Position numbers and translations under genes: made by a program
In this document: positions 1 to 64,000 of the stretch, one piece after another
How the letters are laid out: each line of letters begins with the position of its first letter
Position numbering within the stretch: position 1 is the first letter of the stretch
Assembly: GCA_016182655.1 (NCBI GenBank)
Contig: JACPGB010000022.1
Location: 1-64,000, forward strand
Source: Deltaproteobacteria bacterium
GTDB lineage: Bacteria > Desulfobacterota > GWC2-55-46
DNA length: 64,000 nucleotides
Reading direction: 5' to 3'
Notes under the pieces: model-generated
What the model was told of the DNA's origin: nothing
Database searches by the model: none
Seen by the model: only the letters and a program-made list of their open reading frames with translations

Positions 1-121
1 AGAAAAGAATGGAGAGCACGACGGCCCAGAATATGGGGACGAAGAACGGGGCCATGACCAGGTACATGAGATAGCCGACGACGAGCGCGAGGATAAGGGT
101 TATTAGGTATTCTGATTTCAT
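1..121 (-). CDS. AI-2E family transporter, N-terminal fragment
   Basis: The first 40 codons of a minus-strand gene are present; the rest lies outside the window. The start is an ATG at 121 preceded by a purine-rich GAGGGGGAT ribosome-binding site. The peptide is almost entirely hydrophobic, with two closely spaced membrane segments and the phrase APFFVPIFWAVVLSILF. That phrase is typical of the N-terminus of AI-2E/PerM-type exporters, where a Pro-Phe pair is followed by a membrane helix with a W-A-x-x-L pattern. The substrate cannot be judged. Confidence is limited by the short fragment. Confidence 0.6.
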   Translation of the reverse strand, partial: MKSEYLITLILALVVGYLMYLVMAPFFVPIFWAVVLSILF

Positions 122-130
122 ATCCCCCTC

Positions 131-278
131 AGGCTGTTCAAAAAGTCCATCTGCTTTGTTGTCATCGTCGCTCGTCTCTGCGGCGTACATAAAGAGTACG
201 CCTCGCGCCTCGCTCCTCGACGCCTCGCATCTGGAGCTTTTTGATTCAGCCTGTCCGGGTTTCTTAACGGCCTGTTAG
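131..278. repeat. 148-bp dispersed intergenic palindromic repeat, copy 1
   Basis: This segment matches a segment of equal length at 28831-28978. Shared landmarks are AAAAAGTCCATCTGCTTTGTTG, an inner hairpin GCGTAC...GTACGC, the block CTCCTCGACGCCTCGCAT and GGAGCTTTTTGA. The outer ends are imperfect inverted repeats (AAAAAGTCC... and ...GGAGCTTTTT). It has no coding capacity and resembles a non-autonomous MITE or REP-like element. Confidence 0.75.
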
Positions 279-393
279 CGCAAAGACATCTTTCAGAGAG
301 AACTTTCTTTTTGATTTTGCCGTCCCTTCCCAGTATAATAATATTTTATTAAATTACAAGGGTTTTGAACTAAAGAAGGGGTTTAAAGGGAAT

Positions 394-1398
394 ATGACGA
401 AGGCCGTAGCGTTGCTCTCCGGGGGGCTCGACAGCACCCTCGCGGTAAAGATGATAATCGAACAGGGCATAGAGGTCCACGCCCTCAATTTCACCTCGGC
501 TTTCTGCACCTGCAACCACGGCGGCAAGGACGGCGGCGGTTGCAGGAGCGAGTCAAAACGGGTCGCCGAGGAGTTCGGGATCACGCTTAAGGTCCTGGCG
601 AAGGGGGACGACTACATAGATATCGTCCGGAACCCGAGGCACGGCTACGGCAAGGGGGTAAACCCGTGCGTCGACTGCCGCGTCTACATGTTCAAGCAGG
701 CAAAGGCGTACATGGAGGAGATAGGGGCGTCGTTCGTCTTGACCGGAGAGGTCTTGGGCCAGAGGCCCATGAGCCAGAGAAAGGACGCCTTCAGGATAAT
801 AGAGAGGGAGAGCGGCCTCGAAGGGTTGGTATTGAGGCCCCTGAGCGCAAAGCAACTCGAGCCGACGATACCGGAAAAGCTCGGGCTCGTCGACAGGGAG
901 AAGCTCCTCGCGGTCCTCGGGAGGTCCAGAAAAGACCAGATGGAGCTCGCCGAGGAGTACAACATAAACGACTATCCGTGCCCGTCCGGGGGTTGTCTGC
1001 TGACCGACAAGATATTCTCGAAGAAGGTCAGGGACCTGATATTCAACAAGAAGGACGTCAGCAAGAAAGACCTCGCGCTTCTAAAATCCGGCAGGCACTT
1101 CAGGTACAACGGCGTGAAGATCGTCATGGGCAAGAACGAATCCGACAACGCGAAGCTCAAGAACCTCGTCCAGCCCGGCGACACGCTTATCGAGCCCTCG
1201 GGGTTCCCGGGCCCGGTCGCCATAGTCGCCGGTGAGATAGACGACGCGATCGCCTTCGCGGGCGGGCTCATCGTGAAGTACGCGCTCGACAAGGCCGGGG
1301 CCGACCCCGTCGTGACGGTATCACGTAACGGCGAGGCGAGGGAGATGCGTCCCGTACCTGTCTCGGACGTCATGGTCGAGGAGACGCGCATATGCTGA
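394..1398 (+). CDS. ThiI/MnmA-like PP-loop ATPase, putative tRNA or sulfur-transfer enzyme
   Basis: This is a 334-residue cytoplasmic protein. An N-terminal PP-loop ATPase motif SGGLDS (residues 9-14) activates a substrate by adenylation. Cysteine pairs follow at C92/C95 (PCVDCR) and C196/C201 (CPSGGCLLTD). The architecture matches a bacterial family often annotated as a tRNA thiolation enzyme: a ThiI-like PP-loop domain followed by an NFACT-R_2-like C-terminal domain. The exact substrate is unknown. The gene overlaps the next one by 7 nt, so the two are probably translationally coupled, and both are PP-loop sulfur-type enzymes. The ATG at 394 follows an AAGGG ribosome-binding site. Confidence 0.75.
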   Translation: MTKAVALLSGGLDSTLAVKMIIEQGIEVHALNFTSAFCTCNHGGKDGGGCRSESKRVAEEFGITLKVLAKGDDYIDIVRNPRHGYGKGVNPCVDCRVYMFKQAKAYMEEIGASFVLTGEVLGQRPMSQRKDAFRIIERESGLEGLVLRPLSAKQLEPTIPEKLGLVDREKLLAVLGRSRKDQMELAEEYNINDYPCPSGGCLLTDKIFSKKVRDLIFNKKDVSKKDLALLKSGRHFRYNGVKIVMGKNESDNAKLKNLVQPGDTLIEPSGFPGPVAIVAGEIDDAIAFAGGLIVKYALDKAGADPVVTVSRNGEAREMRPVPVSDVMVEETRIC

Positions 1399-2267
1399 AC
1401 AACGAGGCCGTCGTATACGCCGGGGGCAAGGACCTCCGCATAACCGAAGAGAAAAAAACGCTCGCGCTTAAGAAGCTCGAAAGGCTTCAAGGCATCTTGA
1501 AAGACATGGGCTCATTGCTCGTCGCCTTCTCGGGCGGGGTCGACTCGACCTTCCTGCTTAAAGTCGCCTCGGACTCGCTCGGAGAGAAGTGCGCGGCCAT
1601 AACCGCTACATCCCCGACCTATCCGGAAAGGGAGTTCAAGGAGGCTCTCCGCCTCGCGGACTCGATGAAGGTCAGGCACATAATAGTGGAATCCAACGAG
1701 CTCCTGATCCCGAACTTCGCCGACAACACCGAAAAGAGGTGCTATTACTGCAAGAGCGAGCTGTTTAAAATTTCGGTCGACAACGCGCGCTCGCTCGGTT
1801 TCTCCCATGTCGCCGACGGCTCGAACGCCGACGACCTGCTGGATTACAGGCCCGGCAAGACCGCGGCAAACGAGCTCGGCGTAAGAAGCCCCCTTCAGGA
1901 GGCGGGACTTACCAAAGATGAGATAAGGATACTTAGCCGCGACATGGACCTGCCCACCTGGGACAAGCAGTCCTTCGCATGCCTCTCTTCCCGCTTCCCT
2001 TACGGGACGGCGATAACGGAAGAGAGGCTCTCGATGGTCTCCGAAGGCGAAGACCTTCTCCGCGACCTTGGGTTCACCCAGTTCAGGGTCAGATACCACG
2101 GCGAGACCGTAAGGATAGAGGTAGAGCCGAAGGCGATTGCAAGGTTCCTCGACGAAGAGATGAGAAAAAAGATAGTCGCGGGCTTTAAAGACATAGGCTT
2201 TATCTACATAACCCTCGACCTCCAGGGCTACAGGACAGGCTCCATGAACGAGGTGCTCGGAAGCTGA
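1392..2267 (+). CDS. larE: ATP-dependent sacrificial sulfur transferase LarE-like
   Basis: This 291-residue PP-loop enzyme has SGGVDS at residues 47-52, RCYYCK at 116-121 and ACLSSRFPYG at 196-205. The last block is the LarE signature that carries the cysteine donating sulfur (C197 here). In the known pathway LarE converts the LarB product P2CMN to P2TMN on the way to the nickel-pincer nucleotide cofactor of lactate racemase. No larA, larB or larC lies in the window, so this is an orphan LarE or a paralogue used in another thiolation. Its ATG lies inside the last codons of the preceding gene. The N-terminus before the PP-loop is about 20 residues longer than usual. Confidence 0.85.
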   Translation: MLNNEAVVYAGGKDLRITEEKKTLALKKLERLQGILKDMGSLLVAFSGGVDSTFLLKVASDSLGEKCAAITATSPTYPEREFKEALRLADSMKVRHIIVESNELLIPNFADNTEKRCYYCKSELFKISVDNARSLGFSHVADGSNADDLLDYRPGKTAANELGVRSPLQEAGLTKDEIRILSRDMDLPTWDKQSFACLSSRFPYGTAITEERLSMVSEGEDLLRDLGFTQFRVRYHGETVRIEVEPKAIARFLDEEMRKKIVAGFKDIGFIYITLDLQGYRTGSMNEVLGS

Positions 2268-2286
2268 GGCCGCAAGGCATAGAACA

Positions 2287-2322
2287 TTAGAGAGAACCTT
2301 TTTATAAAAAGGTTCTCTCTAA
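2287..2322. terminator. Perfect 36-bp palindrome after larE
   Basis: Two 18-nt arms, TTAGAGAGAACCTTTTTA and its exact complement, meet with no spacer. The palindrome starts 20 nt after the larE stop. It could act as a bidirectional terminator between larE and the convergent gene at 2599-5328, but no long T-tract follows. Confidence 0.55.
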
Positions 2323-2468
2323 AACTCTCTCCAAAAATTTTTAGTTCCCTTACAGCCCCCCTGATACACGATTAAGAGTCCCTTTTACATCGTATAATTT
2401 TTGGCTTTTTGAAATGGCATTTTCAGGGGGGCTGTAAGGGAAGAGCTAAAAGTCTTTGAAGGGGGTCT
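2323..2468. repeat. MITE-like inverted-repeat element
   Basis: A perfect 20-nt inverted repeat (TTCCCTTACAGCCCCCCTGA at 2345-2364, complement at 2423-2442) encloses about 58 nt of AT-rich sequence. Imperfect pairing extends outward through TTTTAG and the CTCTCC/GGAGGG-like flanks to about 45 nt per arm. No open reading frame is present. It looks like a small non-autonomous element or its relic. Confidence 0.6.
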
Positions 2469-2475
2469 TAGGGGT

Positions 2476-2493
2476 CCTCGCCGGACGGGCAAA
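2476..2493. repeat. GCCGGACGGGCAAA intergenic motif
   Basis: CCTCGCCGGACGGGCAAA occurs here and recurs, in either orientation, in other intergenic gaps near 19071, 30244, 30292, 34012 and 34102. The core GCC-GGACG-GGC can form a small hairpin. It marks a dispersed repeat family in this genome. Confidence 0.6.
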
Positions 2494-2598
2494 GCAGTAT
2501 CAAAATGGTTAAGCATTTATTGGTTTTTAAGGTCCCGACCGGCTTTGGCGGCGCGCCGAGCGCAACCTTTCTACAGAAAGTTTCCCCCTAATATTTCT

Positions 2599-5328
2599 TT
2601 ACCTCGCGGGTCTCAAGTCCCCCGAGGTCTCTCTCCGGGCCTCGTCCAGCCACTGGTGGAAGTGGAATTTGACGAGTTGTTTGAAGAACTCGCCTTCGGC
2701 GTTGAGCATCTCGTATATGACCATCGGGATGTTGGCTTCGAAGCCCTTGAATATGACCTCGCCGCTTTTGAAAAAGGCCTCTATCCGTTCCGAGTTTTTT
2801 ATCGTCTCGGTCGAGAACCAGAATTCGAGCGGGGTCACGGGGAAGAAGAAGGAGTCCCGTATGGCGCTGTCGAGGTCTTTGGGCTCGACCGTCTTTTTGA
2901 AGAAGAACTTGGTGCCTTTCTTCTCGCGCATGTAGGCCTCGAGCGCGTTCACGCTTATCGCCTGCCCCTTGTTGTAGATGTCGGTCGTCGAGGAGATGAG
3001 CCTTAGGTTTGTGAAGGTCTCTCCCGCGATTATCTTTTTAAGGTCAGTGAAGAACTCGTTCGCCATTATCTGCGTCATCGCCTGCGCGGAGGCGGGCTTG
3101 CCCGAGCCGATGAGTTTCTCGAAGGCGCTGTCGAGCTCGGGCGGCATCTTTATGGAGAATACGCGGTCGATGTAGACGTCGAACGGGTATTTTATCTTCT
3201 GCTTGCGCTTGAGCCTTTCGTTTTCGAGGAGGAGCTCGAGCTTGGCCCTTACCATCGGGTTCCTGAATGTGCCTCTGGCCGCCTCGTTGATCTTCTCCCC
3301 TATCGCGACCTTGACCGGGCCGGAGAACTCGCCCTTCGGCTCTATGACGGTCGTCTCGGCCTTGGCGCCGTAGGCGATATAGAGCCCGGCCTCGAGCTCG
3401 CCTTTTATCGCGGCCTCGATCTCGTCCCTGTAGGTGTTCTCGAGCCTGTGCTCCTCTTCGCCGAGGGATACGAGCTTCAATTCCACGCCAGGCTCTTTCC
3501 GCTCGAGCGCCCTTTGCAGTTCGGTCCGCCTCTGTTTAAGCGCATCTCTTTTTTCCTCGAAGGACTTGTGGACGGAGTCGAGTATCTCCTCGTTCCTCAT
3601 GGGCGGGAGTTTTTTCGCGAGCTGGTCCCTGTAGCGCCTTATTATCTGCTGAATGTCGCATGCGAGTGCTATGAGGTAGCTTACGCCGCCCGAGAATATC
3701 GCGGCGTCGCCGGGGAGGTTCGTGAGATTTATGCCGCGCTCGTCGCTCGAGACCCCTATGCCCGCGCCGTACTGGGATGCGGCGTTGAGTATCGGCTTGT
3801 AGAAGTGCTCCTTCATGAACTCGGCCATCGCTATCTCTTTTACCTTGAGCGTCTTCCGGGTAAAGTCCTTCATGTCGATGAAGAGCTGGCCTTCCTCCTC
3901 GGTGGTAAGGGTCTTCAAGATGGGTCTGTCGTCGGTCGAGAACCTGTAGAGGCGTCCCCTGTTGTATTCCTCGACGAGCATGTTCTGGTTGAACTCGCCC
4001 CGCCTGTCGGAGAGGTAGCCGCGCATCGGCCCCTCGAAGCTCTCTATGTGGTCGTCGAGGGCCGAGGCGCAGTAGCCTTCGATGAGCGGCAGGATCGATT
4101 CGAACTCCTTTTTGGGGCTTTTGAGCAGGCCGCCGAAGAGCGATTTTTTTGAGGACAGGAAGGATTGGAGCGAGTTTATCGTATCGACCCTGCCCGCGTC
4201 CTTCGTGAACCTTTTCTTGATGTCGTCGAGGGCTTTTAAGAGGTTCTGGGAAGTCTTCTGGTCGTCCAGGATGTTCCTTATGAGCCGGTCCTCGTTAAGC
4301 GCGTCGTAGAGGACCGACTGGACCTCGGTGCCCGGTATGTCGAACTCCGCGAGATAGGCGAGCGATTCTTCCCTGAACCGCGCCGTTTCGTAATTGGCCT
4401 GGAGGGACTCCATTATGTCGGACTTATGCCTGATGTTCGCGGAGAGCGAGCTTATGAGGTCAGCCGAGGCGGACTTGCCCGATACAGCCGGGGCGTAGCC
4501 CGAGACGAGCTCGATGACCTCGGCGTTGATCCCGTACGGGTTGAGGGTGTTGGCGAACAGGGACTGCGGAATGGAGAGGAACGATTTCGGCGTAAGCGCG
4601 GAGTGTAACAGCGCGTCGTTAAGCGGTGTATACGCCGTAGCGCCCTGGCCCTTGAGCTTGTCGAGCGTTTGCCTTATGGCGGTCCTCAAGGCGACAAAGA
4701 GCGCCATGCCGACGGCGAGGTCGATCTTTTCGTAGGTGAGCCCCTTTATCCTGAAGCTCTTTACCTTTTCCTTCTTCTTTCTTACCGTATTTACGGCCGC
4801 AAGTAGGGCGAGGTACGCGGTCCTCTCTTCGCCCCCGTGGCGCGCCTCGTCCTTAAGCGCCTTTTCGACGAGCTCGGAGGCCCATTTGACGAACTTCCTG
4901 CCGTGGCCGTCGCCAGTGAGCCAACCGGAGAGAAGGGAGCTGTCGAGAAAAGGTGTGGACGAGAGTATTTCGGCAGCGAGCCTCTTCTCCATGGAGTCCG
5001 AGATAAAGAGGTCGGTCCTGAAGGTCTTGTCCTTTATCGGGGGGACGGTGAAGAGGATGGGCTGTGGGCCGCCCTCCCTGCCTTCTATCGAAGGGGGCGA
5101 ATACCTCTTGACCATGAGGGCGACGAGCGATTGCACCGCGTTATCGGCGAACGCCTCGTCGTCGGCGCCCATGTGGAACGGGATCTTGAGCTCGGCGATG
5201 GTCTCGCCGTGCCTGAAGCGGAGCGACCTTGGCTCTATGGTCCAGGGGCGGCCGTTGGCGACGTCGAGTCCGAGTTTTAGAAGCGCGTCCAGAGTCTTGA
5301 GACGCTCATCGGGGTATGCTGAAGGCAT
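2599..5328 (-). CDS. Large protein with divergent class III nucleotide cyclase domain
   Basis: This 909-residue protein has no signal peptide or membrane helices. Residues 1-470 are alpha-helical and unrecognised. From about residue 480 a class III adenylate/guanylate cyclase fold can be followed: LFIDMKDFT (first metal Asp D485), LPGDAAIF (second metal Asp D541), GLYIAYGAKAE (about 648) and VAIGEKINEAARG (672-686). The last block matches the canonical IGDxVNxAAR, with N681 and R685 retained. A charged helical insertion of about 80 residues (565-645) splits the domain. The lysine usually four residues before the second metal Asp is an Asn (N537), so substrate choice, or activity itself, is uncertain. 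The C-terminal 220 residues are of unknown function. It is convergent with larE and has no operon partner. Confidence 0.7.
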   Translation of the reverse strand: MPSAYPDERLKTLDALLKLGLDVANGRPWTIEPRSLRFRHGETIAELKIPFHMGADDEAFADNAVQSLVALMVKRYSPPSIEGREGGPQPILFTVPPIKDKTFRTDLFISDSMEKRLAAEILSSTPFLDSSLLSGWLTGDGHGRKFVKWASELVEKALKDEARHGGEERTAYLALLAAVNTVRKKKEKVKSFRIKGLTYEKIDLAVGMALFVALRTAIRQTLDKLKGQGATAYTPLNDALLHSALTPKSFLSIPQSLFANTLNPYGINAEVIELVSGYAPAVSGKSASADLISSLSANIRHKSDIMESLQANYETARFREESLAYLAEFDIPGTEVQSVLYDALNEDRLIRNILDDQKTSQNLLKALDDIKKRFTKDAGRVDTINSLQSFLSSKKSLFGGLLKSPKKEFESILPLIEGYCASALDDHIESFEGPMRGYLSDRRGEFNQNMLVEEYNRGRLYRFSTDDRPILKTLTTEEEGQLFIDMKDFTRKTLKVKEIAMAEFMKEHFYKPILNAASQYGAGIGVSSDERGINLTNLPGDAAIFSGGVSYLIALACDIQQIIRRYRDQLAKKLPPMRNEEILDSVHKSFEEKRDALKQRRTELQRALERKEPGVELKLVSLGEEEHRLENTYRDEIEAAIKGELEAGLYIAYGAKAETTVIEPKGEFSGPVKVAIGEKINEAARGTFRNPMVRAKLELLLENERLKRKQKIKYPFDVYIDRVFSIKMPPELDSAFEKLIGSGKPASAQAMTQIMANEFFTDLKKIIAGETFTNLRLISSTTDIYNKGQAISVNALEAYMREKKGTKFFFKKTVEPKDLDSAIRDSFFFPVTPLEFWFSTETIKNSERIEAFFKSGEVIFKGFEANIPMVIYEMLNAEGEFFKQLVKFHFHQWLDEARRETSGDLRPAR

Positions 5329-5662
5329 CTTGTTCCATGTTCTAAAGAAAATCGCTGAAATTACCGATATTTCCAGTGAATTTTATAATAAATAACCGGT
5401 TAAATCAAGCATGTAAGTCACAAGGCTGCCTTCTAAAAATTAGGAATTTTTTCTGAGGTCAAGGAAGGGTGGAAATAAAAAGCGCAGCATATATGGGAAT
5501 ATGTGAGCATTTTTATTTACGCCCTGACACAGAGATCAGGAAAAAGAACAATTTTTAGAGGTAGCCGCAAGATTATAACCTTGTATGTTCCTCCTAAAAT
5601 AGTTAAAATAATCCAATTAAGACGGTATCTTGCACAGGTTTGGGGGCTCCCCCGGGTAAAAG
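5329..5662. other. Divergent intergenic region
   Basis: This AT-rich gap separates two divergently transcribed genes and should hold promoters for both, including the start of the glycosyltransferase run. A weak sigma70-like pair for the plus strand is TTGTAT (5581-5586), a 17-nt spacer and TAAAAT (5604-5609). No RNA gene or credible small ORF was recognised. Confidence 0.4.
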
Positions 5663-7567
5663 ATGAGTATCGGTCCTTCGGCAAACCATACAGGCGAAGC
5701 AACTGGGTTTAAAGAGAAAGACCTCTTCCTTCCGGCGGTCCTGTCCGTCGTCGCAATAATAGCAGTCGCGTATTCGAATACCCTCTTTGGACCGTTCCAG
5801 TTCGACGACCACCTCTATGTCATAGACTACAACAGGGGCAAGGGGCTCGGCGCGTTCTGGCCGCCATCGGGGACGCGGTATGTCACATATCTCACCTTCG
5901 CCCTTAACTACCGGTTCGGCGGGCTCTCTACAACAGGCTATCACATCGTAAACGTCATCATACACGCGCTGAATTCCATCGGCGTCTACCTTCTCGTGGC
6001 AGGGATATCGAGGACGCCGCTTTTAAAGGGCAGGGTCGCGTCCGCTAACGCGATTGCGCTCTTTTCAGCGGTCCTCTATGCCGCGCACCCGGTGCAGACC
6101 GAGGCGATAACCTACATAAGCCAGAGGTTCGCCTCGCTCGCCACGCTCTTCTACGTCTATTCTATCGTCTTTTACCTTAAATGGCGTCTTGCTAATGGTC
6201 CGCGCCAAAGATGGTTTTTTTATATCCTACCGATAGCCCTCGTTGTGCTCGCGCAGAAGACAAAGGAGATAGCCTTTACGCTCCCGTTCATGCTTGCCTT
6301 CCTTGAGTTCGCGCTCTTTGAAAAGGGGAGGTACGGAAGCAGGGTGGCGCGTCTCGTCCCGTTCGCGTTATGCCTTCTCATAATACCGCTCACCGTCTAC
6401 GGCCACGACCTCCTCCTCTGGGGCGGGGACAAGGCCGTCGGCGACGAGGTGAGAAACCTTCAGCTAAAGGACCTCCATTCCATATCGAGGCACGATTACC
6501 TCTTGACCCAGTTCAGGGTCATCGTCACTTATCTCAGGCTACTCGTCCTTCCGACAGGGCAGAACCTCGACTACGACTACCCGATGTACCGGTCGATTGC
6601 CGAGCCTGCGGTATTCCTTTCCATGATATTCATAGCGTCGGTATTCTTTTTCGGCTTATGGCTCTTTGCGCGCTCGATACGGAAGGGCGGCGGGTACGGC
6701 GCTCTCGCGGGCCTCGGCGTCATCTGGTTCTTTGTGACGATATCGATCGAGTCCTCGATAATACCGATAAAGGACCTGATATTCGAGCACAGGCTCTATC
6801 TGCCGAGTGTAGGGGCCGCGCTCTTCGCGGCGACCGCCATTTTTTCCCTGAAGGACAGATTCGCCCCCGGCCTTAAGACTTCCGTTTTTACCGCCCTTGC
6901 GGTAGTGGTATTCGCGGCACCGCTCGGAGCCGCGACTTATTCAAGAAACTCGCTCTGGACCGACGAGGCGGCCATATTCGAGGACGCGGCGAAAAAGTCC
7001 CCAGGCAAGGAACGGGTCCATTACAACCTCGCGTGGGCCTACCAGGGGAAAGGTGAGAAGGCAAAGGCGATAGAGCATTACAAGGAGACGATACGCCTTA
7101 AGCCGGACAAGGACAAGGCCCACTATAACCTCGCTGTCCTGTACCAGTCGACGGGGGACAGGGCCGGGGCGCTCAAGCACTTCAAGGAGGCGGTCAATAT
7201 CTCGCCGCGAAACGCGACAGCCTGGTACAACATGGCCGCCATTTACCACGATATGGGCGACGACTCCGGCGCCATAGAGAGGTACGCCGAGGCGATACGG
7301 ATAAACCCCGGGTACGAGGACGCGCACTTTAACATCGCCTGGCTCTATAAGGAGATTGGGGACTACAGGCGCGCCGAGGCGCACTTCAGCGCGGTAATAG
7401 CGCTCGACCCCGGGAGCGCGGACGCCCATTACAACCTCGGGCTTGTGTATTCGAAGGCCGGAAGAGGCGACCTCGCGGCCGGCGAGCTCAATTCAGCCCT
7501 TGCGATAGACCCGAATTATACCGAGGCGGCTCTGGAGCTTTCGAGGGTCATGAAGGCGGCGAAGTAG
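5663..7567 (+). CDS. TMTC-like GT-C glycosyltransferase with C-terminal TPRs (paralogue 1)
   Basis: This 634-residue polytopic membrane protein has about ten hydrophobic segments followed by roughly five TPR units from residue 450 to the end (repeats of the type HYNLAxxYxxxGxxxxAIxxY). The first extracytoplasmic loop carries the acidic pair FQFDD (D48/D49) expected of lipid-phosphate-sugar dependent GT-C enzymes. HPVQTEAITYISQRFASLA and a KEIAFTLPF helix are family landmarks. This arrangement matches eukaryotic TMTC O-mannosyltransferases (DUF1736 plus TPR). The inferred role is transfer of a sugar from a polyprenyl-phosphate donor to exported proteins. It is first in a run of six genes with gaps of at most 6 nt. 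It is closest in sequence to the copy at 26831-28825. Confidence 0.75.
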   Translation: MSIGPSANHTGEATGFKEKDLFLPAVLSVVAIIAVAYSNTLFGPFQFDDHLYVIDYNRGKGLGAFWPPSGTRYVTYLTFALNYRFGGLSTTGYHIVNVIIHALNSIGVYLLVAGISRTPLLKGRVASANAIALFSAVLYAAHPVQTEAITYISQRFASLATLFYVYSIVFYLKWRLANGPRQRWFFYILPIALVVLAQKTKEIAFTLPFMLAFLEFALFEKGRYGSRVARLVPFALCLLIIPLTVYGHDLLLWGGDKAVGDEVRNLQLKDLHSISRHDYLLTQFRVIVTYLRLLVLPTGQNLDYDYPMYRSIAEPAVFLSMIFIASVFFFGLWLFARSIRKGGGYGALAGLGVIWFFVTISIESSIIPIKDLIFEHRLYLPSVGAALFAATAIFSLKDRFAPGLKTSVFTALAVVVFAAPLGAATYSRNSLWTDEAAIFEDAAKKSPGKERVHYNLAWAYQGKGEKAKAIEHYKETIRLKPDKDKAHYNLAVLYQSTGDRAGALKHFKEAVNISPRNATAWYNMAAIYHDMGDDSGAIERYAEAIRINPGYEDAHFNIAWLYKEIGDYRRAEAHFSAVIALDPGSADAHYNLGLVYSKAGRGDLAAGELNSALAIDPNYTEAALELSRVMKAAK

Positions 7568-7568
7568 G

Positions 7569-9089
7569 ATGGTGAGAAGGCCGGATAACATCGCCCTTGC
7601 GCTCGTCATCGTCGTGGCCGCTTTCGCGGTCTACGGACAGACGCTCAGAAACGGCTTTGTCTACGACGACAACCACATAATACTCGCGAACGAGTGGATA
7701 AGGGACCCGGCGCGCATACCCGACATACTCACGTCGTCGACTATATTCGCCGACCCTGCGCGCTCCTCGTCGAACACCTACAGGCCGCTCCTCTTCATCG
7801 TGTTCATGGCCGAGGACTTCATGTTCGGGCTCGGTTCCCCCTGGGGTTTTCACCTCGTGAACGTATCGTTGCTTGCGTTGAACGGCTGTCTCCTTTACGG
7901 GATAGCGTTGATGCTGTTTGCGAAGGACGACGCGGGGGGAGGTTTCAGTTACGGGTCTTTGCCCCCGCTCCTCGCCGCGCTTGTCTTTACGCTCCATACG
8001 GTAAATTCGGAGGTCGCCAACTGGGCCTCCGCGCAGGCTGAGCTCCTGTTTACGGCGTTCTTTCTCGCCGCCTTTTGGATATACGCAAAAGGCGGGAGGG
8101 AGTCGGCCGCGAAGGCCGTCGTCCCGGCGCTCCTCTATTTTCTCGCGCTCCTTGTAAAGGAGACGGCTATAATACTCCCCGCGCTCCTCTTCGCCTCAGA
8201 CCTCATCGATGACGGTAGAAAGATCTTCAAGAGGGCGTTCAATTACGCGATATTTTTCGGCACGGCGGTCCTGTACATGGTAATAAGGACATACGCCGTC
8301 GGTGGGTTTGTCCATGAAAAGAAGATTGCCTTCAGCGCCTTCGAGGCCTTCATAAACATATTCCCGCTTATTACGCATTATCTCTCGAAGCTCGTCTATC
8401 CCTCGGGGCTTAGCATCATCTATGAATTCTACCCGGCGCGCTCTTTCGGCGACCAGAGGGTCATTGCGGGTATGATCATCACGGCTGTATTCGTCCTTGC
8501 CGTTGCGGCCGTCAGGCATAGACCCGTAAGGCTCGCCCTTGTCTGGACGGCCCTGCCGATACTCCCGGTCTTGTATATCCCGGCGCTCTCGACCTCTGCG
8601 GCCGCGGACAGGTATCTGTATCTGCCGACTGCCGGGTTCGCCATAATAGTCGCGTCTATCGTCGGCGCATTCATAAGGCGCGCCGGAGCCATAAGGATCA
8701 TTGCCGTGTCAATCTGTTCTCTCGCGCTCCTCTCCTCATACGCGGCCGCCTCTTTCAAGAGAAGCGCCGTCTGGAGGGAGGACTATACCCTATGGGCGGA
8801 CGCGCTTGAAAAGTCGCCGAAGAGCGCGCACGTCCACTACAACTTCGCGTGGTCGAGCCGGACGAAGGGGGACGCGAGGTCCGCTATAGAGCACTACAGG
8901 GAGGCTATCCGCCTCTCTCCGGCCGGCGCGGCAGACGCGCATTACAACCTGGGGCTCATCTATACCGACCAGTACATGTTCGACGAGGCGGACTTCGAGC
9001 TCTCGGCGGCATTGAGTCTCAATCCTGGTTTCGCTCTGGCCTCGGAAGCGCTCGCGAGGGCAAGGGCGCTTAAGGCGATGGAGGAGTGA
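7569..9089 (+). CDS. TMTC-like GT-C glycosyltransferase with TPRs (paralogue 2)
   Basis: This 506-residue protein starts one nt after the previous stop. Its N-terminal helix runs into NGFVYDDNH, with the acidic pair at D33/D34. Further hydrophobic segments follow, then the KETAIILPALL helix, the AAADRYLYLPT motif and an S-x-VWREDYTLWADALEKSP linker. Two to three TPRs start near residue 420. It is the shortest of the full-length paralogues because its TPR region is short. Function is inferred from the TMTC/GT-C architecture; acceptor and sugar are unknown. Confidence 0.75.
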   Translation: MVRRPDNIALALVIVVAAFAVYGQTLRNGFVYDDNHIILANEWIRDPARIPDILTSSTIFADPARSSSNTYRPLLFIVFMAEDFMFGLGSPWGFHLVNVSLLALNGCLLYGIALMLFAKDDAGGGFSYGSLPPLLAALVFTLHTVNSEVANWASAQAELLFTAFFLAAFWIYAKGGRESAAKAVVPALLYFLALLVKETAIILPALLFASDLIDDGRKIFKRAFNYAIFFGTAVLYMVIRTYAVGGFVHEKKIAFSAFEAFINIFPLITHYLSKLVYPSGLSIIYEFYPARSFGDQRVIAGMIITAVFVLAVAAVRHRPVRLALVWTALPILPVLYIPALSTSAAADRYLYLPTAGFAIIVASIVGAFIRRAGAIRIIAVSICSLALLSSYAAASFKRSAVWREDYTLWADALEKSPKSAHVHYNFAWSSRTKGDARSAIEHYREAIRLSPAGAADAHYNLGLIYTDQYMFDEADFELSAALSLNPGFALASEALARARALKAMEE

Positions 9090-10744
9090 TGGGGAGGCTG
9101 AACGCATCGATATCGAGGGTGGTGCTTGCCGCGCTCGCGGTCGTCATAACCGTCGCGGTCTTTTCCCCTGCGCTTCAAAACGGGTTTGTCTACGACGACC
9201 ATGTTCAAGTCTTGAAAAACCCATGGATAACCGACATCCGTTTCATACCTGAAATATTTTCGTCATCCTCCTGGGCTTTCTTCGGATACTCGGGAAATAC
9301 CTACAGGCCGATGCTCCACATCTACTCCATGGCCACTTACTTCGTCTTCGGCCTCAGACCCTCCGGATGGCACCTTGTAAACATACTCGTCCATGCCGCC
9401 AACGCCGTACTGGTCTTTTTAACGGCTTCGATTCTGATCAAAAACCGGGCGGATGATACACTCCCGGCACGGAAGGGCGGCTTTGCGGTCCTCGCGCCTT
9501 TTTTTGCAGCTCTCATATTCTCCCTTCATCCGGTGAACTCGGAGCCCGTGGCGTGGGTCACGGCGGTCGCGGAGCTTGCCTTCACGTTTTTTCTCCTGCT
9601 CTCCATGTATCTATACCTGAGATTCAGAGAGGGAGGGGGAAAGGACGCCGCCTTTTACGCATTATCTCTCGCCTCATTTGTTATCGCTGTATTCAGCAAG
9701 GAGACTGCGTTTGCCCTCCCTGCGCTTATAGTCGCCTCTGACCTCTCAAGCGGCAGGGGGCTTAAGTATTGGCTTAAGTATTGGAGGTCTTACGCGGGAT
9801 ACTTCGCAGTGGCCGCGCTCTATATGGCGGCGAGGACATTGGTCGTCGGCGCCCTTGTGCGGGACAGGCAAATCGACCTGTCGGGCGTTGAACTTGTGAT
9901 CAATGTGCTTCCGCTCGTCTTTCAGTACGCAAAGACGCTCGCGTACCCGTCTTCGCTCTCTGCCCTCTACGAGCTCCACACTATAAAAACGCTCGATGCC
10001 GGGGCCGCCGCCGGGATTGCGGTCATAGCCGTTTTCCTCGCGGCACTAGTCGTATTCAGGAGAAGGCGCGCGGTCTTCCTCGGGCTCATTATGATGGGGC
10101 TCCCGTTGCTCCCCGTGCTCTACATCCCTGCCTTATCCACATCCGCCGCCGCGGACAGGTACATGTATCTGCCGACCGCTGGCTTGGGCATTATAGCTGC
10201 ATATGTGTTTGAAAGGGTTTTTAACGGAAACCTCCGAAGGGCCTTTACCTATATTGTCGCGGCCATCGTCATTATCGTCCTTTCGGCGTACTCGATAAGC
10301 TCTGTAGAGAGAGCGCGGGTATGGAAGGACGACCTCGCTCTCTGGTCTGATACCGTCAAGAAGTCGCCTGGGAGCAAATACGCGCACTACAACCTCGCGC
10401 TGGCGTACCAGGACAGAGGCGACCTCGATAGGGCCATAGGCGAGTTCAAGGAGGCGATAAAGGCCGCCCCTGACTACGAGGACGCTCACTACAATCTCGC
10501 TTGGTGCTATCAGCAAAAAGGTGATAACATCAACGCGGCCCTGCACTACAGGGAGGTCTTGAGGCTCGACCCCGGCTCCGCGGACGCGCACTATAACCTG
10601 GGGCTCATATACAGGGGCGAGTTCCTTATCGACGAGGCCGTCGCCGAGTTCTCCGAGGCGCTCCGGTTGAGACCCGGCTACGCGGAGGCGGCGGGGGCCC
10701 TCGCGGAGATATCAATGACCGTCGGAGGAGCCCCAGCGCGATGA
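9089..10744 (+). CDS. TMTC-like GT-C glycosyltransferase with TPRs (paralogue 3)
   Basis: The likely start is the ATG at 9089, overlapping the upstream TGA in a TGATG junction; a GTG at 9086 in the same frame is an alternative. The 551-residue product has NGFVYDDHVQ with the acidic pair at D36/D37, multiple membrane segments, KETAFALPALI, the AAADRYMYLPTAG motif and about three TPRs from residue 430. It is most similar to paralogue 2, including the shared ALSTSAAADRY stretch. Its end overlaps the glycosyltransferase 2 gene by 4 nt (ATGA), which strongly suggests co-translation with a donor-making enzyme. Confidence 0.75.
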   Translation: MGRLNASISRVVLAALAVVITVAVFSPALQNGFVYDDHVQVLKNPWITDIRFIPEIFSSSSWAFFGYSGNTYRPMLHIYSMATYFVFGLRPSGWHLVNILVHAANAVLVFLTASILIKNRADDTLPARKGGFAVLAPFFAALIFSLHPVNSEPVAWVTAVAELAFTFFLLLSMYLYLRFREGGGKDAAFYALSLASFVIAVFSKETAFALPALIVASDLSSGRGLKYWLKYWRSYAGYFAVAALYMAARTLVVGALVRDRQIDLSGVELVINVLPLVFQYAKTLAYPSSLSALYELHTIKTLDAGAAAGIAVIAVFLAALVVFRRRRAVFLGLIMMGLPLLPVLYIPALSTSAAADRYMYLPTAGLGIIAAYVFERVFNGNLRRAFTYIVAAIVIIVLSAYSISSVERARVWKDDLALWSDTVKKSPGSKYAHYNLALAYQDRGDLDRAIGEFKEAIKAAPDYEDAHYNLAWCYQQKGDNINAALHYREVLRLDPGSADAHYNLGLIYRGEFLIDEAVAEFSEALRLRPGYAEAAGALAEISMTVGGAPAR

Positions 10745-11487
10745 AGAATGGTACGATGCTCTCCGTGATAATGCCGTCGTTCAACGAAGGCGCGCATATA
10801 CGTAAGAACGTCGCCGAGACATGGGAGACGCTCGAAAAGGTCTGGAGCGATTCGTTCGAGATAATCATCGTCGATGACGGGAGCTCGGACAATACCCACG
10901 CCGAGGCCCTGGCCGCCTCTCGCGCGCACCCGCGCGTCAAGGTCGTCCATTACAAGGCCAACCGCGGCAAGGGCGGGGCGCTGAAGGAAGGGTTCATGAA
11001 CGCGGTCGGAGACTATATCGTCTTTCTCGACGCGGACCTCGACCTCCACCCGTCGCAAATTGAATCGCTCTTCAAGGCGATGGAGGATAATAACGCGCAG
11101 ATCGTGATAGGCTCCAAGCACCACCCGTCGTCGGCGCTCAAGTACCCCGCCCACAGAAGGATAATAAGCAGGGTATACGCGATGGCGTTAAAGCTCCTTT
11201 TCAAGCTCCCGGTCCGCGATACGCAGACCGGGCTCAAGATCTTCAAGGCCGAGGTGCTGAAAAGGATATTCCCGAAGGTCGTCTGCTCGAGGTACGCCTA
11301 TGACCTCGAGATACTCGCCAACGCGCACAGGCTCGGCTACAGGATAGCCGAGGCCCCGATAGTGCTTAACTTCCAGAGGGTCGCCAAATGGGGCAGGATC
11401 AGGACAAAGGACCTCTACCGCGCGGGGATGGACACGCTCGCCATATTCTACAGGATGTATTTTACAGGCCACTACAAGGGGATCTGA
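10741..11487 (+). CDS. DPM1/ALG5-like polyprenyl-phosphate sugar synthase (GT2)
   Basis: This 248-residue GT-A glycosyltransferase has an N-terminal VIMPSFNEG, nucleotide-binding VDDGSSD (44-50), metal-binding DADLDLHP (97-104), an RGKGGALKEGF loop and the RDTQTGLKIF acceptor-side motif seen in dolichyl-phosphate glucose/mannose synthases. It has no C-terminal membrane anchor of the GtrA kind. The expected reaction is NDP-hexose plus polyprenyl phosphate giving polyprenyl-phosphate hexose on the cytoplasmic face. It sits in the middle of the TMTC-like run with a 4-nt overlap upstream, so it is the natural donor supplier for those enzymes. Glucose versus mannose cannot be decided from sequence. 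Confidence 0.82.
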   Translation: MKNGTMLSVIMPSFNEGAHIRKNVAETWETLEKVWSDSFEIIIVDDGSSDNTHAEALAASRAHPRVKVVHYKANRGKGGALKEGFMNAVGDYIVFLDADLDLHPSQIESLFKAMEDNNAQIVIGSKHHPSSALKYPAHRRIISRVYAMALKLLFKLPVRDTQTGLKIFKAEVLKRIFPKVVCSRYAYDLEILANAHRLGYRIAEAPIVLNFQRVAKWGRIRTKDLYRAGMDTLAIFYRMYFTGHYKGI

Positions 11488-11493
11488 TCCGCC

Positions 11494-13242
11494 ATGCGTT
11501 CTGAAAGGGGGCTCAAACTTCTCTTTATCGCGATAGCCGCGCTCGTCTCTTTCGCGGTCTACGCCAACACCCTTGGGAACGGGTTCGTATACGACGACCA
11601 CCTGCAGATAGAGAAGAACGGCTGGCTCGCCTCCTTTGCCAGCGTGCCAGAGATACTCACAAGCCACGTCTACGGGTTCAAGCCCGAGCTCAAGGTGACG
11701 GGCTCGTACAGGCCGCTCTTCATGCTCGTCTATCTCTTCGAACACGCGGCCTTCGGGGTCAGGCCCTGGGGCTGGCACCTCGTCAACGTCGCTCTCCACG
11801 CCTTCTCCGTGATCATGGTATTCCTTATCGCCGATAGAATGATAAGAAAACGCCGTGAGGGGGCGGGGGTGCCGACAGTAGGCCTCGTCGCCCCGTTCAT
11901 AGCCGCTCTCCTCTTTGCCGCGCACCCGGCGCACAACGAGCCGGTGGCGTGGGTCGCCTGCGTGCCGGAGCTCTCTTTCACGGCGCTCTACCTCGCCGCG
12001 CTGTATATCTCGACAAGAAGTGAGCGAGGATGGGCGATAGGACCGGCAATCCTCTACTTCAGCGCGCTTCTTTTTAAAGAGACGGCCGTTACGCTCCCTC
12101 TCGTGGTATTCGCCTACGACAGGCTCGCCTCAAAGTCCGATACCGGTTACGTCAGACGCTACCTTCCGTTCGGGGCGGCGCTCGCATTATACCTGATATT
12201 AAGGCGCTCGTTCCTCGGCGGCCTCGCGCCAGTGTCAACGATGCACCCGTATCTGGACGCGGGCAAGACCTTGATAAACGCCGTCATATTCTTTGCCGAG
12301 TATATCCGCGCCCTCGTCTTCCCTTATCGGTTCGAGCCCTTCAGGGTCTTCGACCCGGCCGTATCGACGGCTGAGCCGAGGTTCCTGTTCGGCGCGCTCG
12401 TGACAGTTGCCCTCATGGCGGCGATCATTTTTTACCGTAAAAAGTCGCCGCTCTCGGCGTTCTCGCTCTTCTTTTTCTCAATAGCCATACTCCCCGCGCT
12501 CTACATACCCGCACTCAGCCAAAACCCCTTTGCCGAGCGGCAGGTCTACTTGCCTTCGGCCGCTCTCGCTATCGGGGCCGCCGCAATTGCGTCCCGCGCC
12601 ATAGGGGAGAACGTTACCCGCGCGGCCACGGCCCTCGTTATCCTCCTTGCCGTTACCGCCGTTTTTTCATACGCCACGATAAAAAGGAACTTCGCCTGGC
12701 ATGACGACCTCTCCATATGGACCGCGTCGGCGGTCTCACAGGAAGGCAATTATCTCGCCTCGCACAATATAGCCGTTGAGCGCGCGATAGCCGGGGATGT
12801 GGACGCCGCCGTCTTCGACTACAAGGAGGCGATAAGGATGAATTCGGAGAGGAGGTTCCCGGACGAGTTGACCCTTGTCCTTTCAAACCTCCATCTCGGC
12901 AGGATATACGCGCAAAAAGGATTGCATAAGGAGGCTGCGGAAAGGTTCAGCGAGGCCGTAAGGATAAAGCCGGACCTCCCGGAGGCCAGATTGCGCCTCG
13001 CGCTCGCGCTCGAATCGTCAGGCGACCTCAAGGGGGCCGCTCTCGAGTACAACAACGCGCTCGCGCTCTCATGGGGAAGGGACGACCTCAAAACGATATA
13101 CAGGAATCTCGGCAGGGCGCTTGCGGGGCTCGGCCTTAACGAGGACGCGGCTATGAGTCTGGAGGAGGCGCTCAAACTCGACCCCGGCGATGCGGAGACT
13201 GCAAGGGCACTCGCTCTCGCAAGGAAGGGAGGAGCGAGATGA
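11494..13242 (+). CDS. TMTC-like GT-C glycosyltransferase with TPRs (paralogue 4)
   Basis: This 582-residue membrane protein begins 6 nt after the GT2 stop. NGFVYDDHLQ places the acidic pair at D34/D35. HPAHNEPVAWVACVPELSF, FKETAVTLPLVVF and NPFAERQVYLPS follow. The usual DRY of paralogues 2 and 3 is replaced by ERQ. The linker NFAWHDDLSIW leads into about four TPRs from residue 420. It overlaps the next gene by 4 nt (ATGA). It and paralogue 5 form a subgroup (Q/R-x-PFAER-x-YLP/F). Confidence 0.75.
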   Translation: MRSERGLKLLFIAIAALVSFAVYANTLGNGFVYDDHLQIEKNGWLASFASVPEILTSHVYGFKPELKVTGSYRPLFMLVYLFEHAAFGVRPWGWHLVNVALHAFSVIMVFLIADRMIRKRREGAGVPTVGLVAPFIAALLFAAHPAHNEPVAWVACVPELSFTALYLAALYISTRSERGWAIGPAILYFSALLFKETAVTLPLVVFAYDRLASKSDTGYVRRYLPFGAALALYLILRRSFLGGLAPVSTMHPYLDAGKTLINAVIFFAEYIRALVFPYRFEPFRVFDPAVSTAEPRFLFGALVTVALMAAIIFYRKKSPLSAFSLFFFSIAILPALYIPALSQNPFAERQVYLPSAALAIGAAAIASRAIGENVTRAATALVILLAVTAVFSYATIKRNFAWHDDLSIWTASAVSQEGNYLASHNIAVERAIAGDVDAAVFDYKEAIRMNSERRFPDELTLVLSNLHLGRIYAQKGLHKEAAERFSEAVRIKPDLPEARLRLALALESSGDLKGAALEYNNALALSWGRDDLKTIYRNLGRALAGLGLNEDAAMSLEEALKLDPGDAETARALALARKGGAR

Positions 13243-14969
13243 ACGCAAGGCTTAAGCCCCTCCTCTTCGCGCTCGCCCTCGTGGCGGCCTCCTTTGCCGT
13301 TTACCACGCGACATTGTGGAATTCCTTCGTCTATGACGACGCCGAGCAGGTCTTGAGGAACCGCTGGATCACTGATATAAGATTCTTAAAGGACATCTTC
13401 ACCTCCCATACCTTCGCATTCGCCGAGTCGAACTACCAGGCTATCTCCTACAGGCCTCTCTTCATGTTGTTTTACATGGCCGAGTACGCCGCCTTCGGCC
13501 TCTATCCCTTGGGATGGCACCTTGTGAACATAATCCTCCACGCGGCGAACGGCGTAGCCGCGTTCTTTCTCGTAAGGAGGCTCCTCAGCGCGGAAGAGAA
13601 AGGGGCCTCCTTTGCCGCCTTCGCCGGAGCTCTCGTGTTTACAGTCCTTCCGGCGGGGAGCGAGGTTGTCTCGTGGGTCGGGTGCGTCCCTGAGCTCCTC
13701 TATACATTCCTCTGCCTCGTATCCTTTTACATTTACGCAGGGGAGGGCAAGGGGGCAGGAAGGGTCATTGCCTCGGCCTTGTTTTATTTTGTCGCGGCAT
13801 TCACGAAGGAGACCGCGATCATCCTACCGTTCTTTTTGTATGTATATGATTCGCTCCGCGAGGGATATCTGCCGTCCCTTTCGCGCGTAAAGAGATATAT
13901 CCCGTTTGCAGCGGCGGCGTTCGCCTACATCGGGATCAAATCCGCGCTCCTCGGCCACATAGCCGCGCCCGTCCGGATACACACGGACCTTAAAGGGGCG
14001 GACTTTCTCGTGAACGCGCCCTCCCTTTTTGCCGAGTACCTGAAAGCGCTCGTCTTCCCGGCAGGGATTTATCCCCTCCAGCCGTTCTCGCCGGTTCACT
14101 TCGGCGAGGCGGGGTTCATGCTCTCGGCAGCAGTCATCGTTCTGCTCGCGGCCTTCTTTTTTCTCTTCCGAAGGAAGTTCGACAGGCTATCCATCCTCGC
14201 GTTTGCGATATTCGTAGTCCCGCTTCTGCCCGCTCTCTATGCCCCTGCCATAAGCAGGACGCCGTTCGCCGAGAGATACCTTTACTTCCCGTCCGTCGGG
14301 TTCGCGCTTTTTATCGCCCTTGTCTTACGGAGCGTGCGGCTCTCTTCCTCGTCGAGCCGGAAGGCGCTCATCGTCGCGCTCGCGGCAGTCTCTTCCCTCT
14401 ACTCCGTATGGTCGTACAAAAAATCCTTCAACTGGCGGGATGACAGGGCGCTTTGGGGGGAGTCGCTCAAGGGGTCTTCGGAAAACTACCTCGCGCTCCA
14501 TTCTCTTGGGTATCTCGATTTCAAGGAGGGGAGGGACGCGGAGGCGATAGAAAGACTCTCGAAGGCGCTGGACCTCAACCTCAAAAGCCCGCACCCGGAC
14601 CCTACCATGGTCTTGCTTACGAGGAAACTGCTCGCGAACGCGTACCAGAGGCGCGGCCTCATGGACCTGGCAACGGCGGAGTACGAGGAGGTCCTGAAGT
14701 TTGAGCCCGAGGACCCCGTGGCCGGGTTCAATCTCGGGACGATATACGAGTCCATGGGCCGCCTGAACGACGCTATGGAGCTCTATGAAAAAGCGCTCTA
14801 TTTCGCAAAAAGGCCGGAGCTTCTAAGGGAGATCCTCTTAAGGCTCGGGGAAGGGTACGCGAGGACCGGGCGAGTGGCCGAGGCCCTTGCGGTCTATGAA
14901 AGAGGGGCCGAGGCCTTCCCCGGAGACCCAGAGTTCCTCAAAAAGGCGGGGGCCCTCATGAGTAGATGA
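13239..14969 (+). CDS. TMTC-like GT-C glycosyltransferase with TPRs (paralogue 5)
   Basis: This 576-residue protein is the last member of the tandem run. NSFVYDDAEQ gives the acidic pair D33/D34. GSEVVSWVGCVPELLYTF, TKETAIILPFFLY and RTPFAERYLYFPSVG match paralogue 4. The TPR-containing C-terminus runs from about residue 416 and ends in a further TPR with FPGDPEFLKKAG. Acidic pair and membrane topology are conserved in all five tandem copies, which argues that each is kept active, perhaps for different acceptors. Confidence 0.75.
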   Translation: MNARLKPLLFALALVAASFAVYHATLWNSFVYDDAEQVLRNRWITDIRFLKDIFTSHTFAFAESNYQAISYRPLFMLFYMAEYAAFGLYPLGWHLVNIILHAANGVAAFFLVRRLLSAEEKGASFAAFAGALVFTVLPAGSEVVSWVGCVPELLYTFLCLVSFYIYAGEGKGAGRVIASALFYFVAAFTKETAIILPFFLYVYDSLREGYLPSLSRVKRYIPFAAAAFAYIGIKSALLGHIAAPVRIHTDLKGADFLVNAPSLFAEYLKALVFPAGIYPLQPFSPVHFGEAGFMLSAAVIVLLAAFFFLFRRKFDRLSILAFAIFVVPLLPALYAPAISRTPFAERYLYFPSVGFALFIALVLRSVRLSSSSSRKALIVALAAVSSLYSVWSYKKSFNWRDDRALWGESLKGSSENYLALHSLGYLDFKEGRDAEAIERLSKALDLNLKSPHPDPTMVLLTRKLLANAYQRRGLMDLATAEYEEVLKFEPEDPVAGFNLGTIYESMGRLNDAMELYEKALYFAKRPELLREILLRLGEGYARTGRVAEALAVYERGAEAFPGDPEFLKKAGALMSR

Positions 14970-14997
14970 CATGGCCCTGTTTTCCATAGCGTTCCTG

Positions 14998-15024
14998 TTG
15001 AATTCCGCGGTATTATGGTATAAT
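14998..15024 (+). promoter_or_regulatory. Extended -10 promoter upstream of HEAT-repeat gene
   Basis: TGG-TATAAT (TATAAT at 15019-15024) forms an extended -10 element. A TTGAAT hexamer at 14998-15003 lies 15 nt upstream. It is followed 80 nt later by the ATG at 15105 and separates that gene from the glycosyltransferase run. Confidence 0.45.
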
Positions 15025-15104
15025 CAGCGGGCCGGTACGGGGTTGGCGCTTTGATCCCGTTGAAATATAAAAAAGCCGCTTCCAGGCTTTGAGGGAAGAT
15101 ATTC

Positions 15105-15926
15105 ATGCCTCCTGAAAAAAAAGACCCTAATCCGATGAGCACGACACGCGACAAGCTTGCGAACATGTTCTCCAAGGTCATGGCAGGGACGGTCACGAGG
15201 GAGGAGGGGACGATGCTCCTCAATCACCTCGTAAGGGAAGACATGGTGGGGACTATAAAGGAGCTGTCTTACCTTATCGACTATCCGCCTCCGGGCGTCT
15301 TTCCAAAGACCATACTCCACACCATCTCGCTGTCGAGGAACAAGGCCTTCTACAACATAATGGTCGGGAGCCTTGAGCACAAGAACGAGGACGTCTCGAT
15401 ACTCGCGGCCCAGGAGCTCGCGAGGCTCAAGACCTCGGACGCCAAGGTTGTGCTCATCGAGCACCTTAACAGCGAAGTATACCACGTAAGGAAGGCCTCG
15501 GCGATAGCGCTCGTGCAGGGTTTCACCGAGGGGATAGACATAGTGAGGAAGCACCTCATGGACCAGGCCGAACCATTCTACAGGTCCACCTCGGCGCAGG
15601 CCCTGCTTACCGGTGGCAGAAGAGGTGTCGAGGCTTTGCTCCACATCCTCAACTCAGGCGAGCCTGGGCCGGTCGCCTCCGCCGCCGAAGTCGTCATGGG
15701 GGCGTCTTCGAGGCTCGATGCCGCGGACGTGCCGAAGGTATTCGAGGCGTTGATGCTTGCCGGGGACAGGAAGGACTCGAGGACGATCATCGAAATACTG
15801 AAGGTGGTGACCGCGCTCGGGGGGAGGGCCAGGGGGTTCGAGGGCTATGTGCAGGCCTTCACCGATTACCCGTTCGACGCAGTAAGGAACGAGGCCGCGG
15901 ACGCCCTTAAAGTCATAAGGGGCTGA
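15105..15926 (+). CDS. HEAT-repeat protein
   Basis: This 273-residue soluble protein is built of two-helix HEAT/PBS-lyase-like units with recurring patterns such as A-x-ELARLKTSDAKVVLIEHL and VRKASAIALVQGF. HEAT arrays are protein-binding scaffolds, and no catalytic residues are apparent. Two starts are possible: ATG 15105 with GAGGGA nine nt upstream, and ATG 15135. It follows the glycosyltransferase run but has its own likely promoter and terminator, so a shared function is not implied. Confidence 0.6.
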   Translation: MPPEKKDPNPMSTTRDKLANMFSKVMAGTVTREEGTMLLNHLVREDMVGTIKELSYLIDYPPPGVFPKTILHTISLSRNKAFYNIMVGSLEHKNEDVSILAAQELARLKTSDAKVVLIEHLNSEVYHVRKASAIALVQGFTEGIDIVRKHLMDQAEPFYRSTSAQALLTGGRRGVEALLHILNSGEPGPVASAAEVVMGASSRLDAADVPKVFEALMLAGDRKDSRTIIEILKVVTALGGRARGFEGYVQAFTDYPFDAVRNEAADALKVIRG

Positions 15927-16017
15927 GGCGCGGTTTAAAAAGCCCATCTGTCATCGGCTTTAGATCTTAACCGGCGTACAGGCGAAAGTACGCCTTTACG
16001 CCACGCTTACCTATTTC

Positions 16018-16042
16018 AACCGGGACCCGCGTCCCGGTTTTT
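16018..16042 (+). terminator. Intrinsic terminator after HEAT-repeat gene
   Basis: Arms AACCGGGAC (16018-16026) and GTCCCGGTT (16031-16039) pair perfectly around a CCGC loop and are followed by further T residues. It lies 92 nt after the stop at 15926 and before the convergent gene end at 16077. Confidence 0.7.
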
Positions 16043-16076
16043 GGCCATCCCGACAGGCCTCTGATTTTCCGCGACA

Positions 16077-16904
16077 CTAAAGCGCGCCATTAAGACGCCG
16101 GAGGTTCTCCCCAGCCTCTTCAAGGCCGGGGTTCAGCCGGAGGGCGTTTTCATATTCAGCCCCCGCGAGCCCCGGCTCTCCCGATATCTCGAAGGCCTTG
16201 CCTAACCCGTTGTGGGCCTCCGCTGAGTAAGGGGCGAGCTCTATCGCCCTTTTCAGGCTCTCTATCGCGGCGGCCGGGTCTTTTTTTAGCAGATAGGCCT
16301 CGCCGACGAGCCTGTAGGCGTCCGCGTAATCGGGCATGTACTTTAACGCCGCCCTGTACTCATCGATCGCCTCGTCCAGCATGCCGGTGTCCCTGTAAAG
16401 ATACCCGAGGTTTATGCGCGCCTTCGCATGGGAGGGTCTTATGCCGAGGGCGGTCCTGTATTCCTTCAAGGCCTCCGGGTATCTGCCCCTGGTGTAATAG
16501 GCGTACCCGAGGTTATTGTGCGCCTCTATTATGTCGGGCTTGAGCGCCACGGCGATCTCGTACTTCTCTATCGCCTCGTCGACCCGCCCCCATGTGTGGA
16601 AGATCGCCCCGATGTTGAAGTACGCCTTCCCGTAATACGGGTAGATCTCGACGGCTTTGAGGTTCTCCTCGAGCGCGCGGTCGAGGTCGCCGTTTCCGGC
16701 AAGCACCGTAGCGTAGTTATAATGCGGGCGCGCTTTTGACGGGGACTTGGCGACGACATCCGCCCAGAGCGTCTCCGGGCTCTTCCAGACCGAGTTCCTG
16801 TTGAACGATATCAAGGCGAGCGCAATGACGACGGCCGCAAGTGCTATCGAGGGCAGGGAGGAGGTATCGCTCCGGTTGTTCCGGGAGGCGCAGTCCGGGG
16901 GCAT
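16077..16904 (-). CDS. Single-TM TPR protein resembling the C-terminal end of TMTC-like enzymes
   Basis: The probable start is ATG 16904, which overlaps the preceding stop as TGATG; a longer reading frame to 17015 runs back into the barrel gene and is unlikely to be used. The 275-residue product has one membrane helix (about residues 17-36) and then six to seven TPRs. The segment after the helix (FNRNSVWKSPETLWADVV, then a KSP-x-KAR-x-HYN transition) matches the last-helix-to-TPR linker of the GT-C paralogues. It therefore looks like a TMTC-like gene that lost its catalytic membrane domain, or a purpose-built periplasmic TPR docking protein. It is translationally coupled to the barrel gene. 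Confidence 0.65.
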   Translation of the reverse strand: MPPDCASRNNRSDTSSLPSIALAAVVIALALISFNRNSVWKSPETLWADVVAKSPSKARPHYNYATVLAGNGDLDRALEENLKAVEIYPYYGKAYFNIGAIFHTWGRVDEAIEKYEIAVALKPDIIEAHNNLGYAYYTRGRYPEALKEYRTALGIRPSHAKARINLGYLYRDTGMLDEAIDEYRAALKYMPDYADAYRLVGEAYLLKKDPAAAIESLKRAIELAPYSAEAHNGLGKAFEISGEPGLAGAEYENALRLNPGLEEAGENLRRLNGAL

Positions 16905-18907
16905 CACCAGATCCTCACGAATATCCTTGTTGCCCTGAATATGATCGAGGCCTCCTTCGTCTCGGTGGTGTCCTCGACCCTGTACGAGTTCTTCTGCTCG
17001 AGCCCCAGGAGCCACGCCCGGAGCGGATAGGTAAGGACGTTGGTAAACGAGGTCTCGTCCTTGTCCGACTCCGAGCTCTTCTTCTGCGAGACGCTGAAGG
17101 TAGCGCTCCAGTTGAGGCTGTTGTAGAATTGTTTGGAGTATTGCGTAAGGAAATTCATGTCTTTTGTCGTGTCCGAGCCGCCCTCATATTTGGAGTCGAT
17201 CAGGGCGTAGTAGAGCGAGAGGCCCAGAGTGCCCTTGAACAACGGCCTGTTATGCCCGACGGAGGCCCCGACGGTGTCGGTCTCGGCGAACCCGCTCACC
17301 CCGCTGAAGGTGGACGAATGCTCCGCGAAGCCCTGGAGGCTGAAGTTCTTGAAATAGGCGGAAGTGGCGTCCAGCCTGTACGTCTCGTGCCTGCTGCCGG
17401 TCACGTCGATATACGACTCGTAAATGGACTTGTCGTACGCCGCGTTTATCGACACGTACTGCTTCAAGACCTTGTTGAAGGCGTTGGCGTTATAGTTCTT
17501 CGAGTGGCTGAATATGTTCTCTCCCGCGAGAGTGTATGTATCGGATTGCGAGGCGCCGACGCCGAAACCCACATACCGGTTTACGTCTATGTTGCCGAGC
17601 GAGGCGCTGACGCTGTGTTCCAGGCCCTGTCCGGTCCTGAACCCCTCGGCCTTGTCCTCTATGTAGCCGAGCGACCATCCCGCGCCGAGCACGGCCCATG
17701 GGAACATCTTCGAGTAGCTGAGCCTGGAGGTAACCCGGAGCGTCGTCCTGTCTCCAGTCGTGGCGGCGGTATCGGAGGTCGTGTCGGTCGCGGTATCCGT
17801 GCCGGTAGTATCGGTCGTATCCGTGGTAGTGTCAGTGGTGGACGCCGCCGAGGCGTTTGAGTTGGACTTGAAGTCCGAATATGATACCGATTCCGAGGCC
17901 GACAGGTTGTCGGTGAGCCTGTAGTTTATGCCCCCGCTTGCGCCCAGGGACTCGGTCTCGGACGTTGACGTGGAAGAGTTGTTCTCGGAGGTGCCGAGGC
18001 TGACCGAGATGTTAGCGTCCGCCCTCTGCGTCAACTTGTACCCCATGTCGCCTGAGTAGGACGTCCCTATCTGTTCGTCCCCGTCGGTGCTGTTCCTGTA
18101 GTATGCATACTTGTGGCTCTGATCGAAGTCCTGGCTCGGCTTGGAGTTCAGGAGGAGGCTCAAGCCTTCGAGGCTCGTTTCGGTGTTCGAATCCGTCTCG
18201 TCCGAGGCGGACCGGCTGAGAGTCGCGCCGGCGTATATCTGGGTGCTCTTGGAGATCTTTGTGAGGTTATTAGCGTTCAAGGTCGCTACCGAAGAACTCG
18301 TGCCGTCGGAGGAGTCGCTCGTGGCGTACGCCATGGTCGCGTCGTTCTCGGTCGGGCCCATTGTTTTTTTCAGGATTACCTTGTAGTTGGCCGTCTCCGA
18401 ATCGAGGCCATCGGACTCCGTCAACGCCCTTTCGGCGTAGATAGAGGTCTGCGGCAGGGTACGGAGCTTCAGGAACCAGTTGAGCCCGTAGGTCGTCTTG
18501 GTCGTCTCCGACGAGCTTGTCTGGCCCTCTGTCCTCTGCCCGTAGAGGGTGAGAGGTATGCCGGATTTTGGGAGTACGGTCGTACGCAGGTAATAATCGA
18601 TAGTACGGGTGGCGACGTCGCTTGAATTCGACGAATAGTCGTTGTTGGTGATGGCGACCCCCGCGTCGTAGATGAGGAGCCTCCTGGACATGAAGTTTCC
18701 CTTCAAGTCCAGGCTGTATGTCTGCTGGAAGCGGGACGAATCCGACGATATGCCGTTCTGTTCGGTCGCGGCCTCCTCGAACTCGAAAAAGACCCGTCCC
18801 AGGAGGGACTTGTAGATGTACGGGTCCTCTTCGACGGCATAGCCCATTTGAGGCGCAAAGAGGCCCGCGGCTACTGCGGCAACGAGCGCCAGTTTGTTGC
18901 GGAGCAT
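16904..18907 (-). CDS. Outer-membrane beta-barrel protein with Thr-rich insert
   Basis: This 667-residue protein has a signal peptide (hydrophobic stretch ending G-Y-A near residue 24). It then shows alternating hydrophobic/polar strands rich in Ser, Thr, Tyr and Asn, and ends in an aromatic residue (VRIW), as expected for BAM-assembled barrels. Residues about 352-384 form a low-complexity Thr/Asp tract (TTDTTTDTTDTTGTD type), probably an exposed loop. No haem motif or CxxC is present, so it is not a typical MtrB. Its position beside cytochrome genes suggests a role in an outer-membrane redox conduit or secretion pore, but this is an inference. Confidence 0.65.
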   Translation of the reverse strand: MLRNKLALVAAVAAGLFAPQMGYAVEEDPYIYKSLLGRVFFEFEEAATEQNGISSDSSRFQQTYSLDLKGNFMSRRLLIYDAGVAITNNDYSSNSSDVATRTIDYYLRTTVLPKSGIPLTLYGQRTEGQTSSSETTKTTYGLNWFLKLRTLPQTSIYAERALTESDGLDSETANYKVILKKTMGPTENDATMAYATSDSSDGTSSSVATLNANNLTKISKSTQIYAGATLSRSASDETDSNTETSLEGLSLLLNSKPSQDFDQSHKYAYYRNSTDGDEQIGTSYSGDMGYKLTQRADANISVSLGTSENNSSTSTSETESLGASGGINYRLTDNLSASESVSYSDFKSNSNASAASTTDTTTDTTDTTGTDTATDTTSDTAATTGDRTTLRVTSRLSYSKMFPWAVLGAGWSLGYIEDKAEGFRTGQGLEHSVSASLGNIDVNRYVGFGVGASQSDTYTLAGENIFSHSKNYNANAFNKVLKQYVSINAAYDKSIYESYIDVTGSRHETYRLDATSAYFKNFSLQGFAEHSSTFSGVSGFAETDTVGASVGHNRPLFKGTLGLSLYYALIDSKYEGGSDTTKDMNFLTQYSKQFYNSLNWSATFSVSQKKSSESDKDETSFTNVLTYPLRAWLLGLEQKNSYRVEDTTETKEASIIFRATRIFVRIW

Positions 18908-19070
18908 GGCAGAGCGGTCCTTTCCCGGCCCGACGCTTTGTTTTGAGACCAGTGTCGACTTAAGACGAAAACAGCTGTTAAAAGCCAGGCCCCGCTTTCA
19001 GGCACGGCCTGCTCGGCGCAGGCCAAAGTCTCGAACGGAGCCTTTGGGGCAAATCAAGTCTCAGCCGTTC

Positions 19071-19093
19071 TATACGGATTTGCCCGTCCGGCC
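19071..19093 (-). repeat. GGACGGGCAAATCCGTAT repeat, inverted copy
   Basis: Read on the minus strand, this is the start of the unit found twice at 34012-34184 (CCGGACGGGCAAATCCGTAT). The match continues loosely for about ten more bases. The rest of the 282-bp gap between the barrel and the next gene shows only short GC-rich hairpins. Confidence 0.6.
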
Positions 19094-19189
19094 AGGACTG
19101 CGGGATATTCTTTTTTACGGACCGCCGGGGAACGATTAGGGCGTCCGCAAGGACATAAAAAAGCGATGTGTGCCGTTAAACGTGGGAGC

Positions 19190-19978
19190 TTACCAGACGC
19201 ACCTGAAACCCACGTCGTCGTAACGGCCTTCAGGAGGCGCGGCATTTCTGAACGGCGCCCTTACATATACCTGGAGTGAGTAGTGGCCCATGCCCCCCCA
19301 TCCGCCGCCCCGGACGACCTTGAACTTCTCACCGTAATCCGGGTCCTTGAATTCGTTATCCGGATAAGGCTTGTACCAGTCGGACGTCCACTCCTGTGCG
19401 TTGCCGGACATGTCGTAGGCGCCGTAGGGGCTCGCCCCGTCCTTGAGCGTGCCGACGGGCACCGTGCCGCCGTACTCGCCTATGGTGTTGACCTTCTTTA
19501 TGTCGAAGTCGTTGCCCCAGGGGAATATCCTGCCGTCCGTGCCCCTTGCGGCCTTCTCCCACTCCGCCTCGGAGGGCAGCCTCTTGCCCTTCCACTTGCA
19601 GTACTCATCGGCGTCCTTCCAGGTCACGAACACCACGGGATGGTCCGCGAGGTTCTCCGGGTACGAGCCGCCCGCCCACTGCGGGGGAGCGGCGTGCCTG
19701 GCGCCTTCGAGGAACTCCTTATACTGCCTGTTCGTCACCTCGGTCCCGTCGATATGGAACGTGCCGACTTTTATCTTCCTCTCGGGCCTCTCGTTCGCGT
19801 ACCACGGACGCCTGTCGCCGTACTGCAGGGCCTTCGCCTCCCTGTCGACTTCGTTACTGCCGATCGTAAACTCGCCTCCGGGGACCTTCACCATGCCCTC
19901 CGGCGCCGGTTTGCACCCGAAGAGCGCGACGGCGAGCGCTGTAACGGCCAGATACCCGGAACTCTTTGCGGACCGCAT
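19190..19978 (-). CDS. FGE-sulfatase-fold lipoprotein lacking the catalytic cysteines
   Basis: This 262-residue protein has a lipobox LFGC (lipidated C22) and then a full SUMF1/FGE-sulfatase domain: GGEFTIGSNE, VTNRQYKEFL, HPVVFVTWKDADEYCKW, GKRLPSEAEWEKAARG, FPWGN, YDMSGNAQEWTSDWY, RGGGW and GFRCVW. The C-x4-C copper site of true formylglycine-generating enzymes is absent: the corresponding stretch after RGGGW contains no cysteine. It is therefore more likely a ligand-binding or structural member of the fold, anchored in a membrane. A related but cysteine-containing domain lies two genes upstream in the same direction. Confidence 0.8.
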   Translation of the reverse strand: MRSAKSSGYLAVTALAVALFGCKPAPEGMVKVPGGEFTIGSNEVDREAKALQYGDRRPWYANERPERKIKVGTFHIDGTEVTNRQYKEFLEGARHAAPPQWAGGSYPENLADHPVVFVTWKDADEYCKWKGKRLPSEAEWEKAARGTDGRIFPWGNDFDIKKVNTIGEYGGTVPVGTLKDGASPYGAYDMSGNAQEWTSDWYKPYPDNEFKDPDYGEKFKVVRGGGWGGMGHYSLQVYVRAPFRNAAPPEGRYDDVGFRCVW

Positions 19979-20065
19979 CTAAGAACCTCCTTGGAGTTTC
20001 AAGGCGCGCTGAAAGCGGCCCGAACATGAAATATTAACCGTCTGAAGCGGCTTTTTCAAGTATTT

Positions 20066-21631
20066 TCAGTCCAGGATGATAGCGCGGTCCGATGTCGTTA
20101 TGATGCTGTAACGGAACCGCTCCCTTGTCTCGAAGTCCTGGAAATCCACCGGATTGAAATCGTCGGTAAAAAGCGCCTCTCCTGGAGGCAGTTCTATCCT
20201 CCTCGCAAGGAGAGTCCTTACGTCGTCCTCGTACCCCGGATGCACTTCCGCGTCGTAGGTGTCCTCGATGGGCCGCTTCTCAAGGGTGGCCGCGAACAGC
20301 ATGTTCACGACCCTTGGGGCCGGGTCGGAATACTCAACGGATGTGTACACGTCGATATTGGGGAATACTTCCTTCAGGGTGCGCAGAAGCGACGCCGGGG
20401 CCGCGAGGTCCTCCAATACATTCGAACCGATGAAGTTTATGAGAAGTACCCCGTCCCTGGAAAGCCTCCCCCGAACGAGCTCGAAGGCCTCCAGGCTTAT
20501 GAGATGGCTGGGCGGGATGTCTCCCGAGAACGCGTCGAGGACTATTACGTCGTAAGGCTCCGCCGACTCCTTGAGGAAGTACCTGCCGTCCTCGATGAAA
20601 GTGGGGTGGAGCGATTTATCGTAGGAGAAGTACCTCGCCGCCGCCTCCACGACTGCAGGGTTTATCTCGACGACGTCGGTCTTTATGCCGTAGAGCCTCT
20701 CGAACCTGTTCGGGACGATGCCGCTGCCGAGCCCGATGACGAGGGCGCGCCTTGCGTCCGGCTTGTACGCGCGCGCGAGTTTTTCGATGTAATAGGTGTA
20801 CTTCGAGACCGAAAGACCGGTCTTCATGTCGACCCCGCCCTGTATCATGTTCTCGAGAAGGAACTCTCTTATCTTATTGTCGCCGTAGGTGTAATCCACC
20901 ACCTTGATCTGCCCGTAGGCGCTGTCCTCGTTCACGATGAGCGAGACGTTCGTGCCGTCGGGCCTTACGATCGACGGCAGGTCCTTGGGAAAGAGCAGAA
21001 GGCCGAACGGCAACAGCGCGGCCACGGCGTACGCCTTCCTTCTGAAAAAGAGCAAATAGCCCGCCGCGATAAGGATGAGGGCCGCCGAGGACAGGTAGAC
21101 GATGTTGTTGACGCCGAGGTTCGGTATGAGGATGAAGCCCGTCAATACCGTCCCGATAAAGCTTCCGGCCGTGGATACGGCGTATAGCCAGCCGACCGTC
21201 CTCCCGATCCCGTCCTTCCCGTCGCCCATGTAGAGTTTTACGGTATACGGGGCGACCATGCCGAGTAAAAAGAGAGGCGGGCCGAAGAGGGCTGTAGAGC
21301 TTACGAGCGACCCTGCCCGTAGCCCAAGGGAGAGCGAGAGGCCTATGACCGTCCCCTTTATGGCCGGGACGATGATGAGGGCGAGCCCGGCGAGGAATAT
21401 CACGGTAAAGAGGGCGCCGTGGCTCCCGAACCTGTCCGCGAGCCTGCCGCCGATCCAGTAGCCGAGGGCGAGCGAGACGAGCGTTACCGTGATGAGCGAG
21501 GTCCAGACGAAGAGGCTCACGCCGAAAGGAGGGCCTATTATCCTCGAGCCGATGAGCTCGACGACCATTATGATCGAGCCGCACGCGAAGGCGGTGAAGA
21601 CGAGGTATTTGTTCGGGCCTTCCCCTTTCAT
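20066..21631 (-). CDS. Fused MFS-like membrane / spermidine-synthase-like protein
   Basis: I take ATG 21631 as the start (521 residues), since it opens directly into the first helix; the reading frame continues to 21856 but overlaps the upstream gene. The N-terminal half has about seven to eight membrane helices with an MFS-like GYWIGGRLADRFG loop. The C-terminal half is a Rossmann aminopropyltransferase-like domain: LVIGLGSGIVPNRFERLYG, DVVEINPAVVEAAARYF, EDGRYFLKE and VLDAFSGDIPPSHL. Such fusions are widespread and mostly uncharacterised; whether they make polyamines is unclear. The canonical GGGDG of spermidine synthase is GLGSG here. It sits between the two FGE-fold genes. Confidence 0.75.
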   Translation of the reverse strand: MKGEGPNKYLVFTAFACGSIIMVVELIGSRIIGPPFGVSLFVWTSLITVTLVSLALGYWIGGRLADRFGSHGALFTVIFLAGLALIIVPAIKGTVIGLSLSLGLRAGSLVSSTALFGPPLFLLGMVAPYTVKLYMGDGKDGIGRTVGWLYAVSTAGSFIGTVLTGFILIPNLGVNNIVYLSSAALILIAAGYLLFFRRKAYAVAALLPFGLLLFPKDLPSIVRPDGTNVSLIVNEDSAYGQIKVVDYTYGDNKIREFLLENMIQGGVDMKTGLSVSKYTYYIEKLARAYKPDARRALVIGLGSGIVPNRFERLYGIKTDVVEINPAVVEAAARYFSYDKSLHPTFIEDGRYFLKESAEPYDVIVLDAFSGDIPPSHLISLEAFELVRGRLSRDGVLLINFIGSNVLEDLAAPASLLRTLKEVFPNIDVYTSVEYSDPAPRVVNMLFAATLEKRPIEDTYDAEVHPGYEDDVRTLLARRIELPPGEALFTDDFNPVDFQDFETRERFRYSIITTSDRAIILD

Positions 21632-21645
21632 CTCATCGCGGCCCT

Positions 21646-22638
21646 TTATTTTTTGTCCTTCGCGCACCTGAACCCGAAGTTGTTGTTCTTCGTGGTAGGG
21701 TGGAAGAATATTCTGTTGTACGTCGGGGCGCTTATTCCGCACTTGTATGTGGTGCAGTCGTACCAGGAGCCGCCCTTGAGCACCTTGTACTTCTCCCCGT
21801 AATTCTCGTCGGGGTGGGTGCTTCCGGGGTAGGGCTTGAACCAGCTGTCGGTCCATTCGAAGGCGTTGCCTGCCAGGTCATAGACTCCGTAGGGGCTTTT
21901 GCCGCTCTCGAAGGACCCGATCGGGAGCGTGTCCTCGTGCCCGTACTGGGGTGTGTTGCCCTTTTCCTTGTCGAACTTGTCGCCCCAGGGGAATGTCCTC
22001 TTGTCGGCGCCCCTGGCGGCCTTTTCCCATTCCGCCTCGTCGGGCAGGCGCTTGCCTTCCCATCTGCAGAAGTTGTCCGCGTCCTTCCATGTCACGTATA
22101 CGACGGGGTGGTCCTTCTTGCCCTCCGGGATCCTGCCGTCCTTCCAGTGGTCCGGGGCAGGGTAGCCCGCGGCGTCGACGAAGGCCTTGTAGCGCGCATT
22201 CGTCACTTCGTATTTATCGATATAAAAGGCCTCGACCATCCTCAGGTGCTCGGGCTGGCTCTTGGGCCACCACTCGTTCGACCCCATCGTGAACTCACCG
22301 GCCGGGATGAGGGTCATGCCCTTGGGGGCGGACTCCTTCGCCGAGCCCTTGCCGGAAGCGGCCGCAACGGTCTCGGCGTACTTGCCTATCTCGCCGAGTT
22401 CCGCGCTTTCCCTGAACCTGTTGTTTATATCGACGTATTTATCGCTCAGGCCCGGGCCGTGGCACTCCACACAGGTCTCATCCCTTGTGTAGTCAGTCGA
22501 GTACCTCCTGTCGGGCGTGTGGCAGTCCATGCACTTGGGCTCGCCGGTAACGGGGTCGTAGTCGCTCGCGGCGCCGAAGGCCGACGAGGCGATCACGCAG
22601 AGGGAAACGGCGACTGCTGAAGTCAGAAGTTTTTTCAT
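21646..22638 (-). CDS. Dihaem cytochrome c fused to an FGE-type domain
   Basis: This 330-residue exported protein has a signal peptide cut near residue 23, two CxxCH haem motifs (CMDCH 36-40, CVECH 56-60), a linker, then a SUMF1/FGE-sulfatase domain from about 107 to the end (GEFTMGSNEWW, YEVTNARYKAF, HPVVYVTWKDADNFCRW, LPDEAEWEKAARG, FPWGD, GVYDLAGNAFEW). After GGSWYD it carries C295-T-T-Y-K-C300. This is the C-x4-C spacing of the copper-binding catalytic pair of formylglycine-generating enzymes, followed by the expected NNNFGFRCA end. It is a plausible periplasmic cysteine oxidase or copper protein with built-in electron transfer. It is followed closely by the MFS/SpdSyn gene. Confidence 0.85.
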   Translation of the reverse strand: MKKLLTSAVAVSLCVIASSAFGAASDYDPVTGEPKCMDCHTPDRRYSTDYTRDETCVECHGPGLSDKYVDINNRFRESAELGEIGKYAETVAAASGKGSAKESAPKGMTLIPAGEFTMGSNEWWPKSQPEHLRMVEAFYIDKYEVTNARYKAFVDAAGYPAPDHWKDGRIPEGKKDHPVVYVTWKDADNFCRWEGKRLPDEAEWEKAARGADKRTFPWGDKFDKEKGNTPQYGHEDTLPIGSFESGKSPYGVYDLAGNAFEWTDSWFKPYPGSTHPDENYGEKYKVLKGGSWYDCTTYKCGISAPTYNRIFFHPTTKNNNFGFRCAKDKK

Positions 22639-22661
22639 ATTAGCTCTTTATGTTGCGGGCC

Positions 22662-23114
22662 TTATTTAGGGGCGGTCTTGCCCTCGCGCTCCAACTGCCT
22701 TATGAACGCGAGCACGTCCCATCTCTCTTTTTCAGACAATATCTCCTGCCACCTCGGCATCGACATCGACTCCCCGCCGACCTCCTTGTGTATCCCCTCC
22801 GTTATCGACTTGAAGAGCTCGGCGTCGGTCTTAGACATCCTCTTTTCGTCGTTCACGAAGTCGGCCGGGTGAGGGGAGAGGGCTATGCCGACGGGGCCGT
22901 CGCCCATGCCCTTCTGTCCGTGGCAGAAGTGGCAGTACCTGAAATAGATCTCCTTGCCGGACGCCGGGTCGCCGGAGCCGGCCTGTACGGCGGGCGCGGC
23001 AACCGTCTTTTCCGGGGAGGCCTCTTTCTTCTCTCCGGTGCATCCGGACACGGTAAGGAGGGCCGCAAACGCCGCGGCAATCAAAATGGAAAACTTCCTG
23101 TCAATTAAAGGCAT
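22662..23114 (-). CDS. Monohaem class I cytochrome c lipoprotein
   Basis: This 150-residue protein has a lipobox TVSGC (lipid on C25), an Ala/Pro linker and one CHFCH haem site (C61, C64, H65) followed by GQKGMGDGP. A late MPRW supplies the likely Met axial ligand. The pattern matches cbb3-type/class I c domains acting as small electron carriers. It ends 24 nt before the dihaem-FGE start and lies in the same direction, so it could exchange electrons with that protein. Confidence 0.85.
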   Translation of the reverse strand: MPLIDRKFSILIAAAFAALLTVSGCTGEKKEASPEKTVAAPAVQAGSGDPASGKEIYFRYCHFCHGQKGMGDGPVGIALSPHPADFVNDEKRMSKTDAELFKSITEGIHKEVGGESMSMPRWQEILSEKERWDVLAFIRQLEREGKTAPK

Positions 23115-23148
23115 ATCCTTGCTCTCGATTGCGCCATGGGGGCAGGCG

Positions 23149-24144
23149 TCAGTTTATCTTCGTAACATATTCGACCTTGGAGGAGTCGCGAAGGCTTTTG
23201 AGCCATCCGTCCCAGAGCCTCTTGTACTCCTTCGCCTCGAGCTCCTTCTCGAGCTTCACCTTGTTGAGCTCGTCGAACTTCTTCTGCACCGAGGGTTTGT
23301 TGCCCTCGAGCTTTATGACGTGGTAGCCGTAAATGGACATGATCGGGCCGCCTATCTCGCCGACCTTGAGCTTCGAGGCGGCGTCGTCTATCTCTGGTAT
23401 GAGCTCGCCCTTGTGGGACCAGCCCATGTCGCCGCCCTTCTTGGCGTACGGGTCCTCGGAGTTCTTCTCGGCGAGTTTGGCGAAGTCATCTCCGGCCTTC
23501 GCCTTCTCGGCCAGGTCCTTGGCCTTTTTCAGCGACTCGTTCCAGACCCTCTGGCCGCCTGACGGGTCCGCCTTTACGAGGATGGACCTTAAGTGTATCT
23601 GCTCGGGCTCCTTGAACTTCGTGAGGTTTTTCTGGTAGTAGTCCTTCATGAAAGCCTCGTCGACGTTCTTCTCCGAGGCTTTCCTGACCTCTTCGTTCTT
23701 TTTCTTCGCGATCTTCTCGACGACCATGTCCTTCTTGAAGTCCTCCTTCAAGTCGGCGAGCGTCATCCCGCTTCTCTTCAAGACCTTCTCTATCGTCTCG
23801 CCCTTCGGGAGTTTCTTCTTGAGGTCCTTTATCCGCGCGTCTATTTCCTTCTGGTTCACGTCGTCCTGCTTCGTCTCGACGGCGGCCTTGTACATGAGCT
23901 CGTTATTTATGAGCTTCTCGAGCGCCTGATTCCGTATCTCCTTCATCCGCTCGTCGGAGACCGACTGGTGATATGTCATGAGGGGCAGGAGGTTGCTCGT
24001 GGCGACATCCAGGTTCTCCCTCGTTATGGTCTTTCCGTTGACCTTTGCGATCACGTCCGTCGGCGAATTGGCCGCGAACGACGCCGGGGCGAGGAGCGCT
24101 ACAAAGACGGCCGCGGCGAAGAGCCTTTTTGAAAAACTTGACAT
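23149..24144 (-). CDS. SurA/PrsA-type periplasmic peptidyl-prolyl isomerase
   Basis: This 331-residue protein has a signal peptide ending S-F-A (about 24), a SurA-like N-terminal chaperone region (VIAKVNGKTITRENLD) and a parvulin domain from about residue 195: IHLRSILVK, DFAKLAEKNSEDPYAKKGGDMGW, GPIMSIYGYHVIKLEG. A Lys/Glu-rich C-terminus folds back in SurA-like proteins. It assists folding of exported proteins, and its placement among barrel and cytochrome genes suggests these are clients. It is upstream of, and in line with, the cytochrome c gene at 22662. Confidence 0.85.
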   Translation of the reverse strand: MSSFSKRLFAAAVFVALLAPASFAANSPTDVIAKVNGKTITRENLDVATSNLLPLMTYHQSVSDERMKEIRNQALEKLINNELMYKAAVETKQDDVNQKEIDARIKDLKKKLPKGETIEKVLKRSGMTLADLKEDFKKDMVVEKIAKKKNEEVRKASEKNVDEAFMKDYYQKNLTKFKEPEQIHLRSILVKADPSGGQRVWNESLKKAKDLAEKAKAGDDFAKLAEKNSEDPYAKKGGDMGWSHKGELIPEIDDAASKLKVGEIGGPIMSIYGYHVIKLEGNKPSVQKKFDELNKVKLEKELEAKEYKRLWDGWLKSLRDSSKVEYVTKIN

Positions 24145-24383
24145 GTGTGGACCTCCGGGGTTTATTGATTGGCTATTATAATATAACGGAAATAAATAAT
24201 AAATCTAAAATCTTATCTTTAGGGAAGGGGGGAGCGGCCCTGGGCTATATTCTATATTTTCAGCTTAAAATGACGATTATGCGATTATTAAAAAATTTTA
24301 ACGAGAGGCCTGCGTTTTTGGAAGGCCAAAACCGTCAAGCCAAAGGCATGGGGGGCGCTAAGTGGGCGGCTTATCAGGAAAGG
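24145..24383. other. AT-rich intergenic region
   Basis: This region lies between the isomerase gene and the terminator of the next gene upstream. It is markedly AT-rich near 24170-24300 and contains a TATAAT on the minus strand (about 24173-24178) within 40 nt of the isomerase start, with no good -35. A GGCCT...AGGCC hairpin lies near 24310-24325. No gene was recognised. Confidence 0.4.
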
Positions 24384-24410
24384 AAAAAAAATGGGGCCTT
24401 GACGGGCCCC
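24384..24410 (-). terminator. Intrinsic terminator after tetrahaem cytochrome A
   Basis: On the minus strand GGGGCC...GGCCCC (24405-24410 with 24393-24398) is followed by eight uridines (24384-24391). It lies 54 nt after the stop of the 24464-25354 gene, so that gene probably ends its own transcript. Confidence 0.75.
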
Positions 24411-24463
24411 GGGGGAAAACTTCGTTTTTCTGAAAAGTGATTCGGTTCGGCCTGTTTATCGCC

Positions 24464-25354
24464 CTACTTATTATGGCATGTCCTGCAGAGCCCGCTACCC
24501 GTGTTGCCGCCGACCCTGCGGAGGAAAAGACCGTTCGATTCCACCTCCTGGTAGGCGGCGACGTTCGTGTAGGTAGAGTCGACCTCCTGCCAGGACTTGT
24601 TGTTGAAGTGAGGGTCGTGGCACGAGGAGCATTCTACCCTGCCGTTCCGGAGGAGGTCCGCTATCGTCGCCCGGTCGGATATGAACCCCTTTACGGACCA
24701 GAAGTTTCTCCCCATGTTGCCGTTGTCGAAGGATATCGAGCTCACGCTCAAGCCCGTAGTGATGTCTATTTGGCTGATAGTGGTGTTCGTGGGCCGGAGG
24801 CTCGCGGCCGTGCCGGCGCCGTAAAGGACGGAGACCGGATGGTCGTTCGAGAGGTCCAGGCCCAGGACGAGCCTGGACGCGGTCATGAAGTCGGAAACGA
24901 GGATCCCGGTTAAAAGGAACTCGTAGCCGCGGTCTGACCCGCCCTGGGTGACCCCGCCCCTGCCTGGAGCGTTCACTACGTTGTCGAAGGTGGTGACGCC
25001 GTCGTGACAGGAGAGGCACGCGAGCGAGACGGAGCCTATGTCGGTGTTCGAAATGGTCGTCTGGGAGGCGGTCGTGCCGTAGGCGGTGAAACTCGTGTTG
25101 GATATCGCGGCCCTGTTCCACATGGGTCTCAGGTTATTCGTGGTGTTCGAGTGGTGAGGCGTGTGGCAGAAAACGCATATCTCGGTAGTAGCCTGCGAGC
25201 TTATGTGCATGGAGAGGCCGCCGAGGTTGTGTCTGGACCCGGCTATGCCGGTCGCGGCGTCACCGACAAGGTAGGTGTCAAGGGCCTTTGCAGGCGTTAC
25301 GGAAAGGATGCCGATCGAGACGGCCATAAGGGCAGCAGCTCTCAAGTATTTCAT
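24464..25354 (-). CDS. OmcE-like tetrahaem c-type cytochrome A
   Basis: This 296-residue secreted protein has a signal peptide ending A-K-A (about 24) and four CxxCH sites at 60-64, 113-117, 242-246 and 290-294. Conserved surroundings are RHNLGG, CVFCHTPHH, MWNR, CLSCHDGV, DHPVS, CSSCHDPHF and CRTCH. This order matches the four-haem OmcE-type extracellular cytochromes, which can polymerise into nanowires. Spare histidines (H42, H67/H68, H172, H249) are candidate distal ligands. The inter-haem regions are rich in Ser and Thr. It is colinear without gaps with the paralogue at 25641, so it is a tandem duplicate, though each copy has its own terminator. Confidence 0.85.
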   Translation of the reverse strand: MKYLRAAALMAVSIGILSVTPAKALDTYLVGDAATGIAGSRHNLGGLSMHISSQATTEICVFCHTPHHSNTTNNLRPMWNRAAISNTSFTAYGTTASQTTISNTDIGSVSLACLSCHDGVTTFDNVVNAPGRGGVTQGGSDRGYEFLLTGILVSDFMTASRLVLGLDLSNDHPVSVLYGAGTAASLRPTNTTISQIDITTGLSVSSISFDNGNMGRNFWSVKGFISDRATIADLLRNGRVECSSCHDPHFNNKSWQEVDSTYTNVAAYQEVESNGLFLRRVGGNTGSGLCRTCHNK

Positions 25355-25455
25355 GGAGTCACTCCTCTTCGGGTTAAGACCGTCGTTTTTTAATTGATGC
25401 CTCTTTTGTTCCGCCTCCCTTCTGGGTTTTTGACGCTTCTATCCCAACATAGATG

Positions 25456-25483
25456 AGTATATATCAGGAAATACGGTTGTCGA
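25456..25483 (-). promoter_or_regulatory. Putative sigma70 promoter of tetrahaem cytochrome A
   Basis: Minus-strand TCGACA (25478-25483), a 16-nt spacer and TATACT (25456-25461) each differ from consensus at one position. It would give a leader of about 95 nt before the ATG at 25354. Confidence 0.5.
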
Positions 25484-25572
25484 GGAGGCACGGTCAGGGG
25501 GATATTTCGCCGGAGACGCCTGGCGGCATGGGCGCGCATGGGACGAGCCGTCCGAGGGAAAGGGTGTGAAGA

Positions 25573-25608
25573 CAAAAAAAAAGAAGGGCCGGTTTCCCGG
25601 CCCTTCTT
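25573..25608 (-). terminator. Strong intrinsic terminator after tetrahaem cytochrome B
   Basis: The 12-bp perfect stem AAGAAGGGCCGG/CCGGCCCTTCTT with a 4-nt loop is followed on the minus strand by a U-run (A-tract from 25574). It begins 33 nt after the stop of the 25641-26531 gene. Confidence 0.85.
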
Positions 25609-25640
25609 TTATCCGATTCGGTCTTGCGACCGAGCGGTAT

Positions 25641-26531
25641 TTACTTCTCGTGGCAGGTTCTGCATACGCCAGAACCGGTGTTGCCGCCGACCCTTCTGAT
25701 GAACAAGCCGTTGGACTCAGCTTCCTGGTCCGCGGTCACGTTCGAGTAGGTGGAGTCGATTTCCTGCCAAGACTTGTTGTTGAAGTGCGGATCGTGGCAG
25801 CTGGAGCACTCAACCTTGCCGGACCTGAGGAGGTCGGCGATCGTCGCCGTGCTGGAGACGAATCCCTTTACCGCCCAGAGGTTCTTGGTCATGTTGCCGT
25901 TGTCGTAGGTGGTGGCAGAGGTGTTGAGGTCCGAAGTAAGGTCGATCGCGCTGATGGTCGTGTTGGTGGCCCTCAAGCCCGCGGCCGTCCCGGCGTTGTA
26001 GGTCACGGAGACCGGGTGGTCGTTGGAGAGGTCGAGGCCGAGGTTCAACCTGCTGGAGGTCATGAAGTCGGAGACGACTGAGCCGAAGTCATAGAAGGTG
26101 TAGCCACGGTCCGTGCCGGTGCTGGTTATGCCGGCCTTACCAGGGGCGTTGACGAGGTTGTCGAAGGTGGTTACGCCGTCATGGCAAGAAAGACAGGCAA
26201 GCGAGGTCGAGCCGATGTCGCCGCTGACGATCGAGGTGCCCGCGATGGTCGTGCCGTAGGCGGTGAAGGAAGACGGAGCAGAGGTGCCCCTGTTCCACAT
26301 CGGCCTAAGGTTGTTGGCGGTGTTGGTGTGGTGAGGCGTGTGACAGAATACGCAGACTTCGGTCGTGCCCACGGCGCCTATGTGGAGAGAGAACCCACCG
26401 AGGTTATGCCTTGCAGAGGCTATGCCTGAGGCGGCATCGCCAGCGGCGTAAGTGTCAACGGCTGAAGCTGTTCCGGCGGTGAGGAACCCGATCGAGGCGA
26501 CCGCTACTGCGACTGCGAGAAACCTTTTCAT
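25641..26531 (-). CDS. OmcE-like tetrahaem c-type cytochrome B
   Basis: This 296-residue secreted tetrahaem cytochrome has haem motifs at 60-64, 113-117, 242-246 and 290-294. It is aligned residue for residue, without indels, to copy A. The signal peptide ends A-S-A. It keeps RHNLGG, CVFCHTPHH, MWNR, CLSCHDG, DHPVS, CSSCHDPH and CRTCH. Compared with copy A it has a consensus promoter, a structured 5' leader and a stronger terminator, consistent with high and regulated expression. A role as an extracellular electron-transfer subunit, possibly filament-forming, is inferred from the OmcE-like pattern. Confidence 0.87.
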   Translation of the reverse strand: MKRFLAVAVAVASIGFLTAGTASAVDTYAAGDAASGIASARHNLGGFSLHIGAVGTTEVCVFCHTPHHTNTANNLRPMWNRGTSAPSSFTAYGTTIAGTSIVSGDIGSTSLACLSCHDGVTTFDNLVNAPGKAGITSTGTDRGYTFYDFGSVVSDFMTSSRLNLGLDLSNDHPVSVTYNAGTAAGLRATNTTISAIDLTSDLNTSATTYDNGNMTKNLWAVKGFVSSTATIADLLRSGKVECSSCHDPHFNNKSWQEIDSTYSNVTADQEAESNGLFIRRVGGNTGSGVCRTCHEK

Positions 26532-26596
26532 ATGTGACTCCTTTCAGTCCTTGAAGTTGGTTTTTAGATACCTTAGTTCTGTTCCGTTTCGTCCCT

Positions 26597-26663
26597 GGCA
26601 TTTTTTTTGGGTAAAAAAAATGCCTTCAGTTACCACCACCACTCATCGGTAGTACCAAGGCAT
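26597..26663 (-). promoter_or_regulatory. Leader terminator/antiterminator-like hairpins before tetrahaem cytochrome B
   Basis: In the leader RNA (minus strand), AUGCCUU (26657-26663) pairs with AAGGCAU (26620-26626). Inside this stem UACUACC pairs with GGUGGUA. A U8 run follows (26613-26620), forming an intrinsic terminator. The 3' arm and U-run can instead pair with the next bases: GGCAUUUUUUUU and AAAAAAAAUGCC form a perfect 12-bp stem with a 4-nt loop (26597-26624). The two structures are mutually exclusive. No known riboswitch class was recognised. Confidence 0.6.
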
Positions 26664-26726
26664 CCATCGCCTGGAGGTCTGTCAGGGCCCGCCGTGAACC
26701 TTGTCAGCCTTCATTAAGTTAACACC

Positions 26727-26754
26727 ATTATACTCTTATATTAACGGCTGTCAA
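26727..26754 (-). promoter_or_regulatory. Consensus sigma70 promoter of tetrahaem cytochrome B
   Basis: Minus-strand TTGACA (26749-26754), a 16-nt spacer and TATAAT (26727-26732) are both perfect hexamers. The predicted start near 26720 gives a leader of about 190 nt. Confidence 0.8.
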
Positions 26755-26830
26755 TAGGAAAATTAACAGTTTTTTAATAATTTTTTATTGGGCTGGCATT
26801 TTTTGTAACTTACTGATTCTATTGAAAATA

Positions 26831-28825
26831 TTAATCGTATCCGCCTTCTTTTTTAATTCTTTCGACGGCATTTCTGGCGTCATGGGCCAGGGGGGAATCT
26901 GCAGGGGCCAGCTTAAGAAAACTCAGGAAGTTCCTGTACGCCTCCTTTTTAGCGCCCTTTTCCAGGCAGGCCACCCCCAGATTGTAATATGCGTCAGATT
27001 CCTCGGGCACGAGCCGGATGACCGTACTGAATTCCTCGATACTGTCTTCTATCCTCCCGGCGTTGAGATACGCCATGCCGAGCCGGGCGCGGACAGGAGC
27101 GCTCTCTGGTTCGATCTTGAGCGCCTCTTCAAATTCGTTTATCGCGTCGATGTAGCGACCCTGCGCCATGTGCATGTTCCCTGTGTTAATACGCGCGGGC
27201 GTAAAGTCAGGACGGACCCTTAAGACCTCCTTGAACTCGGTCACCCCCTCGTCAAACCTGCCCTGACCGGCATACAGGAGCCCGAGATTGTAGCGGGCGT
27301 CCGTATAATCCGGTTTGAGCGCTATCGCCTCCCTGTATTTTTTCTCAGCCTCTTGCGCCATGCCCTTCCCGGCATACGCGTTGCCGAGCCCGAAATAAGT
27401 CTGAGGCAGGAAGACCGTCTCGGATTTAAGGGAAGCGAGGTACTTCTCTATGGCCTCGTCGAACCTTCCTCGCTCAACGTACTCATTTGCGAGGTTTATG
27501 TGCCCCAACGCTTCAGACGAGTTTTTTTCGACCACGTCCTCCCACAGGGCGGCGGGGCTTGCCCAGACCCTGTTCCTCAGGTATGTCCCGGCGCCAAGGG
27601 GGACCGTGCAGAGGAGGGCTATGGCCAGGAGAGCATTAGAGGCGGAGATACCCGGCTTGAGCTTTCTTACTCCAGAGGCGAGCGTGAGGGAAAACGAGCC
27701 GAAGGCGAACGCGGCCCCCACGCTCGGCAGATATACCCGGTGCTCGAAAACGAGGTCTTTTATGGGGATGATCGATGATTCTATGGAGATGGTCATGAAA
27801 AACCACAGTACCCCGAACGCGAAAAGAGCCGGCAGGCCTCTTTTTTTAGACCTGACGAGGAGGAATAAGGCGGCCCCAAGCACCGCCGACAGGAAAGCGA
27901 AGGAAAGTAATACCTGGGGGACGAAAAAGGAATGGAACGGGGCGAGGTCGTAATCGAGCCTCTGCCCGACCGGCAGGGCAAGGAGCCTCAAGTAAGTGAC
28001 TATTACCCTGAATTGGGTGATCAGGTATTCGTAACGCGAAAGGGAGATCATCTCTTCGGCCTGTTGCCGGCTGACATTGGCCCCGGTCTCGACCCCGTAT
28101 TCCGGGTAAAGTATCGCGAGCGGGATTATGACCAGTACGGCCAGAAATGGGACAAGACGGAGGGCCCTTTTTTTTGTATTTTCCTCAGGGCCGAAGAAGA
28201 CGAGGTCGTATAAGGCGATGACAAACGGGAGGGTAAAACTTATCTCCTTTGTCATCTGCGCCAAGACCGCTAAAAAAAGCGAAAGCGCATACCAGGCGGC
28301 TTTGGGGGCGCGGCCGGTCCTCCATGCCGCGAAAGAGGCGAGCGAGGCCAGGTAAAAGAAAGCCGCCAGCGAGGCGAAGCGCTGGGAGATGTACGTGACC
28401 GCCTCGGTCTGTACCGGATGGGTGATAAAGACGAGCGATATTAAAAGAGCGGCGCAGACAAGGGCCCTTTTGTCTTTAATGCATCCGGCAAGGGACGGGG
28501 TCCTGAATGTGATGAGTGAAAGGGCGAATACGAGGAGCCCGTTCGCCGTGTGGACGGCGAAATTAAAAATGTGATAACCCGGCGTGTCGAGGCCGCCTAA
28601 ATGATAATTGACGGCAAAGGAAAGATAGGCGATGTACCTTGAGCCGAAAGGCGGCCAGAAGTTGGAGAAGCTCCTGATATCACGGTTGTTGACGATATAG
28701 AGGATATCGTCAAAGAGGAACGGCGAACGGAATGTGTTCGAGTAGACCGTTGCGGATACAAGGGATATGACGATTACGGAGAAGACATAAACGGCTGAAT
28801 TGGAATTCCGGATATTCTTCACCAT
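26831..28825 (-). CDS. TMTC-like GT-C glycosyltransferase with TPRs (paralogue 6)
   Basis: This 664-residue polytopic protein has the acidic pair FLFDD (D39/D40) and HPVQTEAVTYISQRFASLA, KEISFTLPFVIALYDL and SSIIPIKDLVFEHRVYLPS landmarks. These are nearly the same as in paralogue 1 at 5663, so the two form a pair distinct from paralogues 2-5. About six to seven TPRs occupy the region from residue 435 onward. It is transcribed toward the tetrahaem cytochrome genes from the far side of that cluster. The predicted role is protein O-glycosylation in the periplasm using a polyprenyl-phosphate sugar. Confidence 0.75.
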   Translation of the reverse strand: MVKNIRNSNSAVYVFSVIVISLVSATVYSNTFRSPFLFDDILYIVNNRDIRSFSNFWPPFGSRYIAYLSFAVNYHLGGLDTPGYHIFNFAVHTANGLLVFALSLITFRTPSLAGCIKDKRALVCAALLISLVFITHPVQTEAVTYISQRFASLAAFFYLASLASFAAWRTGRAPKAAWYALSLFLAVLAQMTKEISFTLPFVIALYDLVFFGPEENTKKRALRLVPFLAVLVIIPLAILYPEYGVETGANVSRQQAEEMISLSRYEYLITQFRVIVTYLRLLALPVGQRLDYDLAPFHSFFVPQVLLSFAFLSAVLGAALFLLVRSKKRGLPALFAFGVLWFFMTISIESSIIPIKDLVFEHRVYLPSVGAAFAFGSFSLTLASGVRKLKPGISASNALLAIALLCTVPLGAGTYLRNRVWASPAALWEDVVEKNSSEALGHINLANEYVERGRFDEAIEKYLASLKSETVFLPQTYFGLGNAYAGKGMAQEAEKKYREAIALKPDYTDARYNLGLLYAGQGRFDEGVTEFKEVLRVRPDFTPARINTGNMHMAQGRYIDAINEFEEALKIEPESAPVRARLGMAYLNAGRIEDSIEEFSTVIRLVPEESDAYYNLGVACLEKGAKKEAYRNFLSFLKLAPADSPLAHDARNAVERIKKEGGYD

Positions 28826-28830
28826 CTATC

Positions 28831-28978
28831 AGGATGTTGAAAAAGTCCATCTGCTTTGTTGGCGTCAAAGCTCGTCACTGAGGCGTACATAAAAAGTACG
28901 CCTCGCTCCTCGACGCCTCGCATCCGGAGCTTTTTGAGCGGAGTCTGAACAATTTCCGGGTTTTTCAGCGACCTGTTA
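28831..28978. repeat. 148-bp dispersed intergenic palindromic repeat, copy 2
   Basis: This is the same element as at 131-278, in the same orientation and of equal length. It contains AAAAAGTCCATCTGCTTTGTTG, the GCGTAC...GTACGC hairpin and CTCCTCGACGCCTCGCAT. It abuts the start region of the TMTC-like gene at 28825, so a promoter for that gene would have to lie inside or beyond it. Confidence 0.75.
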
Positions 28979-29102
28979 AATAACGGCTTGGCCCGAGGCG
29001 GCCCGGCTCTGACCGCAACGGAACGTCATTTTAAATCTCCTCCACCTTGACGCGGGAGGTATAGACATAAAGTGACACCCTTTGCTTGTCGCCAAGGGCG
29101 GT

Positions 29103-30134
29103 TCATTTGTTTTTATTCGTCCTCGACTTCGCTTTGTCCCCGAGGTACTCGAACTTCTCGACCCTCCTGTTCCAGGAGTCTACTACATATATATAGTCGT
29201 CCTTATCGACCGAGAGGCCGGCGGGCAGGATCATCTGCCCTCTGTCGCTCCCGTAGGAAGCGAACGCGAGGAGTATCTGCCCCTCATCGTTGAATATCTG
29301 AATGTTGTTGAAGGCCGCGTCCACGACGTATATATGGCCCTCGCTGTCGACGCCTATGCCCTTGGGTCTCGCGAACATCCCGGGCGCGTCGCCGAACTGT
29401 CCGAAGGCCCGTATGAACTTGCCCTCCGCGTCGAATATCTGGACCCTGCCGTTCATGGTGTCGACGACGTAGATGTTGCCCTTCGGGTCGACGGCGAGAT
29501 TTGACGGGAAGTTGAACTCGCCCTCCTCCTTGCCCCTCTTGCCGATAGTGTTTATCTGCTTCAACGTCTCTGTATCGAAGACCTTGATGTTGTGCGTGTG
29601 CGTGTCGGCGACATATATGCGCTTGCGCTCGAAGTCCGAGGCCAGGCCGCTCGGCTGTTTGAAAGGCTGTTCCGGGGCGAGGTTGCCGACGACCTTGCCG
29701 GTCTTGTCGACGACCGTCACCGAGTCGGTCTGGGAATCCGACACATATATCCTGCCTTCCAGGTCGGTGGCTACTCCTATGGGCTTGTAGAAGAGCTTGG
29801 CGCCCATAGCCGCGAGACTCGTGCCGGTCATGTTGACGGTGTCGAAGATAAAGACGTCCGCGCTCGCGGTGTCGGTCACGTAGATCTTGCCTTTCGTGTC
29901 GGTGTGGACGCCCATCGGCTTTTTAAGGGCGCCCCCGCTCTCTCCGCCGAGTATGATGTCTACCGCCGCCGAGCCCTTCTTGAAGTCGGCGCCTCCGCGG
30001 AAGTCCCTTATGTATTTTATCCTCGGCTCATCCGGGGGCTCGGGCCATAAGAGGTCCGGCAACGGAGGCGCGGTGCAGCCGTATATCAAGATGGGAAGGG
30101 CGATTGTGACGAGAACTTTCAGTATCTTCTTCAT
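29103..30134 (-). CDS. NHL-repeat beta-propeller lipoprotein
   Basis: This 343-residue protein has a lipobox LIYGC (C20) and about six NHL repeats with the pattern P-x-G-[VIL]-x-x-D-x-x-G-x-I-Y-V-x-D (for example GRIYVSDSQTDSV, GNIYVVDTMNGRV, GHIYVVDAAFNNI). It forms an extracytoplasmic propeller for protein or ligand binding. NHL-repeat proteins commonly accompany multihaem cytochrome clusters, and here the next gene upstream encodes a trihaem lipocytochrome. A specific function is not known. Confidence 0.82.
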   Translation of the reverse strand: MKKILKVLVTIALPILIYGCTAPPLPDLLWPEPPDEPRIKYIRDFRGGADFKKGSAAVDIILGGESGGALKKPMGVHTDTKGKIYVTDTASADVFIFDTVNMTGTSLAAMGAKLFYKPIGVATDLEGRIYVSDSQTDSVTVVDKTGKVVGNLAPEQPFKQPSGLASDFERKRIYVADTHTHNIKVFDTETLKQINTIGKRGKEEGEFNFPSNLAVDPKGNIYVVDTMNGRVQIFDAEGKFIRAFGQFGDAPGMFARPKGIGVDSEGHIYVVDAAFNNIQIFNDEGQILLAFASYGSDRGQMILPAGLSVDKDDYIYVVDSWNRRVEKFEYLGDKAKSRTNKNK

Positions 30135-30243
30135 GTCCGATCGATCCTTGTTGTGTATTCTTGTTTATGTGTCGTCCGGAAGCTTCCGGGGCCTTATCAA
30201 CCTTAAAATGATACTATGCTGAATCCGTCAAAGTCAAGGGGTC

Positions 30244-30310
30244 CTTGCCGGACGGGCAAACTTCATAATGGCATGGGCTCCGCGCCGGGCGGTCCTCGCC
30301 GGACGGGCGC
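30244..30310. repeat. Two GCCGGACGGGC repeat copies
   Basis: TTGCCGGACGGGCAAA starts at 30245 and CCTCGCCGGACGGGC at 30294, about 50 nt apart. Both match the motif near 2481 and 34012. They lie in the gap between the NHL gene start and the end of the trihaem gene; the second copy ends just before that stop codon. Confidence 0.55.
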
Positions 30311-30313
30311 TTC

Positions 30314-30937
30314 TTACTTGAAGGTCTCTCTTTCGAGGGACTGCCCCTTCAATACTATGTGGCACCTGACGCAGTTCTCCCTCGGCCAGAATGTGAAGGC
30401 GACCTTGCCGTGGCACCTGCCGCACCACTGGCCCTTGAATATCTCGTCCATGGAGATCGGGTTCGCGCCCGCCTCGGGTATGAATATCTTCGGGTGGCAG
30501 TTGTTGCAACTAAGCCAGTATGTGTGTATCGAGTGCGGGAAGAGGACGTTTGCCATGAGCGGCACCTTGGCCTCTATGAAAATGTTCAGGTTGAGCGGCT
30601 GGTCCTCGGGGACGCCTGGTTCGAGAGAGCCCCTCGGGCTTATGTAGCCGTTCACGACCGCCGCGGTCCAGTTGACATTGCCGGACGGGTCCTTGGGGAG
30701 CGAGTCGAGGGCCTTTATATCGGAGGTGCCGGTCTTTATGTGCGACCTTTGCGAGACCTCTTTGTAAAACTTCTCGTAATAGTCGTCGAGGTTGGCCTTC
30801 TCGTCCATCTTCTTCGGGACATCGGCGTTTATGAGGGTGTCGAGGTCCTCGGCCATGCCGCCGCACCCTGCGAGAAACGCGGCGCAGGAGAGCGTGTAAA
30901 TGAGGAGGCAGGCTTTGTCTTTAAGCGACTTGAACAC
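30314..30937 (-). CDS. Trihaem c-type cytochrome lipoprotein
   Basis: This 207-residue protein has a lipobox LAGC (C25) and a haem-free N-terminal half. Three CxxCH motifs cluster in the last third: CNNCH 144-148, CGRCH 172-176 and CVRCH 189-193. Spacing and the preceding FPHSIHTYWLSCNNCHP resemble c7-type trihaem domains found in extracellular electron-transfer clusters. It is probably anchored to the outer membrane and cotranscribed with the NHL lipoprotein downstream, although the 179-bp gap between them contains repeats. Confidence 0.85.
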   Translation of the reverse strand: MFKSLKDKACLLIYTLSCAAFLAGCGGMAEDLDTLINADVPKKMDEKANLDDYYEKFYKEVSQRSHIKTGTSDIKALDSLPKDPSGNVNWTAAVVNGYISPRGSLEPGVPEDQPLNLNIFIEAKVPLMANVLFPHSIHTYWLSCNNCHPKIFIPEAGANPISMDEIFKGQWCGRCHGKVAFTFWPRENCVRCHIVLKGQSLERETFK

Positions 30938-31099
30938 CGGTGCGCACCGTGGAGGGCCGGAAGGCCGTGGTTATATTTTTTATACTTTACTACCTGTAAT
31001 AATTTGTACTATCAAGAGGCGCGTTTGTCAAGGGATTTAAGCAATTTATCTCCTGAATAATGTTGACAATTTCAGGTGAAAAGGGTACTTAATACGGCA

Positions 31100-32308
31100 A
31101 TGCCGGATAAAAAAACCATATGGTCCGTCGGCGGCGGAAAGGGCGGCGTAGGGAAAAGCATCGCCACCGCGAACATCGGTTGCGCGCTGGCTCAAAGGGG
31201 CAAGGAGGTGGTCCTTGTCGACGCGGACCTGGGGGGAGCCAACCTCCACACCTACTTCGGCATAAAGCATCCTGAAAAGGGTCTCGACGACTTTTTGAAG
31301 GGCAGGGCGGAGTCCCTTGAGGATACGGCCGTGGAGACGGATGTCAAGGGCCTGCGACTCATAACCGGCGGCGGAGAGTTCCTGGGCATCGCCAACCCGG
31401 CCTTTGCCCAGAAACAGAAGCTCATCTCCCACATAAAGGCGCTCAAGGCGGACTTTATCCTCGTAGACCTCGGCGCGGGCTCGACCTACAACATACTCGA
31501 CTTCTTCGCGGTCTCGAACGAAGGCATAGTCGTCCTCGTGCCCGAGCCCGCCGCCATCCAGAACGCATACATATTCCTCAAAAGCTTCGTCTACAGGAGG
31601 CTCCAGCGTCTTTTTGCGGATAACGAAGATATCGCGCGGATGGTCAGGGACGCGACAGACGCGCGGAGCGGCGGCGCGGTCAAGACCTTCTCGGACCTCT
31701 GCGAAAAGATAGCGTCGAGGGACAGGGACGCCGCGAGGTCGGCCATAACCGAGATAAAATCGTTCAGGCCGAGGGTCCTCCTCAACATGGCCGCCTCCAG
31801 GGAAGACTTGAAGGTCGTCGACGCCTTTAGAAGCGCCGCAACCGCGTTTTTGAGCCTCGACACCGACTTCATCGGCGTCCTTTATTCGAGGCCGTCGGTA
31901 AAGGCCGCGGCCCGGCGCATGAGGCCGTTCATGTGCGACAAGTCGGCTGACGACGCCCATAGGGACATGGCCGGGATAATAGAGGGCCTACTCAGGGGCG
32001 GGGAAGAGGCCGTCGCCGAGCCCCCTTCCGCACGTGAAGACAGCGAGGCGCAGGAGGTCTTCGGGTACAACGACAACGTGAGCCATTCAGGAGCCGTCTA
32101 CCACGTCCAGACCGAAGTCCAGGGCGGCGGCGCGCCTTCCATCGAGACGATAATATACTGCGGGGGCAGGATCTTCTTCTCGAAAAAGTCCCTATGGAAC
32201 GAGATAGCGAAGTCGAACGGGGCGCTCGAGATAAAGGACTTTGCAACACGCCAGCACAGGGCCGCGATGGCGGCGATAAAGATGGACAAGATCACTCTAA
32301 AGGGTTGA
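31100..32308 (+). CDS. MinD/ParA-type ATPase (FlhG-like) with extended C-terminus
   Basis: This is a deviant Walker A ATPase: GGKGGVGKS begins about 12 residues from the ATG at 31100. VVLVDADLGGANLHTYFG and DFILVDLGAGSTYNILDFF follow. An in-frame GTG at 31076 would add eight residues but has no ribosome-binding site. A TTGACA at 31063 with a weak -10 (TACTTA) lies just upstream. The C-terminal 100 residues beyond the ATPase are unusual and unidentified. Such proteins position flagella, pili or other cell-surface machines. It is followed after 4 nt by a PilZ-domain gene, a pairing that suggests c-di-GMP control. Confidence 0.75.
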   Translation: MPDKKTIWSVGGGKGGVGKSIATANIGCALAQRGKEVVLVDADLGGANLHTYFGIKHPEKGLDDFLKGRAESLEDTAVETDVKGLRLITGGGEFLGIANPAFAQKQKLISHIKALKADFILVDLGAGSTYNILDFFAVSNEGIVVLVPEPAAIQNAYIFLKSFVYRRLQRLFADNEDIARMVRDATDARSGGAVKTFSDLCEKIASRDRDAARSAITEIKSFRPRVLLNMAASREDLKVVDAFRSAATAFLSLDTDFIGVLYSRPSVKAAARRMRPFMCDKSADDAHRDMAGIIEGLLRGGEEAVAEPPSAREDSEAQEVFGYNDNVSHSGAVYHVQTEVQGGGAPSIETIIYCGGRIFFSKKSLWNEIAKSNGALEIKDFATRQHRAAMAAIKMDKITLKG

Positions 32309-32312
32309 CGGC

Positions 32313-33017
32313 ATGGGACACAGGGTAGTCTTCATAGGAAGTAGTGCCGCCTTTACCGGCGAATTCAGAAAGCTCGTCGAGGACTGCGGCTACGAGGTAT
32401 TGGCCGGGGGCGGGGGCTCTACGGCGGACCCGAACGATCTCCGCGTCTACGAAGTCGCAAACAAGGACGATGTGAACGGCCTCCTTGAGATGGGGGCGCG
32501 AGGAGAGGCCGAGCCTTTCCTCGTGTTCGCGTCTATCGACTCGCAGGATGCGCTTCAGCCTTTGAAGGAGGCCGGGCTCATGGGCGTCGTCTCGCCGGGG
32601 TCTTCGGCCGAGGACGCATCGTTCCTTTTGAACAAGGCGCTCTTCTATAAAAGGATGCTGAAAAGGAACCCGAGGGTCCCGGTGAACCTGCCCGTGGAGC
32701 TTAAAAGCGGGCCGCGCACCATGAGGACGAACGCGTCGCTCCTAAGCCGCGACGGGATGTTCATCGTCACCCTGAACCCGCTCCCGGTGAACGCGCTCTG
32801 CCGGCTCAAGTTCTCGCTCCCGGGCTCGAAAGCACAGCTCGAGACGGACGCGAGGGTCCTTTACAACATAGCGATAAACAAGGACCTGAACATCATCGCG
32901 AACCCGAAAGACCCCTTCAAGAGGCTCGTCTCCCACCCGGGCATGGCGGTATTCTTTACCGGGCTTTCTGAAAAGGAAAAAGAAGAGATAGACGGGTATA
33001 TAAAGGAGCTGGAATAG
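32313..33017 (+). CDS. PilZ-domain protein with receiver-like N-terminus
   Basis: In this 234-residue protein, residues 1-105 look like a degenerate response-regulator fold (VVFIGSSAAFTGEF start, no clear phospho-Asp). From about residue 115 a PilZ domain begins with KRNPRVPVNLPVEL (the RxxxR c-di-GMP motif) followed by LSRDGMFIV in place of the D/NxSxxG strand. It is therefore a likely c-di-GMP effector. It lies 4 nt after the MinD-like gene, so the two probably work together. Confidence 0.72.
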   Translation: MGHRVVFIGSSAAFTGEFRKLVEDCGYEVLAGGGGSTADPNDLRVYEVANKDDVNGLLEMGARGEAEPFLVFASIDSQDALQPLKEAGLMGVVSPGSSAEDASFLLNKALFYKRMLKRNPRVPVNLPVELKSGPRTMRTNASLLSRDGMFIVTLNPLPVNALCRLKFSLPGSKAQLETDARVLYNIAINKDLNIIANPKDPFKRLVSHPGMAVFFTGLSEKEKEEIDGYIKELE

Positions 33018-33080
33018 GATGCGTCTTGCGCCCTATCAAGGAGACCTTTGCATAACCGGTATCCCTGTATGATATCGAAT

Positions 33081-33176
33081 TTTTGCAACTGGATTCCCGA
33101 TTAAAACCTCGGGAATGACAAGCAAAACTATTTCATGTCATTCCCGCGAAAGCGGGAATCCAGTGTCTTATGCAAA
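33081..33176. repeat. GATTCCCG...CGGGAATC palindromic repeat
   Basis: Outer arms TTTTGCA..ACTGGATTCCCG and CGGGAATCCAGTG..TGCAAAA enclose GGGAATGACA/TGTCATTCCC. This is a compound stem-loop of the common TCATTCCCGCGAAAGCGGGAATCCA class of dispersed bacterial repeats. It is non-coding. Confidence 0.7.
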
Positions 33177-33253
33177 AGCTCTGCTCTTAAAGGGAGAAAT
33201 GGCTTTAGCCCTTCGACCCTCTTATCTTCGGATGTACGACCCTCTCCCTCAAA

Positions 33254-33919
33254 TCATTTTTTTTGCGCATCCGAGAACTCCTTTAATATCCCCAGGACCT
33301 CTTCGTCCTCTACCTGTCTGAAGTCGGCGTAAAGCTGGCTCACCGCGAAAAAAAGCGGCGGTACGACCGGGCAGACGACATCGTAGACCTCTTTCATCGC
33401 ACGGATCCGCTCGACCGAATCCTCGGGCCCGCCCGGGACCGCGACTATTATCCGGGAGGCCCCCTCTGCCGAGGCGGCCTGTATGGCGGAGATCATCGTC
33501 GCGCCTGTGGCAAGCCCGTCGTCGGCGATTATGACGGTTTTATTCTTGAGCGTGACCTTCTTCCTGACCTTCCTGTATAAAGAGAGCCTCTCGGTAATCG
33601 CTCCGAGGCGCGCCTTCTTTTCCTTCTCGATATAATCCGGCTTTATATGGAGGCCCCTTATGGCGAGCTCGTTAAGATATACGCGCCCGTCCTCGGTTAT
33701 GGCCCCTATGGCGAGCTCGGGGTTGTAGGGGGCGCGGAGCTTCCCTGCGATTATCACATCGAGGTCGGCCTTTAGCGCGCGGGCGACTTCCGCCGCAACT
33801 ACCACCCCGCCCCTCGGCAGCCCCACGACTACTGGGTGCGCCGATGCGTAAGGGGCAAGCTTTTCGGCGAGCGCGCGGCCGGCGTCCCTCCTATCCTCAT
33901 ACGGGTCCGGATTCCTCAT
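33254..33919 (-). CDS. Phosphoribosyltransferase-family protein
   Basis: From ATG 33919 (AAGGA eight nt upstream) the product is 221 residues; a longer frame to 33967 lacks a ribosome-binding site. VVGLPRGGVVVAAEVARAL and the PRPP loop VIIADDGLATGATM identify a type I phosphoribosyltransferase fold. It belongs to the group often seen as stand-alone predicted phosphoribosyltransferases, sometimes fused to dienelactone hydrolase. The substrate is not predictable. It stands alone between repeat elements. Confidence 0.8.
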   Translation of the reverse strand: MRNPDPYEDRRDAGRALAEKLAPYASAHPVVVGLPRGGVVVAAEVARALKADLDVIIAGKLRAPYNPELAIGAITEDGRVYLNELAIRGLHIKPDYIEKEKKARLGAITERLSLYRKVRKKVTLKNKTVIIADDGLATGATMISAIQAASAEGASRIIVAVPGGPEDSVERIRAMKEVYDVVCPVVPPLFFAVSQLYADFRQVEDEEVLGILKEFSDAQKK

Positions 33920-34011
33920 CAGGCGTCCTTTCGATTTAGAGGATATCCCTATAAAGGCGTTTGTCAAGAAATGCGGGGTTTTTGGGATATACTGTTTATT
34001 GCGGGGGCTCC

Positions 34012-34184
34012 CCGGACGGGCAAATCCGTATTTAACGGCGGGTATCTCGATAACACCTGAGCCGCCGGATTTGAACTTGGCCGTACGCCGAGTAGCCCTC
34101 GCCGGACGGGCAAATCCGTATTTAGCGGCGGGTATCTCGATAACACCTGAGCCGCCGGATTTGAATTTGGCCGTACGCCGAGTA
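34012..34184. repeat. Tandem direct repeat, two units with 90-bp period
   Basis: Units 34012-34094 and 34102-34184 (83 bp each, 7-bp spacer) differ at only two positions (A/G after TTTA, C/T after TTGAA). Each starts CCGGACGGGCAAATCCG and ends CCGTACGCCGAGTA. Each has an internal near-palindrome, CAAATCCG...GCCGGATTTG. They occupy most of the gap between the phosphoribosyltransferase and the PrpD-like gene. Confidence 0.85.
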
Positions 34185-34240
34185 CCTTGCCGGAGGCCGG
34201 CTTATGGGTTATATTTAACTTGCGCGAAAGGCGTTTATAG

Positions 34241-35584
34241 ATGAGCACACTGGCCGAAGAGATAGCGGGGTACGGTTCGCTTAAGTTCGAGGACCTCCCT
34301 GACGCCGTGGTCCACGAAGTGAAGAGGCGCTTGATAGACTCGTTCGCCTGCGCGCTCGGGGCCTACGGGGCCCCGCCCGTGAAGGCCGCCATAGCTTCGG
34401 TGCCTGCCGTGAAAGACGGTCCGTCGTCCGCAATCATCGGCGGCGGCGCGACGACACCCGAGTGCGCCGCCTTCGTAAACGGCATACTCATAAGATACCT
34501 CGACTTCAACGATACATATCTCTCGAAGGAGCCCGCGCACCCCTCGGACAATATCGCCCCCGCTCTTGCAACGGCAGAGGCGGCGGGCCGTGGCGGAGAA
34601 GAGCTCATTACCGCGATCGTCGCGGCATACGAGCTCCAGTGCAGGCTCTGCGACGCGGCCTCTTTAAGGGCGCGCGGCTGGGACCATGTGACATACGGCG
34701 CTTTTTCGGCGGCCCTTGCGGCTTCCATGCTCCTCGGGCTTACAAAAGAAGAGACGATCCACGCGCTCGGCATAGCCGGTACGACAGCTCCTGCATTGAG
34801 GCAGACGAGGGCCGGGGTATTATCGATGTGGAAGGGCGCGGCGTTCGCACACGAGTCCAAAAACGCGGTATTCTCGGCCATGCTCGCCAAAAACGGCATG
34901 ACCGGGCCTTCTCCGGTATTCGAGGGCGAGTTCGGTTTCATGAAGCTCGTCTCCGGGCCCTTTGAGCTTCCGCCGCTTGCGCGTGGCAGGGGCGACCGCT
35001 TCAAGATACTCGACACATACATAAAGTATCATCCTGTCGAGTACCACGCGCAGAGCGCCGTGGGCGCGGCCCTCGACATATACGGGGAGATGGAGGAGGG
35101 CGAGGAGATAGAGTCGGTCGAGGTAAAGACATTCAGGGCGGCTTTTGAAATAATATCGGGCGCGGAGAAACTCCGCCCCGGGACGCGGGAGACCGCGGAC
35201 CACAGCCTGCCGTTCATCGTAGCCGCCACACTCATCGACGGGACCGTTACGCTCGGGACATTTACCGAGCGGTTGAACGATGAACGCATACTCGCGCTTT
35301 CCGCGAAGGTCAAGGTCACTGTAGACGATTCGCTCGACAGGTTATACCCCGACGCCGTGCCGAACAGGGTAGAGGTCAAGCTCTCTTCAGGAAGGCGCCT
35401 GTCAAAAGAGATCATCTATCCCAAGGGACACCCGAAGGATGCGCTCTCAGACCGGGAGGTCGAGGAGAAGTTCAGGGCCCTTTCAGGCTGGCTCTTTTCA
35501 GGGGAGAGGATGGAACAGGCGATAGACGCACTATGGAATATCGAAAAGGCCTCTGATATAAGAGGGTTTTTAAGGTGGGAATAG
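34241..35584 (+). CDS. MmgE/PrpD family protein (2-methylcitrate dehydratase-like)
   Basis: This 447-residue protein matches the MmgE/PrpD family over its length: RRLIDSFACALGAYGAPP, NGILIRYLDFNDTYL, HPSDNIAPALATAEAAG, WDHVTYGAFSAALAASMLLGL, HESKNAVFSAMLAKNGMTGP and KYHPVEYHAQSAV. PrpD dehydrates 2-methylcitrate in propionate oxidation, and other family members act on cis-aconitate or itaconate-like acids. The next gene encodes a PrpB-like lyase 9 nt later, which supports the methylcitrate cycle, although no prpC is nearby. Confidence 0.85.
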   Translation: MSTLAEEIAGYGSLKFEDLPDAVVHEVKRRLIDSFACALGAYGAPPVKAAIASVPAVKDGPSSAIIGGGATTPECAAFVNGILIRYLDFNDTYLSKEPAHPSDNIAPALATAEAAGRGGEELITAIVAAYELQCRLCDAASLRARGWDHVTYGAFSAALAASMLLGLTKEETIHALGIAGTTAPALRQTRAGVLSMWKGAAFAHESKNAVFSAMLAKNGMTGPSPVFEGEFGFMKLVSGPFELPPLARGRGDRFKILDTYIKYHPVEYHAQSAVGAALDIYGEMEEGEEIESVEVKTFRAAFEIISGAEKLRPGTRETADHSLPFIVAATLIDGTVTLGTFTERLNDERILALSAKVKVTVDDSLDRLYPDAVPNRVEVKLSSGRRLSKEIIYPKGHPKDALSDREVEEKFRALSGWLFSGERMEQAIDALWNIEKASDIRGFLRWE

Positions 35585-35593
35585 GAGGCGCAT

Positions 35594-36433
35594 TTGTCAG
35601 GAGGTCTTAAGGGGCTCATTCGGAGGGGAGAGACGCTCATCGTCCCCGGCGCGTTCGACGCGGCCTCAGCCATGCTTATAGAGAAGGCCGGATTCAAGGC
35701 GTTCTATGTCTCCGGGGCCGGGGTCTCGAACTCAAACGGGCTCCCGGACGCAGGATTGCTTTCGAGGGACGATGTCGCGCGGCTCGCTTCATATATGATA
35801 AAGGCCGTGGACATACCGGCGATAGTAGACTGCGACACGGGCTTCGGCGGCCCTGAGGATACCGGCGGCACGGTGGCCCTCTTTGAAGAGCTCGGAGCCA
35901 GGGCCGTTCAGATAGAGGACCAGAGATACCCCAAGAGGTGCGGACACCTTCCAGGCAAGGAGGTCGTCGCGCCCGAGGAGTTCGTCGAAAAGATAGAGGC
36001 GGCGGTAAGAGCGAGGAAGAGCGGCGAGTTCCTTATCATAGCGAGGACCGACGCCTACGCCGTCGAAGGCATGGAGGCCGCGATAGAGCGCGGGCGCATC
36101 TACGCCGAGGCAGGGGCCGATATCATATTCCCCGAGGCGCTCACCACAAGGGACGAGTTCGAATATTACGCGAGCGAGGTCAGGGCCCCTCTCATGGCCA
36201 ACATGACCGAGTTCGGCAAGACCCCGTATTTCACCGTGGATGAATTCAAGGAGTTGGGTTATTCTATCGTCATATTCCCGATGACGGCGTTTAGAGCCGC
36301 GATGAAGGCGATGGAGGCGGCGCTTTTTGAGATAAGGGACAAGGGGACGCAGGAAGGGATATTGGGCAAGCTCCAGACGAGGGCCGAGCTCTACGAGTTG
36401 CTAAAGTACCGGGGGTTCGAGGAGCCCCGCTGA
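35594..36433 (+). CDS. prpB: Methylisocitrate lyase-like (isocitrate lyase/PEP mutase family)
   Basis: This 279-residue TIM-barrel lyase starts at a TTG preceded by AGGAGG with ideal spacing, so the TTG is credible. VPGAFDAASAMLIEKAGF, VSGAGVSNSNGLPD, DCDTGFGG, QIEDQRYPKRCGHLPGK and ARTDAYAVEGMEAAI are family motifs. KRCGH holds the catalytic Cys, and the acidic residues bind Mg. It cleaves 2-methylisocitrate to pyruvate and succinate if it is true PrpB; related carboxyvinyl-phosphonate or oxaloacetate enzymes share the fold. Confidence 0.82.
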   Translation: MSGGLKGLIRRGETLIVPGAFDAASAMLIEKAGFKAFYVSGAGVSNSNGLPDAGLLSRDDVARLASYMIKAVDIPAIVDCDTGFGGPEDTGGTVALFEELGARAVQIEDQRYPKRCGHLPGKEVVAPEEFVEKIEAAVRARKSGEFLIIARTDAYAVEGMEAAIERGRIYAEAGADIIFPEALTTRDEFEYYASEVRAPLMANMTEFGKTPYFTVDEFKELGYSIVIFPMTAFRAAMKAMEAALFEIRDKGTQEGILGKLQTRAELYELLKYRGFEEPR

Positions 36434-36447
36434 ATCAGGAAACCAAG

Positions 36448-36623
36448 ATGGCCATAGAGAAGGTAGACTGCTTCAAGTGCAAGTTCTTCTACATCACCTG
36501 GGACGAGTACTTCCCGAGGGGATGCAAGGCGCTCGGCTTCAAGAGCCGGTGGTCTTTAATTCGTCCGGACTGCCGTGCCAGAAGTTCGAGCTTAACACAA
36601 GAAGGTCAAAAGGCTCGGAGTAG
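36448..36623 (+). pseudogene. Frameshifted small Cys-rich protein gene
   Basis: The start MAIEKVDCFKCKFFYITWD, followed by a segment with PRGCKALGFKS, matches a small conserved deltaproteobacterial protein of about 60 residues with four cysteines. After codon 33 the frame should continue VVFNSSGLPCQKFELN and end at TAG 36621. That continuation is present but in another frame, starting at GTG 36549. In the original frame the reading runs on to 36747 with unrelated residues. A deletion next to AGCCGG (about 36544-36550) would explain it, since relatives have an extra R/K-x-M-P-S here. It could be a true pseudogene or a sequence error. The protein's function is unknown. Confidence 0.65.
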
Positions 36624-36636
36624 GGTGATGTTTTTT

Positions 36637-36674
36637 CTCCTCCCCTTTTTACAAGGGGAGGCCGGGAGGGGTCG
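36637..36674. repeat. CTCCCCTTTTTACAAGGGGAG repeat
   Basis: The hairpin CTCCCCTTTTTACAAGGGGAG is followed by GCCGGGAGGGGTCG. It recurs in longer form at 39440-39478. It is a dispersed non-coding repeat immediately after the frameshifted gene. Confidence 0.6.
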
Positions 36675-36752
36675 AAATCTCTCCCTTTGTTATTATTCTG
36701 CCTTTCAGCAAATCTGTCCGACAATAAGACTCTTAAAGGAGATATAAAATAA

Positions 36753-38165
36753 ATGATCGATTCGTTCGAGCCGTTCAAGGTACTTAAAGCCGCGCTCAAA
36801 AACGGGGGCGAGTTCGCCGACATCTTCGTCGAGGACACATATAACACTTCCATAGTCTCAGAGGAGGGCAGGATAGAGAAGGTCATCACGGGCCGAGATA
36901 GGGGGTGCGGCGTGCGAGTGATTGCCAACCTCAAGACCTATTACGCATACACGAACGACATGACCGAGAAGGGGCTCATCGAGGTCGCAAGGACAGTAGC
37001 CAACGGTGTGAGAGACGGCAAGGAGGCCGGTGACATAAGCCTCGTAAAGAAGGAGAAGGCCCCGGGCTTCGACATAAAAAAGCTCCCCATACAGACCGAT
37101 TTGAAAGAAAAGGTCTCTCTTGTGAACCGCGCAATGGACACCGCCTGGAAGACGGACAAGAGGATAGTCCAGGTGAGGGTCGTATACGGGGACGGGTTCA
37201 AGAGGATCGCCATAGTGAATTCGCTCGGCGAGTGGGTGGAGGAGGAAAAGGTAGGGCTCATATTTTTGTGCAATGCGGTATCAAAGGAAGGCGACGTCGT
37301 GCAGACCGGCTACGAGCCGCTCGGCGGCGCGTTCGGAATCGAGGCGTTCGACGAGACCCCGCCGGAAGTTATTGCAGAGATAGCCGCAAAGCGGGCGCTT
37401 TCCATGCTCAAGGCGCGCCGGGCCCCCGGAGGCAGGATGGGAGTGATACTCTCCTCCGACGCCGGAGGCACGATGATACACGAGGCCGTGGGCCACGGGC
37501 TTGAGGCAGATCTCGCGCAACAGAATCTTTCCGTCTATTCGGGGAAGCTTGGCGAAAAGGTCGCCGCGCCTATCATCACCGTTCTGGACGACGCGACAAT
37601 CCCTTACAAGAGGGGGTCGTTCTTCTTCGACGATGAGGGCATTCCGGCTGAAAAGACCGTGCTCGTCGAGAACGGCGTATTGAAGAGCTACATGTGCGAC
37701 AGGCTGAACTCCATGAAGAGCGGACATAAGCCCACGGGCAACGGTCGGCGCGAATCTTATCATCACAGGCCCATCCCGCGCATGACGAATACTATGATCG
37801 CGCCCGGAAAGGACGACCCGGAGGCCATCGTAAGGTCGCTCGACAAGGGGTTGTTTGTAAAAAAGATGGGCGGCGGCCAGGTCAACACCGTAAACGGCGA
37901 CTTCGTTTTCGAAGTCACGGAAGGCTACCTTATAGAGAAGGGCAAGATCGGCGAGATGGTCAGGGGCGCGACCCTTACAGGTAACGGCCCCGAGGTCCTC
38001 ATGAACATAGACATGGTGGGGAGCGACCTCGGCTTTAGCATCGGCACCTGCGGCAAGGACGCGCAGGGCGTGCCGGTATCCGACGCACAACCGACTCTAC
38101 GCATCCCGGAGATAACCGTAGGCGGCGATGTGAAAGGGGCGGGGCTTTCAAAGAGGCAGTTATGA
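36753..38165 (+). CDS. tldD: TldD-family metallopeptidase
   Basis: This 470-residue protein has the TldD zinc motif HEAVGHGLEAD (HExxxH at about residues 241-246). N-terminal GRIEKVITGRDRGCGVRVI and C-terminal GNGRRESYHHRPIPRMTNTMI are also characteristic. TldD works with TldE as a heterodimeric protease that trims unfolded peptides, for example antitoxins or microcin precursors. No tldE is in the window. The stop overlaps the next gene by 4 nt (ATGA), an unusual coupling with a YHS protein. Confidence 0.92.
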   Translation: MIDSFEPFKVLKAALKNGGEFADIFVEDTYNTSIVSEEGRIEKVITGRDRGCGVRVIANLKTYYAYTNDMTEKGLIEVARTVANGVRDGKEAGDISLVKKEKAPGFDIKKLPIQTDLKEKVSLVNRAMDTAWKTDKRIVQVRVVYGDGFKRIAIVNSLGEWVEEEKVGLIFLCNAVSKEGDVVQTGYEPLGGAFGIEAFDETPPEVIAEIAAKRALSMLKARRAPGGRMGVILSSDAGGTMIHEAVGHGLEADLAQQNLSVYSGKLGEKVAAPIITVLDDATIPYKRGSFFFDDEGIPAEKTVLVENGVLKSYMCDRLNSMKSGHKPTGNGRRESYHHRPIPRMTNTMIAPGKDDPEAIVRSLDKGLFVKKMGGGQVNTVNGDFVFEVTEGYLIEKGKIGEMVRGATLTGNGPEVLMNIDMVGSDLGFSIGTCGKDAQGVPVSDAQPTLRIPEITVGGDVKGAGLSKRQL

Positions 38166-38341
38166 CAAAAGACCTGGTCTGCGGCATGGAGCTTATGGAG
38201 GAAAAGGCGCCGTTCAAGACCGCGTACAAGGATACGACTTACTACTTCTGCGGCAATGGCTGCAAGGAGCGCTTCGAACACGACCCGGAGAAGTATTTGT
38301 CGGGAAAGCCGGTGGATTGGGTAAGGGATGAGGAGAAGTAG
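38162..38341 (+). CDS. Small YHS-domain protein
   Basis: This 59-residue protein is read from the ATG overlapping the tldD stop. LVCGMELMEEKAPFKTAYKD followed by TTYYFCGNGCKERFEHDPEKY is a complete YHS domain. The C-G-M and F-C-x-x-x-C cysteines are placed to bind metal (copper, iron or zinc). Stand-alone YHS proteins are implicated in metal handling. Co-translation with TldD may indicate a metal-delivery partner, but this is conjecture. Confidence 0.82.
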   Translation: MTKDLVCGMELMEEKAPFKTAYKDTTYYFCGNGCKERFEHDPEKYLSGKPVDWVRDEEK

Positions 38342-38358
38342 GGGGAGAAGGTTAAAGT

Positions 38359-38444
38359 TGTCATTGCGAGGAGCGCTTTGCGACGAAGCAATCTCCTGCG
38401 CATGGGTCAAAAGATGAGATTGCTTCGCTCCGCTCGCAATGACA
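38359..38444. repeat. GTCATTGCGAGG...CGCAATGAC inverted repeat
   Basis: Arms GTCATTGCGAG(G)AGC...GAAGCAATCTC and GAGATTGCTTC...GCTCGCAATGAC form a long stem with a short loop near 38395-38413. This is the widespread ATTGCGAGGAGCGAAGCGACGAAGCAATC class of non-coding bacterial repeats. Confidence 0.75.
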
Positions 38445-38455
38445 CCTTCTCGATA

Positions 38456-38483
38456 GGCGCGGTTTTCAAACCGCGCCCTTTTT
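38456..38483 (+). terminator. Intrinsic terminator of the tldD-YHS unit
   Basis: GGCGCGGTT (38456-38464) and AACCGCGCC (38469-38477) form a perfect stem followed by CTTTTT. It is directly downstream of the inverted repeat and 115 nt after the YHS stop. Confidence 0.65.
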
Positions 38484-38520
38484 GGGCTCAGGTTTGAAAG
38501 CTTGAACCCGCGAAGTTATT

Positions 38521-39345
38521 ATGCCGAATAGATTTGTCCTTATATTATGTTTCTTTTTTCTTTTTGTCTCGGTTACAACCGCCGAAGACGAGATCAAATA
38601 TCCTCCTTATCCGGATGTATGGGGATATGAATTGCCGTGGCCTGCGCCGGATGATCGGCGCTCCGGGATTGAACTGGCAAAAATGCCTAATGGGGATTTT
38701 TTTATAAGTCATGTAATAAAACGTATCCAACAAAAAAGAGGCGATTCCACCTGTTGTAACTACTTAAATGATTTTGCAGGACTATATTTTTTTTCCGGAA
38801 AGAAAGCAGTTTTTACCCAAAACTATGATTACAATGAATTTTGGAAAAAGAATCATGAAAGAAGAGAAGGAAAGGATAAATTGGTTTTCAATGACGGGAG
38901 TAAAATAGAGCGGATTTCCGTCGCCAGTTCGGCAAAATGCCCCAATCCTTTTGATGATTTTTACATCATCAGGCGCGACAAAAATGGAAATATTATTAAA
39001 GAGAAAATGCTCTTATACCTTTATGAGAAACCGGTCAAAACGAATATAAATCAGTATTGTGAGCGCAATACGGAATATACCAAGGATTATATTTACAAAA
39101 AGGTAGATAACGCATATGCGAAATTTGCATTGTTCGAAGACGATACCTTTCTTCTATATGATACGGCCGGAGAATTCATTATAAGGTTCGACAAGGACCT
39201 GAGTACCAAAAGCAGTTTACTGAATAATATGGTGTTTTTAATCGACAGGGCGGATTACATAAAGATTGTAAATAAATTAGGCGTAGTAGATGACCAAACA
39301 ATAGATAATGCTCTTGCAAAATATCTAATTGAATTAAAGAAATAA
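38521..39345 (+). CDS. AT-rich secreted protein of unknown function
   Basis: This 274-residue protein has a strong signal peptide (hydrophobic to about residue 20, TTAEDE after). The mature part is rich in Lys, Asp, Tyr and Asn, with a Cys-Cys pair (C78/C79) and two further cysteines. The start IKYPPYPDVWGYELPWP may be a family signature. Base composition is strikingly AT-rich compared with every neighbour, and the gene lies between two clusters of palindromic repeats. Both points favour recent acquisition. No function is recognised. Confidence 0.7.
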   Translation: MPNRFVLILCFFFLFVSVTTAEDEIKYPPYPDVWGYELPWPAPDDRRSGIELAKMPNGDFFISHVIKRIQQKRGDSTCCNYLNDFAGLYFFSGKKAVFTQNYDYNEFWKKNHERREGKDKLVFNDGSKIERISVASSAKCPNPFDDFYIIRRDKNGNIIKEKMLLYLYEKPVKTNINQYCERNTEYTKDYIYKKVDNAYAKFALFEDDTFLLYDTAGEFIIRFDKDLSTKSSLLNNMVFLIDRADYIKIVNKLGVVDDQTIDNALAKYLIELKK

Positions 39346-39397
39346 TATGGTTTTTTTGCTGGTTCAGTGTTGCAACCTGGACCAAGGGGCGCAAGGC

Positions 39398-39478
39398 CGA
39401 CCTCCCCCGGCCCCTCCTTGTCAAGGAGGGGAATCTTAAACTCCTCCCCTTTTTACAAGGGGAGGTGGGGAGGGGTCG
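39398..39478. repeat. Compound CCTCCCC inverted-repeat element
   Basis: Outer ends CGACCTCCCC and GGGGAGGGGTCG are inverted. Inside are two hairpins, CCCCTCCTTG/CAAGGAGGGG and CTCCCCTTTTTACAAGGGGAG. The right half equals the element at 36637-36674. It lies between the AT-rich gene and cstA. Confidence 0.65.
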
Positions 39479-39570
39479 TAATTCAAGCCTGTTTTCACGG
39501 GCTTAATGCAGCAATGCCCTTCCTTTATTGACACCCTCCCTCCCTTTACCTTAAAATACTACTCAGCCCT

Positions 39571-41499
39571 ATGAAGCCCTCGACCATCATCCTTGCCATA
39601 TTGTCCATCGTCTTCGCCGTCTCGTTCGGCTTCGCGGTGCGCGTGTTCAGCCCGTCGGAGTCGGTGAACGCGCTCTGGCTCGTCACCGCCTCGGCCTGTT
39701 TCTTTATCGTCATATACAGGGTCTACGGCGCGTTTATTTCGGCTAAGATTCTCGCGATAGACGAGGGCAGGAAGACCCCGGCCTACAGGCATAACGACGG
39801 CAAGGACTTCCATCCCACGCACACGCTCGTCTTATTCGGCCACCACTTCGCGGCCATAGCCGGGGCGGGGCCGCTTATAGGGCCGGTGCTTGCCGCGCAG
39901 TTCGGGTATCTCCCCGGTTTCCTCTGGATACTCATCGGCGCCGCCTTCGGCGGCGCCGTCCACGACATGGTGATACTCGCGGCCTCGGTCAGGAGGGACG
40001 GCTCGTCGCTCGCCCAGATCGCCAAAAGGGAGATAGGCCCCGTTGCAGGCTTTACCGCCGCGCTTGCCATACTCTTTATCATCATCGTCGCGCTCGCGGG
40101 CTTGGGGCTTGCGGTAGTAAACGCGTTGTATAAGAGCCCGTGGGGGACATTCACTATATTCGCGACTATCCCCATCGCGCTCTTCATGGGACTCTATCTT
40201 TATAAGATAAGGCACGGAAAGGTCGGAGAGGTGAGCGTCATAGGTGTGGCCCTCCTCCTTGCGGCCGTCATCAGCGGGAGGTACATACCTGAATCGTTCT
40301 TAGGCCCCTTCTTTACGCTCGACAAGACGACGATAGTCGTCATCATGGCGGCCTACGGGTTCGTCGCCTCTGTCCTTCCAGTATGGATGTTGCTTTGCCC
40401 GCGCGACTACCTTTCCACCTATCTGAAGATCGGCACGGTCATGATCCTCGCGGCTGGCGTCATATTCATGGCCCCTGAGATACAGATGCCCGCCTTCACG
40501 AGGTTCGTAGACGGCGGCGGGCCGGTGATACCGGGCTCGGTCTTCCCCTTCATGTTCATAACTATCGCCTGCGGCGCGATATCCGGCTTCCACTCGCTTA
40601 TCTCGTCCGGCACCACGCCCAAGATGATAAAGAGCGAGGGGGACATTCAATTAATAGGGTTCGGCGCGATGCTCGCCGAGGGGTTCGTCGCGGTAATGGC
40701 GATCATAGCGGCGACCGTCCTTATCCCCGGAGACTACTTCGCGATAAACACGACATTATCATTCGATGCGCTTGCCGCTCTCGGTTTCCCGCCTGTGAAT
40801 ATAAATGAATTGTCGGAGACCGTCGGCGTGAACGTCGCCGGGCGGCCCGGAGGCGCGGTATCTCTCGCCGTCGGCATGTCTTACATATTCTCGGCCCTCC
40901 CCGGCATGAAGGGGCTCATGCCCTACTGGTACAACTTCGCGCTCATGTTCGAGGCGCTCTTTATCTTGACTACGGTAGACACCGGCACGAGGGTCGCGCG
41001 GTTCATACTCCAGGAATTGGGCGCGTATGTCTACAAGCCGCTCGGCAAAACGAACTGGATGCCGGGGACGGTTTTGACGAGCGCGCTCGTCGTGGTGTCA
41101 TGGGCGTATCTTATAAACTCGGGCTCTGTCTCTACGATTTGGCCGATGTTCGGGGTGGCGAACCAGCTCCTCGCCGCGCTCGCGCTTACCGTCGGCACGA
41201 CGATAATACTTAAGCTCAAGCCGAACAACATCAAATACGCCCTTGTGACATTCATACCGATGGTATTCATGTTCATCATGACCATCGTCGCCTCGTGGAA
41301 GCTCTTCTGGATATTCTCGGCAAAGGCGGCGGGAGCCGCGAACCCATCCGATGCGTTCACATTCAGATTGGACTCCATTCTTGTGGCCGCAATGGCCGCT
41401 CTCGCAATCATCGCGGTCTGTGACGCCGCCATAAAGTGGCGCGGGCTCGTCAACAACCCCCTTGCCGTACCCGACTCAGAGGCGTTAGATAACGACTGA
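39571..41499 (+). CDS. cstA: Carbon starvation protein CstA family transporter
   Basis: This 642-residue protein has about sixteen membrane helices and the CstA signatures FHPTHTLVLFGHHFAAIAGAGPLIGP, GGAVHDMVILAASVRRDG, GFHSLISSGTTPKM and ANQLLAALALTVGTT. CstA proteins import peptides or pyruvate under nutrient limitation. The ATG at 39571 is close to repeat elements and lacks an obvious strong ribosome-binding site. It is a monocistronic gene as far as can be seen. Confidence 0.92.
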   Translation: MKPSTIILAILSIVFAVSFGFAVRVFSPSESVNALWLVTASACFFIVIYRVYGAFISAKILAIDEGRKTPAYRHNDGKDFHPTHTLVLFGHHFAAIAGAGPLIGPVLAAQFGYLPGFLWILIGAAFGGAVHDMVILAASVRRDGSSLAQIAKREIGPVAGFTAALAILFIIIVALAGLGLAVVNALYKSPWGTFTIFATIPIALFMGLYLYKIRHGKVGEVSVIGVALLLAAVISGRYIPESFLGPFFTLDKTTIVVIMAAYGFVASVLPVWMLLCPRDYLSTYLKIGTVMILAAGVIFMAPEIQMPAFTRFVDGGGPVIPGSVFPFMFITIACGAISGFHSLISSGTTPKMIKSEGDIQLIGFGAMLAEGFVAVMAIIAATVLIPGDYFAINTTLSFDALAALGFPPVNINELSETVGVNVAGRPGGAVSLAVGMSYIFSALPGMKGLMPYWYNFALMFEALFILTTVDTGTRVARFILQELGAYVYKPLGKTNWMPGTVLTSALVVVSWAYLINSGSVSTIWPMFGVANQLLAALALTVGTTIILKLKPNNIKYALVTFIPMVFMFIMTIVASWKLFWIFSAKAAGAANPSDAFTFRLDSILVAAMAALAIIAVCDAAIKWRGLVNNPLAVPDSEALDND

Positions 41500-41509
41500 C
41501 CGCCCCCCC

Positions 41510-41537
41510 TTGACTCCTTAGGTTTTTCAGATAAGAT
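41510..41537 (+). promoter_or_regulatory. Putative promoter for the small secreted gene at 41634
   Basis: TTGACT (41510-41515), a 16-nt spacer and TAAGAT (41532-41537) lie just after the cstA stop and about 95 nt before the next ATG. Confidence 0.4.
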
Positions 41538-41633
41538 CTTCCGGTAAGTCTTTCGTCGGGCCTCAGCCCGGGCCGCTTCGTAAATACTCATCTCTGACCG
41601 AAATCCGTAAAAATCTCAATCCGGAAGTAAAGG

Positions 41634-41993
41634 ATGCGGCACGCCGTCATTATCCTTTCCCTGGCATTTTTTTTGCCGGGCCTTGCCTTTGCGCGCACGC
41701 CCGAGAGGGCGTACCAGGAGGAGTGGTGCGCCAAGGAGGGCGGGGTCGTAGAATATACGCTCCCGGATAAGGCCCGCGTCGATTGCCTCACCGACGAATA
41801 CGCCGTTGAGGTCGATTTTGCATCCAAGTGGGCCGAGGCAGTGGGGCAGTCTCTCTACTACGCCGAGAGGACCGGGAAGAGGCCGGGGGTGCTGTTGATA
41901 CTTGAAAATGAAGGAGGCTCAAGACATCTTGAGAGGCTTGCTCTCCTTGCGAAAAAGTTCGGCATAAGGGTGTGGACGACGGGGCCCCGATGA
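41634..41993 (+). CDS. Small secreted protein with endonuclease-like core
   Basis: This 119-residue protein has a signal peptide ending A-F-A (about 20). The mature region has WCAKEGGVVEYTLPDKARVDCLTDEYAVEVDF, followed by ASKWAEAVGQSLYYA, and then RPGVLLILE. The order D-x(n)-E-V-D-x(3)-K with a following Q resembles the PD-(D/E)xK nuclease core, but this is a weak structural guess. Two cysteines could form a disulfide. The ribosome-binding site AAAGG precedes ATG 41634. Function is unknown. Confidence 0.6.
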   Translation: MRHAVIILSLAFFLPGLAFARTPERAYQEEWCAKEGGVVEYTLPDKARVDCLTDEYAVEVDFASKWAEAVGQSLYYAERTGKRPGVLLILENEGGSRHLERLALLAKKFGIRVWTTGPR

Positions 41994-42000
41994 AAATCGG

Positions 42001-42040
42001 ACGGCTCTCCCCTCCTTAATAATAAGGAGGGGAGAGCCGT
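42001..42040 (+). terminator. Perfect 18-bp hairpin after small secreted gene
   Basis: ACGGCTCTCCCCTCCTTA and its complement flank an ATAA loop, starting 8 nt after the stop at 41993. There is no T-run on either side, so it may be a repeat-derived mRNA-stabilising hairpin or a weak terminator. The CTCCCCTCCTT core is shared with the repeat near 39410. Confidence 0.6.
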
Positions 42041-42151
42041 ATGGCGGCAGGTTTTTAGCGGAGGTTTGTGGAGAGGTGCAGGGGAGCGCCGCCCCTGACA
42101 GGCGGCTCTATGACTGCACCGGGCGGTGTCTGTTCGGCGTGGGATGCGCGC

Positions 42152-42613
42152 TTACGCTATCTCGACCTTGATCTTCTTGGGTTGCAGGTCCTCTGCCTTC
42201 GGCAGATGGACCGAGAGTATCCCGTCCTTGAGCGTCGCCTTTATGGCCTCGGCCGCAATCTTCACCGGGATGTTGATGGCGCGGGAATAATACCTGCAGG
42301 TCCTCTCGGAGTACGAGTACTCGCCGTCCTTCTCGGCCTCTTCCTTTATCTCGCCCTTTAAGGTCAGCGTCCCCTCCTGCATCGAGATGTCGATGTTCTC
42401 CTTGGCGACCCCCGGCATCTCGGCCTTCACGATTATCTCGTTCGGCCTGTCTATTATATCGACCGGAGGCGAGGTGACGCCGCCCCTCTCTCCCGGCCTC
42501 CTCCACGGGACCTCGACCCGTCTCGGCGAGGCAAAGACATCGTCCCAGATCTTGTCCATCTCTTTTTTCATGAACTCAAGCTCCCGTAACGGATTCCATT
42601 TTTCAAGCGACAT
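42152..42613 (-). CDS. Hsp20-family small heat-shock protein
   Basis: This 153-residue protein has a short N-terminal arm and an alpha-crystallin domain from about 47 (PPVDIIDRPNEIIVKAEMPGV, then GTLTLKGEIKEE), a polybasic YSERTCRYYSRAINIP strand and an LKDGILSVHLPK end. It is an ATP-independent holdase that prevents aggregation. The gene has its own sigma70-type promoter and an AGGAGG ribosome-binding site, and is convergent with the small secreted gene. No CIRCE or sigma32 site was seen. Confidence 0.9.
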   Translation of the reverse strand: MSLEKWNPLRELEFMKKEMDKIWDDVFASPRRVEVPWRRPGERGGVTSPPVDIIDRPNEIIVKAEMPGVAKENIDISMQEGTLTLKGEIKEEAEKDGEYSYSERTCRYYSRAINIPVKIAAEAIKATLKDGILSVHLPKAEDLQPKKIKVEIA

Positions 42614-42646
42614 GGAAAGCCCTCCTTTCGGCCTGTGTTTAATTAA

Positions 42647-42675
42647 AGGATAGGTACGGGCTCCAGGAATGTCAA
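42647..42675 (-). promoter_or_regulatory. Sigma70-type promoter of hsp20
   Basis: Minus-strand TTGACA (42670-42675), a 17-nt spacer and TATCCT (42647-42652). The predicted leader is about 27 nt with AGGAGG upstream of the ATG at 42613. Confidence 0.6.
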
Positions 42676-42694
42676 GGGGCCGGGGGAGAAGAAA

Positions 42695-43597
42695 TTATAT
42701 GAGGTTCGATACTATGAGTAGAATGCCTGTGGAGAGGTGCGCGAGGATGATCGACTTTATCGAAGGGATGAGCGCGGCCCCTCCCTTGTAATTCCTTATG
42801 AGTCCGACGGCCCCGGGTATGACCGTGACGATGGATAGCGCGGCTATGAGAGAGGCCTTTGGCAGGGCCCCGAAGGCCGCGCCAACTATGATCGAGGCGT
42901 ATGCCCCACCGAGTATGACGAGTATCCCCCATCTGCCACGCTCGGGCCCGAGCCTTACTACGAGCGTCCTTTTGCCCGCCTTTTTATCTGCCTCGTAATC
43001 AGGGAACTCGTTTATGAAAAGGAGCGCGGCGATGAGGAACGACATCGGGAGCGACGAAAAGAAGGCGTGAGCGCCGAGCTCTCCGGTCTGTACGAGATAC
43101 GCCCCGAGGACCGTCAGCACTCCGAACGATAAACCCACGGCCGCTTCCCCGAGCCCGCGTCCCACGAGGAAGACCGGAGGAGCGGAATAGAAAAAACCTA
43201 TAAGGAGCCCGAGCGCCCCGATAACGATGAGGAGAGGGTTTATTGTGAGGGCGAGGTAGAGCCCGGCGATAGACCCGAGTAAAACGAGCAAGAGCCCGAA
43301 AACAAGGGTCTCGCTCGGCGTGATGCGCCCGTTCTGGATAAAGCGGCTCCCGCCGGTAAAGGGCGTCAGCGCGGCGGTGTTTATGTTGTCCGCGCCGTTT
43401 TTGAAGTCGAAGTAGTCGTTGAGGACGTTCATGCCGCCGTGGAAGAGCACGGCCGCTATAAGAGAGATTAAAAAACGGGCCGGGTGGAACTCGCCGTGGG
43501 TATGCCACGCGACGGACGCGCCTAATGAGACGGGGACAGCTATGCCCGGGAAGAACTGCGGCCTTGTAGAGAGGAAGAAGTCTTTAAGCCTATGCAT
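42695..43597 (-). CDS. menA: UbiA-family prenyltransferase, probable MenA
   Basis: This 300-residue protein has about eight to nine membrane helices. The first Asp-rich motif is NDYFDFKNGAD (60-70) and the second NEFPDYEADKKAGKR (about 196-210). SAPPVFLVGRGLGEAAVG is typical of 1,4-dihydroxy-2-naphthoate polyprenyltransferases of menaquinone synthesis. Menaquinone would feed the cytochrome-based respiration implied elsewhere in the window. Other UbiA enzymes are possible but less likely. Confidence 0.85.
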   Translation of the reverse strand: MHRLKDFFLSTRPQFFPGIAVPVSLGASVAWHTHGEFHPARFLISLIAAVLFHGGMNVLNDYFDFKNGADNINTAALTPFTGGSRFIQNGRITPSETLVFGLLLVLLGSIAGLYLALTINPLLIVIGALGLLIGFFYSAPPVFLVGRGLGEAAVGLSFGVLTVLGAYLVQTGELGAHAFFSSLPMSFLIAALLFINEFPDYEADKKAGKRTLVVRLGPERGRWGILVILGGAYASIIVGAAFGALPKASLIAALSIVTVIPGAVGLIRNYKGGAALIPSIKSIILAHLSTGILLIVSNLI

Positions 43598-43640
43598 GAG
43601 ATATTATATATCGCTCCCGGCAAACGGGCAAGGGGGGGGG

Positions 43641-43677
43641 CGCGGACCCGGCGTCGAAAAAACGCCGGGTAGCCGCG
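43641..43677. terminator. GC-rich hairpin after the cation exchanger
   Basis: ACCCGGCGT (43646-43654) and ACGCCGGGT (43662-43670) pair around an A-rich loop, with CGCGG/CCGCG extending the stem. It begins 4 nt after the exchanger stop (minus strand) but lacks a U-run. Confidence 0.45.
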
Positions 43678-43680
43678 GCA

Positions 43681-44703
43681 TCATCTGATAAGCATGAAGA
43701 CGACTATGAGGACAAAGGCGCTGTAGCAGACGCCGTTCAGTATGAAGTAGAGGGGGTTGAGTCTTTTGAATTTGACGGCCATGAGGTAGAGCCAGAGAGC
43801 GGATATTATCGTTATGATGCAGCTCGCGAGTACGGTGGTATTGAGCGTCCAGGGCGTGAGGAATATGCCTATCGCCGGTAGCAGACTCCCCTGGAATACC
43901 ATCGCCCCGGTGATGTTGCCCATGGCCATCGTGTCCTTGCCGTTTCTTATCCAGAGGATGCTGTTTATCTTCTCCGGAAGCTCCGTCGCGATGGGAACGA
44001 TAAGGAGCGAGAGCGCGATTATCGGCATGTGGAGTATCTCCGAGAGTGTTTCGACCCCGTGGACAAAGCCGCGGGCCCCGAGCACTATGAGCCCGAGCGC
44101 GAAGAGGAGCTGTATGAGGACCGTCCCCATATGTTCCTTGAATATGAGCGAGAGGTAAAGGCCTTTCGTGCTCTCGGTCGAGTGGCCGTCCTTCACGAGC
44201 TCGGCGCTCGCCTTGACCGTCTCGAGCACATAGTAGAAGTAGGTCAGCACCAGCACGAAACAGACGAAGAGCCTGACCGACCTGTACTCGTGGGGCGTGA
44301 ACGCGACAAGGAACGAGAGTATGAAGGCGAAGAGGAAGAACTCCATGTCGCGCTTGAAACCGGACCTCTCGGGTGTGACGTCCGCCGAGGGCCTTCTCTT
44401 CCTGAATTTCCACGCCGAGAGGCCCATGAGGAACATCGCGAGAGTCGAGAGCATGAACGGCGCGCCGAGTATCGCGCCGACGCCGACCTCTTCGCTAACG
44501 TGCGCGGAGTTGCCTCCGAATATGGCGACGAGCGGGACCATCGTCTCCGGGAGCGCCGTGCCCACGGCCGCGAAAATAGAGCCTGTGACGCCCTCGGAAA
44601 AATTGAGCTTCGCGCCCAACGCCTCTATCGCGTTCGTGAAGATCTCGGCCGCCGCTATTATGACGACGAGATAAAAGCCCAGTACAAGAAGTTCGTAGAG
44701 CAA
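43681..44703 (-). CDS. Ca2+/cation antiporter (CaCA) family protein
   Basis: This 340-residue protein has two homologous halves of about five helices each. Alpha repeats are GTALPETMVPLVAIFGGNSA with VGAILGAPFML in the first half and IATELPEKINSILWIRNGKDTMAMGNITGAMVFQG in the second. The paired acidic residues in the alpha repeats bind the cation. A charged cytoplasmic loop separates the halves. It probably exchanges Ca2+ for H+ or Na+. It stands alone between menA and resB in the same direction. Confidence 0.85.
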   Translation of the reverse strand: MLYELLVLGFYLVVIIAAAEIFTNAIEALGAKLNFSEGVTGSIFAAVGTALPETMVPLVAIFGGNSAHVSEEVGVGAILGAPFMLSTLAMFLMGLSAWKFRKRRPSADVTPERSGFKRDMEFFLFAFILSFLVAFTPHEYRSVRLFVCFVLVLTYFYYVLETVKASAELVKDGHSTESTKGLYLSLIFKEHMGTVLIQLLFALGLIVLGARGFVHGVETLSEILHMPIIALSLLIVPIATELPEKINSILWIRNGKDTMAMGNITGAMVFQGSLLPAIGIFLTPWTLNTTVLASCIITIISALWLYLMAVKFKRLNPLYFILNGVCYSAFVLIVVFMLIR

Positions 44704-44815
44704 GGCAGAGTCTCCTTATTTGTTTAAGCGTAAATACCACGCGGAAAGGGTATTCCTTCAGCCCCATCCCCATTTACGGGCGGGGTTAGAAGAATATTCC
44801 AAGTGGCGGATAATT

Positions 44816-45847
44816 TCAACCTCTTTGTCTTACGAGCTCGCCCCGCTCACCCCTGAAAAAGAGGAGGAGGAGCATGCCTATTACGAGCACGGCCGAGCCC
44901 GCGATGATTAGCCAGATGCCCGGGTCTTTGTGTATGGCAAGGACCGCGTATTCCTTTACGATGAAGTCCTCGAGCCTGAACGACTTGCCCCCGGCGCGCA
45001 CGCTCGTGCCTGTCCTCGAGAGGTCGAGGAAGGCGGTCTCGGAGCCCGGGCCTTTTATCTCCATGTGCGGGTTCCTGAAGTCGTTGGAGCGGCTGTAGGG
45101 CTTGCCGTCGGAATCGAGCGCGAAGTCCGGGTATATCTCCCCGAGCGAGAAAGACGCGCCGTCGGACGTCTTGAAGGCAGAGTCAAAGTCCGCCTCTATC
45201 AATTCTCCGCCGGATGAAAGGACTATTCCGGCAGGGGAGGTCCCCTGGTCGAGGTGATAGAAGGCGATGCCTTTGTAGATGACCGGGCCGTTCATCTCTA
45301 TGTCGCCGGTCTTGACCTCGTTGCCGTCCTTAAGGAGCGTGATGTTGGACCGCAGATACTCGAGGCCGCGCTCCTCGCTACCCTTTATTTCCATCTCATT
45401 CAGGCGCACGCTCAAACCCGGCGCGTTCGGCACTGGCACGGAGCCCCCCTTGAACACGACGTTCCCGGGGCTCCTGAAGCCGCCGACCGACCCCGCGAGG
45501 TGGCCGAGCAGGGCGAGGAGAAAACCGATATGGACGATGTGCGGGAAGAACGATTGTACAGGCCTCTTCGACCTTAAGATGAGCCAGACCTTATCGAGCG
45601 TGCAGACGACCGTGTTTATCGTAAAGAGGGAAACGAGAAAGACGAGCGCATACATCCAGAGCGTGAGCGGCAGGTGTTTAAGCCCTTCATCGGCGAGCCA
45701 CGGAAAGAGTATCTCCTGGTCGAGCCCCCTGTAGAACCGGGGGTACTTCATGGTAAGGAGCGACCCCAGCGCCGCGACGACGCAGATGACGAACGCGAGT
45801 ATGATCGTCAGCCAGAGGGACGCAAAAAAACGCCAGACCTTCGACAT
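44816..45847 (-). CDS. ResB-like cytochrome c biogenesis protein
   Basis: This 343-residue protein has helices near 8-30, 62-82 and 100-120, a large periplasmic domain (about 125-315) and a final helix before RGERGELVRQRG. The N-terminus FFASLWLTIILAFVICVVAALGSLL and HIGFLLALLGH are ResB/CcsB-like. ResB with CcsA forms system II haem export and ligation, needed for the many CxxCH proteins here. No ccsA is in the window. It is cotranscribed with the upstream gene (3-nt gap). Confidence 0.83.
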   Translation of the reverse strand: MSKVWRFFASLWLTIILAFVICVVAALGSLLTMKYPRFYRGLDQEILFPWLADEGLKHLPLTLWMYALVFLVSLFTINTVVCTLDKVWLILRSKRPVQSFFPHIVHIGFLLALLGHLAGSVGGFRSPGNVVFKGGSVPVPNAPGLSVRLNEMEIKGSEERGLEYLRSNITLLKDGNEVKTGDIEMNGPVIYKGIAFYHLDQGTSPAGIVLSSGGELIEADFDSAFKTSDGASFSLGEIYPDFALDSDGKPYSRSNDFRNPHMEIKGPGSETAFLDLSRTGTSVRAGGKSFRLEDFIVKEYAVLAIHKDPGIWLIIAGSAVLVIGMLLLLFFRGERGELVRQRG

Positions 45848-45850
45848 CCC

Positions 45851-46672
45851 TTATTCCCTGAACCACCTGATGATGTTATCGGCGAGCTTCCTGTTGTCGG
45901 CCTCTCCGATGAACTTGTTGGCGAACGGCGCGTCGTCGGCGACGACCACGACCTTGCCCTTGCCGTACTCGGCGACCGCGACTATGCCGAAGGCCTGCAC
46001 CGGCTCGTCCTTGCCGAGCTTCCTGTCCCTGTTCATGTCGGCCCAGGCCTTGTCAGAGGTTGAGGCGACGGCCTTGGCTTTGCCCTCGGCAAGCAAGCCC
46101 CACGTCCCGAAAACGGCGAGCTTCTTCACTCCCGCCGTCACCGGGTGTGGGGCGATTGCCGAGACATAGAAGTCCTGCGATTGCTTCTTTATGTTGCCTG
46201 TTTTTTCGGATATCACGAAGTTGGAGACGATTATCCCGAACTCCTCGGTAAGCTGGGCTACCGGCCCCGAGATGTGGAGGAGGACGAGGAGGTTGCCGCC
46301 GTTATTTACAAAATCGGTTAGCGCGGCGATCTCGCCCCGTGCTATTGGCTGGGCAGGCCCGGCTATGACATAGGTGGTAGCGCGCGCGAGAGCGTCCGTG
46401 TTTATCTGCCCCTCGTTCAGGGAGACCTCCTCGCCCGACTTCTTTATTGCGTTATAGAAGCCGGTGTAGTTGAGCGGGCCTTCCTTTACCGGAGAGAATA
46501 TCTCGGAGTGGGATGCGTCGAAAACGGTCTTTCCCGGCGCGCCGGCGATAGAGGCGGCCTGTACCGGAGCGGCCGCCGGCTTGGCCTGCTCCGCCTGTAC
46601 CGTGGCGTGCGCAGTAGCTGAAAAGGCGAAGACGGCGAGGGCGGCAGAGAGGCTCAATAAATGCTTTTTCAT
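45851..46672 (-). CDS. Exported DUF4350/GldG-like protein
   Basis: This 273-residue protein has a signal peptide ending A-H-A (about 23), a Pro/Ala linker, and a domain with TVFDASHSEIFSPV, YVIAGPAQPIARGEIAALTDFVNNGGNLLVLL and YGKGKVVVVADDAPFANKF. This is the flavodoxin-like layout of DUF4350/GldG-type or ThuA-like periplasmic domains, with no clear enzymatic residues. Its 3-nt spacing to resB suggests a role in cytochrome maturation or redox sensing, but that is context only. Confidence 0.65.
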   Translation of the reverse strand: MKKHLLSLSAALAVFAFSATAHATVQAEQAKPAAAPVQAASIAGAPGKTVFDASHSEIFSPVKEGPLNYTGFYNAIKKSGEEVSLNEGQINTDALARATTYVIAGPAQPIARGEIAALTDFVNNGGNLLVLLHISGPVAQLTEEFGIIVSNFVISEKTGNIKKQSQDFYVSAIAPHPVTAGVKKLAVFGTWGLLAEGKAKAVASTSDKAWADMNRDRKLGKDEPVQAFGIVAVAEYGKGKVVVVADDAPFANKFIGEADNRKLADNIIRWFRE

Positions 46673-46712
46673 GGGGTCACATTCCCTTCCGGAACGATTT
46701 TTTGCAACAAAC

Positions 46713-46742
46713 AGGATAGCCGTTGGGGGAGGGTAAAGTCAA
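46713..46742 (-). promoter_or_regulatory. Putative promoter of the DUF4350-resB unit
   Basis: Minus-strand TTGACT (46737-46742), an 18-nt spacer and TATCCT (46713-46718). The -10 hexamer equals that of the hsp20 promoter. Confidence 0.45.
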
Positions 46743-46832
46743 GCCATAAAGACAGGGGGCGTCCATTACTTAATACGCTTTTAACCCTTTTTTTATTGAT
46801 TTTGAGCCGACCAATCGTGTTAAACTGTTTAT

Positions 46833-47201
46833 ATGTACGAACTGACGGTTACTTCCCATTTTTCATCGGCCCACAACCTCCGTGGCTACGAGGGCGCGTG
46901 CGAAAACCTCCACGGCCACAACTGGAAGGTCGAGGCGAGCGTCAGGGCGGAGAGGCTCGATAAGCTCGGCATGGCGCTTGATTTCAAGGCCCTGAAAGGC
47001 GCATTGAATAAGATAGTCGACGGCCTCGACCACAGGTATCTTAACGAGGTCCCTCCGTTCGACAAGGAGAACGCTACAGCCGAGAACATCTCGAGGCACA
47101 TATTCATTCTGCTCTCGAAGGCTTTGAACGGCGGCAACATAAAAGTATCGGGCGTGCGCGTCTGGGAATCCGAGACCGCCTCGGCCTCGTACTCTGAATA
47201 A
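46833..47201 (+). CDS. queD: 6-carboxy-5,6,7,8-tetrahydropterin synthase QueD
   Basis: This 122-residue protein has zinc ligands H14 and the HGH pair H27/H29, with the catalytic cysteine C23 in GACENLHGHNW. The DHRYLNE and WESETASASY segments complete the pattern. It converts 7,8-dihydroneopterin triphosphate to carboxytetrahydropterin in queuosine (preQ0) biosynthesis. No Shine-Dalgarno is visible before ATG 46833, and a weak promoter (TTGATT 46796, TTAAAC 46820) sits so close that the mRNA may be leaderless. It is followed after 18 nt by folE2. Confidence 0.92.
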   Translation: MYELTVTSHFSSAHNLRGYEGACENLHGHNWKVEASVRAERLDKLGMALDFKALKGALNKIVDGLDHRYLNEVPPFDKENATAENISRHIFILLSKALNGGNIKVSGVRVWESETASASYSE

Positions 47202-47219
47202 AAAAGGTATTTTAACGGA

Positions 47220-48017
47220 ATGGCAAAAAAGATACTGACGGACGTCCAGGCCGGTCCTGACTCAAGGCGCATAGCCATCGACAAGGTCGGCGTAAAGGAC
47301 ATCCGCTATCCGATAGTCGTGCTTGACAGGAAGAACAAGTTCCAGCACACGATAGCCTCCATAAACATGTACGTCGACCTCCCCCACCAGTTCAAGGGCA
47401 CGCACATGTCGAGGTTCATAGAAATTCTGAACGAGCACAGGGGCGAGATATCTGTCAGGAACTTCCCGGAGATACTCGGGAAGATGAAAAAAAGGTTCAA
47501 CGCCTCGACCGCCCACCTCCACGTTGAGTTCCCGTACTTTATAGAGAAGTCCGCGCCGGTCTCGAAATCAAAGGGGCTCATGGAGTACAGGTGCTCCTAC
47601 TCGGGGGAGCTCAGGGAGAAGCGCGACTTCGTGCTCTCGGTCTCGGTGCCGGTCTCGACCCTTTGCCCCTGCTCCAAGGAGATAAGCGAGCGCGGCGCGC
47701 ACAACCAGAGGGGGATAGTGAACGTCGCGGTACGCTTCGACGGTTTCGTCTGGATAGAGGACATAGTGAAGGCGGTGGAAAAGTCGGCCTCGAGCCCGGT
47801 CTATTCGTTGCTTAAAAGAGTCGATGAGAAGCATATCACCGAGCAGGCCTATGACAACCCCATGTTCGTCGAGGACGTCGTAAGGGAGGTCGCGCTGAAC
47901 CTCAAGAAGATAAAGTCTATAAGATGGTTCATGGTAGAGGCCGAGAACTGGGAGTCGATCCACAACCACAGCGCGTACGCCTTCCTCGAAAGGGACCTCT
48001 CAAAGAAGGGGCTATAG
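47220..48017 (+). CDS. folE2: GTP cyclohydrolase FolE2 (type IB)
   Basis: This 265-residue tunnelling-fold enzyme has FKGTHMSRFIEILNEH, the metal/catalytic region VSTLCPCSKEISERGAHNQRG and the ending AENWESIHNHSAYAF. FolE2 makes 7,8-dihydroneopterin triphosphate from GTP using metals other than zinc. It supplies both folate and queuosine pathways. Coupling with queD indicates at least the preQ0/queuosine branch. Confidence 0.95.
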   Translation: MAKKILTDVQAGPDSRRIAIDKVGVKDIRYPIVVLDRKNKFQHTIASINMYVDLPHQFKGTHMSRFIEILNEHRGEISVRNFPEILGKMKKRFNASTAHLHVEFPYFIEKSAPVSKSKGLMEYRCSYSGELREKRDFVLSVSVPVSTLCPCSKEISERGAHNQRGIVNVAVRFDGFVWIEDIVKAVEKSASSPVYSLLKRVDEKHITEQAYDNPMFVEDVVREVALNLKKIKSIRWFMVEAENWESIHNHSAYAFLERDLSKKGL

Positions 48018-48070
48018 GGTTTTTTTCGGGTCGAGAGCGGGTAAAAAAGCGGGGGCAGGCGCGGGACCTG

Positions 48071-48784
48071 TCAATCCTTGTACATCACTTCTTTGATCTT
48101 CAGCTTCAGCTCTTCCGCCCAGAAGGGGTTCCCCTTCTGGATAAAGCCCTTCACATGCAGGTCGAACCATTTGGGGTCGAGGACGAGGTCGTCGAGTATG
48201 TCCTTGCCCGTCGTTATGATCGCCGGGATGTTCATGCCCGAGGCGACGACCCTTTTAAGGAGGTCTTCGCCGTCTATGAGAGACTCCGGGTCGGCGGGGT
48301 TCTTAAGGTACAGGTCCGTGACGATGAGGTTCACGCGCTCGGTCCTCAAGGTCTTAAGGGCCTCGGCGGCGTTCTTCGCGCTCACAAGCCTTATGCCGAC
48401 GTCCTTCAGGGTGTTCTGGACCATGTCCCTTGCGAGCTTGTCGTCCTCTATGAGGAGTATCGTCTCGGCGTTGGGTTCTTCGGCCGGGGCGGTCTCGCGG
48501 GAGGGCGTTTGCATGGCAGGCGCGCTCGCCGGGGCCTGTACGGCCTCCCGCGCGGGTTTGGCCTTCGGCGGGGAGGGCCTGTCGTCGCCCTTCGGCTGTC
48601 TTAGCGGCAGGGCCTCGAACGAGCCGCCGGCCGCCTTTCTCACGAAGTGCTGGGCGCCGCAACGGATGCAGTTGACGCGCACCCCGGCCGCCCACTCCTT
48701 TATATCATCAAGGGGCACCCATAACCTGAACCCGGTGTTGCAGTCGAGGCAATGGATCTCGATAGGTTCTTTTTTTTGGGCCAT
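48071..48784 (-). CDS. Zinc-finger plus receiver-domain protein
   Basis: This 237-residue protein begins with a CxxC-x(23)-CxxC zinc ribbon (C12, C15, C39, C42). A Pro/Ala-rich linker (60-105) leads to a response-regulator receiver domain with acidic pocket E113/D114/D115, phospho-acceptor D157 (LIVTDLYL) and conserved T and K further on (ITTGK, VKGFIQKG). There is no DNA-binding output domain, so it probably signals by protein contact. No histidine kinase is adjacent. Confidence 0.78.
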   Translation of the reverse strand: MAQKKEPIEIHCLDCNTGFRLWVPLDDIKEWAAGVRVNCIRCGAQHFVRKAAGGSFEALPLRQPKGDDRPSPPKAKPAREAVQAPASAPAMQTPSRETAPAEEPNAETILLIEDDKLARDMVQNTLKDVGIRLVSAKNAAEALKTLRTERVNLIVTDLYLKNPADPESLIDGEDLLKRVVASGMNIPAIITTGKDILDDLVLDPKWFDLHVKGFIQKGNPFWAEELKLKIKEVMYKD

Positions 48785-48913
48785 CTTTAGCGTCTTTCGT
48801 ACTCCGGCCGCGCAAGCCGTCCCTGGAGCGCCGGGCTCCGTGAATATTACGGCAGGAAACAGTTTAACTTAAAAAAGCCGGCAGTGTCAATGATTCTAAG
48901 GAATTCGAGGGGG

Positions 48914-51055
48914 TTAGCGCGTGAGCGACCCTTCGAAACCGGCGAGCTTGCCGAGCCCCTTTAAATTAAAGGTTACGAAGAGGAGTTTCTCCTCAAGCCG
49001 GTCGGTGTAGCCGAACTGGGCGGACCAGCACTGGTGCCTGTACTCGAACCCGTAGGAGGCCTCAAGCGACCTGTATTCATCGTAAGAGTACCTGTTGAGG
49101 TAGATGAAGTCCAGAGGCTCCGTCAGGCGGACCCTGGCCGAGGCCTCGAGGTAGCTGGTGGAATCCCGGACGAACCTGTATGCGAGGTTCAGGGAGTCCC
49201 CGCGGCCTGTCGAGGTCGCGAAAGATGCGTCGAAGCTTGAAAAGAGCGAGTCATACACGTCGAACTTGCCCTTTCCCGTAACGACCGTGGCGGTCGTCGG
49301 TTTCACGATCAATTCGCCCGTGATCTCCTTGAAGGGCTTTTTCTTGTCGTCCTCGGTCTCCCCCTTCCGCGTAGCCTCGTTTATGTCGAACGCCTGGCTT
49401 AGATCGAAGTAGATGTAGTCGTGGTAAAGAGCGCCTCCGCCCTCCCTGAGCTTTCCCGTAAGCGTGGAATTGACGGAGTAGGTTATGCTGTTCGTCTTTA
49501 CTATCTCGTCGACGGAGTCGAAGTCCGGCAGGTCCGTCTGCTCGGTGTCCGGGATATATGTGTACGAGAGCTTGGGCCTTATCGTGTGCTTTACGGCGGA
49601 GAGCCATTCCCCGTCGGTCTGGAATACCCTTACGAACGTCGTCGTAAGGTCGGCCTCCGCGTCGTAGAGGAACCTGTCGAGGTACGTGCCCCCCGGGTGG
49701 TTTCTTACGACGTAGAACGTCCCCCTCGGCGCGAAGGAGACGGTGAAGTCGGCGTAACCGTTGAGGCTCATGGGGAGAGAGACCCTCGGGTGTACGTCCA
49801 GCCTGTCGCCCTCGGCCCCCTCTTCCCTGTAGAAGTTGACGAACGAGGATTCGGATGAGAAATAGAAAGGGGTGTTCAATATCCGCTTGTCGGACCCGGT
49901 GAGCGTTATCTCCGGGAGCCTCTGGAGCGTTTCCGAGTCGTCGGCGTCGAGGAGGTTGTTGAAGACCCGGAGCTGTCCGACGAGGCTGTAGCCGTTCCAG
50001 CTCTTTGTCACCGACACGTTGGATTCGATCGATTCCAGCGACCGCTCGTCCCCGCCCGCCCCGAAGTCGAGGAAGTACTCGTCGTCGCTCACCACATTTA
50101 TATCGGCCTTGATATTTAAAAAGTCCGAGAGGAGCTCCGTGTGCCTGTACTTTATCCGCCACCTGTCGTTGGAGGCCGTCTCGGGTCTCGACAGGTTGTC
50201 GACGTCCTCCCTGAACTCCCTTACGCGCCCTATGTCGTTTTCGCTGAAGTGGTAGAGAAGGGCCTCGCCGTAACTCTCGGCGGTCCTGAAGTACCTGTAC
50301 TCGGTCCCGACGCCTATGCCGCGTTTCGTCTCGATATCGAGGTAGAACGTGGCGTCCTGACTGTCCGATATCGCCCAGAAAAAGGAGTTGTCGAGGACGA
50401 AGCCGCGTAGCTCCGAGAACCCCGGCTCAGACGGCAGGAACCCGGTCTGCCTCTCCCTCTTTACCGGGACCGTGACATAGGGGAAGTAGAAGACAGGGAC
50501 GTCCTTTATCTGGAACCGGGCGTTCCAGCCGGTCAGAAACTCGCCGAAGGTGACGTCCGCCGAGGTGGCCGCGAAGGACCACGCCGGGGATTCGCCTTCC
50601 TCGCACTCGCAGGAAGTGAACGTGACCTCCTTAGCCGAGTACGACTCCGTCCCTGTCTTTTCGACGACCCCGCCGGTGATGTATATCCCCTCCTCGGCGT
50701 AGAACAGGCGCGCGTTGGCGAGGACCGCGGTCTTCGCCTTTATGTCGAAGGTAAGGCCGACGCCCGTAAGCGTCGAGCCGCCCTCGTCGATCCCGGTCAC
50801 CTTGCCTTTTGCCGTAGCGACCCCGGAGGCCATGTCGAGGATTATCTCGTCGGTCCTTAAGGTCACACCCTCCTGCCTTATCTCGACGGAGCCGCGCGCG
50901 TAGTAGGTCTCGGTCTCTTTTTCGTAGGTGATGAAGTCCGCGTCTATCTCTATGGGAAGGCCGCCGTTAAAAAGCGGCTCCTCGGCCATGGCGAAGGCCG
51001 GGAGTATCAGCGCGAGGAACAGGGTTATGAGGAGGACGAGTTTTTTTGATTTCAT
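48914..51055 (-). CDS. lptD: LPS-assembly protein LptD
   Basis: This 713-residue outer-membrane protein has a signal peptide ending A-M-A (24). An OstA-type beta-jellyroll follows (IEIDADFITYEKETETYYARG, then VEIRQEG), then a cysteine pair TSCECEEG and a C-terminal barrel starting near FYFPYVTVPVKRERQTGFL. It inserts lipopolysaccharide at the cell surface together with LptE, which is not seen here. It is separated from folC by 80 nt holding a plausible own promoter. Confidence 0.9.
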   Translation of the reverse strand: MKSKKLVLLITLFLALILPAFAMAEEPLFNGGLPIEIDADFITYEKETETYYARGSVEIRQEGVTLRTDEIILDMASGVATAKGKVTGIDEGGSTLTGVGLTFDIKAKTAVLANARLFYAEEGIYITGGVVEKTGTESYSAKEVTFTSCECEEGESPAWSFAATSADVTFGEFLTGWNARFQIKDVPVFYFPYVTVPVKRERQTGFLPSEPGFSELRGFVLDNSFFWAISDSQDATFYLDIETKRGIGVGTEYRYFRTAESYGEALLYHFSENDIGRVREFREDVDNLSRPETASNDRWRIKYRHTELLSDFLNIKADINVVSDDEYFLDFGAGGDERSLESIESNVSVTKSWNGYSLVGQLRVFNNLLDADDSETLQRLPEITLTGSDKRILNTPFYFSSESSFVNFYREEGAEGDRLDVHPRVSLPMSLNGYADFTVSFAPRGTFYVVRNHPGGTYLDRFLYDAEADLTTTFVRVFQTDGEWLSAVKHTIRPKLSYTYIPDTEQTDLPDFDSVDEIVKTNSITYSVNSTLTGKLREGGGALYHDYIYFDLSQAFDINEATRKGETEDDKKKPFKEITGELIVKPTTATVVTGKGKFDVYDSLFSSFDASFATSTGRGDSLNLAYRFVRDSTSYLEASARVRLTEPLDFIYLNRYSYDEYRSLEASYGFEYRHQCWSAQFGYTDRLEEKLLFVTFNLKGLGKLAGFEGSLTR

Positions 51056-51083
51056 TATAAAGGTGTTTTTAACAGGTGAGAGG

Positions 51084-51112
51084 AAAATAGCACAGAAAAG
51101 GGCTGTTTACAA
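51084..51112 (-). promoter_or_regulatory. Putative promoter of lptD
   Basis: Minus-strand TTGTAA (51107-51112), a 17-nt spacer and TATTTT (51084-51089), within the 80-bp folC-lptD gap. Confidence 0.4.
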
Positions 51113-51135
51113 GTTTACGAGGGGGGCGGGGAGGG

Positions 51136-52401
51136 CTATTTCGCCGATTTAACGAGATACCCGCGCGCCTCGCCCACGGTGAATATGGAGCCGGTGACGC
51201 ATACGGCGTCTTTTGGACCGGCCTCTTTGATCGCAAGGCGGCATGCTTCTTTTACGGACCCGGAGGCAATGACGCGCTTTTTGTAGGGCAGGGCGAGCCT
51301 TTCGAGGAGCTCTACCGGCGCCGAGCGCTCTATCGCGGGAGAGGCGAGGTAGACGGTATCGGCGAAGGGCAATAGCTCCTTGAAGATCCCTTTTATGTCC
51401 TTGTCGTTCATGACCCCGATGACGAGGGAGAGCCGCCTTTTGCCGAGCCTTTCGAGAAAGGCCCCGAGGGCCTTCGCGCCCGCCGGGTTGTGGGCGGCAT
51501 CAAGGAGGACGAGCGGGCGTTTGCCCACGGCCTCAAGCCTCCCCGGCCACGAGGCCTTTCTGAGTCCGTCCCTTACGGCCTTAGCCGATATGTGGAGCCC
51601 GTACATCCTTACGCACTCCATGGCCGCAAGGGCGACGGAGGCGTTATCGAGCTGGTGCGCGCCGGAAAGGCTGAGCTTGAGCCCTTTTATCCGGCCGTCC
51701 AGCCCGGTGTAACGGGCGGACCTCTCGTCGCCGTCGATATCGAAGGCGCGTCCCATGGCCAGTAGCGGGGAGTCGAGCTCCAGCGCCCTTTTGGAGACGA
51801 CCGAGAGCGCGGCCTTGCCGGTCTCGCCGGTGACCACAGGCACTCCGTACTTTATTATCCCGGCTTTCTCGAAGGCAATCTCGGGAAGGGTCTTTCCAAG
51901 ATGCGCCGTATGGTCGAGGCCGACGTTCGTGATGACCGAGACGAGCGGAGTTACGACGTTCGTCGCGTCCCACCTGCCGCCCATGCCGGTCTCGATGACG
52001 GCGACGTCGGTCTTTTTTTCGCTGAAGTACAGGAAGGCGAGCGCGGTCGTGAACTCGAAGAACGAGAGCTGGCCCTTGACGCCGCGGGCCGCCTTCCTTA
52101 TGAGGGAGGTGATGCGCGCGAGGTCCGCGTCGTTTATCGCGCGGCCGTTTACCTGTATCCGTTCGTTGAATCTATTGATGTGAGGGGAGGTGTAGAGTCC
52201 GGTCCTGAATCCCGCTTCTCTGAGTATCGAGGCCGCGAAGGCCGAGGTCGAGCCCTTGCCGTTTGTCCCGGCTATGTGAATGGATAGGAAGTCGTTCTGG
52301 GGGTTGCCGAGGAGGCCGAGGAGCTTTTCCACGCGCTCGAGCCCGGGCCTTATCCCGTGCCTCTGGAGGCCGTAGAGGAAGGCGAGCGCGTTACCCGGCA
52401 T
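51136..52401 (-). CDS. folC: Folylpolyglutamate/dihydrofolate synthase FolC
   Basis: This 421-residue Mur-ligase-like enzyme has the P-loop [11 protein letters not shown] (about 45-55), an omega-loop region with [33 protein letters not shown] and the ending [15 protein letters not shown]. It adds glutamates to folate. Its start overlaps the accD end by 11 nt, so translation is coupled. The accD-folC order is common in this part of the bacterial tree. Confidence 0.93.
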
Positions 52402-53242
52402 TTTGCGAGAGCATGGAGAGGAGGCGCGAGAGCGTGTCCTTCATCATCTTCCTCTCCACTATCATGTCTATCATCCCGTGATCGAGGAGGTATTCCGCCC
52501 TCTGGAAGCCTTCGGGGAGTTTCTGCCGTATCGTCTCGGCTATGACCCTCGGCCCGGCGAACCCGACGAGAGCGCGGGGCTCGGCTATTATGACGTCGCC
52601 GAGCATGGCGAAGCTTGCCGTGACGCCGCCCATGGTGGGGTCGGTAACGACCGAGATGTACGGGAGCCCGGCCTCCCTGAGCTTTGCGAGCGCGGCCGAG
52701 GTCTTTGCCATCTGCATGAGGGACAATATCGACTCCTGCATCCGCGCGCCGCCCGAGGACGAGAATATGACGGCACCGCACCTCTGCGCTATCGCTCTTT
52801 CCACGGCGCGGGCTATCTTCTCTCCGACGACCGAGCCCATCGAGCCGCCCATGAACGAGAACTCGAAGACGGCGACACAGGCCCTCTCGCCGTTTATAGT
52901 CCCTTCTCCGGTGACGATTGCGTCCTTAAGGCGCGTCTCTTTCTGGGAGGCCTTTATCCGGTCCTTGTACTTTTTGAGATCGCGGAAGTCGAGCCCGTCG
53001 ATCGGCTCCATCTGGGTGTCGAACTCCCTGAAGGACCCCTCGTCCATGACGATGTTGAGCCTCGAATGCGCCGAGATGCGGAAGTGGTAGTTGCACTTGG
53101 GGCAGACGTCGAGGTTCCGCTCGACCTCTTTCTTGTAGATTATTTCCCCGCAGTTCTCGCACTTGACCCAGAGGCCGATGGGGACCTTTACGCTTTTCCC
53201 TTCGTCGCCGTTCGTAAGTATGTCTTTTTTAAACCAGATCAT
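52391..53242 (-). CDS. accD: Acetyl-CoA carboxylase carboxyltransferase subunit beta
   Basis: This 283-residue protein has an N-terminal zinc ribbon with C28, C31, C47 and C50, then the crotonase-like core with [28 protein letters not shown] and [12 protein letters not shown]. With AccA it transfers carboxyl from biotin to acetyl-CoA for fatty-acid synthesis. It lies 25 nt downstream of the HD-GYP gene. Confidence 0.95.
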
Positions 53243-53267
53243 TCCCTGTTCTTCCCCTGATTTGCCT

Positions 53268-54950
53268 TTAAGCCCCGGACGCGGCGTTCGGTATCGCGCC
53301 GGTTATGTCCCCGCTTTCGAAGGCCCTCATGAAGGCCTCGACCACCTTCCCGTCGAACTGCACCCCGATGTATTTCTTGAGCTCGGCTATCGCGACCTCC
53401 GGGGGGAGCCCCTTCCTGTACGGCCGGGTCGTCGTCATGGCGTCGTAGGTGTCGGCGACCGATATTATGCGGGCTATGAGCGGTATCTGATCCCCTTTGA
53501 ACCCCCTGGGGTAGCCCTGGCCGTCGATGCGCTCGTGATGGTAGAGCATGCCCGGGATGATGTCCTTCAATTGCGGCACGTGCTTCATTATCTCGGCCCC
53601 GTACTGCGGGTGGAGCCGCATCATCGCGGCCTCGTCGGCGTCGAGCGGCGCGTCTTTTCTTAATATCCTGTCCTCTATGCCGATCTTCCCGATGTCGTGG
53701 AGGACGGCCGAGAGCTTCAATATCTCGAGCGACTTCGGCGTCATCTCCATGTGCTTGCCTATGGCGAGCGAATACTCGAAGACCCTTTTTGTGTGTCCGC
53801 CCGTGTACGGGTCCCGTTTTTCTATCGCCTCGGCGAGCGCTTCGGACGTCGCGTGAAAGGTCTCCCTGATCTCCTCGTAAAGCCGCGCGTTGTCGAGCGC
53901 GATGGCGACCTGGTTCGAGAAGAGCTGGAAGAGGCGCATGTCCTCCTTCTCGAATGTCCCGCCTATCCTGTTGATCGCCTGAAGGACGCCTATTACCTTG
54001 CCCTTTATGCGGACCGGGACGCAGACCATGTCGCGGGTCGTGAACCTCGACTTCTTGTCCACGTTGGACTGGAAGCGCCTGTCCCTTGCGACGTCGTTTA
54101 TGACAAGGGGCCTGCCGTGCTTGGCGACCCATCCGGCGATGCCCTCGCCGATGTTCAGGCGGACTTCCTTTATCTTGTCGCCCTTCTCGCCGAGCGCGAC
54201 CTCGAAGTAGAGCTGTTTGTTCTTCTCATCCACAAGGAGAAGCGAGCCCGCCTCGGCGCGCATTATCGATGTTATCGCCTCCATCGCCCTGTGCCTGACT
54301 ATCTTCTGGTCGAGCGTGGAGTTAAGGAGGTTCCCCACCTCCTGCAAAGTCGAGAACTGCCGGAGCCTGCCGTCGAGCTCGGAGAAGAGCTCGGCCCTCT
54401 CCATGATTATGGAGAAGTGGTTGGCGAGCGATTTGAGCGTCTTCAGATCCGCCCTTGTAAAGGGCCTTGAGTCTATCTTGTTGATTACCTCTATGACGCC
54501 TATGGCCCGTTTCTTCCTGAAGAGCGGCACTGCGAGCATGTTGCCGTGCTCTTTCGAGGTCTTTATGCCGAGCCAGTGCTTGTCCGTCCCAAGGTTCGAG
54601 CTTATATAGGGCCTGCCGGTCTTGAGCACGTGGCCTGCTATGCCGGCCTCGTTCTTCATGCGCAGGCCCTTGAGCTTACGGGCGAGCGGGCCTTTGACCA
54701 CCTCGAAGGAGAGCTCGTTCGAGGCGTCGTCCAGCAGATAGAGCGTCCCGGACTTTGTCTCCATCGCGTTAAGCGTAAAGTCCATGAGCCTGTTGAGTAT
54801 CGAGGACTTTGACGCCCCCTTGACCGCGAGCCCGCCTATCTCCCTGTAGATCTCGAGCTCGATGTTCATCACATCGAGCTGCTTGCGGCATGCGAGGATA
54901 TCCGTCTTTTCTCTCGCGGTCTTCTCCCTGGCTTTTCTCTTCTCTGCCAT
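53268..54950 (-). CDS. GAF-GAF-HD-GYP c-di-GMP phosphodiesterase
   Basis: This 560-residue cytoplasmic protein has a short coiled coil, a first GAF domain (about 40-185), a second GAF (about 200-355) and an HD-GYP domain (about 360-545). All catalytic landmarks are kept: [18 protein letters not shown], a conserved HPxx[18 protein letters not shown] and [13 protein letters not shown]. It should hydrolyse c-di-GMP under control of ligands bound to the GAF domains. It is embedded between trpA and accD with 21- and 25-nt gaps. Confidence 0.92.
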
Positions 54951-54971
54951 GCGGCGCCCTGGATTAAAGGG

Positions 54972-55790
54972 TTATGAATCCATCGCGGCCCGGAGGCCGG
55001 AAACGAATCTCCTGACCTCTCCGACGAGCCTTTTTTTGTTCCCGGAGTTCTTCGCTATGACGTTCACTATGGCGCTTCCGACGATGACCGCGTCCGCGTA
55101 TTTGGCGACCTCCCTGGCCTGGGCCGGGGTGGAGATGCCGAAGCCTACGCCGACGGGCAGGTCCGTGACTTTTCTTATCTTCGCCACATAGCCCTTTGCG
55201 TCGCCCGAGACCGATGAGCGCGCGCCGGTGACGCCCGTTACCGAGACGAAGTAGATGAAGCCCGAAGCCTTTGAGGCGATAAGCCTCATACGAGCGGCGT
55301 TGGAGGTCGGCGTCAAGAGGAAGATCATGTCGAGAGACCCGTCATCGAGCCTGTCCTTGAGCTCTCCGGACTCTTCGGCGGGCAGATCCACGATGAGCGC
55401 GCCGTCTACTCCCGCGGCCTTTGCGTCGCGCGCGAATTTTTCGAGCCCGTAGTTGAATACGGGGTTGTAGTAGCCGAAGAGGACGATAGGGATTTGGGTT
55501 TCTTTCCGGACTTCCTTGACGAGCCGGAGCACATCCTTAAGGTGAGTGCCCTTCTTTACCGCGCGTTCCGAAGATGCCTGTATCGTCGGGCCGTCGGCCA
55601 TGGGGTCCGAGAACGGCACGCCGAGCTCTATTATATCGGCCCCGGCTTCCTCAAGCGCGAGTATTATGTCCTTGGTGGCAGGGAGGTCGGGGTCTCCGGC
55701 GGTGATGAACGTTATGAGCGCCTTTCTCCCCTCTATCTTAAGCCTTTCGAAGGCCGCCTCTATCCTGCCGCTTGCGATGGTCGTGGTCAT
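54972..55790 (-). CDS. trpA: Tryptophan synthase alpha subunit
   Basis: I start at ATG 55790, which leaves a 10-nt gap to trpB; the frame to 55850 overlaps trpB and is unlikely. The 272-residue TIM barrel has the catalytic Glu and Asp in DIIELGVPFSDPMADGP and the phosphate-binding GVGFGIST. It cleaves indole-3-glycerol phosphate to indole, which is channelled to TrpB. It is the last trp gene of the operon. Confidence 0.95.
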   Translation of the reverse strand: MTTTIASGRIEAAFERLKIEGRKALITFITAGDPDLPATKDIILALEEAGADIIELGVPFSDPMADGPTIQASSERAVKKGTHLKDVLRLVKEVRKETQIPIVLFGYYNPVFNYGLEKFARDAKAAGVDGALIVDLPAEESGELKDRLDDGSLDMIFLLTPTSNAARMRLIASKASGFIYFVSVTGVTGARSSVSGDAKGYVAKIRKVTDLPVGVGFGISTPAQAREVAKYADAVIVGSAIVNVIAKNSGNKKRLVGEVRRFVSGLRAAMDS

Positions 55791-55800
55791 TGGGGTTTCC

Positions 55801-56994
55801 CTATAGCTCGAAGTTGAACGCCTTGGATACGGTGTTGAGGTCCTTGTCACCCCGGCCCGAGAGGTTCACGATGATGAGCCTGCCTTTGCCGAGCTCCTTT
55901 GCGGCCTTTATCGCGTGCGCGACGGCGTGCGAGCTCTCAAGCGCCGGGATGATGCCTTCGGATAAGGTCAAGGCCTTGAAACCGTCGAGCGCCTCGCTGT
56001 CCTTGATGGTGACGTAATTGACGCGCCCTGCGTCGTGGAGGTACGCGTGCTCGGGGCCGACCCCGGGGTAATCGAGCCCGGCGGATATCGAGTGCGTGTC
56101 TATTATCTGCCCGAACTTGTCCTGCAATAAATAGGTCTTGTTGCCGTGGAGCACGCCGACTCTACCGCCGTTTATGGATGCCGCGTGCATGCCGGTAGAC
56201 AAACCGTGGCCGCCTGCCTCGACGCCGGTCATCTTTACTCCCGCGTCTTCGAGGAACGGATGGAATAGCCCCATCGCGTTAGAGCCGCCCCCGACGCATG
56301 CGATGAGTTCGTCCGGGAGCCTCCCTGTTTTATCCTTTATTTGTCTACGCGCTTCAGTGCCTATGATCGACTGAAAGTCGCGGACCAGCATCGGGTACGG
56401 GTGCGGCCCGGCTACGGTCCCGATGATATAGAATGTGTTGTAGACGTTAGTCACCCAGTCGCGCAGGGCCTCGTTCATCGCGTCCTTGAGCGTTTTGGAC
56501 CCTGAGGTCACTGGCGTGACCTTCGCGCCGAGCAACTTCATCCTGAAGACGTTGGGCGACTGCCTCTTTATGTCGTCCTCGCCCATGTATATCTCGCACT
56601 CGAGCCCGAACATCGCGGCGACCGTGGCTGTCGCCACCCCGTGCTGTCCCGCGCCGGTCTCGGCTATGATGCGCTTTTTGCCCATCCTCTTGGCGAGGAG
56701 TATCTGTCCGATAGTGTTGTTTATCTTGTGCGCGCCGGTGTGGCAGAGGTCTTCTCTCTTAAGATAGATATCGGCCCCGCCGGTCTTCCGCGTGAGCCTC
56801 TCGGCGAAGTAGAGCGGGGTGGGGCGTCCTACGTATTCCTTCAGATAATAGGCGAACTCGGCCTTGAAGTCGGCGTTTGTACGCCATTTGTTGTACGCCT
56901 CTTCGAGCTCCTGTACGGCGGGCATGAGCGTTTCTGAAATATACCTGCCGCCGTATATGCCGAAGTGGCCTAAAGCGTCCGGTGTCCTCTTCAT
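55801..56994 (-). CDS. trpB: Tryptophan synthase beta subunit
   Basis: This 397-residue PLP enzyme has the lysine in [15 protein letters not shown] and the phosphate-binding [24 protein letters not shown] and the catalytic Glu in [10 protein letters not shown] are also clear. It is the TrpB1 type that pairs with TrpA. It overlaps the end of trpF by 4 nt. Confidence 0.97.
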
Positions 56995-57605
56995 GCGGTC
57001 TTTGCCTCGTCGATAAACTTTTTCATCTTCTCCAAGTCCTTCTTTCCGGGCGCGGCTTCCACGCCTGAGCTTACGTCCACCGCGTAGGGCCTGACGGTCT
57101 TTATCGCCATAGCCACATTTTCCGCATTCAGCCCGCCGGATAATATTATACGCCGTTCGGCGGATGCTTCAACAGCTATTTCCCAGTTAAACGTCTCTCC
57201 GGTGCCGCCGGGCACGCCCTCCTTGTATGTGTCGAGGAGGAAGGCCGGGACATCGTACAAGGCAAGCTTATCGATGTCTGTCCGGCCCCTTATCCTGAAT
57301 GCCTTGATGACGCCCGCGCCGACTTCCGCGCAATACTCCGGCGTTTCGTCCCCGTGGAGCTGGACCCTGTCGAGCGAGGCCTCTTCCCTTACGCGGCGTA
57401 CCTCTTCGAGCGTTTCATTTACCAATACGCCGACTTTTACGACAAAAGGAGGCAGCGCCCTGATTATCGAGCCGGCGTGGACAGGGTCTATGTAGCGCGG
57501 GCTTTTTCCATAGAAGATGAACCCGAGCGCGTCGGCGCCGAACGAGACGGCCGCCTCGGCGTCTTCGATGTTAGTTATCCCGCATATCTTTACTCTTACC
57601 GGCAT
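56991..57605 (-). CDS. trpF: Phosphoribosylanthranilate isomerase
   Basis: This 204-residue TIM barrel has the catalytic Cys in VKICGIT near the start, the Asp in the FLLDTYKEG region, [11 protein letters not shown] and a late SSGVE. It converts PRA to CdRP. It is a stand-alone enzyme, not fused to TrpC, and starts 3 nt after the trpC stop. Confidence 0.95.
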
Positions 57606-57608
57606 GGG

Positions 57609-58406
57609 CTACTTCGGCGGGAGTATGCCCCGGAGCTCCTTCACCTTCTTTATTATCTCTACTTCGCGGACAAGGGCCTCTCCGATGAGCACCGCGCTCA
57701 CGCCCGCTTCCATGAGGGTCAGGATATCGCCGAAGCTCTCTATTCCGCTCTCACTCACTATGAGCCTGTCCTCGGGGACGAGCGGAGCGAGCCGGAGCGT
57801 CGTCTCGAGGTCGACCTTGAAGGTCTTAAGGTCCCTGTTGTTGATGCCGATTATCTTCGCGCCGGAATCGACGACCCTCTTCATCTCCGCCTCGTCGTGG
57901 ACCTCGACGAGCGTTTGCATGCCGAGTTTCGAGGCGAGCGCCATAAGCTCCTTAAGCCTCTCGTCATCGAGTATCGAGGCTATGAGGAGGACGGCGTCCG
58001 CGCCGGCGGCCCGGGACTCATACATCTGAAAGTCGTCGAAGATGAAGTCCTTCCGGAGGATAGGGATCCTCAGGTGGCTCTTTATGGGTGTCAGATAATC
58101 GAGCTTGCCCTTGAAGTACTTCTCTTCGGTCACGACCGAGACGGCCGCCGCGCCGCCGACCTCGTATGCGCGCGCGATGTCGTAGGGGATGAACTCTTCC
58201 CTCAATATCCCCTTCGAGGGCGATGCCCTCTTTACCTCCGCTATTATCCGGACCGTCTTCGGCGCGGGCTTTATCGTTATGGCGGAAGCGAAGTCGCGGA
58301 CCGGTTTCGTGAGCAGTATCTTTTTTTCGAGCTCGGCTATCGTCGTGTACGCCTTTACGCTCTCGAGCTCCTGCCGTTTGTTCGCAACTATCTCGTCGAG
58401 TATCAT
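57609..58406 (-). CDS. trpC: Indole-3-glycerol phosphate synthase
   Basis: This 265-residue TIM barrel has [17 protein letters not shown], the catalytic lysine in [18 protein letters not shown] and [10 protein letters not shown]. It closes the ring of CdRP to form indole-3-glycerol phosphate. Its start overlaps the trpD end by 4 nt. Confidence 0.96.
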
Positions 58407-59413
58407 CTGTTGGATATCCTTTTGAGCTTAATGAGCTTCTCAAGCGCGGAGCCCGAGTCGATCGAACCGTGGGCGAGCGCGATGCCTTCTTCCATGCAAT
58501 GCGCTTTTCCCCCGGCTGTTATCGCGGCGGCTGAGTTAAGGAGTACGACGTCCCTTGCCGGGCCCTTTCTGCCTTCGAGCACGTCCGTTATTATCCGCGC
58601 GTTCTCCTCCGGGTCGCCGCCTTTGAGCGCCTCCGGCGCGCACCGCTCGAACCCGAAGTCCTCGGGCTTTATGTGATAGGTCTTTATGTTCCCGTCCTTG
58701 AGCTCTGTTACGCGCGTCTCTTTCGTGAGCGTTATCTCATCAAGCCCGTCCTCGCCCCTGACGACGAAGGCGTGCGTCGAGCCGAGGTTGAATAGGACCT
58801 TGGCAAGGATGTCTGTCAGCGCCGCGTCATACACGCCGAGGACCTGCCTCCTGGCCCCGGCCGGGTTGGTGAGCGGGCCGAGTATATTGAATATCGAGCG
58901 GATGCCGATTTCGCGTCTTACGGGAGCGGCGTACTTCATCGCGCCGTGGAGCATGGGGGCGAAGAGAAAGCCTATGCCCGCTTCAGAGATGCACTCCTCT
59001 ACGCGAGACACCTCCGCCTCGATATTGACGCCGAGTGAGCGTAATACGTCAGCCGAGCCGCTCCTTGAAGATACCGAGCGGTTGCCGTGCTTGGCAACGA
59101 TGAGCCCGGCCCCTGCCGCTACGAACGCCGAGGCCGTCGAGATGTTGAATGTCATGGACTCGTCCCCGCCCGTGCCGCAGGTGTCCAGCACGTCGCCTCC
59201 CGCCTCGACCTTCGTAGCTTTTTCGCGCATTACTCGCGCGGTGCCGGTTATCTCGGCAACAGTCTCGCCCTTCATGCGTAGCGCCGTAATGAACGAGCCA
59301 ATTTGGGCCGGGGAGGCCCCACCGGTCATGACCTCGTTCATCACGGAGACCATCTCGTCTTCGGAGAGGTCGGAGCCCTTAACTACCTTCGCTATCGCGT
59401 CCTTTATTGTCAT
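58403..59413 (-). CDS. trpD: Anthranilate phosphoribosyltransferase
   Basis: This 336-residue protein has the PRPP loop [18 protein letters not shown] and the following [18 protein letters not shown]. These are diagnostic of the TrpD nucleoside-phosphorylase-like fold. It is not fused to TrpG. It starts directly at the trpG stop (no gap). Confidence 0.96.
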
Positions 59414-59983
59414 CTATTTGTACCTCTCAAGGAAGTTCCTCAAGATATCCTTGCCCGAGCTCGTAAGGATGGATTCCGGGTGGAACTGCACGCCTTCGAT
59501 GGGTAGCGACTTATGTCTAAGCCCCATTATCTCGTCGGCCTCTGTCCACGCGCTTACTTCAAAACAATCGGGCAGGGTCTCTTTTTTTACGATGAGAGAG
59601 TGGTATCTGTTCGCCTCGAAGGGGTTCGGGATGCCTTCGAAGATGGTCCTTGAGTCGTGGTAGACCATCGAGGTCTTGCCGTGCATGAGGCGCGCCGCCT
59701 TGACGACCTCTCCCCCGAAGGCGTAGCCGATAGATTGGTGCCCGAGGCATACGCCGAGGATCGGGACCTTGCCCGCGAAGTGTTTTATGGCGGCTACCGA
59801 TATCCCGGCCTTGGGCGGGTCGCACGGCCCCGGAGAAATGACGAGCCTCCTCGGGGCGAGCTTTTCGATCTCGGCTATCGTTATCGCGTCATTCCTGAAT
59901 ACCTTCACCTCTGCCCCGAGCTCCATGAAATACTGCGCGAGGTTGAAGGTGAAGGAGTCGTAGTTGTCTATCATGAGGAGCAT
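59414..59983 (-). CDS. trpG: Anthranilate synthase glutaminase component
   Basis: This 189-residue class I glutamine amidotransferase has the nucleophile C79 in [10 protein letters not shown], the oxyanion region [11 protein letters not shown], and a His-Glu pair in VQFHPESI. It provides ammonia to TrpE and may be shared with p-aminobenzoate synthesis (PabA-type). It overlaps the trpE stop by 1 nt. Confidence 0.93.
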
Positions 59984-61479
59984 TATATGAGGCCCCCCCT
60001 CGCGAGTTCGACGGCCTTGAGCATGCCGCGCGCCTTGTTCTCGGTCTCCTCGAATTCTTTTTCAGGGACCGAGTCGGCGACTATCCCGGCCCCGGCTTGA
60101 ATGTATATGGAGCCGTCCTTTATGACGAGCGTCCTTATGGTGATGCACATGTCCATGTTGCCCGTGTATGAGAAGTACCCGACCGAGCCGCCGTAGACGC
60201 CTCTCTTGCACGGCTCGAGCTCTTCGATTATCTGCATCGCCCTGACCTTCGGCGCGCCGGTCAATGTCCCCGCGGGAAAACACGACCTGAAGGCGTCGAA
60301 GGCGGAGAGTTCCTTTTTAAGGAGGCCTTTGACGTTCGAGACGATGTGCATTACATGGGAGTAACGCTCTATTGTCATGAGTTCGTCGACTTCGACCGTC
60401 CCGGCGCGTGCGACCCTGCCGATGTCGTTCCTGCCGAGGTCCACGAGCATGATGTGCTCGGCCCTTTCCTTCGGGTCGGCGAGGAGGTCTTTTTCGAGGG
60501 AGAGGTCTTCCTCGTCGTCCCGCCCGCGCTTCCTCGTCCCTGCTATGGGTTTCAGGTTGATGTCGTCGCCCTCGACCCTTACGAGTATCTCGGGGGAGGA
60601 CCCTGCGAGCGTTAAGTCCCCGAGCCTGAGGAAAAACATGTAAGGCGAGGGGTTCACTACCCGGAGCGCCCTGTATATGTCAAAGGGCTCGACGTCGAGG
60701 GGGGTAGAGAACCTCTGCGAGAGGACCGCCTGTATGATGTCGCCGTCGAGGATATAACCCTTGGTCGCGTCGACGGCCTTCAGGAAGTCATCCCTTTTGA
60801 AGTTGGACGCGATAGAGTGGTCTTTGTTTTCGGCAGCTTCCTTCCTTGCCGGGAGGCCGGTGTTCCTGAGCCGCCCTATCAAGGCGTCTATCTTCGCCGT
60901 GGCCTTTCCGTAGGCCTCTCCCGGGTCGTCGCCGTCGTTAAGGAAGGCGTTGGCGACGACTTTTATCTTGTGCTCGACGTTGTCGAAAACGAGGAATGTG
61001 TCGGTGAATATGAAGAAGAGGTCGTAGAGATCGAGGTCTTTCGGGGCCGTGTCAGGCAGTCTCTCTATGTGCCGGATGATGTCATAGCCCATGTAGCCTA
61101 TGGCGCCGCCCGCGAACCTCGGCGCGCCCTCGACCTCGGCGGCCCTGATCGACGACATGAGCCCGCGGAGCACCTCGACCGGGTCTCCTTCGACGGTCCT
61201 TGTAGCGCCGCCCTCGATTATCTCGACGGCATTGCCCTTTGCCCGGACGACCCTCATGGGAGAGGCCCCGATAAGGGAGAACCGCCCCCATTTTTCGCCG
61301 CCCTCGACGCTCTCAAGGAGAAATGCGTCGGCGCCGGTATCTATCTTCATGAACGCCGATACCGGGGTCTCGGTGTCGGCGAGGATGTCTCTGAAGACCG
61401 GGACGGCGTTGGAGGTCTTCGCCTTGTCCCTGAAGACCTCTAACGAAGGGAAATAGCTGGGCTTTTTCATAAGCAACAT
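59983..61479 (-). CDS. trpE: Anthranilate synthase component I
   Basis: This 498-residue chorismate-using enzyme has [51 protein letters not shown] and [12 protein letters not shown]. It forms anthranilate from chorismate with TrpG and is the first gene of trpEGDCFBA. ATGs at 61479 and 61470 are both possible. A perfect hairpin ends 7 nt before the first ATG and could affect initiation. No leader peptide with repeated Trp codons was seen. Confidence 0.95.
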
Positions 61480-61485
61480 AGATTA

Positions 61486-61520
61486 CCACACAGGCCTTGA
61501 ACGGGTCAAGGCCTGTGTGG
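61486..61520 (-). promoter_or_regulatory. Perfect 15-bp hairpin in the trpE leader
   Basis: CCACACAGGCCTTGA and its exact complement enclose a 5-nt loop. On the trp-sense strand the stem ends 6 nt before ATG 61479, covering where a ribosome-binding site would lie. No U-run follows, so it is more likely a translational or processing element than a terminator. Confidence 0.55.
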
Positions 61521-61572
61521 AGTGGTTTAAGGTTGTTTTAAGGGGTTTATAACGGGTAAAAAGGGGAGTGCG

Positions 61573-62217
61573 TCACCAGCGGCGGACCCTGCCGGAGTCG
61601 AGGTGGACGAAACCGGCCCTCGGGTAATACCCTACGCCGCCGAGCTCGAGATCGAGCGCGGTGCGCCTTAAGACCTTGGTCTTGATGTCGGGTATCCGTA
61701 TGTCGACCGCCTTGCCGTAGAGGTGGAGCGAGTTCTTGGCGACCCTCCGCCTCATCTTTTTACGGAGCATGTCGTTATACTTCTTCGACCTATAGCCCGA
61801 GACCACATGGATGAGGTTGTCGCCTTTGCCGATCTCCTTGTCCACGGCGTTAAGGAACTCGATGGTGCGGGGGTCGATATCTGTCTCTTCGTCGTTGTGA
61901 TGGCAGCGGAAGAGGTGGTTGATGGCTTTCAGCGCCTGCTCGTCGTATTCGCCTTTAGAGTTCCTGAACGTGACGTCGAGCTTTTCGTTCATCCTCGGGC
62001 GGTAGAGTCTTAAGCGTCCCTCAGGGAGGTTCTCCGTTACCGCGTCCCCATAGAGGTCTTTGATAGTCTCCCCAGGGGTCGCCGCGTCGAGGAGGAGGTC
62101 CGAGGACGAGGACTCCTCTTCGATGAGCTCGGTTGCGAGCGCGGGTTTGCCGAAAAGGAGCAGTGTCCCTACAATTGCGGCCTTGATAAATGACCTTCTG
62201 CTTATGAGCTTTTTCAT
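61573..62217 (-). CDS. DUF882/YcbK-like exported M15-type peptidase-like protein
   Basis: This 214-residue protein has a Tat-like signal (SRRSFIKAA followed by a hydrophobic run). The C-terminal domain has VVSGYRSKKYN, SLHLYGKAVDIRI and GFVHLDSG, placing His and Asp residues as in M15/VanY-type zinc peptidases and DUF882 proteins. It probably acts on peptidoglycan. It is 93 nt upstream of trpE and may or may not share its transcript. Confidence 0.82.
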   Translation of the reverse strand: MKKLISRRSFIKAAIVGTLLLFGKPALATELIEEESSSSDLLLDAATPGETIKDLYGDAVTENLPEGRLRLYRPRMNEKLDVTFRNSKGEYDEQALKAINHLFRCHHNDEETDIDPRTIEFLNAVDKEIGKGDNLIHVVSGYRSKKYNDMLRKKMRRRVAKNSLHLYGKAVDIRIPDIKTKVLRRTALDLELGGVGYYPRAGFVHLDSGRVRRW

Positions 62218-62457
62218 GATCAGACTCCGCTTCAGGGTTTTCAGGACCGGTTACAAAAGGCGACGCATGTTAACAGAAAAGAAAAGTCGCGTCAACCAAA
62301 AAGCCGCAATAGGGAGATTATACTCGCAAAAGGGGCACCCGGGCCGGTCACTATATGTTTTCGGCCCGTTTTCGATAATCTTTATACCCGAGGAGTAAAA
62401 ATAATGAAGTGATCAAAGGCACGCGGGCCGGAAAGGGCGTTTCCCCCTTTTTTTATC
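62218..62457. other. Intergenic region upstream of DUF882 gene and lipoprotein promoter
   Basis: This is the first 240 bp of the 406-bp gap between divergent genes. It contains short GC-rich inverted segments (CGGGCCGG...CCGGCCC-like around 62340-62370) but no tRNA, riboswitch or credible small ORF. Confidence 0.35.
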
Positions 62458-62486
62458 TTGACATGGATTTCCCTTTTTTTTAAAAT
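62458..62486 (+). promoter_or_regulatory. Near-consensus sigma70 promoter of the small lipoprotein
   Basis: TTGACA (62458-62463), a 17-nt spacer and TAAAAT (62481-62486). The predicted leader is about 130 nt and includes GC-rich hairpin-forming sequence with a GGAGAATGAAGG ribosome-binding region before ATG 62624. Confidence 0.75.
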
Positions 62487-62623
62487 TCAACAACCCGGAA
62501 TTGCTTTTTGAGTCCGACCAGGCGGCCTTCGGGGGCCCTTGCGGGTCTTTATTCCCTTTAAAGGCCTGCTACGCGGGATAACCCGGCGGTCAGCCGAAAA
62601 AATAGGAAAAGGAGAATGAAGGA

Positions 62624-62905
62624 ATGACGAAGAAGATAGGTCTTTTTGGGATGGTATTGGCCCTCCTGCTTTTCGTGTCCGGCTGCGGCCAGCAGTTGAA
62701 GCAGGAAAATGAGCAGTTGAAGGGCCAGGTGGCTACCCTGACGGAGGAGGGGAACACGCTGAAGGGTCAGGTCGCTTCCCTTCAGAAAGAGGCCGAGGAC
62801 TTGAAGGCCCAGGTAGAGAGCCTCACCGCCGAGAGGGACGCCGTTAAGAAGGAGCTCGAGGCGAAGTCCAAGCCCGCCCCCAAGGCCAAAAAGAAGAAGA
62901 GATAA
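62624..62905 (+). CDS. Small coiled-coil lipoprotein (Lpp-like)
   Basis: This 93-residue protein has a lipobox FVSGC (C21). It is followed by an uninterrupted heptad-repeat coiled coil (LKQENEQLKGQVATLTEE type) and a Lys-rich tail KAKKKKR. Length, single helix and basic end recall Braun lipoprotein, which tethers the outer membrane to peptidoglycan through a C-terminal Lys; here the last residue is Arg, so covalent linkage is uncertain. A strong promoter and a strong terminator suggest high expression. Confidence 0.8.
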   Translation: MTKKIGLFGMVLALLLFVSGCGQQLKQENEQLKGQVATLTEEGNTLKGQVASLQKEAEDLKAQVESLTAERDAVKKELEAKSKPAPKAKKKKR

Positions 62906-62930
62906 GCCGTTGATATACGGTTTTTCCCTG

Positions 62931-62961
62931 GGCCCGCCGGATCTCCGGCGGGCCTTTTTTT
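62931..62961 (+). terminator. Intrinsic terminator of the small lipoprotein
   Basis: GGCCCGCCGG/CCGGCGGGCC with an ATCT loop followed by T7. Confidence 0.92.
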
Positions 62962-63036
62962 GTCGATAAAGCCCTAAAGGTAAGGAAGCCCGCTCCGATA
63001 TGATATTATCGCCTCATAATCCCGTCTTTTTTCGCG

Positions 63037-63067
63037 GCTCCCGGGGGCTTCGGCCCGGGCTTTTTTT
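63037..63067 (+). terminator. Second intrinsic terminator
   Basis: A CCCGG-GGGC-TTCG-GCCC-GGG stem with a small bulge, followed by T7 (63061-63067). It lies about 75 nt after the previous terminator, with no gene recognised between the two. Confidence 0.7.
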
Positions 63068-63068
63068 G

Positions 63069-63097
63069 TTGACACAGGGGGGATGTTTTAATAGAAT
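63069..63097 (+). promoter_or_regulatory. Near-consensus sigma70 promoter of the haem sensor gene
   Basis: TTGACA (63069-63074), a 17-nt spacer and TAGAAT (63092-63097). The predicted leader to ATG 63363 is about 260 nt. Confidence 0.72.
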
Positions 63098-63362
63098 TCC
63101 ATTTTCAAAGGGTATATAATAACCTCCTAAGTTCCTTTTTTTTCGTCGTTTTTTTTAATTCGTGCCAGGCATTACTACTTAAAGGCCCCTCTCATAAGCT
63201 CTATTGCTGTTTTTATTAACCGTAGAACGTAAAAACGGACGGCCGCTTTTTTCGGCCGCGCTCTTTTTCGCGCTCGGTTAAACCACTCGGTAAACAGGCG
63301 CTGTCGCCGGGCCCAAAGGCGTCCCGGCATGGTCGCTTGAAGCCTTCGTCTTCGGGAACCCA
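63098..63362 (+). other. Long 5' leader of the haem sensor gene
   Basis: This is an unusually long untranslated leader. CGGCCG (63240-63245) and CGGCCG (63253-63258) form a hairpin followed by CGCTCTTTTT, a possible attenuator. Further GC-rich pairing (CGCCGGG/CCCGGC near 63304-63329) occurs closer to the start. It matches no riboswitch class I can recognise. Confidence 0.4.
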
Positions 63363-64000
63363 ATGTTCCGTCAAGGACTCAAATCCAAGATACTCAACCT
63401 GACCATAGGACTTACCCTCCTTGGTTTCGGCGTCCTCGTCTTTATCGTCATTAAAGAGGAGGAGAAGAGCCTGCTCCGCGAGAGGATGAAGGCGAGCGAG
63501 CTCATGGCCCAGCCGATCCTCCACACCATCTATAAGGACATGCTGGACGAGCGCGCGGACATGCCCCGTTTCCTCATCGAGGGCTTGAAGACCATAAAGG
63601 GTGTCGAGAGGGTCCAGCTCATAAGGGCGAACGGCGTTGAGGAGGCGTTCAAGGACTACAAGACGCTTAACGCCGTCAAGGTCGAGTTCGGCGAGATAAA
63701 GCCCGAGTGGGTCGTCGAACACCCGAACATACTCAATAACGTCGCATTGGGCACCCAGAACCAGGCGTTCAAGAAGGCCCTGCTGGATTTCAACAGCGGA
63801 AAGAAAGAGGCCGTTTCCTATATCGAAAAGGAAGGCGAGCGGTCCCTCTTTACCTACCTCGTGCCGATAGTGGCAAAGCCAAAGTGTTCCTCCTGCCACT
63901 CTCAGGAGGAGGCGGCGCGCGGCGTCCTGATGATATCCACATCATTAGACGACATGTACGGGTTGCTGGAGTCCTCCCGCAACAGGTGGATAACTTACGG
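63363..64000 (+). CDS. Membrane sensor with haem-binding Tll0287-like/DUF3365 domain, partial
   Basis: The first 212 codons of a gene that continues past the window. A membrane helix (about 10-30) is followed by a periplasmic domain with MKASELMAQPILHTIYKDML, VQLIRANGVEEAFKDY and a single haem c motif CSSCH (C175-H179) near the end of the domain. This matches DUF3365/Tll0287-like haem sensor domains that precede HAMP plus kinase, cyclase or chemoreceptor outputs. The output domain is not visible. It fits a redox- or gas-sensing role in a cytochrome-rich organism. Confidence 0.78.
   Translation, partial: MFRQGLKSKILNLTIGLTLLGFGVLVFIVIKEEEKSLLRERMKASELMAQPILHTIYKDMLDERADMPRFLIEGLKTIKGVERVQLIRANGVEEAFKDYKTLNAVKVEFGEIKPEWVVEHPNILNNVALGTQNQAFKKALLDFNSGKKEAVSYIEKEGERSLFTYLVPIVAKPKCSSCHSQEEAARGVLMISTSLDDMYGLLESSRNRWITY

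Follow-up and report, generated by a model that had tools for sequence, protein, structure and literature searches.

What could five adjacent genes for glycosyltransferases of similar architecture do for a bacterium, and do they form one fixed pathway? The question is raised by six open reading frames lying head to tail at positions 5663-14969 of the window, the whole stretch of 64,000 nucleotides that was analysed. Five of them (P1 to P5) encode GT-C/TPR proteins and one encodes a GT2 (GT2-I). Hardly any work has been done on the bacterial relatives of animal TMTC transferases, although there are up to about 20 of them per genome in this class, and about 20 homologues were found genome-wide here. 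The features are listed below.

2599..5328, reverse strand, left border of the slot: hyp909, a conserved protein of 909 aa, family not recognised
5663..7567, forward strand, P1: GT-C/TPR protein of 634 aa in a clade separate from P2-P5, with the DD pair, without the YRP motif, with five TPR stretches
7569..9089, forward strand, P2: TMTC-like GT-C/TPR protein of 506 aa with the shortest TPR tail (~94 residues)
9086..10744, forward strand, P3: TMTC-like GT-C/TPR protein of 552 aa, DD at residues 37-38, 11 TM helices in the model (counted by eye)
9186..10346, forward strand, apparent recombinant tract in P3: catalytic domain (about residues 34-420) from a divergent allele, TPR and flanks original, GC3 lower
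10741..11487, forward strand, GT2-I: polyprenyl-phosphate-sugar-synthase-like GT2 of 248 aa, no transmembrane helix apparent from sequence
11494..13242, forward strand, P4: TMTC-like GT-C/TPR protein of 582 aa
13239..14969, forward strand, P5: TMTC-like GT-C/TPR protein of 576 aa
15105..15926, forward strand, right border of the slot: conserved HEAT-repeat protein
16077..17015, reverse strand, tmTPR stub: last TM and TPR of a TMTC-like protein, catalytic domain missing, kept beside the slot even when the slot is empty
26831..28825, reverse strand, sixth TMTC-like protein, a member of the P1 clade, inserted with OmcE-like cytochromes on one side and an NHL lipoprotein on the other

The ORF coordinates bore out the gene order and the tight spacing of -4 to +6 nt given in a preliminary description of the locus; the gaps in the order P1-P2-P3-GT2-P4-P5 were +1, -4, -4, +6 and -4 nt. 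Every array gene was under purifying selection (dN/dS 0.12-0.26 against two relatives). Because of this, and because related genomes show the array in synteny, its arrangement is not a chance one. Synteny with the neighbouring genes may reflect inherited position and not function.

Fold and motifs of P1-P5

Identity between the membrane domains was 33-45% among P2-P5 and 23-28% between P1 and the others. P1, P2/P3 and P4/P5 formed separate lineages in the tree, which rules out simple tandem duplication of one gene as the origin of the array.

A Pfam search of P1-P5 yielded TPRs only, and these were found in all five. PF08409 (TMTC_DUF1736) was not matched by P1-P5 at E 0.01, gave no match at the array even at E 10 and was above cut-off nowhere in the genome. 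A sequence search with P3 alone against solved structures gave nothing useful, and TPR proteins dominated both a profile search against solved structures and the Foldseek E-value list. The GT-C fold was therefore established by prediction and identified with a second-look structure aligner. The AlphaFold model of P3 (pLDDT 91.8, pTM 0.92) matched STT3 (Z 22.2), Pmt2 (Z 20.5) and ArnT (Z 19.3), and that of P1 (pLDDT 87.8) matched Pmt4 (Z 21.6), Pmt2 (Z 21.1) and ArnT (Z 20.1), in alignments spanning 310-377 residues. P2, P4 and P5 were assigned to GT-C from the sequence profile.

Residues D37/D38, H96, K205 and P288 (P3 numbering) were invariant among 49 homologues, and E153, R358 and Y361 were near-invariant. 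On the P3 model these residues map to the outer loops of an 11-TM arrangement counted by eye. The DD pair, present in all five proteins, follows TM1 and thus lies in the first extracytoplasmic loop, and the TPRs stand behind the last helix, TM11. Structure prediction had been proposed as a check, and the GT-C fold, the position of the DD pair and the C-terminal TPRs were all upheld by it. The models of P1 and P3, together with the profile for the other three, support a GT-C fold for the membrane domains of P1-P5, in which the first outer loop carries an acidic pair and the TPR tail lies on the same side. An 11-TM layout with conserved residues in the outer loops has been described for TMTC/POMT proteins (PMC6801728).

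Prokaryotic TMTC-like proteins have been published before, including full-length homologues such as AMJ42_05695 (PMC7801869). P1-P5 resemble these and TMTC1-4 (CAZy GT105) in fold, in the 11-TM layout, in carrying DD in the first outer loop and in having C-terminal TPRs on the side of the active site; the KET-like and E/DRxxY motifs agree in part. YRP, KET and E/DRxxY-like motifs were present in P2-P5, and the P1 counterparts were TRYVT, KEI and EHRLY, compared to SHKSYRP, KE(T/Q)xxT and ERxxY in TMTC1-4. The differences are the unmatched DUF1736, the grouping of several such genes in an array that includes a GT2, and the lack of the RxD motif of the second luminal loop, in whose place P2-P5 have AQAE, AVAE or CVPE and P1, which also lacks YRP, has QRFA. 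The TMTC1-4-type architecture claimed earlier was upheld in its general layout and TPR tail; strict assignment to the TMTC family, judged by DUF1736 and, in P2-P5, by RxD, was rejected.

A variable slot with exchangeable parts

GT2-I belongs to Glycos_transf_2 (Pfam, E 1e-35), has a DAD motif at residues 97-99 and aligned to residues 9-209 of the PpgS model, below the cut-off. It scored under every curated NCBIfam equivalog cut-off. Its best solved-structure match was the dolichol-phosphate mannose synthase 5mlz (64 bits, residues 6-176). Near full-length similarity and the DxD motif support, at the level of sequence, an assignment of GT2-I to the polyprenyl-phosphate-sugar-synthase type. The previous label, DPM1/ALG5-like, is correct as to this type; however, a better DPM1 homologue is present elsewhere in the genome, the C54 GT2, which scored 103 bits to 5mlz (residues 1-228 of 242) and adjoins another TMTC-like gene. 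GT2-I thus resembles ALG5/DPM1/PpgS-type synthases in domain, motif and closest structure, and differs from them in its scores below the equivalog cut-offs and in being swapped in other genera for a second GT2, GT2-II. The two GT2s form distinct clades and are non-orthologous.

The array occupies a variable slot between two conserved genes, hyp909 and the HEAT-repeat protein, and this is new here. The content of the interval was read in 21 genomes. It was empty in eight of them (G007, G008, G009, G014, G018, G026, G028 and G035), and occupied slots held 1-5 transferases, whose order never varied, and either no GT2 or one of two unrelated kinds, as follows.

P1 only: G024
P1 P1' GT2-II P5: G029
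P2 GT2-II P5: G005
P1 P2 GT2-II P5: G010, G019, G025
GT2-I P4 P5: G006
P1 P2 P3: G015, G022
Full set: G000, G002, G003, and also G004, whose right border is off the contig
With a P2::P3 chimera: G001 (another species)

The tree of the flanks required at least two presence/absence changes of slot content. The slots of G015, G022 and G024 carry transferases without a GT2, and the link between GT2 and transferases is consequently not obligatory.

A single clear recombination event was found, within P3 of the window. The catalytic domain was 63% identical to that of the nearest relative and the TPRs 94%, window-unique sites numbered 252 of 1139 inside the tract and 21 of 696 outside it (sums by hand), and GC3 was 0.67 in the tract compared to 0.74-0.82. 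Judged from these sequences, the catalytic domain of P3 is replaced by a divergent allele and the TPR is kept. The donor was not found among the loci compared, and two other genera showed no comparable exchange of domains. Most or all of the compared genomes are metagenome assemblies, and assembly switching from one strain to another is therefore a conceivable source of the P3 tract and of the chimera in G001.

The fixed place of the cassette, its absence from part of the family, the varying transferases and GT2s and the recombined catalytic domains argue for a modular locus and not a fixed five-enzyme pathway. Our preferred reading, to which we give a probability of roughly 0.58, is that the run is the variable cassette slot of GT-C/TPR glycosyltransferases, a modular and recombining locus by which glycosylation in the periplasm or at the surface is diversified. 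The use of one chromosomal site, empty or differently filled in close relatives, suggests a locus that varies the sugar coat of the cell surface.

The preliminary description had favoured protein O-glycosylation by one donor synthase and several acceptor-specific transferases, perhaps selected by their TPR regions. In its strict form this is a fixed TMTC-type O-mannosylation system, with one DPM1-like synthase supplying mannose to five transferases whose TPRs determine the acceptor. The TMTC-like YRP, KET and E/DRxxY motifs of P2-P5 (compare PMC7801869, Table 4) and the different lengths of the TPR tails fit such a system. It is nevertheless improbable: P2-P5 lack RxD, to which contact with mannose is ascribed in TMTCs, DUF1736 is unmatched, and in P3 the catalytic domain and not the TPR was exchanged, the opposite direction to a selection based on TPRs. 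Since GT2-I is neither the best DPM1 homologue nor always present, a fixed module of one mannose synthase and five transferases is unsupported; the proposed unit of one donor synthase with several transferases gave way to slots that vary over 0-5 transferases and carry either of two GT2s or no GT2.

Possible acceptors and the neighbouring electron-transfer cluster

Within the modular locus, the GT2 would most likely work on the inside of the cytoplasmic membrane and, as expected from its family, transfer the sugar of a nucleotide donor to polyprenyl phosphate. A putative flippase would turn the polyprenyl-linked sugar outward, and P1-P5 would pass it to acceptors from the periplasmic side through a DD/K/R active site, a step consistent with fold, motifs and topology. 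Exported proteins, which the TPR tails would hold in the periplasm, are the most likely acceptors, and P1-P5 with the GT2 probably attach sugars to such proteins.

GT2 and GT-C pairs are typical for O-antigen glucosylation, and O-antigen loci combine variable gene content with recombination, as the slot does. P1-P5 could thus act, in the manner of ArnT or GtrC-type enzymes, on a polysaccharide that is lipid-linked or at the surface (LPS, exopolysaccharide or lipid A), with TPRs recruiting assembly proteins, and ArnT is a close structural match to both models. However, the slot contains no flippase, polymerase, ligase or sugar-nucleotide gene, no GtrA-type flippase was found in the genome, ArnT has no TPR tail, and the protein O-mannosyltransferases Pmt4 and Pmt2 as well as STT3 matched equally well or better. 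Polysaccharide decoration is therefore considered unlikely. A protein is the likely acceptor of P1-P5, because a P1-clade homologue adjoins a type IV pilin gene and polysaccharide assembly genes are missing from the slot; on the other hand, TPRs are also found on glycan- and lipid-related proteins. Pmt1/2/4 (GT39) and ArnT resemble P1-P5 in the membrane-domain fold (Z 19-22) and differ in that neither has a TPR tail, Pmt has MIR domains and ArnT modifies lipid A.

The array could instead mainly serve the adjacent extracellular electron-transfer cluster and glycosylate its OmcE-like filament cytochromes, the neighbouring beta-barrel protein or both. The array and the OmcE/NHL/PPIase/beta-barrel cluster are neighbours in those array-bearing genomes where both were readable, and a sixth TMTC-like gene lies within the cytochrome cluster of the window. 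The cytochromes match 7tfs (E 4e-18), and OmcE of Geobacter has been described as extensively glycosylated (PMC9473688). They were also richer in S/T in six array genomes than in seven empty-slot genomes, a trend confounded by phylogeny. Yet the same cluster stands beside the empty slot in eight genomes, and the position of the sixth gene is not conserved, as none was present there in three relatives of the same genus. A dedicated link of TMTC-like genes to OmcE clusters did not prove general across the phylum, where OmcE/NHL clusters mostly lack a TMTC-like gene beside them; nor did what the slot holds relate to the T-rich loop in the beta-barrel protein, a loop confined to the closest species. 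Service mainly to this cluster is very improbable, and the array is one candidate, unproven, for the glycosylation of OmcE-type cytochrome filaments. More speculatively, and with low probability, the modular locus might trade catalytic GT-C domains, donor synthases and transferase number while keeping the TPR acceptor modules. One set of exported proteins would then receive lineage-specific sugars; nanowire cytochromes or outer-membrane proteins from the neighbouring cluster are possible members. With its empty, partial and full slots and its exchangeable GT2s and catalytic domains the locus is a compact natural experiment, and comparison of slots could reveal the targets and sugar of TMTC-like enzymes and the role of their TPR tails.

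Compact arrays of several paralogues had been thought to be undescribed. A smaller operon with one GT2 and more than one PMT-like membrane protein is known, pgfS-pgfM1-pgfE-pgfM2 of Streptococcus mutans, which modifies exported proteins (PMC5856776). The array has GT2 and GT-C genes co-located as in pgf; no exported-substrate gene lies in the operon, and three occupied slots are without a GT2. The pgf operon differs in its two membrane proteins, for which no TPRs are reported, its epimerase and its Gram-positive host. A variable slot has not been reported for pgf.

The array and its predicted membrane fold

Six head-to-tail open reading frames were found at 5663-14969 in the order P1, P2, P3, GT2, P4, P5, with intergenic gaps of +1, -4, -4, +6 and -4 nt. 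Pfam matched TPRs alone in P1-P5 and Glycos_transf_2 in GT2, and the membrane part of P1-P5 was therefore identified by other routes. Searching the fetched related DNA with a profile built from the P1-P5 membrane domains gave more than 200 similar stretches, counting duplicates. D37, D38, H96, K205 and P288 (P3 numbering) were invariant in 49 aligned homologues and E153, R358, Y361 and W413 near-invariant, a picture unchanged with 158 homologues. The AlphaFold model of P3 was confident (pLDDT 91.8, pTM 0.92) and its membrane part matched STT3 (Z 22.2, rmsd 4.4 over 337), Pmt2 (Z 20.5, rmsd 3.9 over 342) and ArnT (Z 19.3, rmsd 4.4 over 326). The model of P1, which belongs to another clade, matched Pmt4 (Z 21.6), Pmt2 (21.1), ArnT (20.1) and also STT3. 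Eleven TM helices were counted on the P3 model. The loops that carry the conserved residues face one side, and the TPRs, which follow TM11, lie on that side too, as in the published layout of TMTC and POMT (PMC6801728). The ORFs, the fold and the conserved residues bear out the run of TMTC-like GT-C/TPR proteins plus a GT2 seen in the preliminary description.

YRP, KET and E/DRxxY-type motifs were present in P2-P5 at the TMTC positions given in PMC7801869. The RxD motif of that comparison was absent from P2-P5, the TMTC Pfam model DUF1736 matched no array protein, and P1 kept DD and KE, with TRYVT and EHRLY where other TMTC motifs stand. For these reasons P1-P5 are named TMTC-like and not filed as TMTCs. 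The existence of prokaryotic full-length TMTC-like proteins was already stated in 2021 (PMC7801869). Every array gene is under purifying selection (dN/dS 0.12-0.26), and the three lineages in the tree, P1, P2/P3 and P4/P5, each predate the split of these genera.

A variable slot with probable domain exchange

The description that suits the locus best is that of a cassette of TMTC-like GT-C/TPR transferases which varies in content, recombines, and has a GT2 that can be exchanged. Gene order around the array was conserved and the slot alone varied. A PP-loop enzyme, LarE and a 909-aa protein without Pfam match lie to the left; to the right follow a HEAT protein, a stub and a beta-barrel candidate, and then an FGE / spermidine-synthase-like / FGE / PPIase / OmcE-like cytochrome / NHL cluster. 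Some slots hold GT2-II in place of the window's GT2 (GT2-I); the two form separate clades.

2599-5328, minus strand: 909-aa protein, in 49 of 59 genomes (own genome and relatives)
16077-17015, minus strand: last TM plus TPR stub, like the tail of a TMTC-like protein with the catalytic part missing
L136 (fetched locus) 7970-8683, minus strand: GT2-II, with a deviant DxD region

Slot content in the window's genome and related genomes
Empty: G007, G008, G009, G014, G018, G026, G028 and, in another family, G035
P1: G024
P1 P1' GT2-II P5: G029
P2 GT2-II P5: G005
P1 P2 GT2-II P5: G010, G019, G025
GT2-I P4 P5: G006
P1 P2 P3: G015, G022
Full set: window, G002, G003; also G004, whose contig ends after P5

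The relative gene order within the slot was constant. At least two presence/absence changes were counted on a tree of two flanking proteins, and the simplest history has the cassette gained in the family and lost entirely from four genus g6 members. In GT2-II, the DxD motif lacks its first Asp (AID for the usual DAD), and CNG stands where DDG is usual; no NCBIfam model was matched at E 1e-8. The stub is kept even beside an empty slot, and is thus probably a functional periplasmic TPR protein.

Identity of the array to its nearest relative (G004) was mostly 80-95% along its length. In P3 it fell to 63-70% at about 9186-10346, towards both G003 and G004, and was back at 85-95% downstream of about 10346. 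This tract corresponds to the catalytic domain, starting at the DD loop and stopping shortly ahead of the TPRs; it held 252 window-unique sites of 1139, with 21 of 696 outside; protein identity to the nearest relative was 63% in the tract and 94% in the P3 TPRs. Since dS was raised along with dN (dS 1.3 vs 0.19) and GC3 was lower (0.67 vs 0.74-0.82), replacement of the catalytic domain by a foreign allele fits, rather than fast selection. G001 carries a single gene in place of two, the first approximately 225 residues being P2 and the remainder P3; the genomes compared are metagenome assemblies, and assembly switching is a possible source of both this chimera and the P3 tract.

Related genes and the proposed working

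TMTC-like genes numbered about 20 in the window's genome, and at least one was present in 57 of 59 genomes (own genome and relatives), with a maximum of about 21. Several adjoin a GT2 gene.

L086 6123-8477, minus strand: TMTC-like gene of contig C54 (own genome), adjoining the genome's best DPM1 homologue
L090 15790-18145, plus strand: P1-clade GT-C/TPR gene of contig C12 (own genome), immediately followed by a type IV pilin gene
L142 8079-14438, plus strand: run of four TMTC-like genes in G034, another family of the order
26831-28825, minus strand: sixth TMTC-like gene of the window, inserted between OmcE-like cytochrome and NHL genes

The C54 pair sits among cytochrome c maturation genes (ResB, CcsA, CcdA), an arrangement also seen in two relatives (L248, L249). 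Its GT2 is the better DPM1 homologue, scoring 103 bits to 5mlz, compared to 64 for the array GT2. The C12 gene recalls pilin glycosyltransferase loci. The G034 run forms its own clade, separate from the window array, and such arrays thus arose more than once.

From knowledge of the families, the GT2 would make a polyprenyl-phosphate sugar, a flippase would turn it, and the GT-C domains would transfer the sugar in the periplasm; more tentatively, the TPRs may hold an exported protein that serves as the acceptor. The observed basis comprises the predicted fold, conserved active-site residues, co-located genes, the variable slot and purifying selection. A precedent for a GT2 plus membrane-transferase set-up is the pgf operon of S. 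mutans, in which one GT2 and two PMT-like proteins modify exported proteins (PMC5856776). A GtrA-type flippase was not found in the window's genome, and this analysis gave no support for mannose in particular. The earlier reading, one DPM1/ALG5-like donor synthase serving several acceptor-specific transferases in bacterial protein O-glycosylation, holds in kind and was too specific in its details.

24464-25354 and 25641-26531, minus strand: a pair of tetraheme cytochromes resembling OmcE, a filament subunit (7tfs, E 4e-18)
16904-18907, minus strand: beta-barrel-like protein, predicted exported, with a 40-residue stretch 57% Ser/Thr (TTDTT repeats)

The OmcE-like cytochromes, clustered with PPIase, an NHL lipoprotein, FGE-like proteins and a beta-barrel candidate, were attractive as candidate acceptors because OmcE of Geobacter is described as extensively glycosylated (PMC9473688). 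They are richer in S/T in genomes with the array, though the trend follows phylogeny. However, the same electron-transfer cluster also occurs where the slot is empty, TMTC-like neighbours are generally missing from OmcE clusters elsewhere in the phylum, and the sixth TMTC-like gene does not keep its place in the cluster, not being found there in three same-genus relatives. Cytochrome acceptors are kept as a minor alternative. The Ser/Thr-rich stretch of the beta-barrel-like protein occurs in the closest species only.
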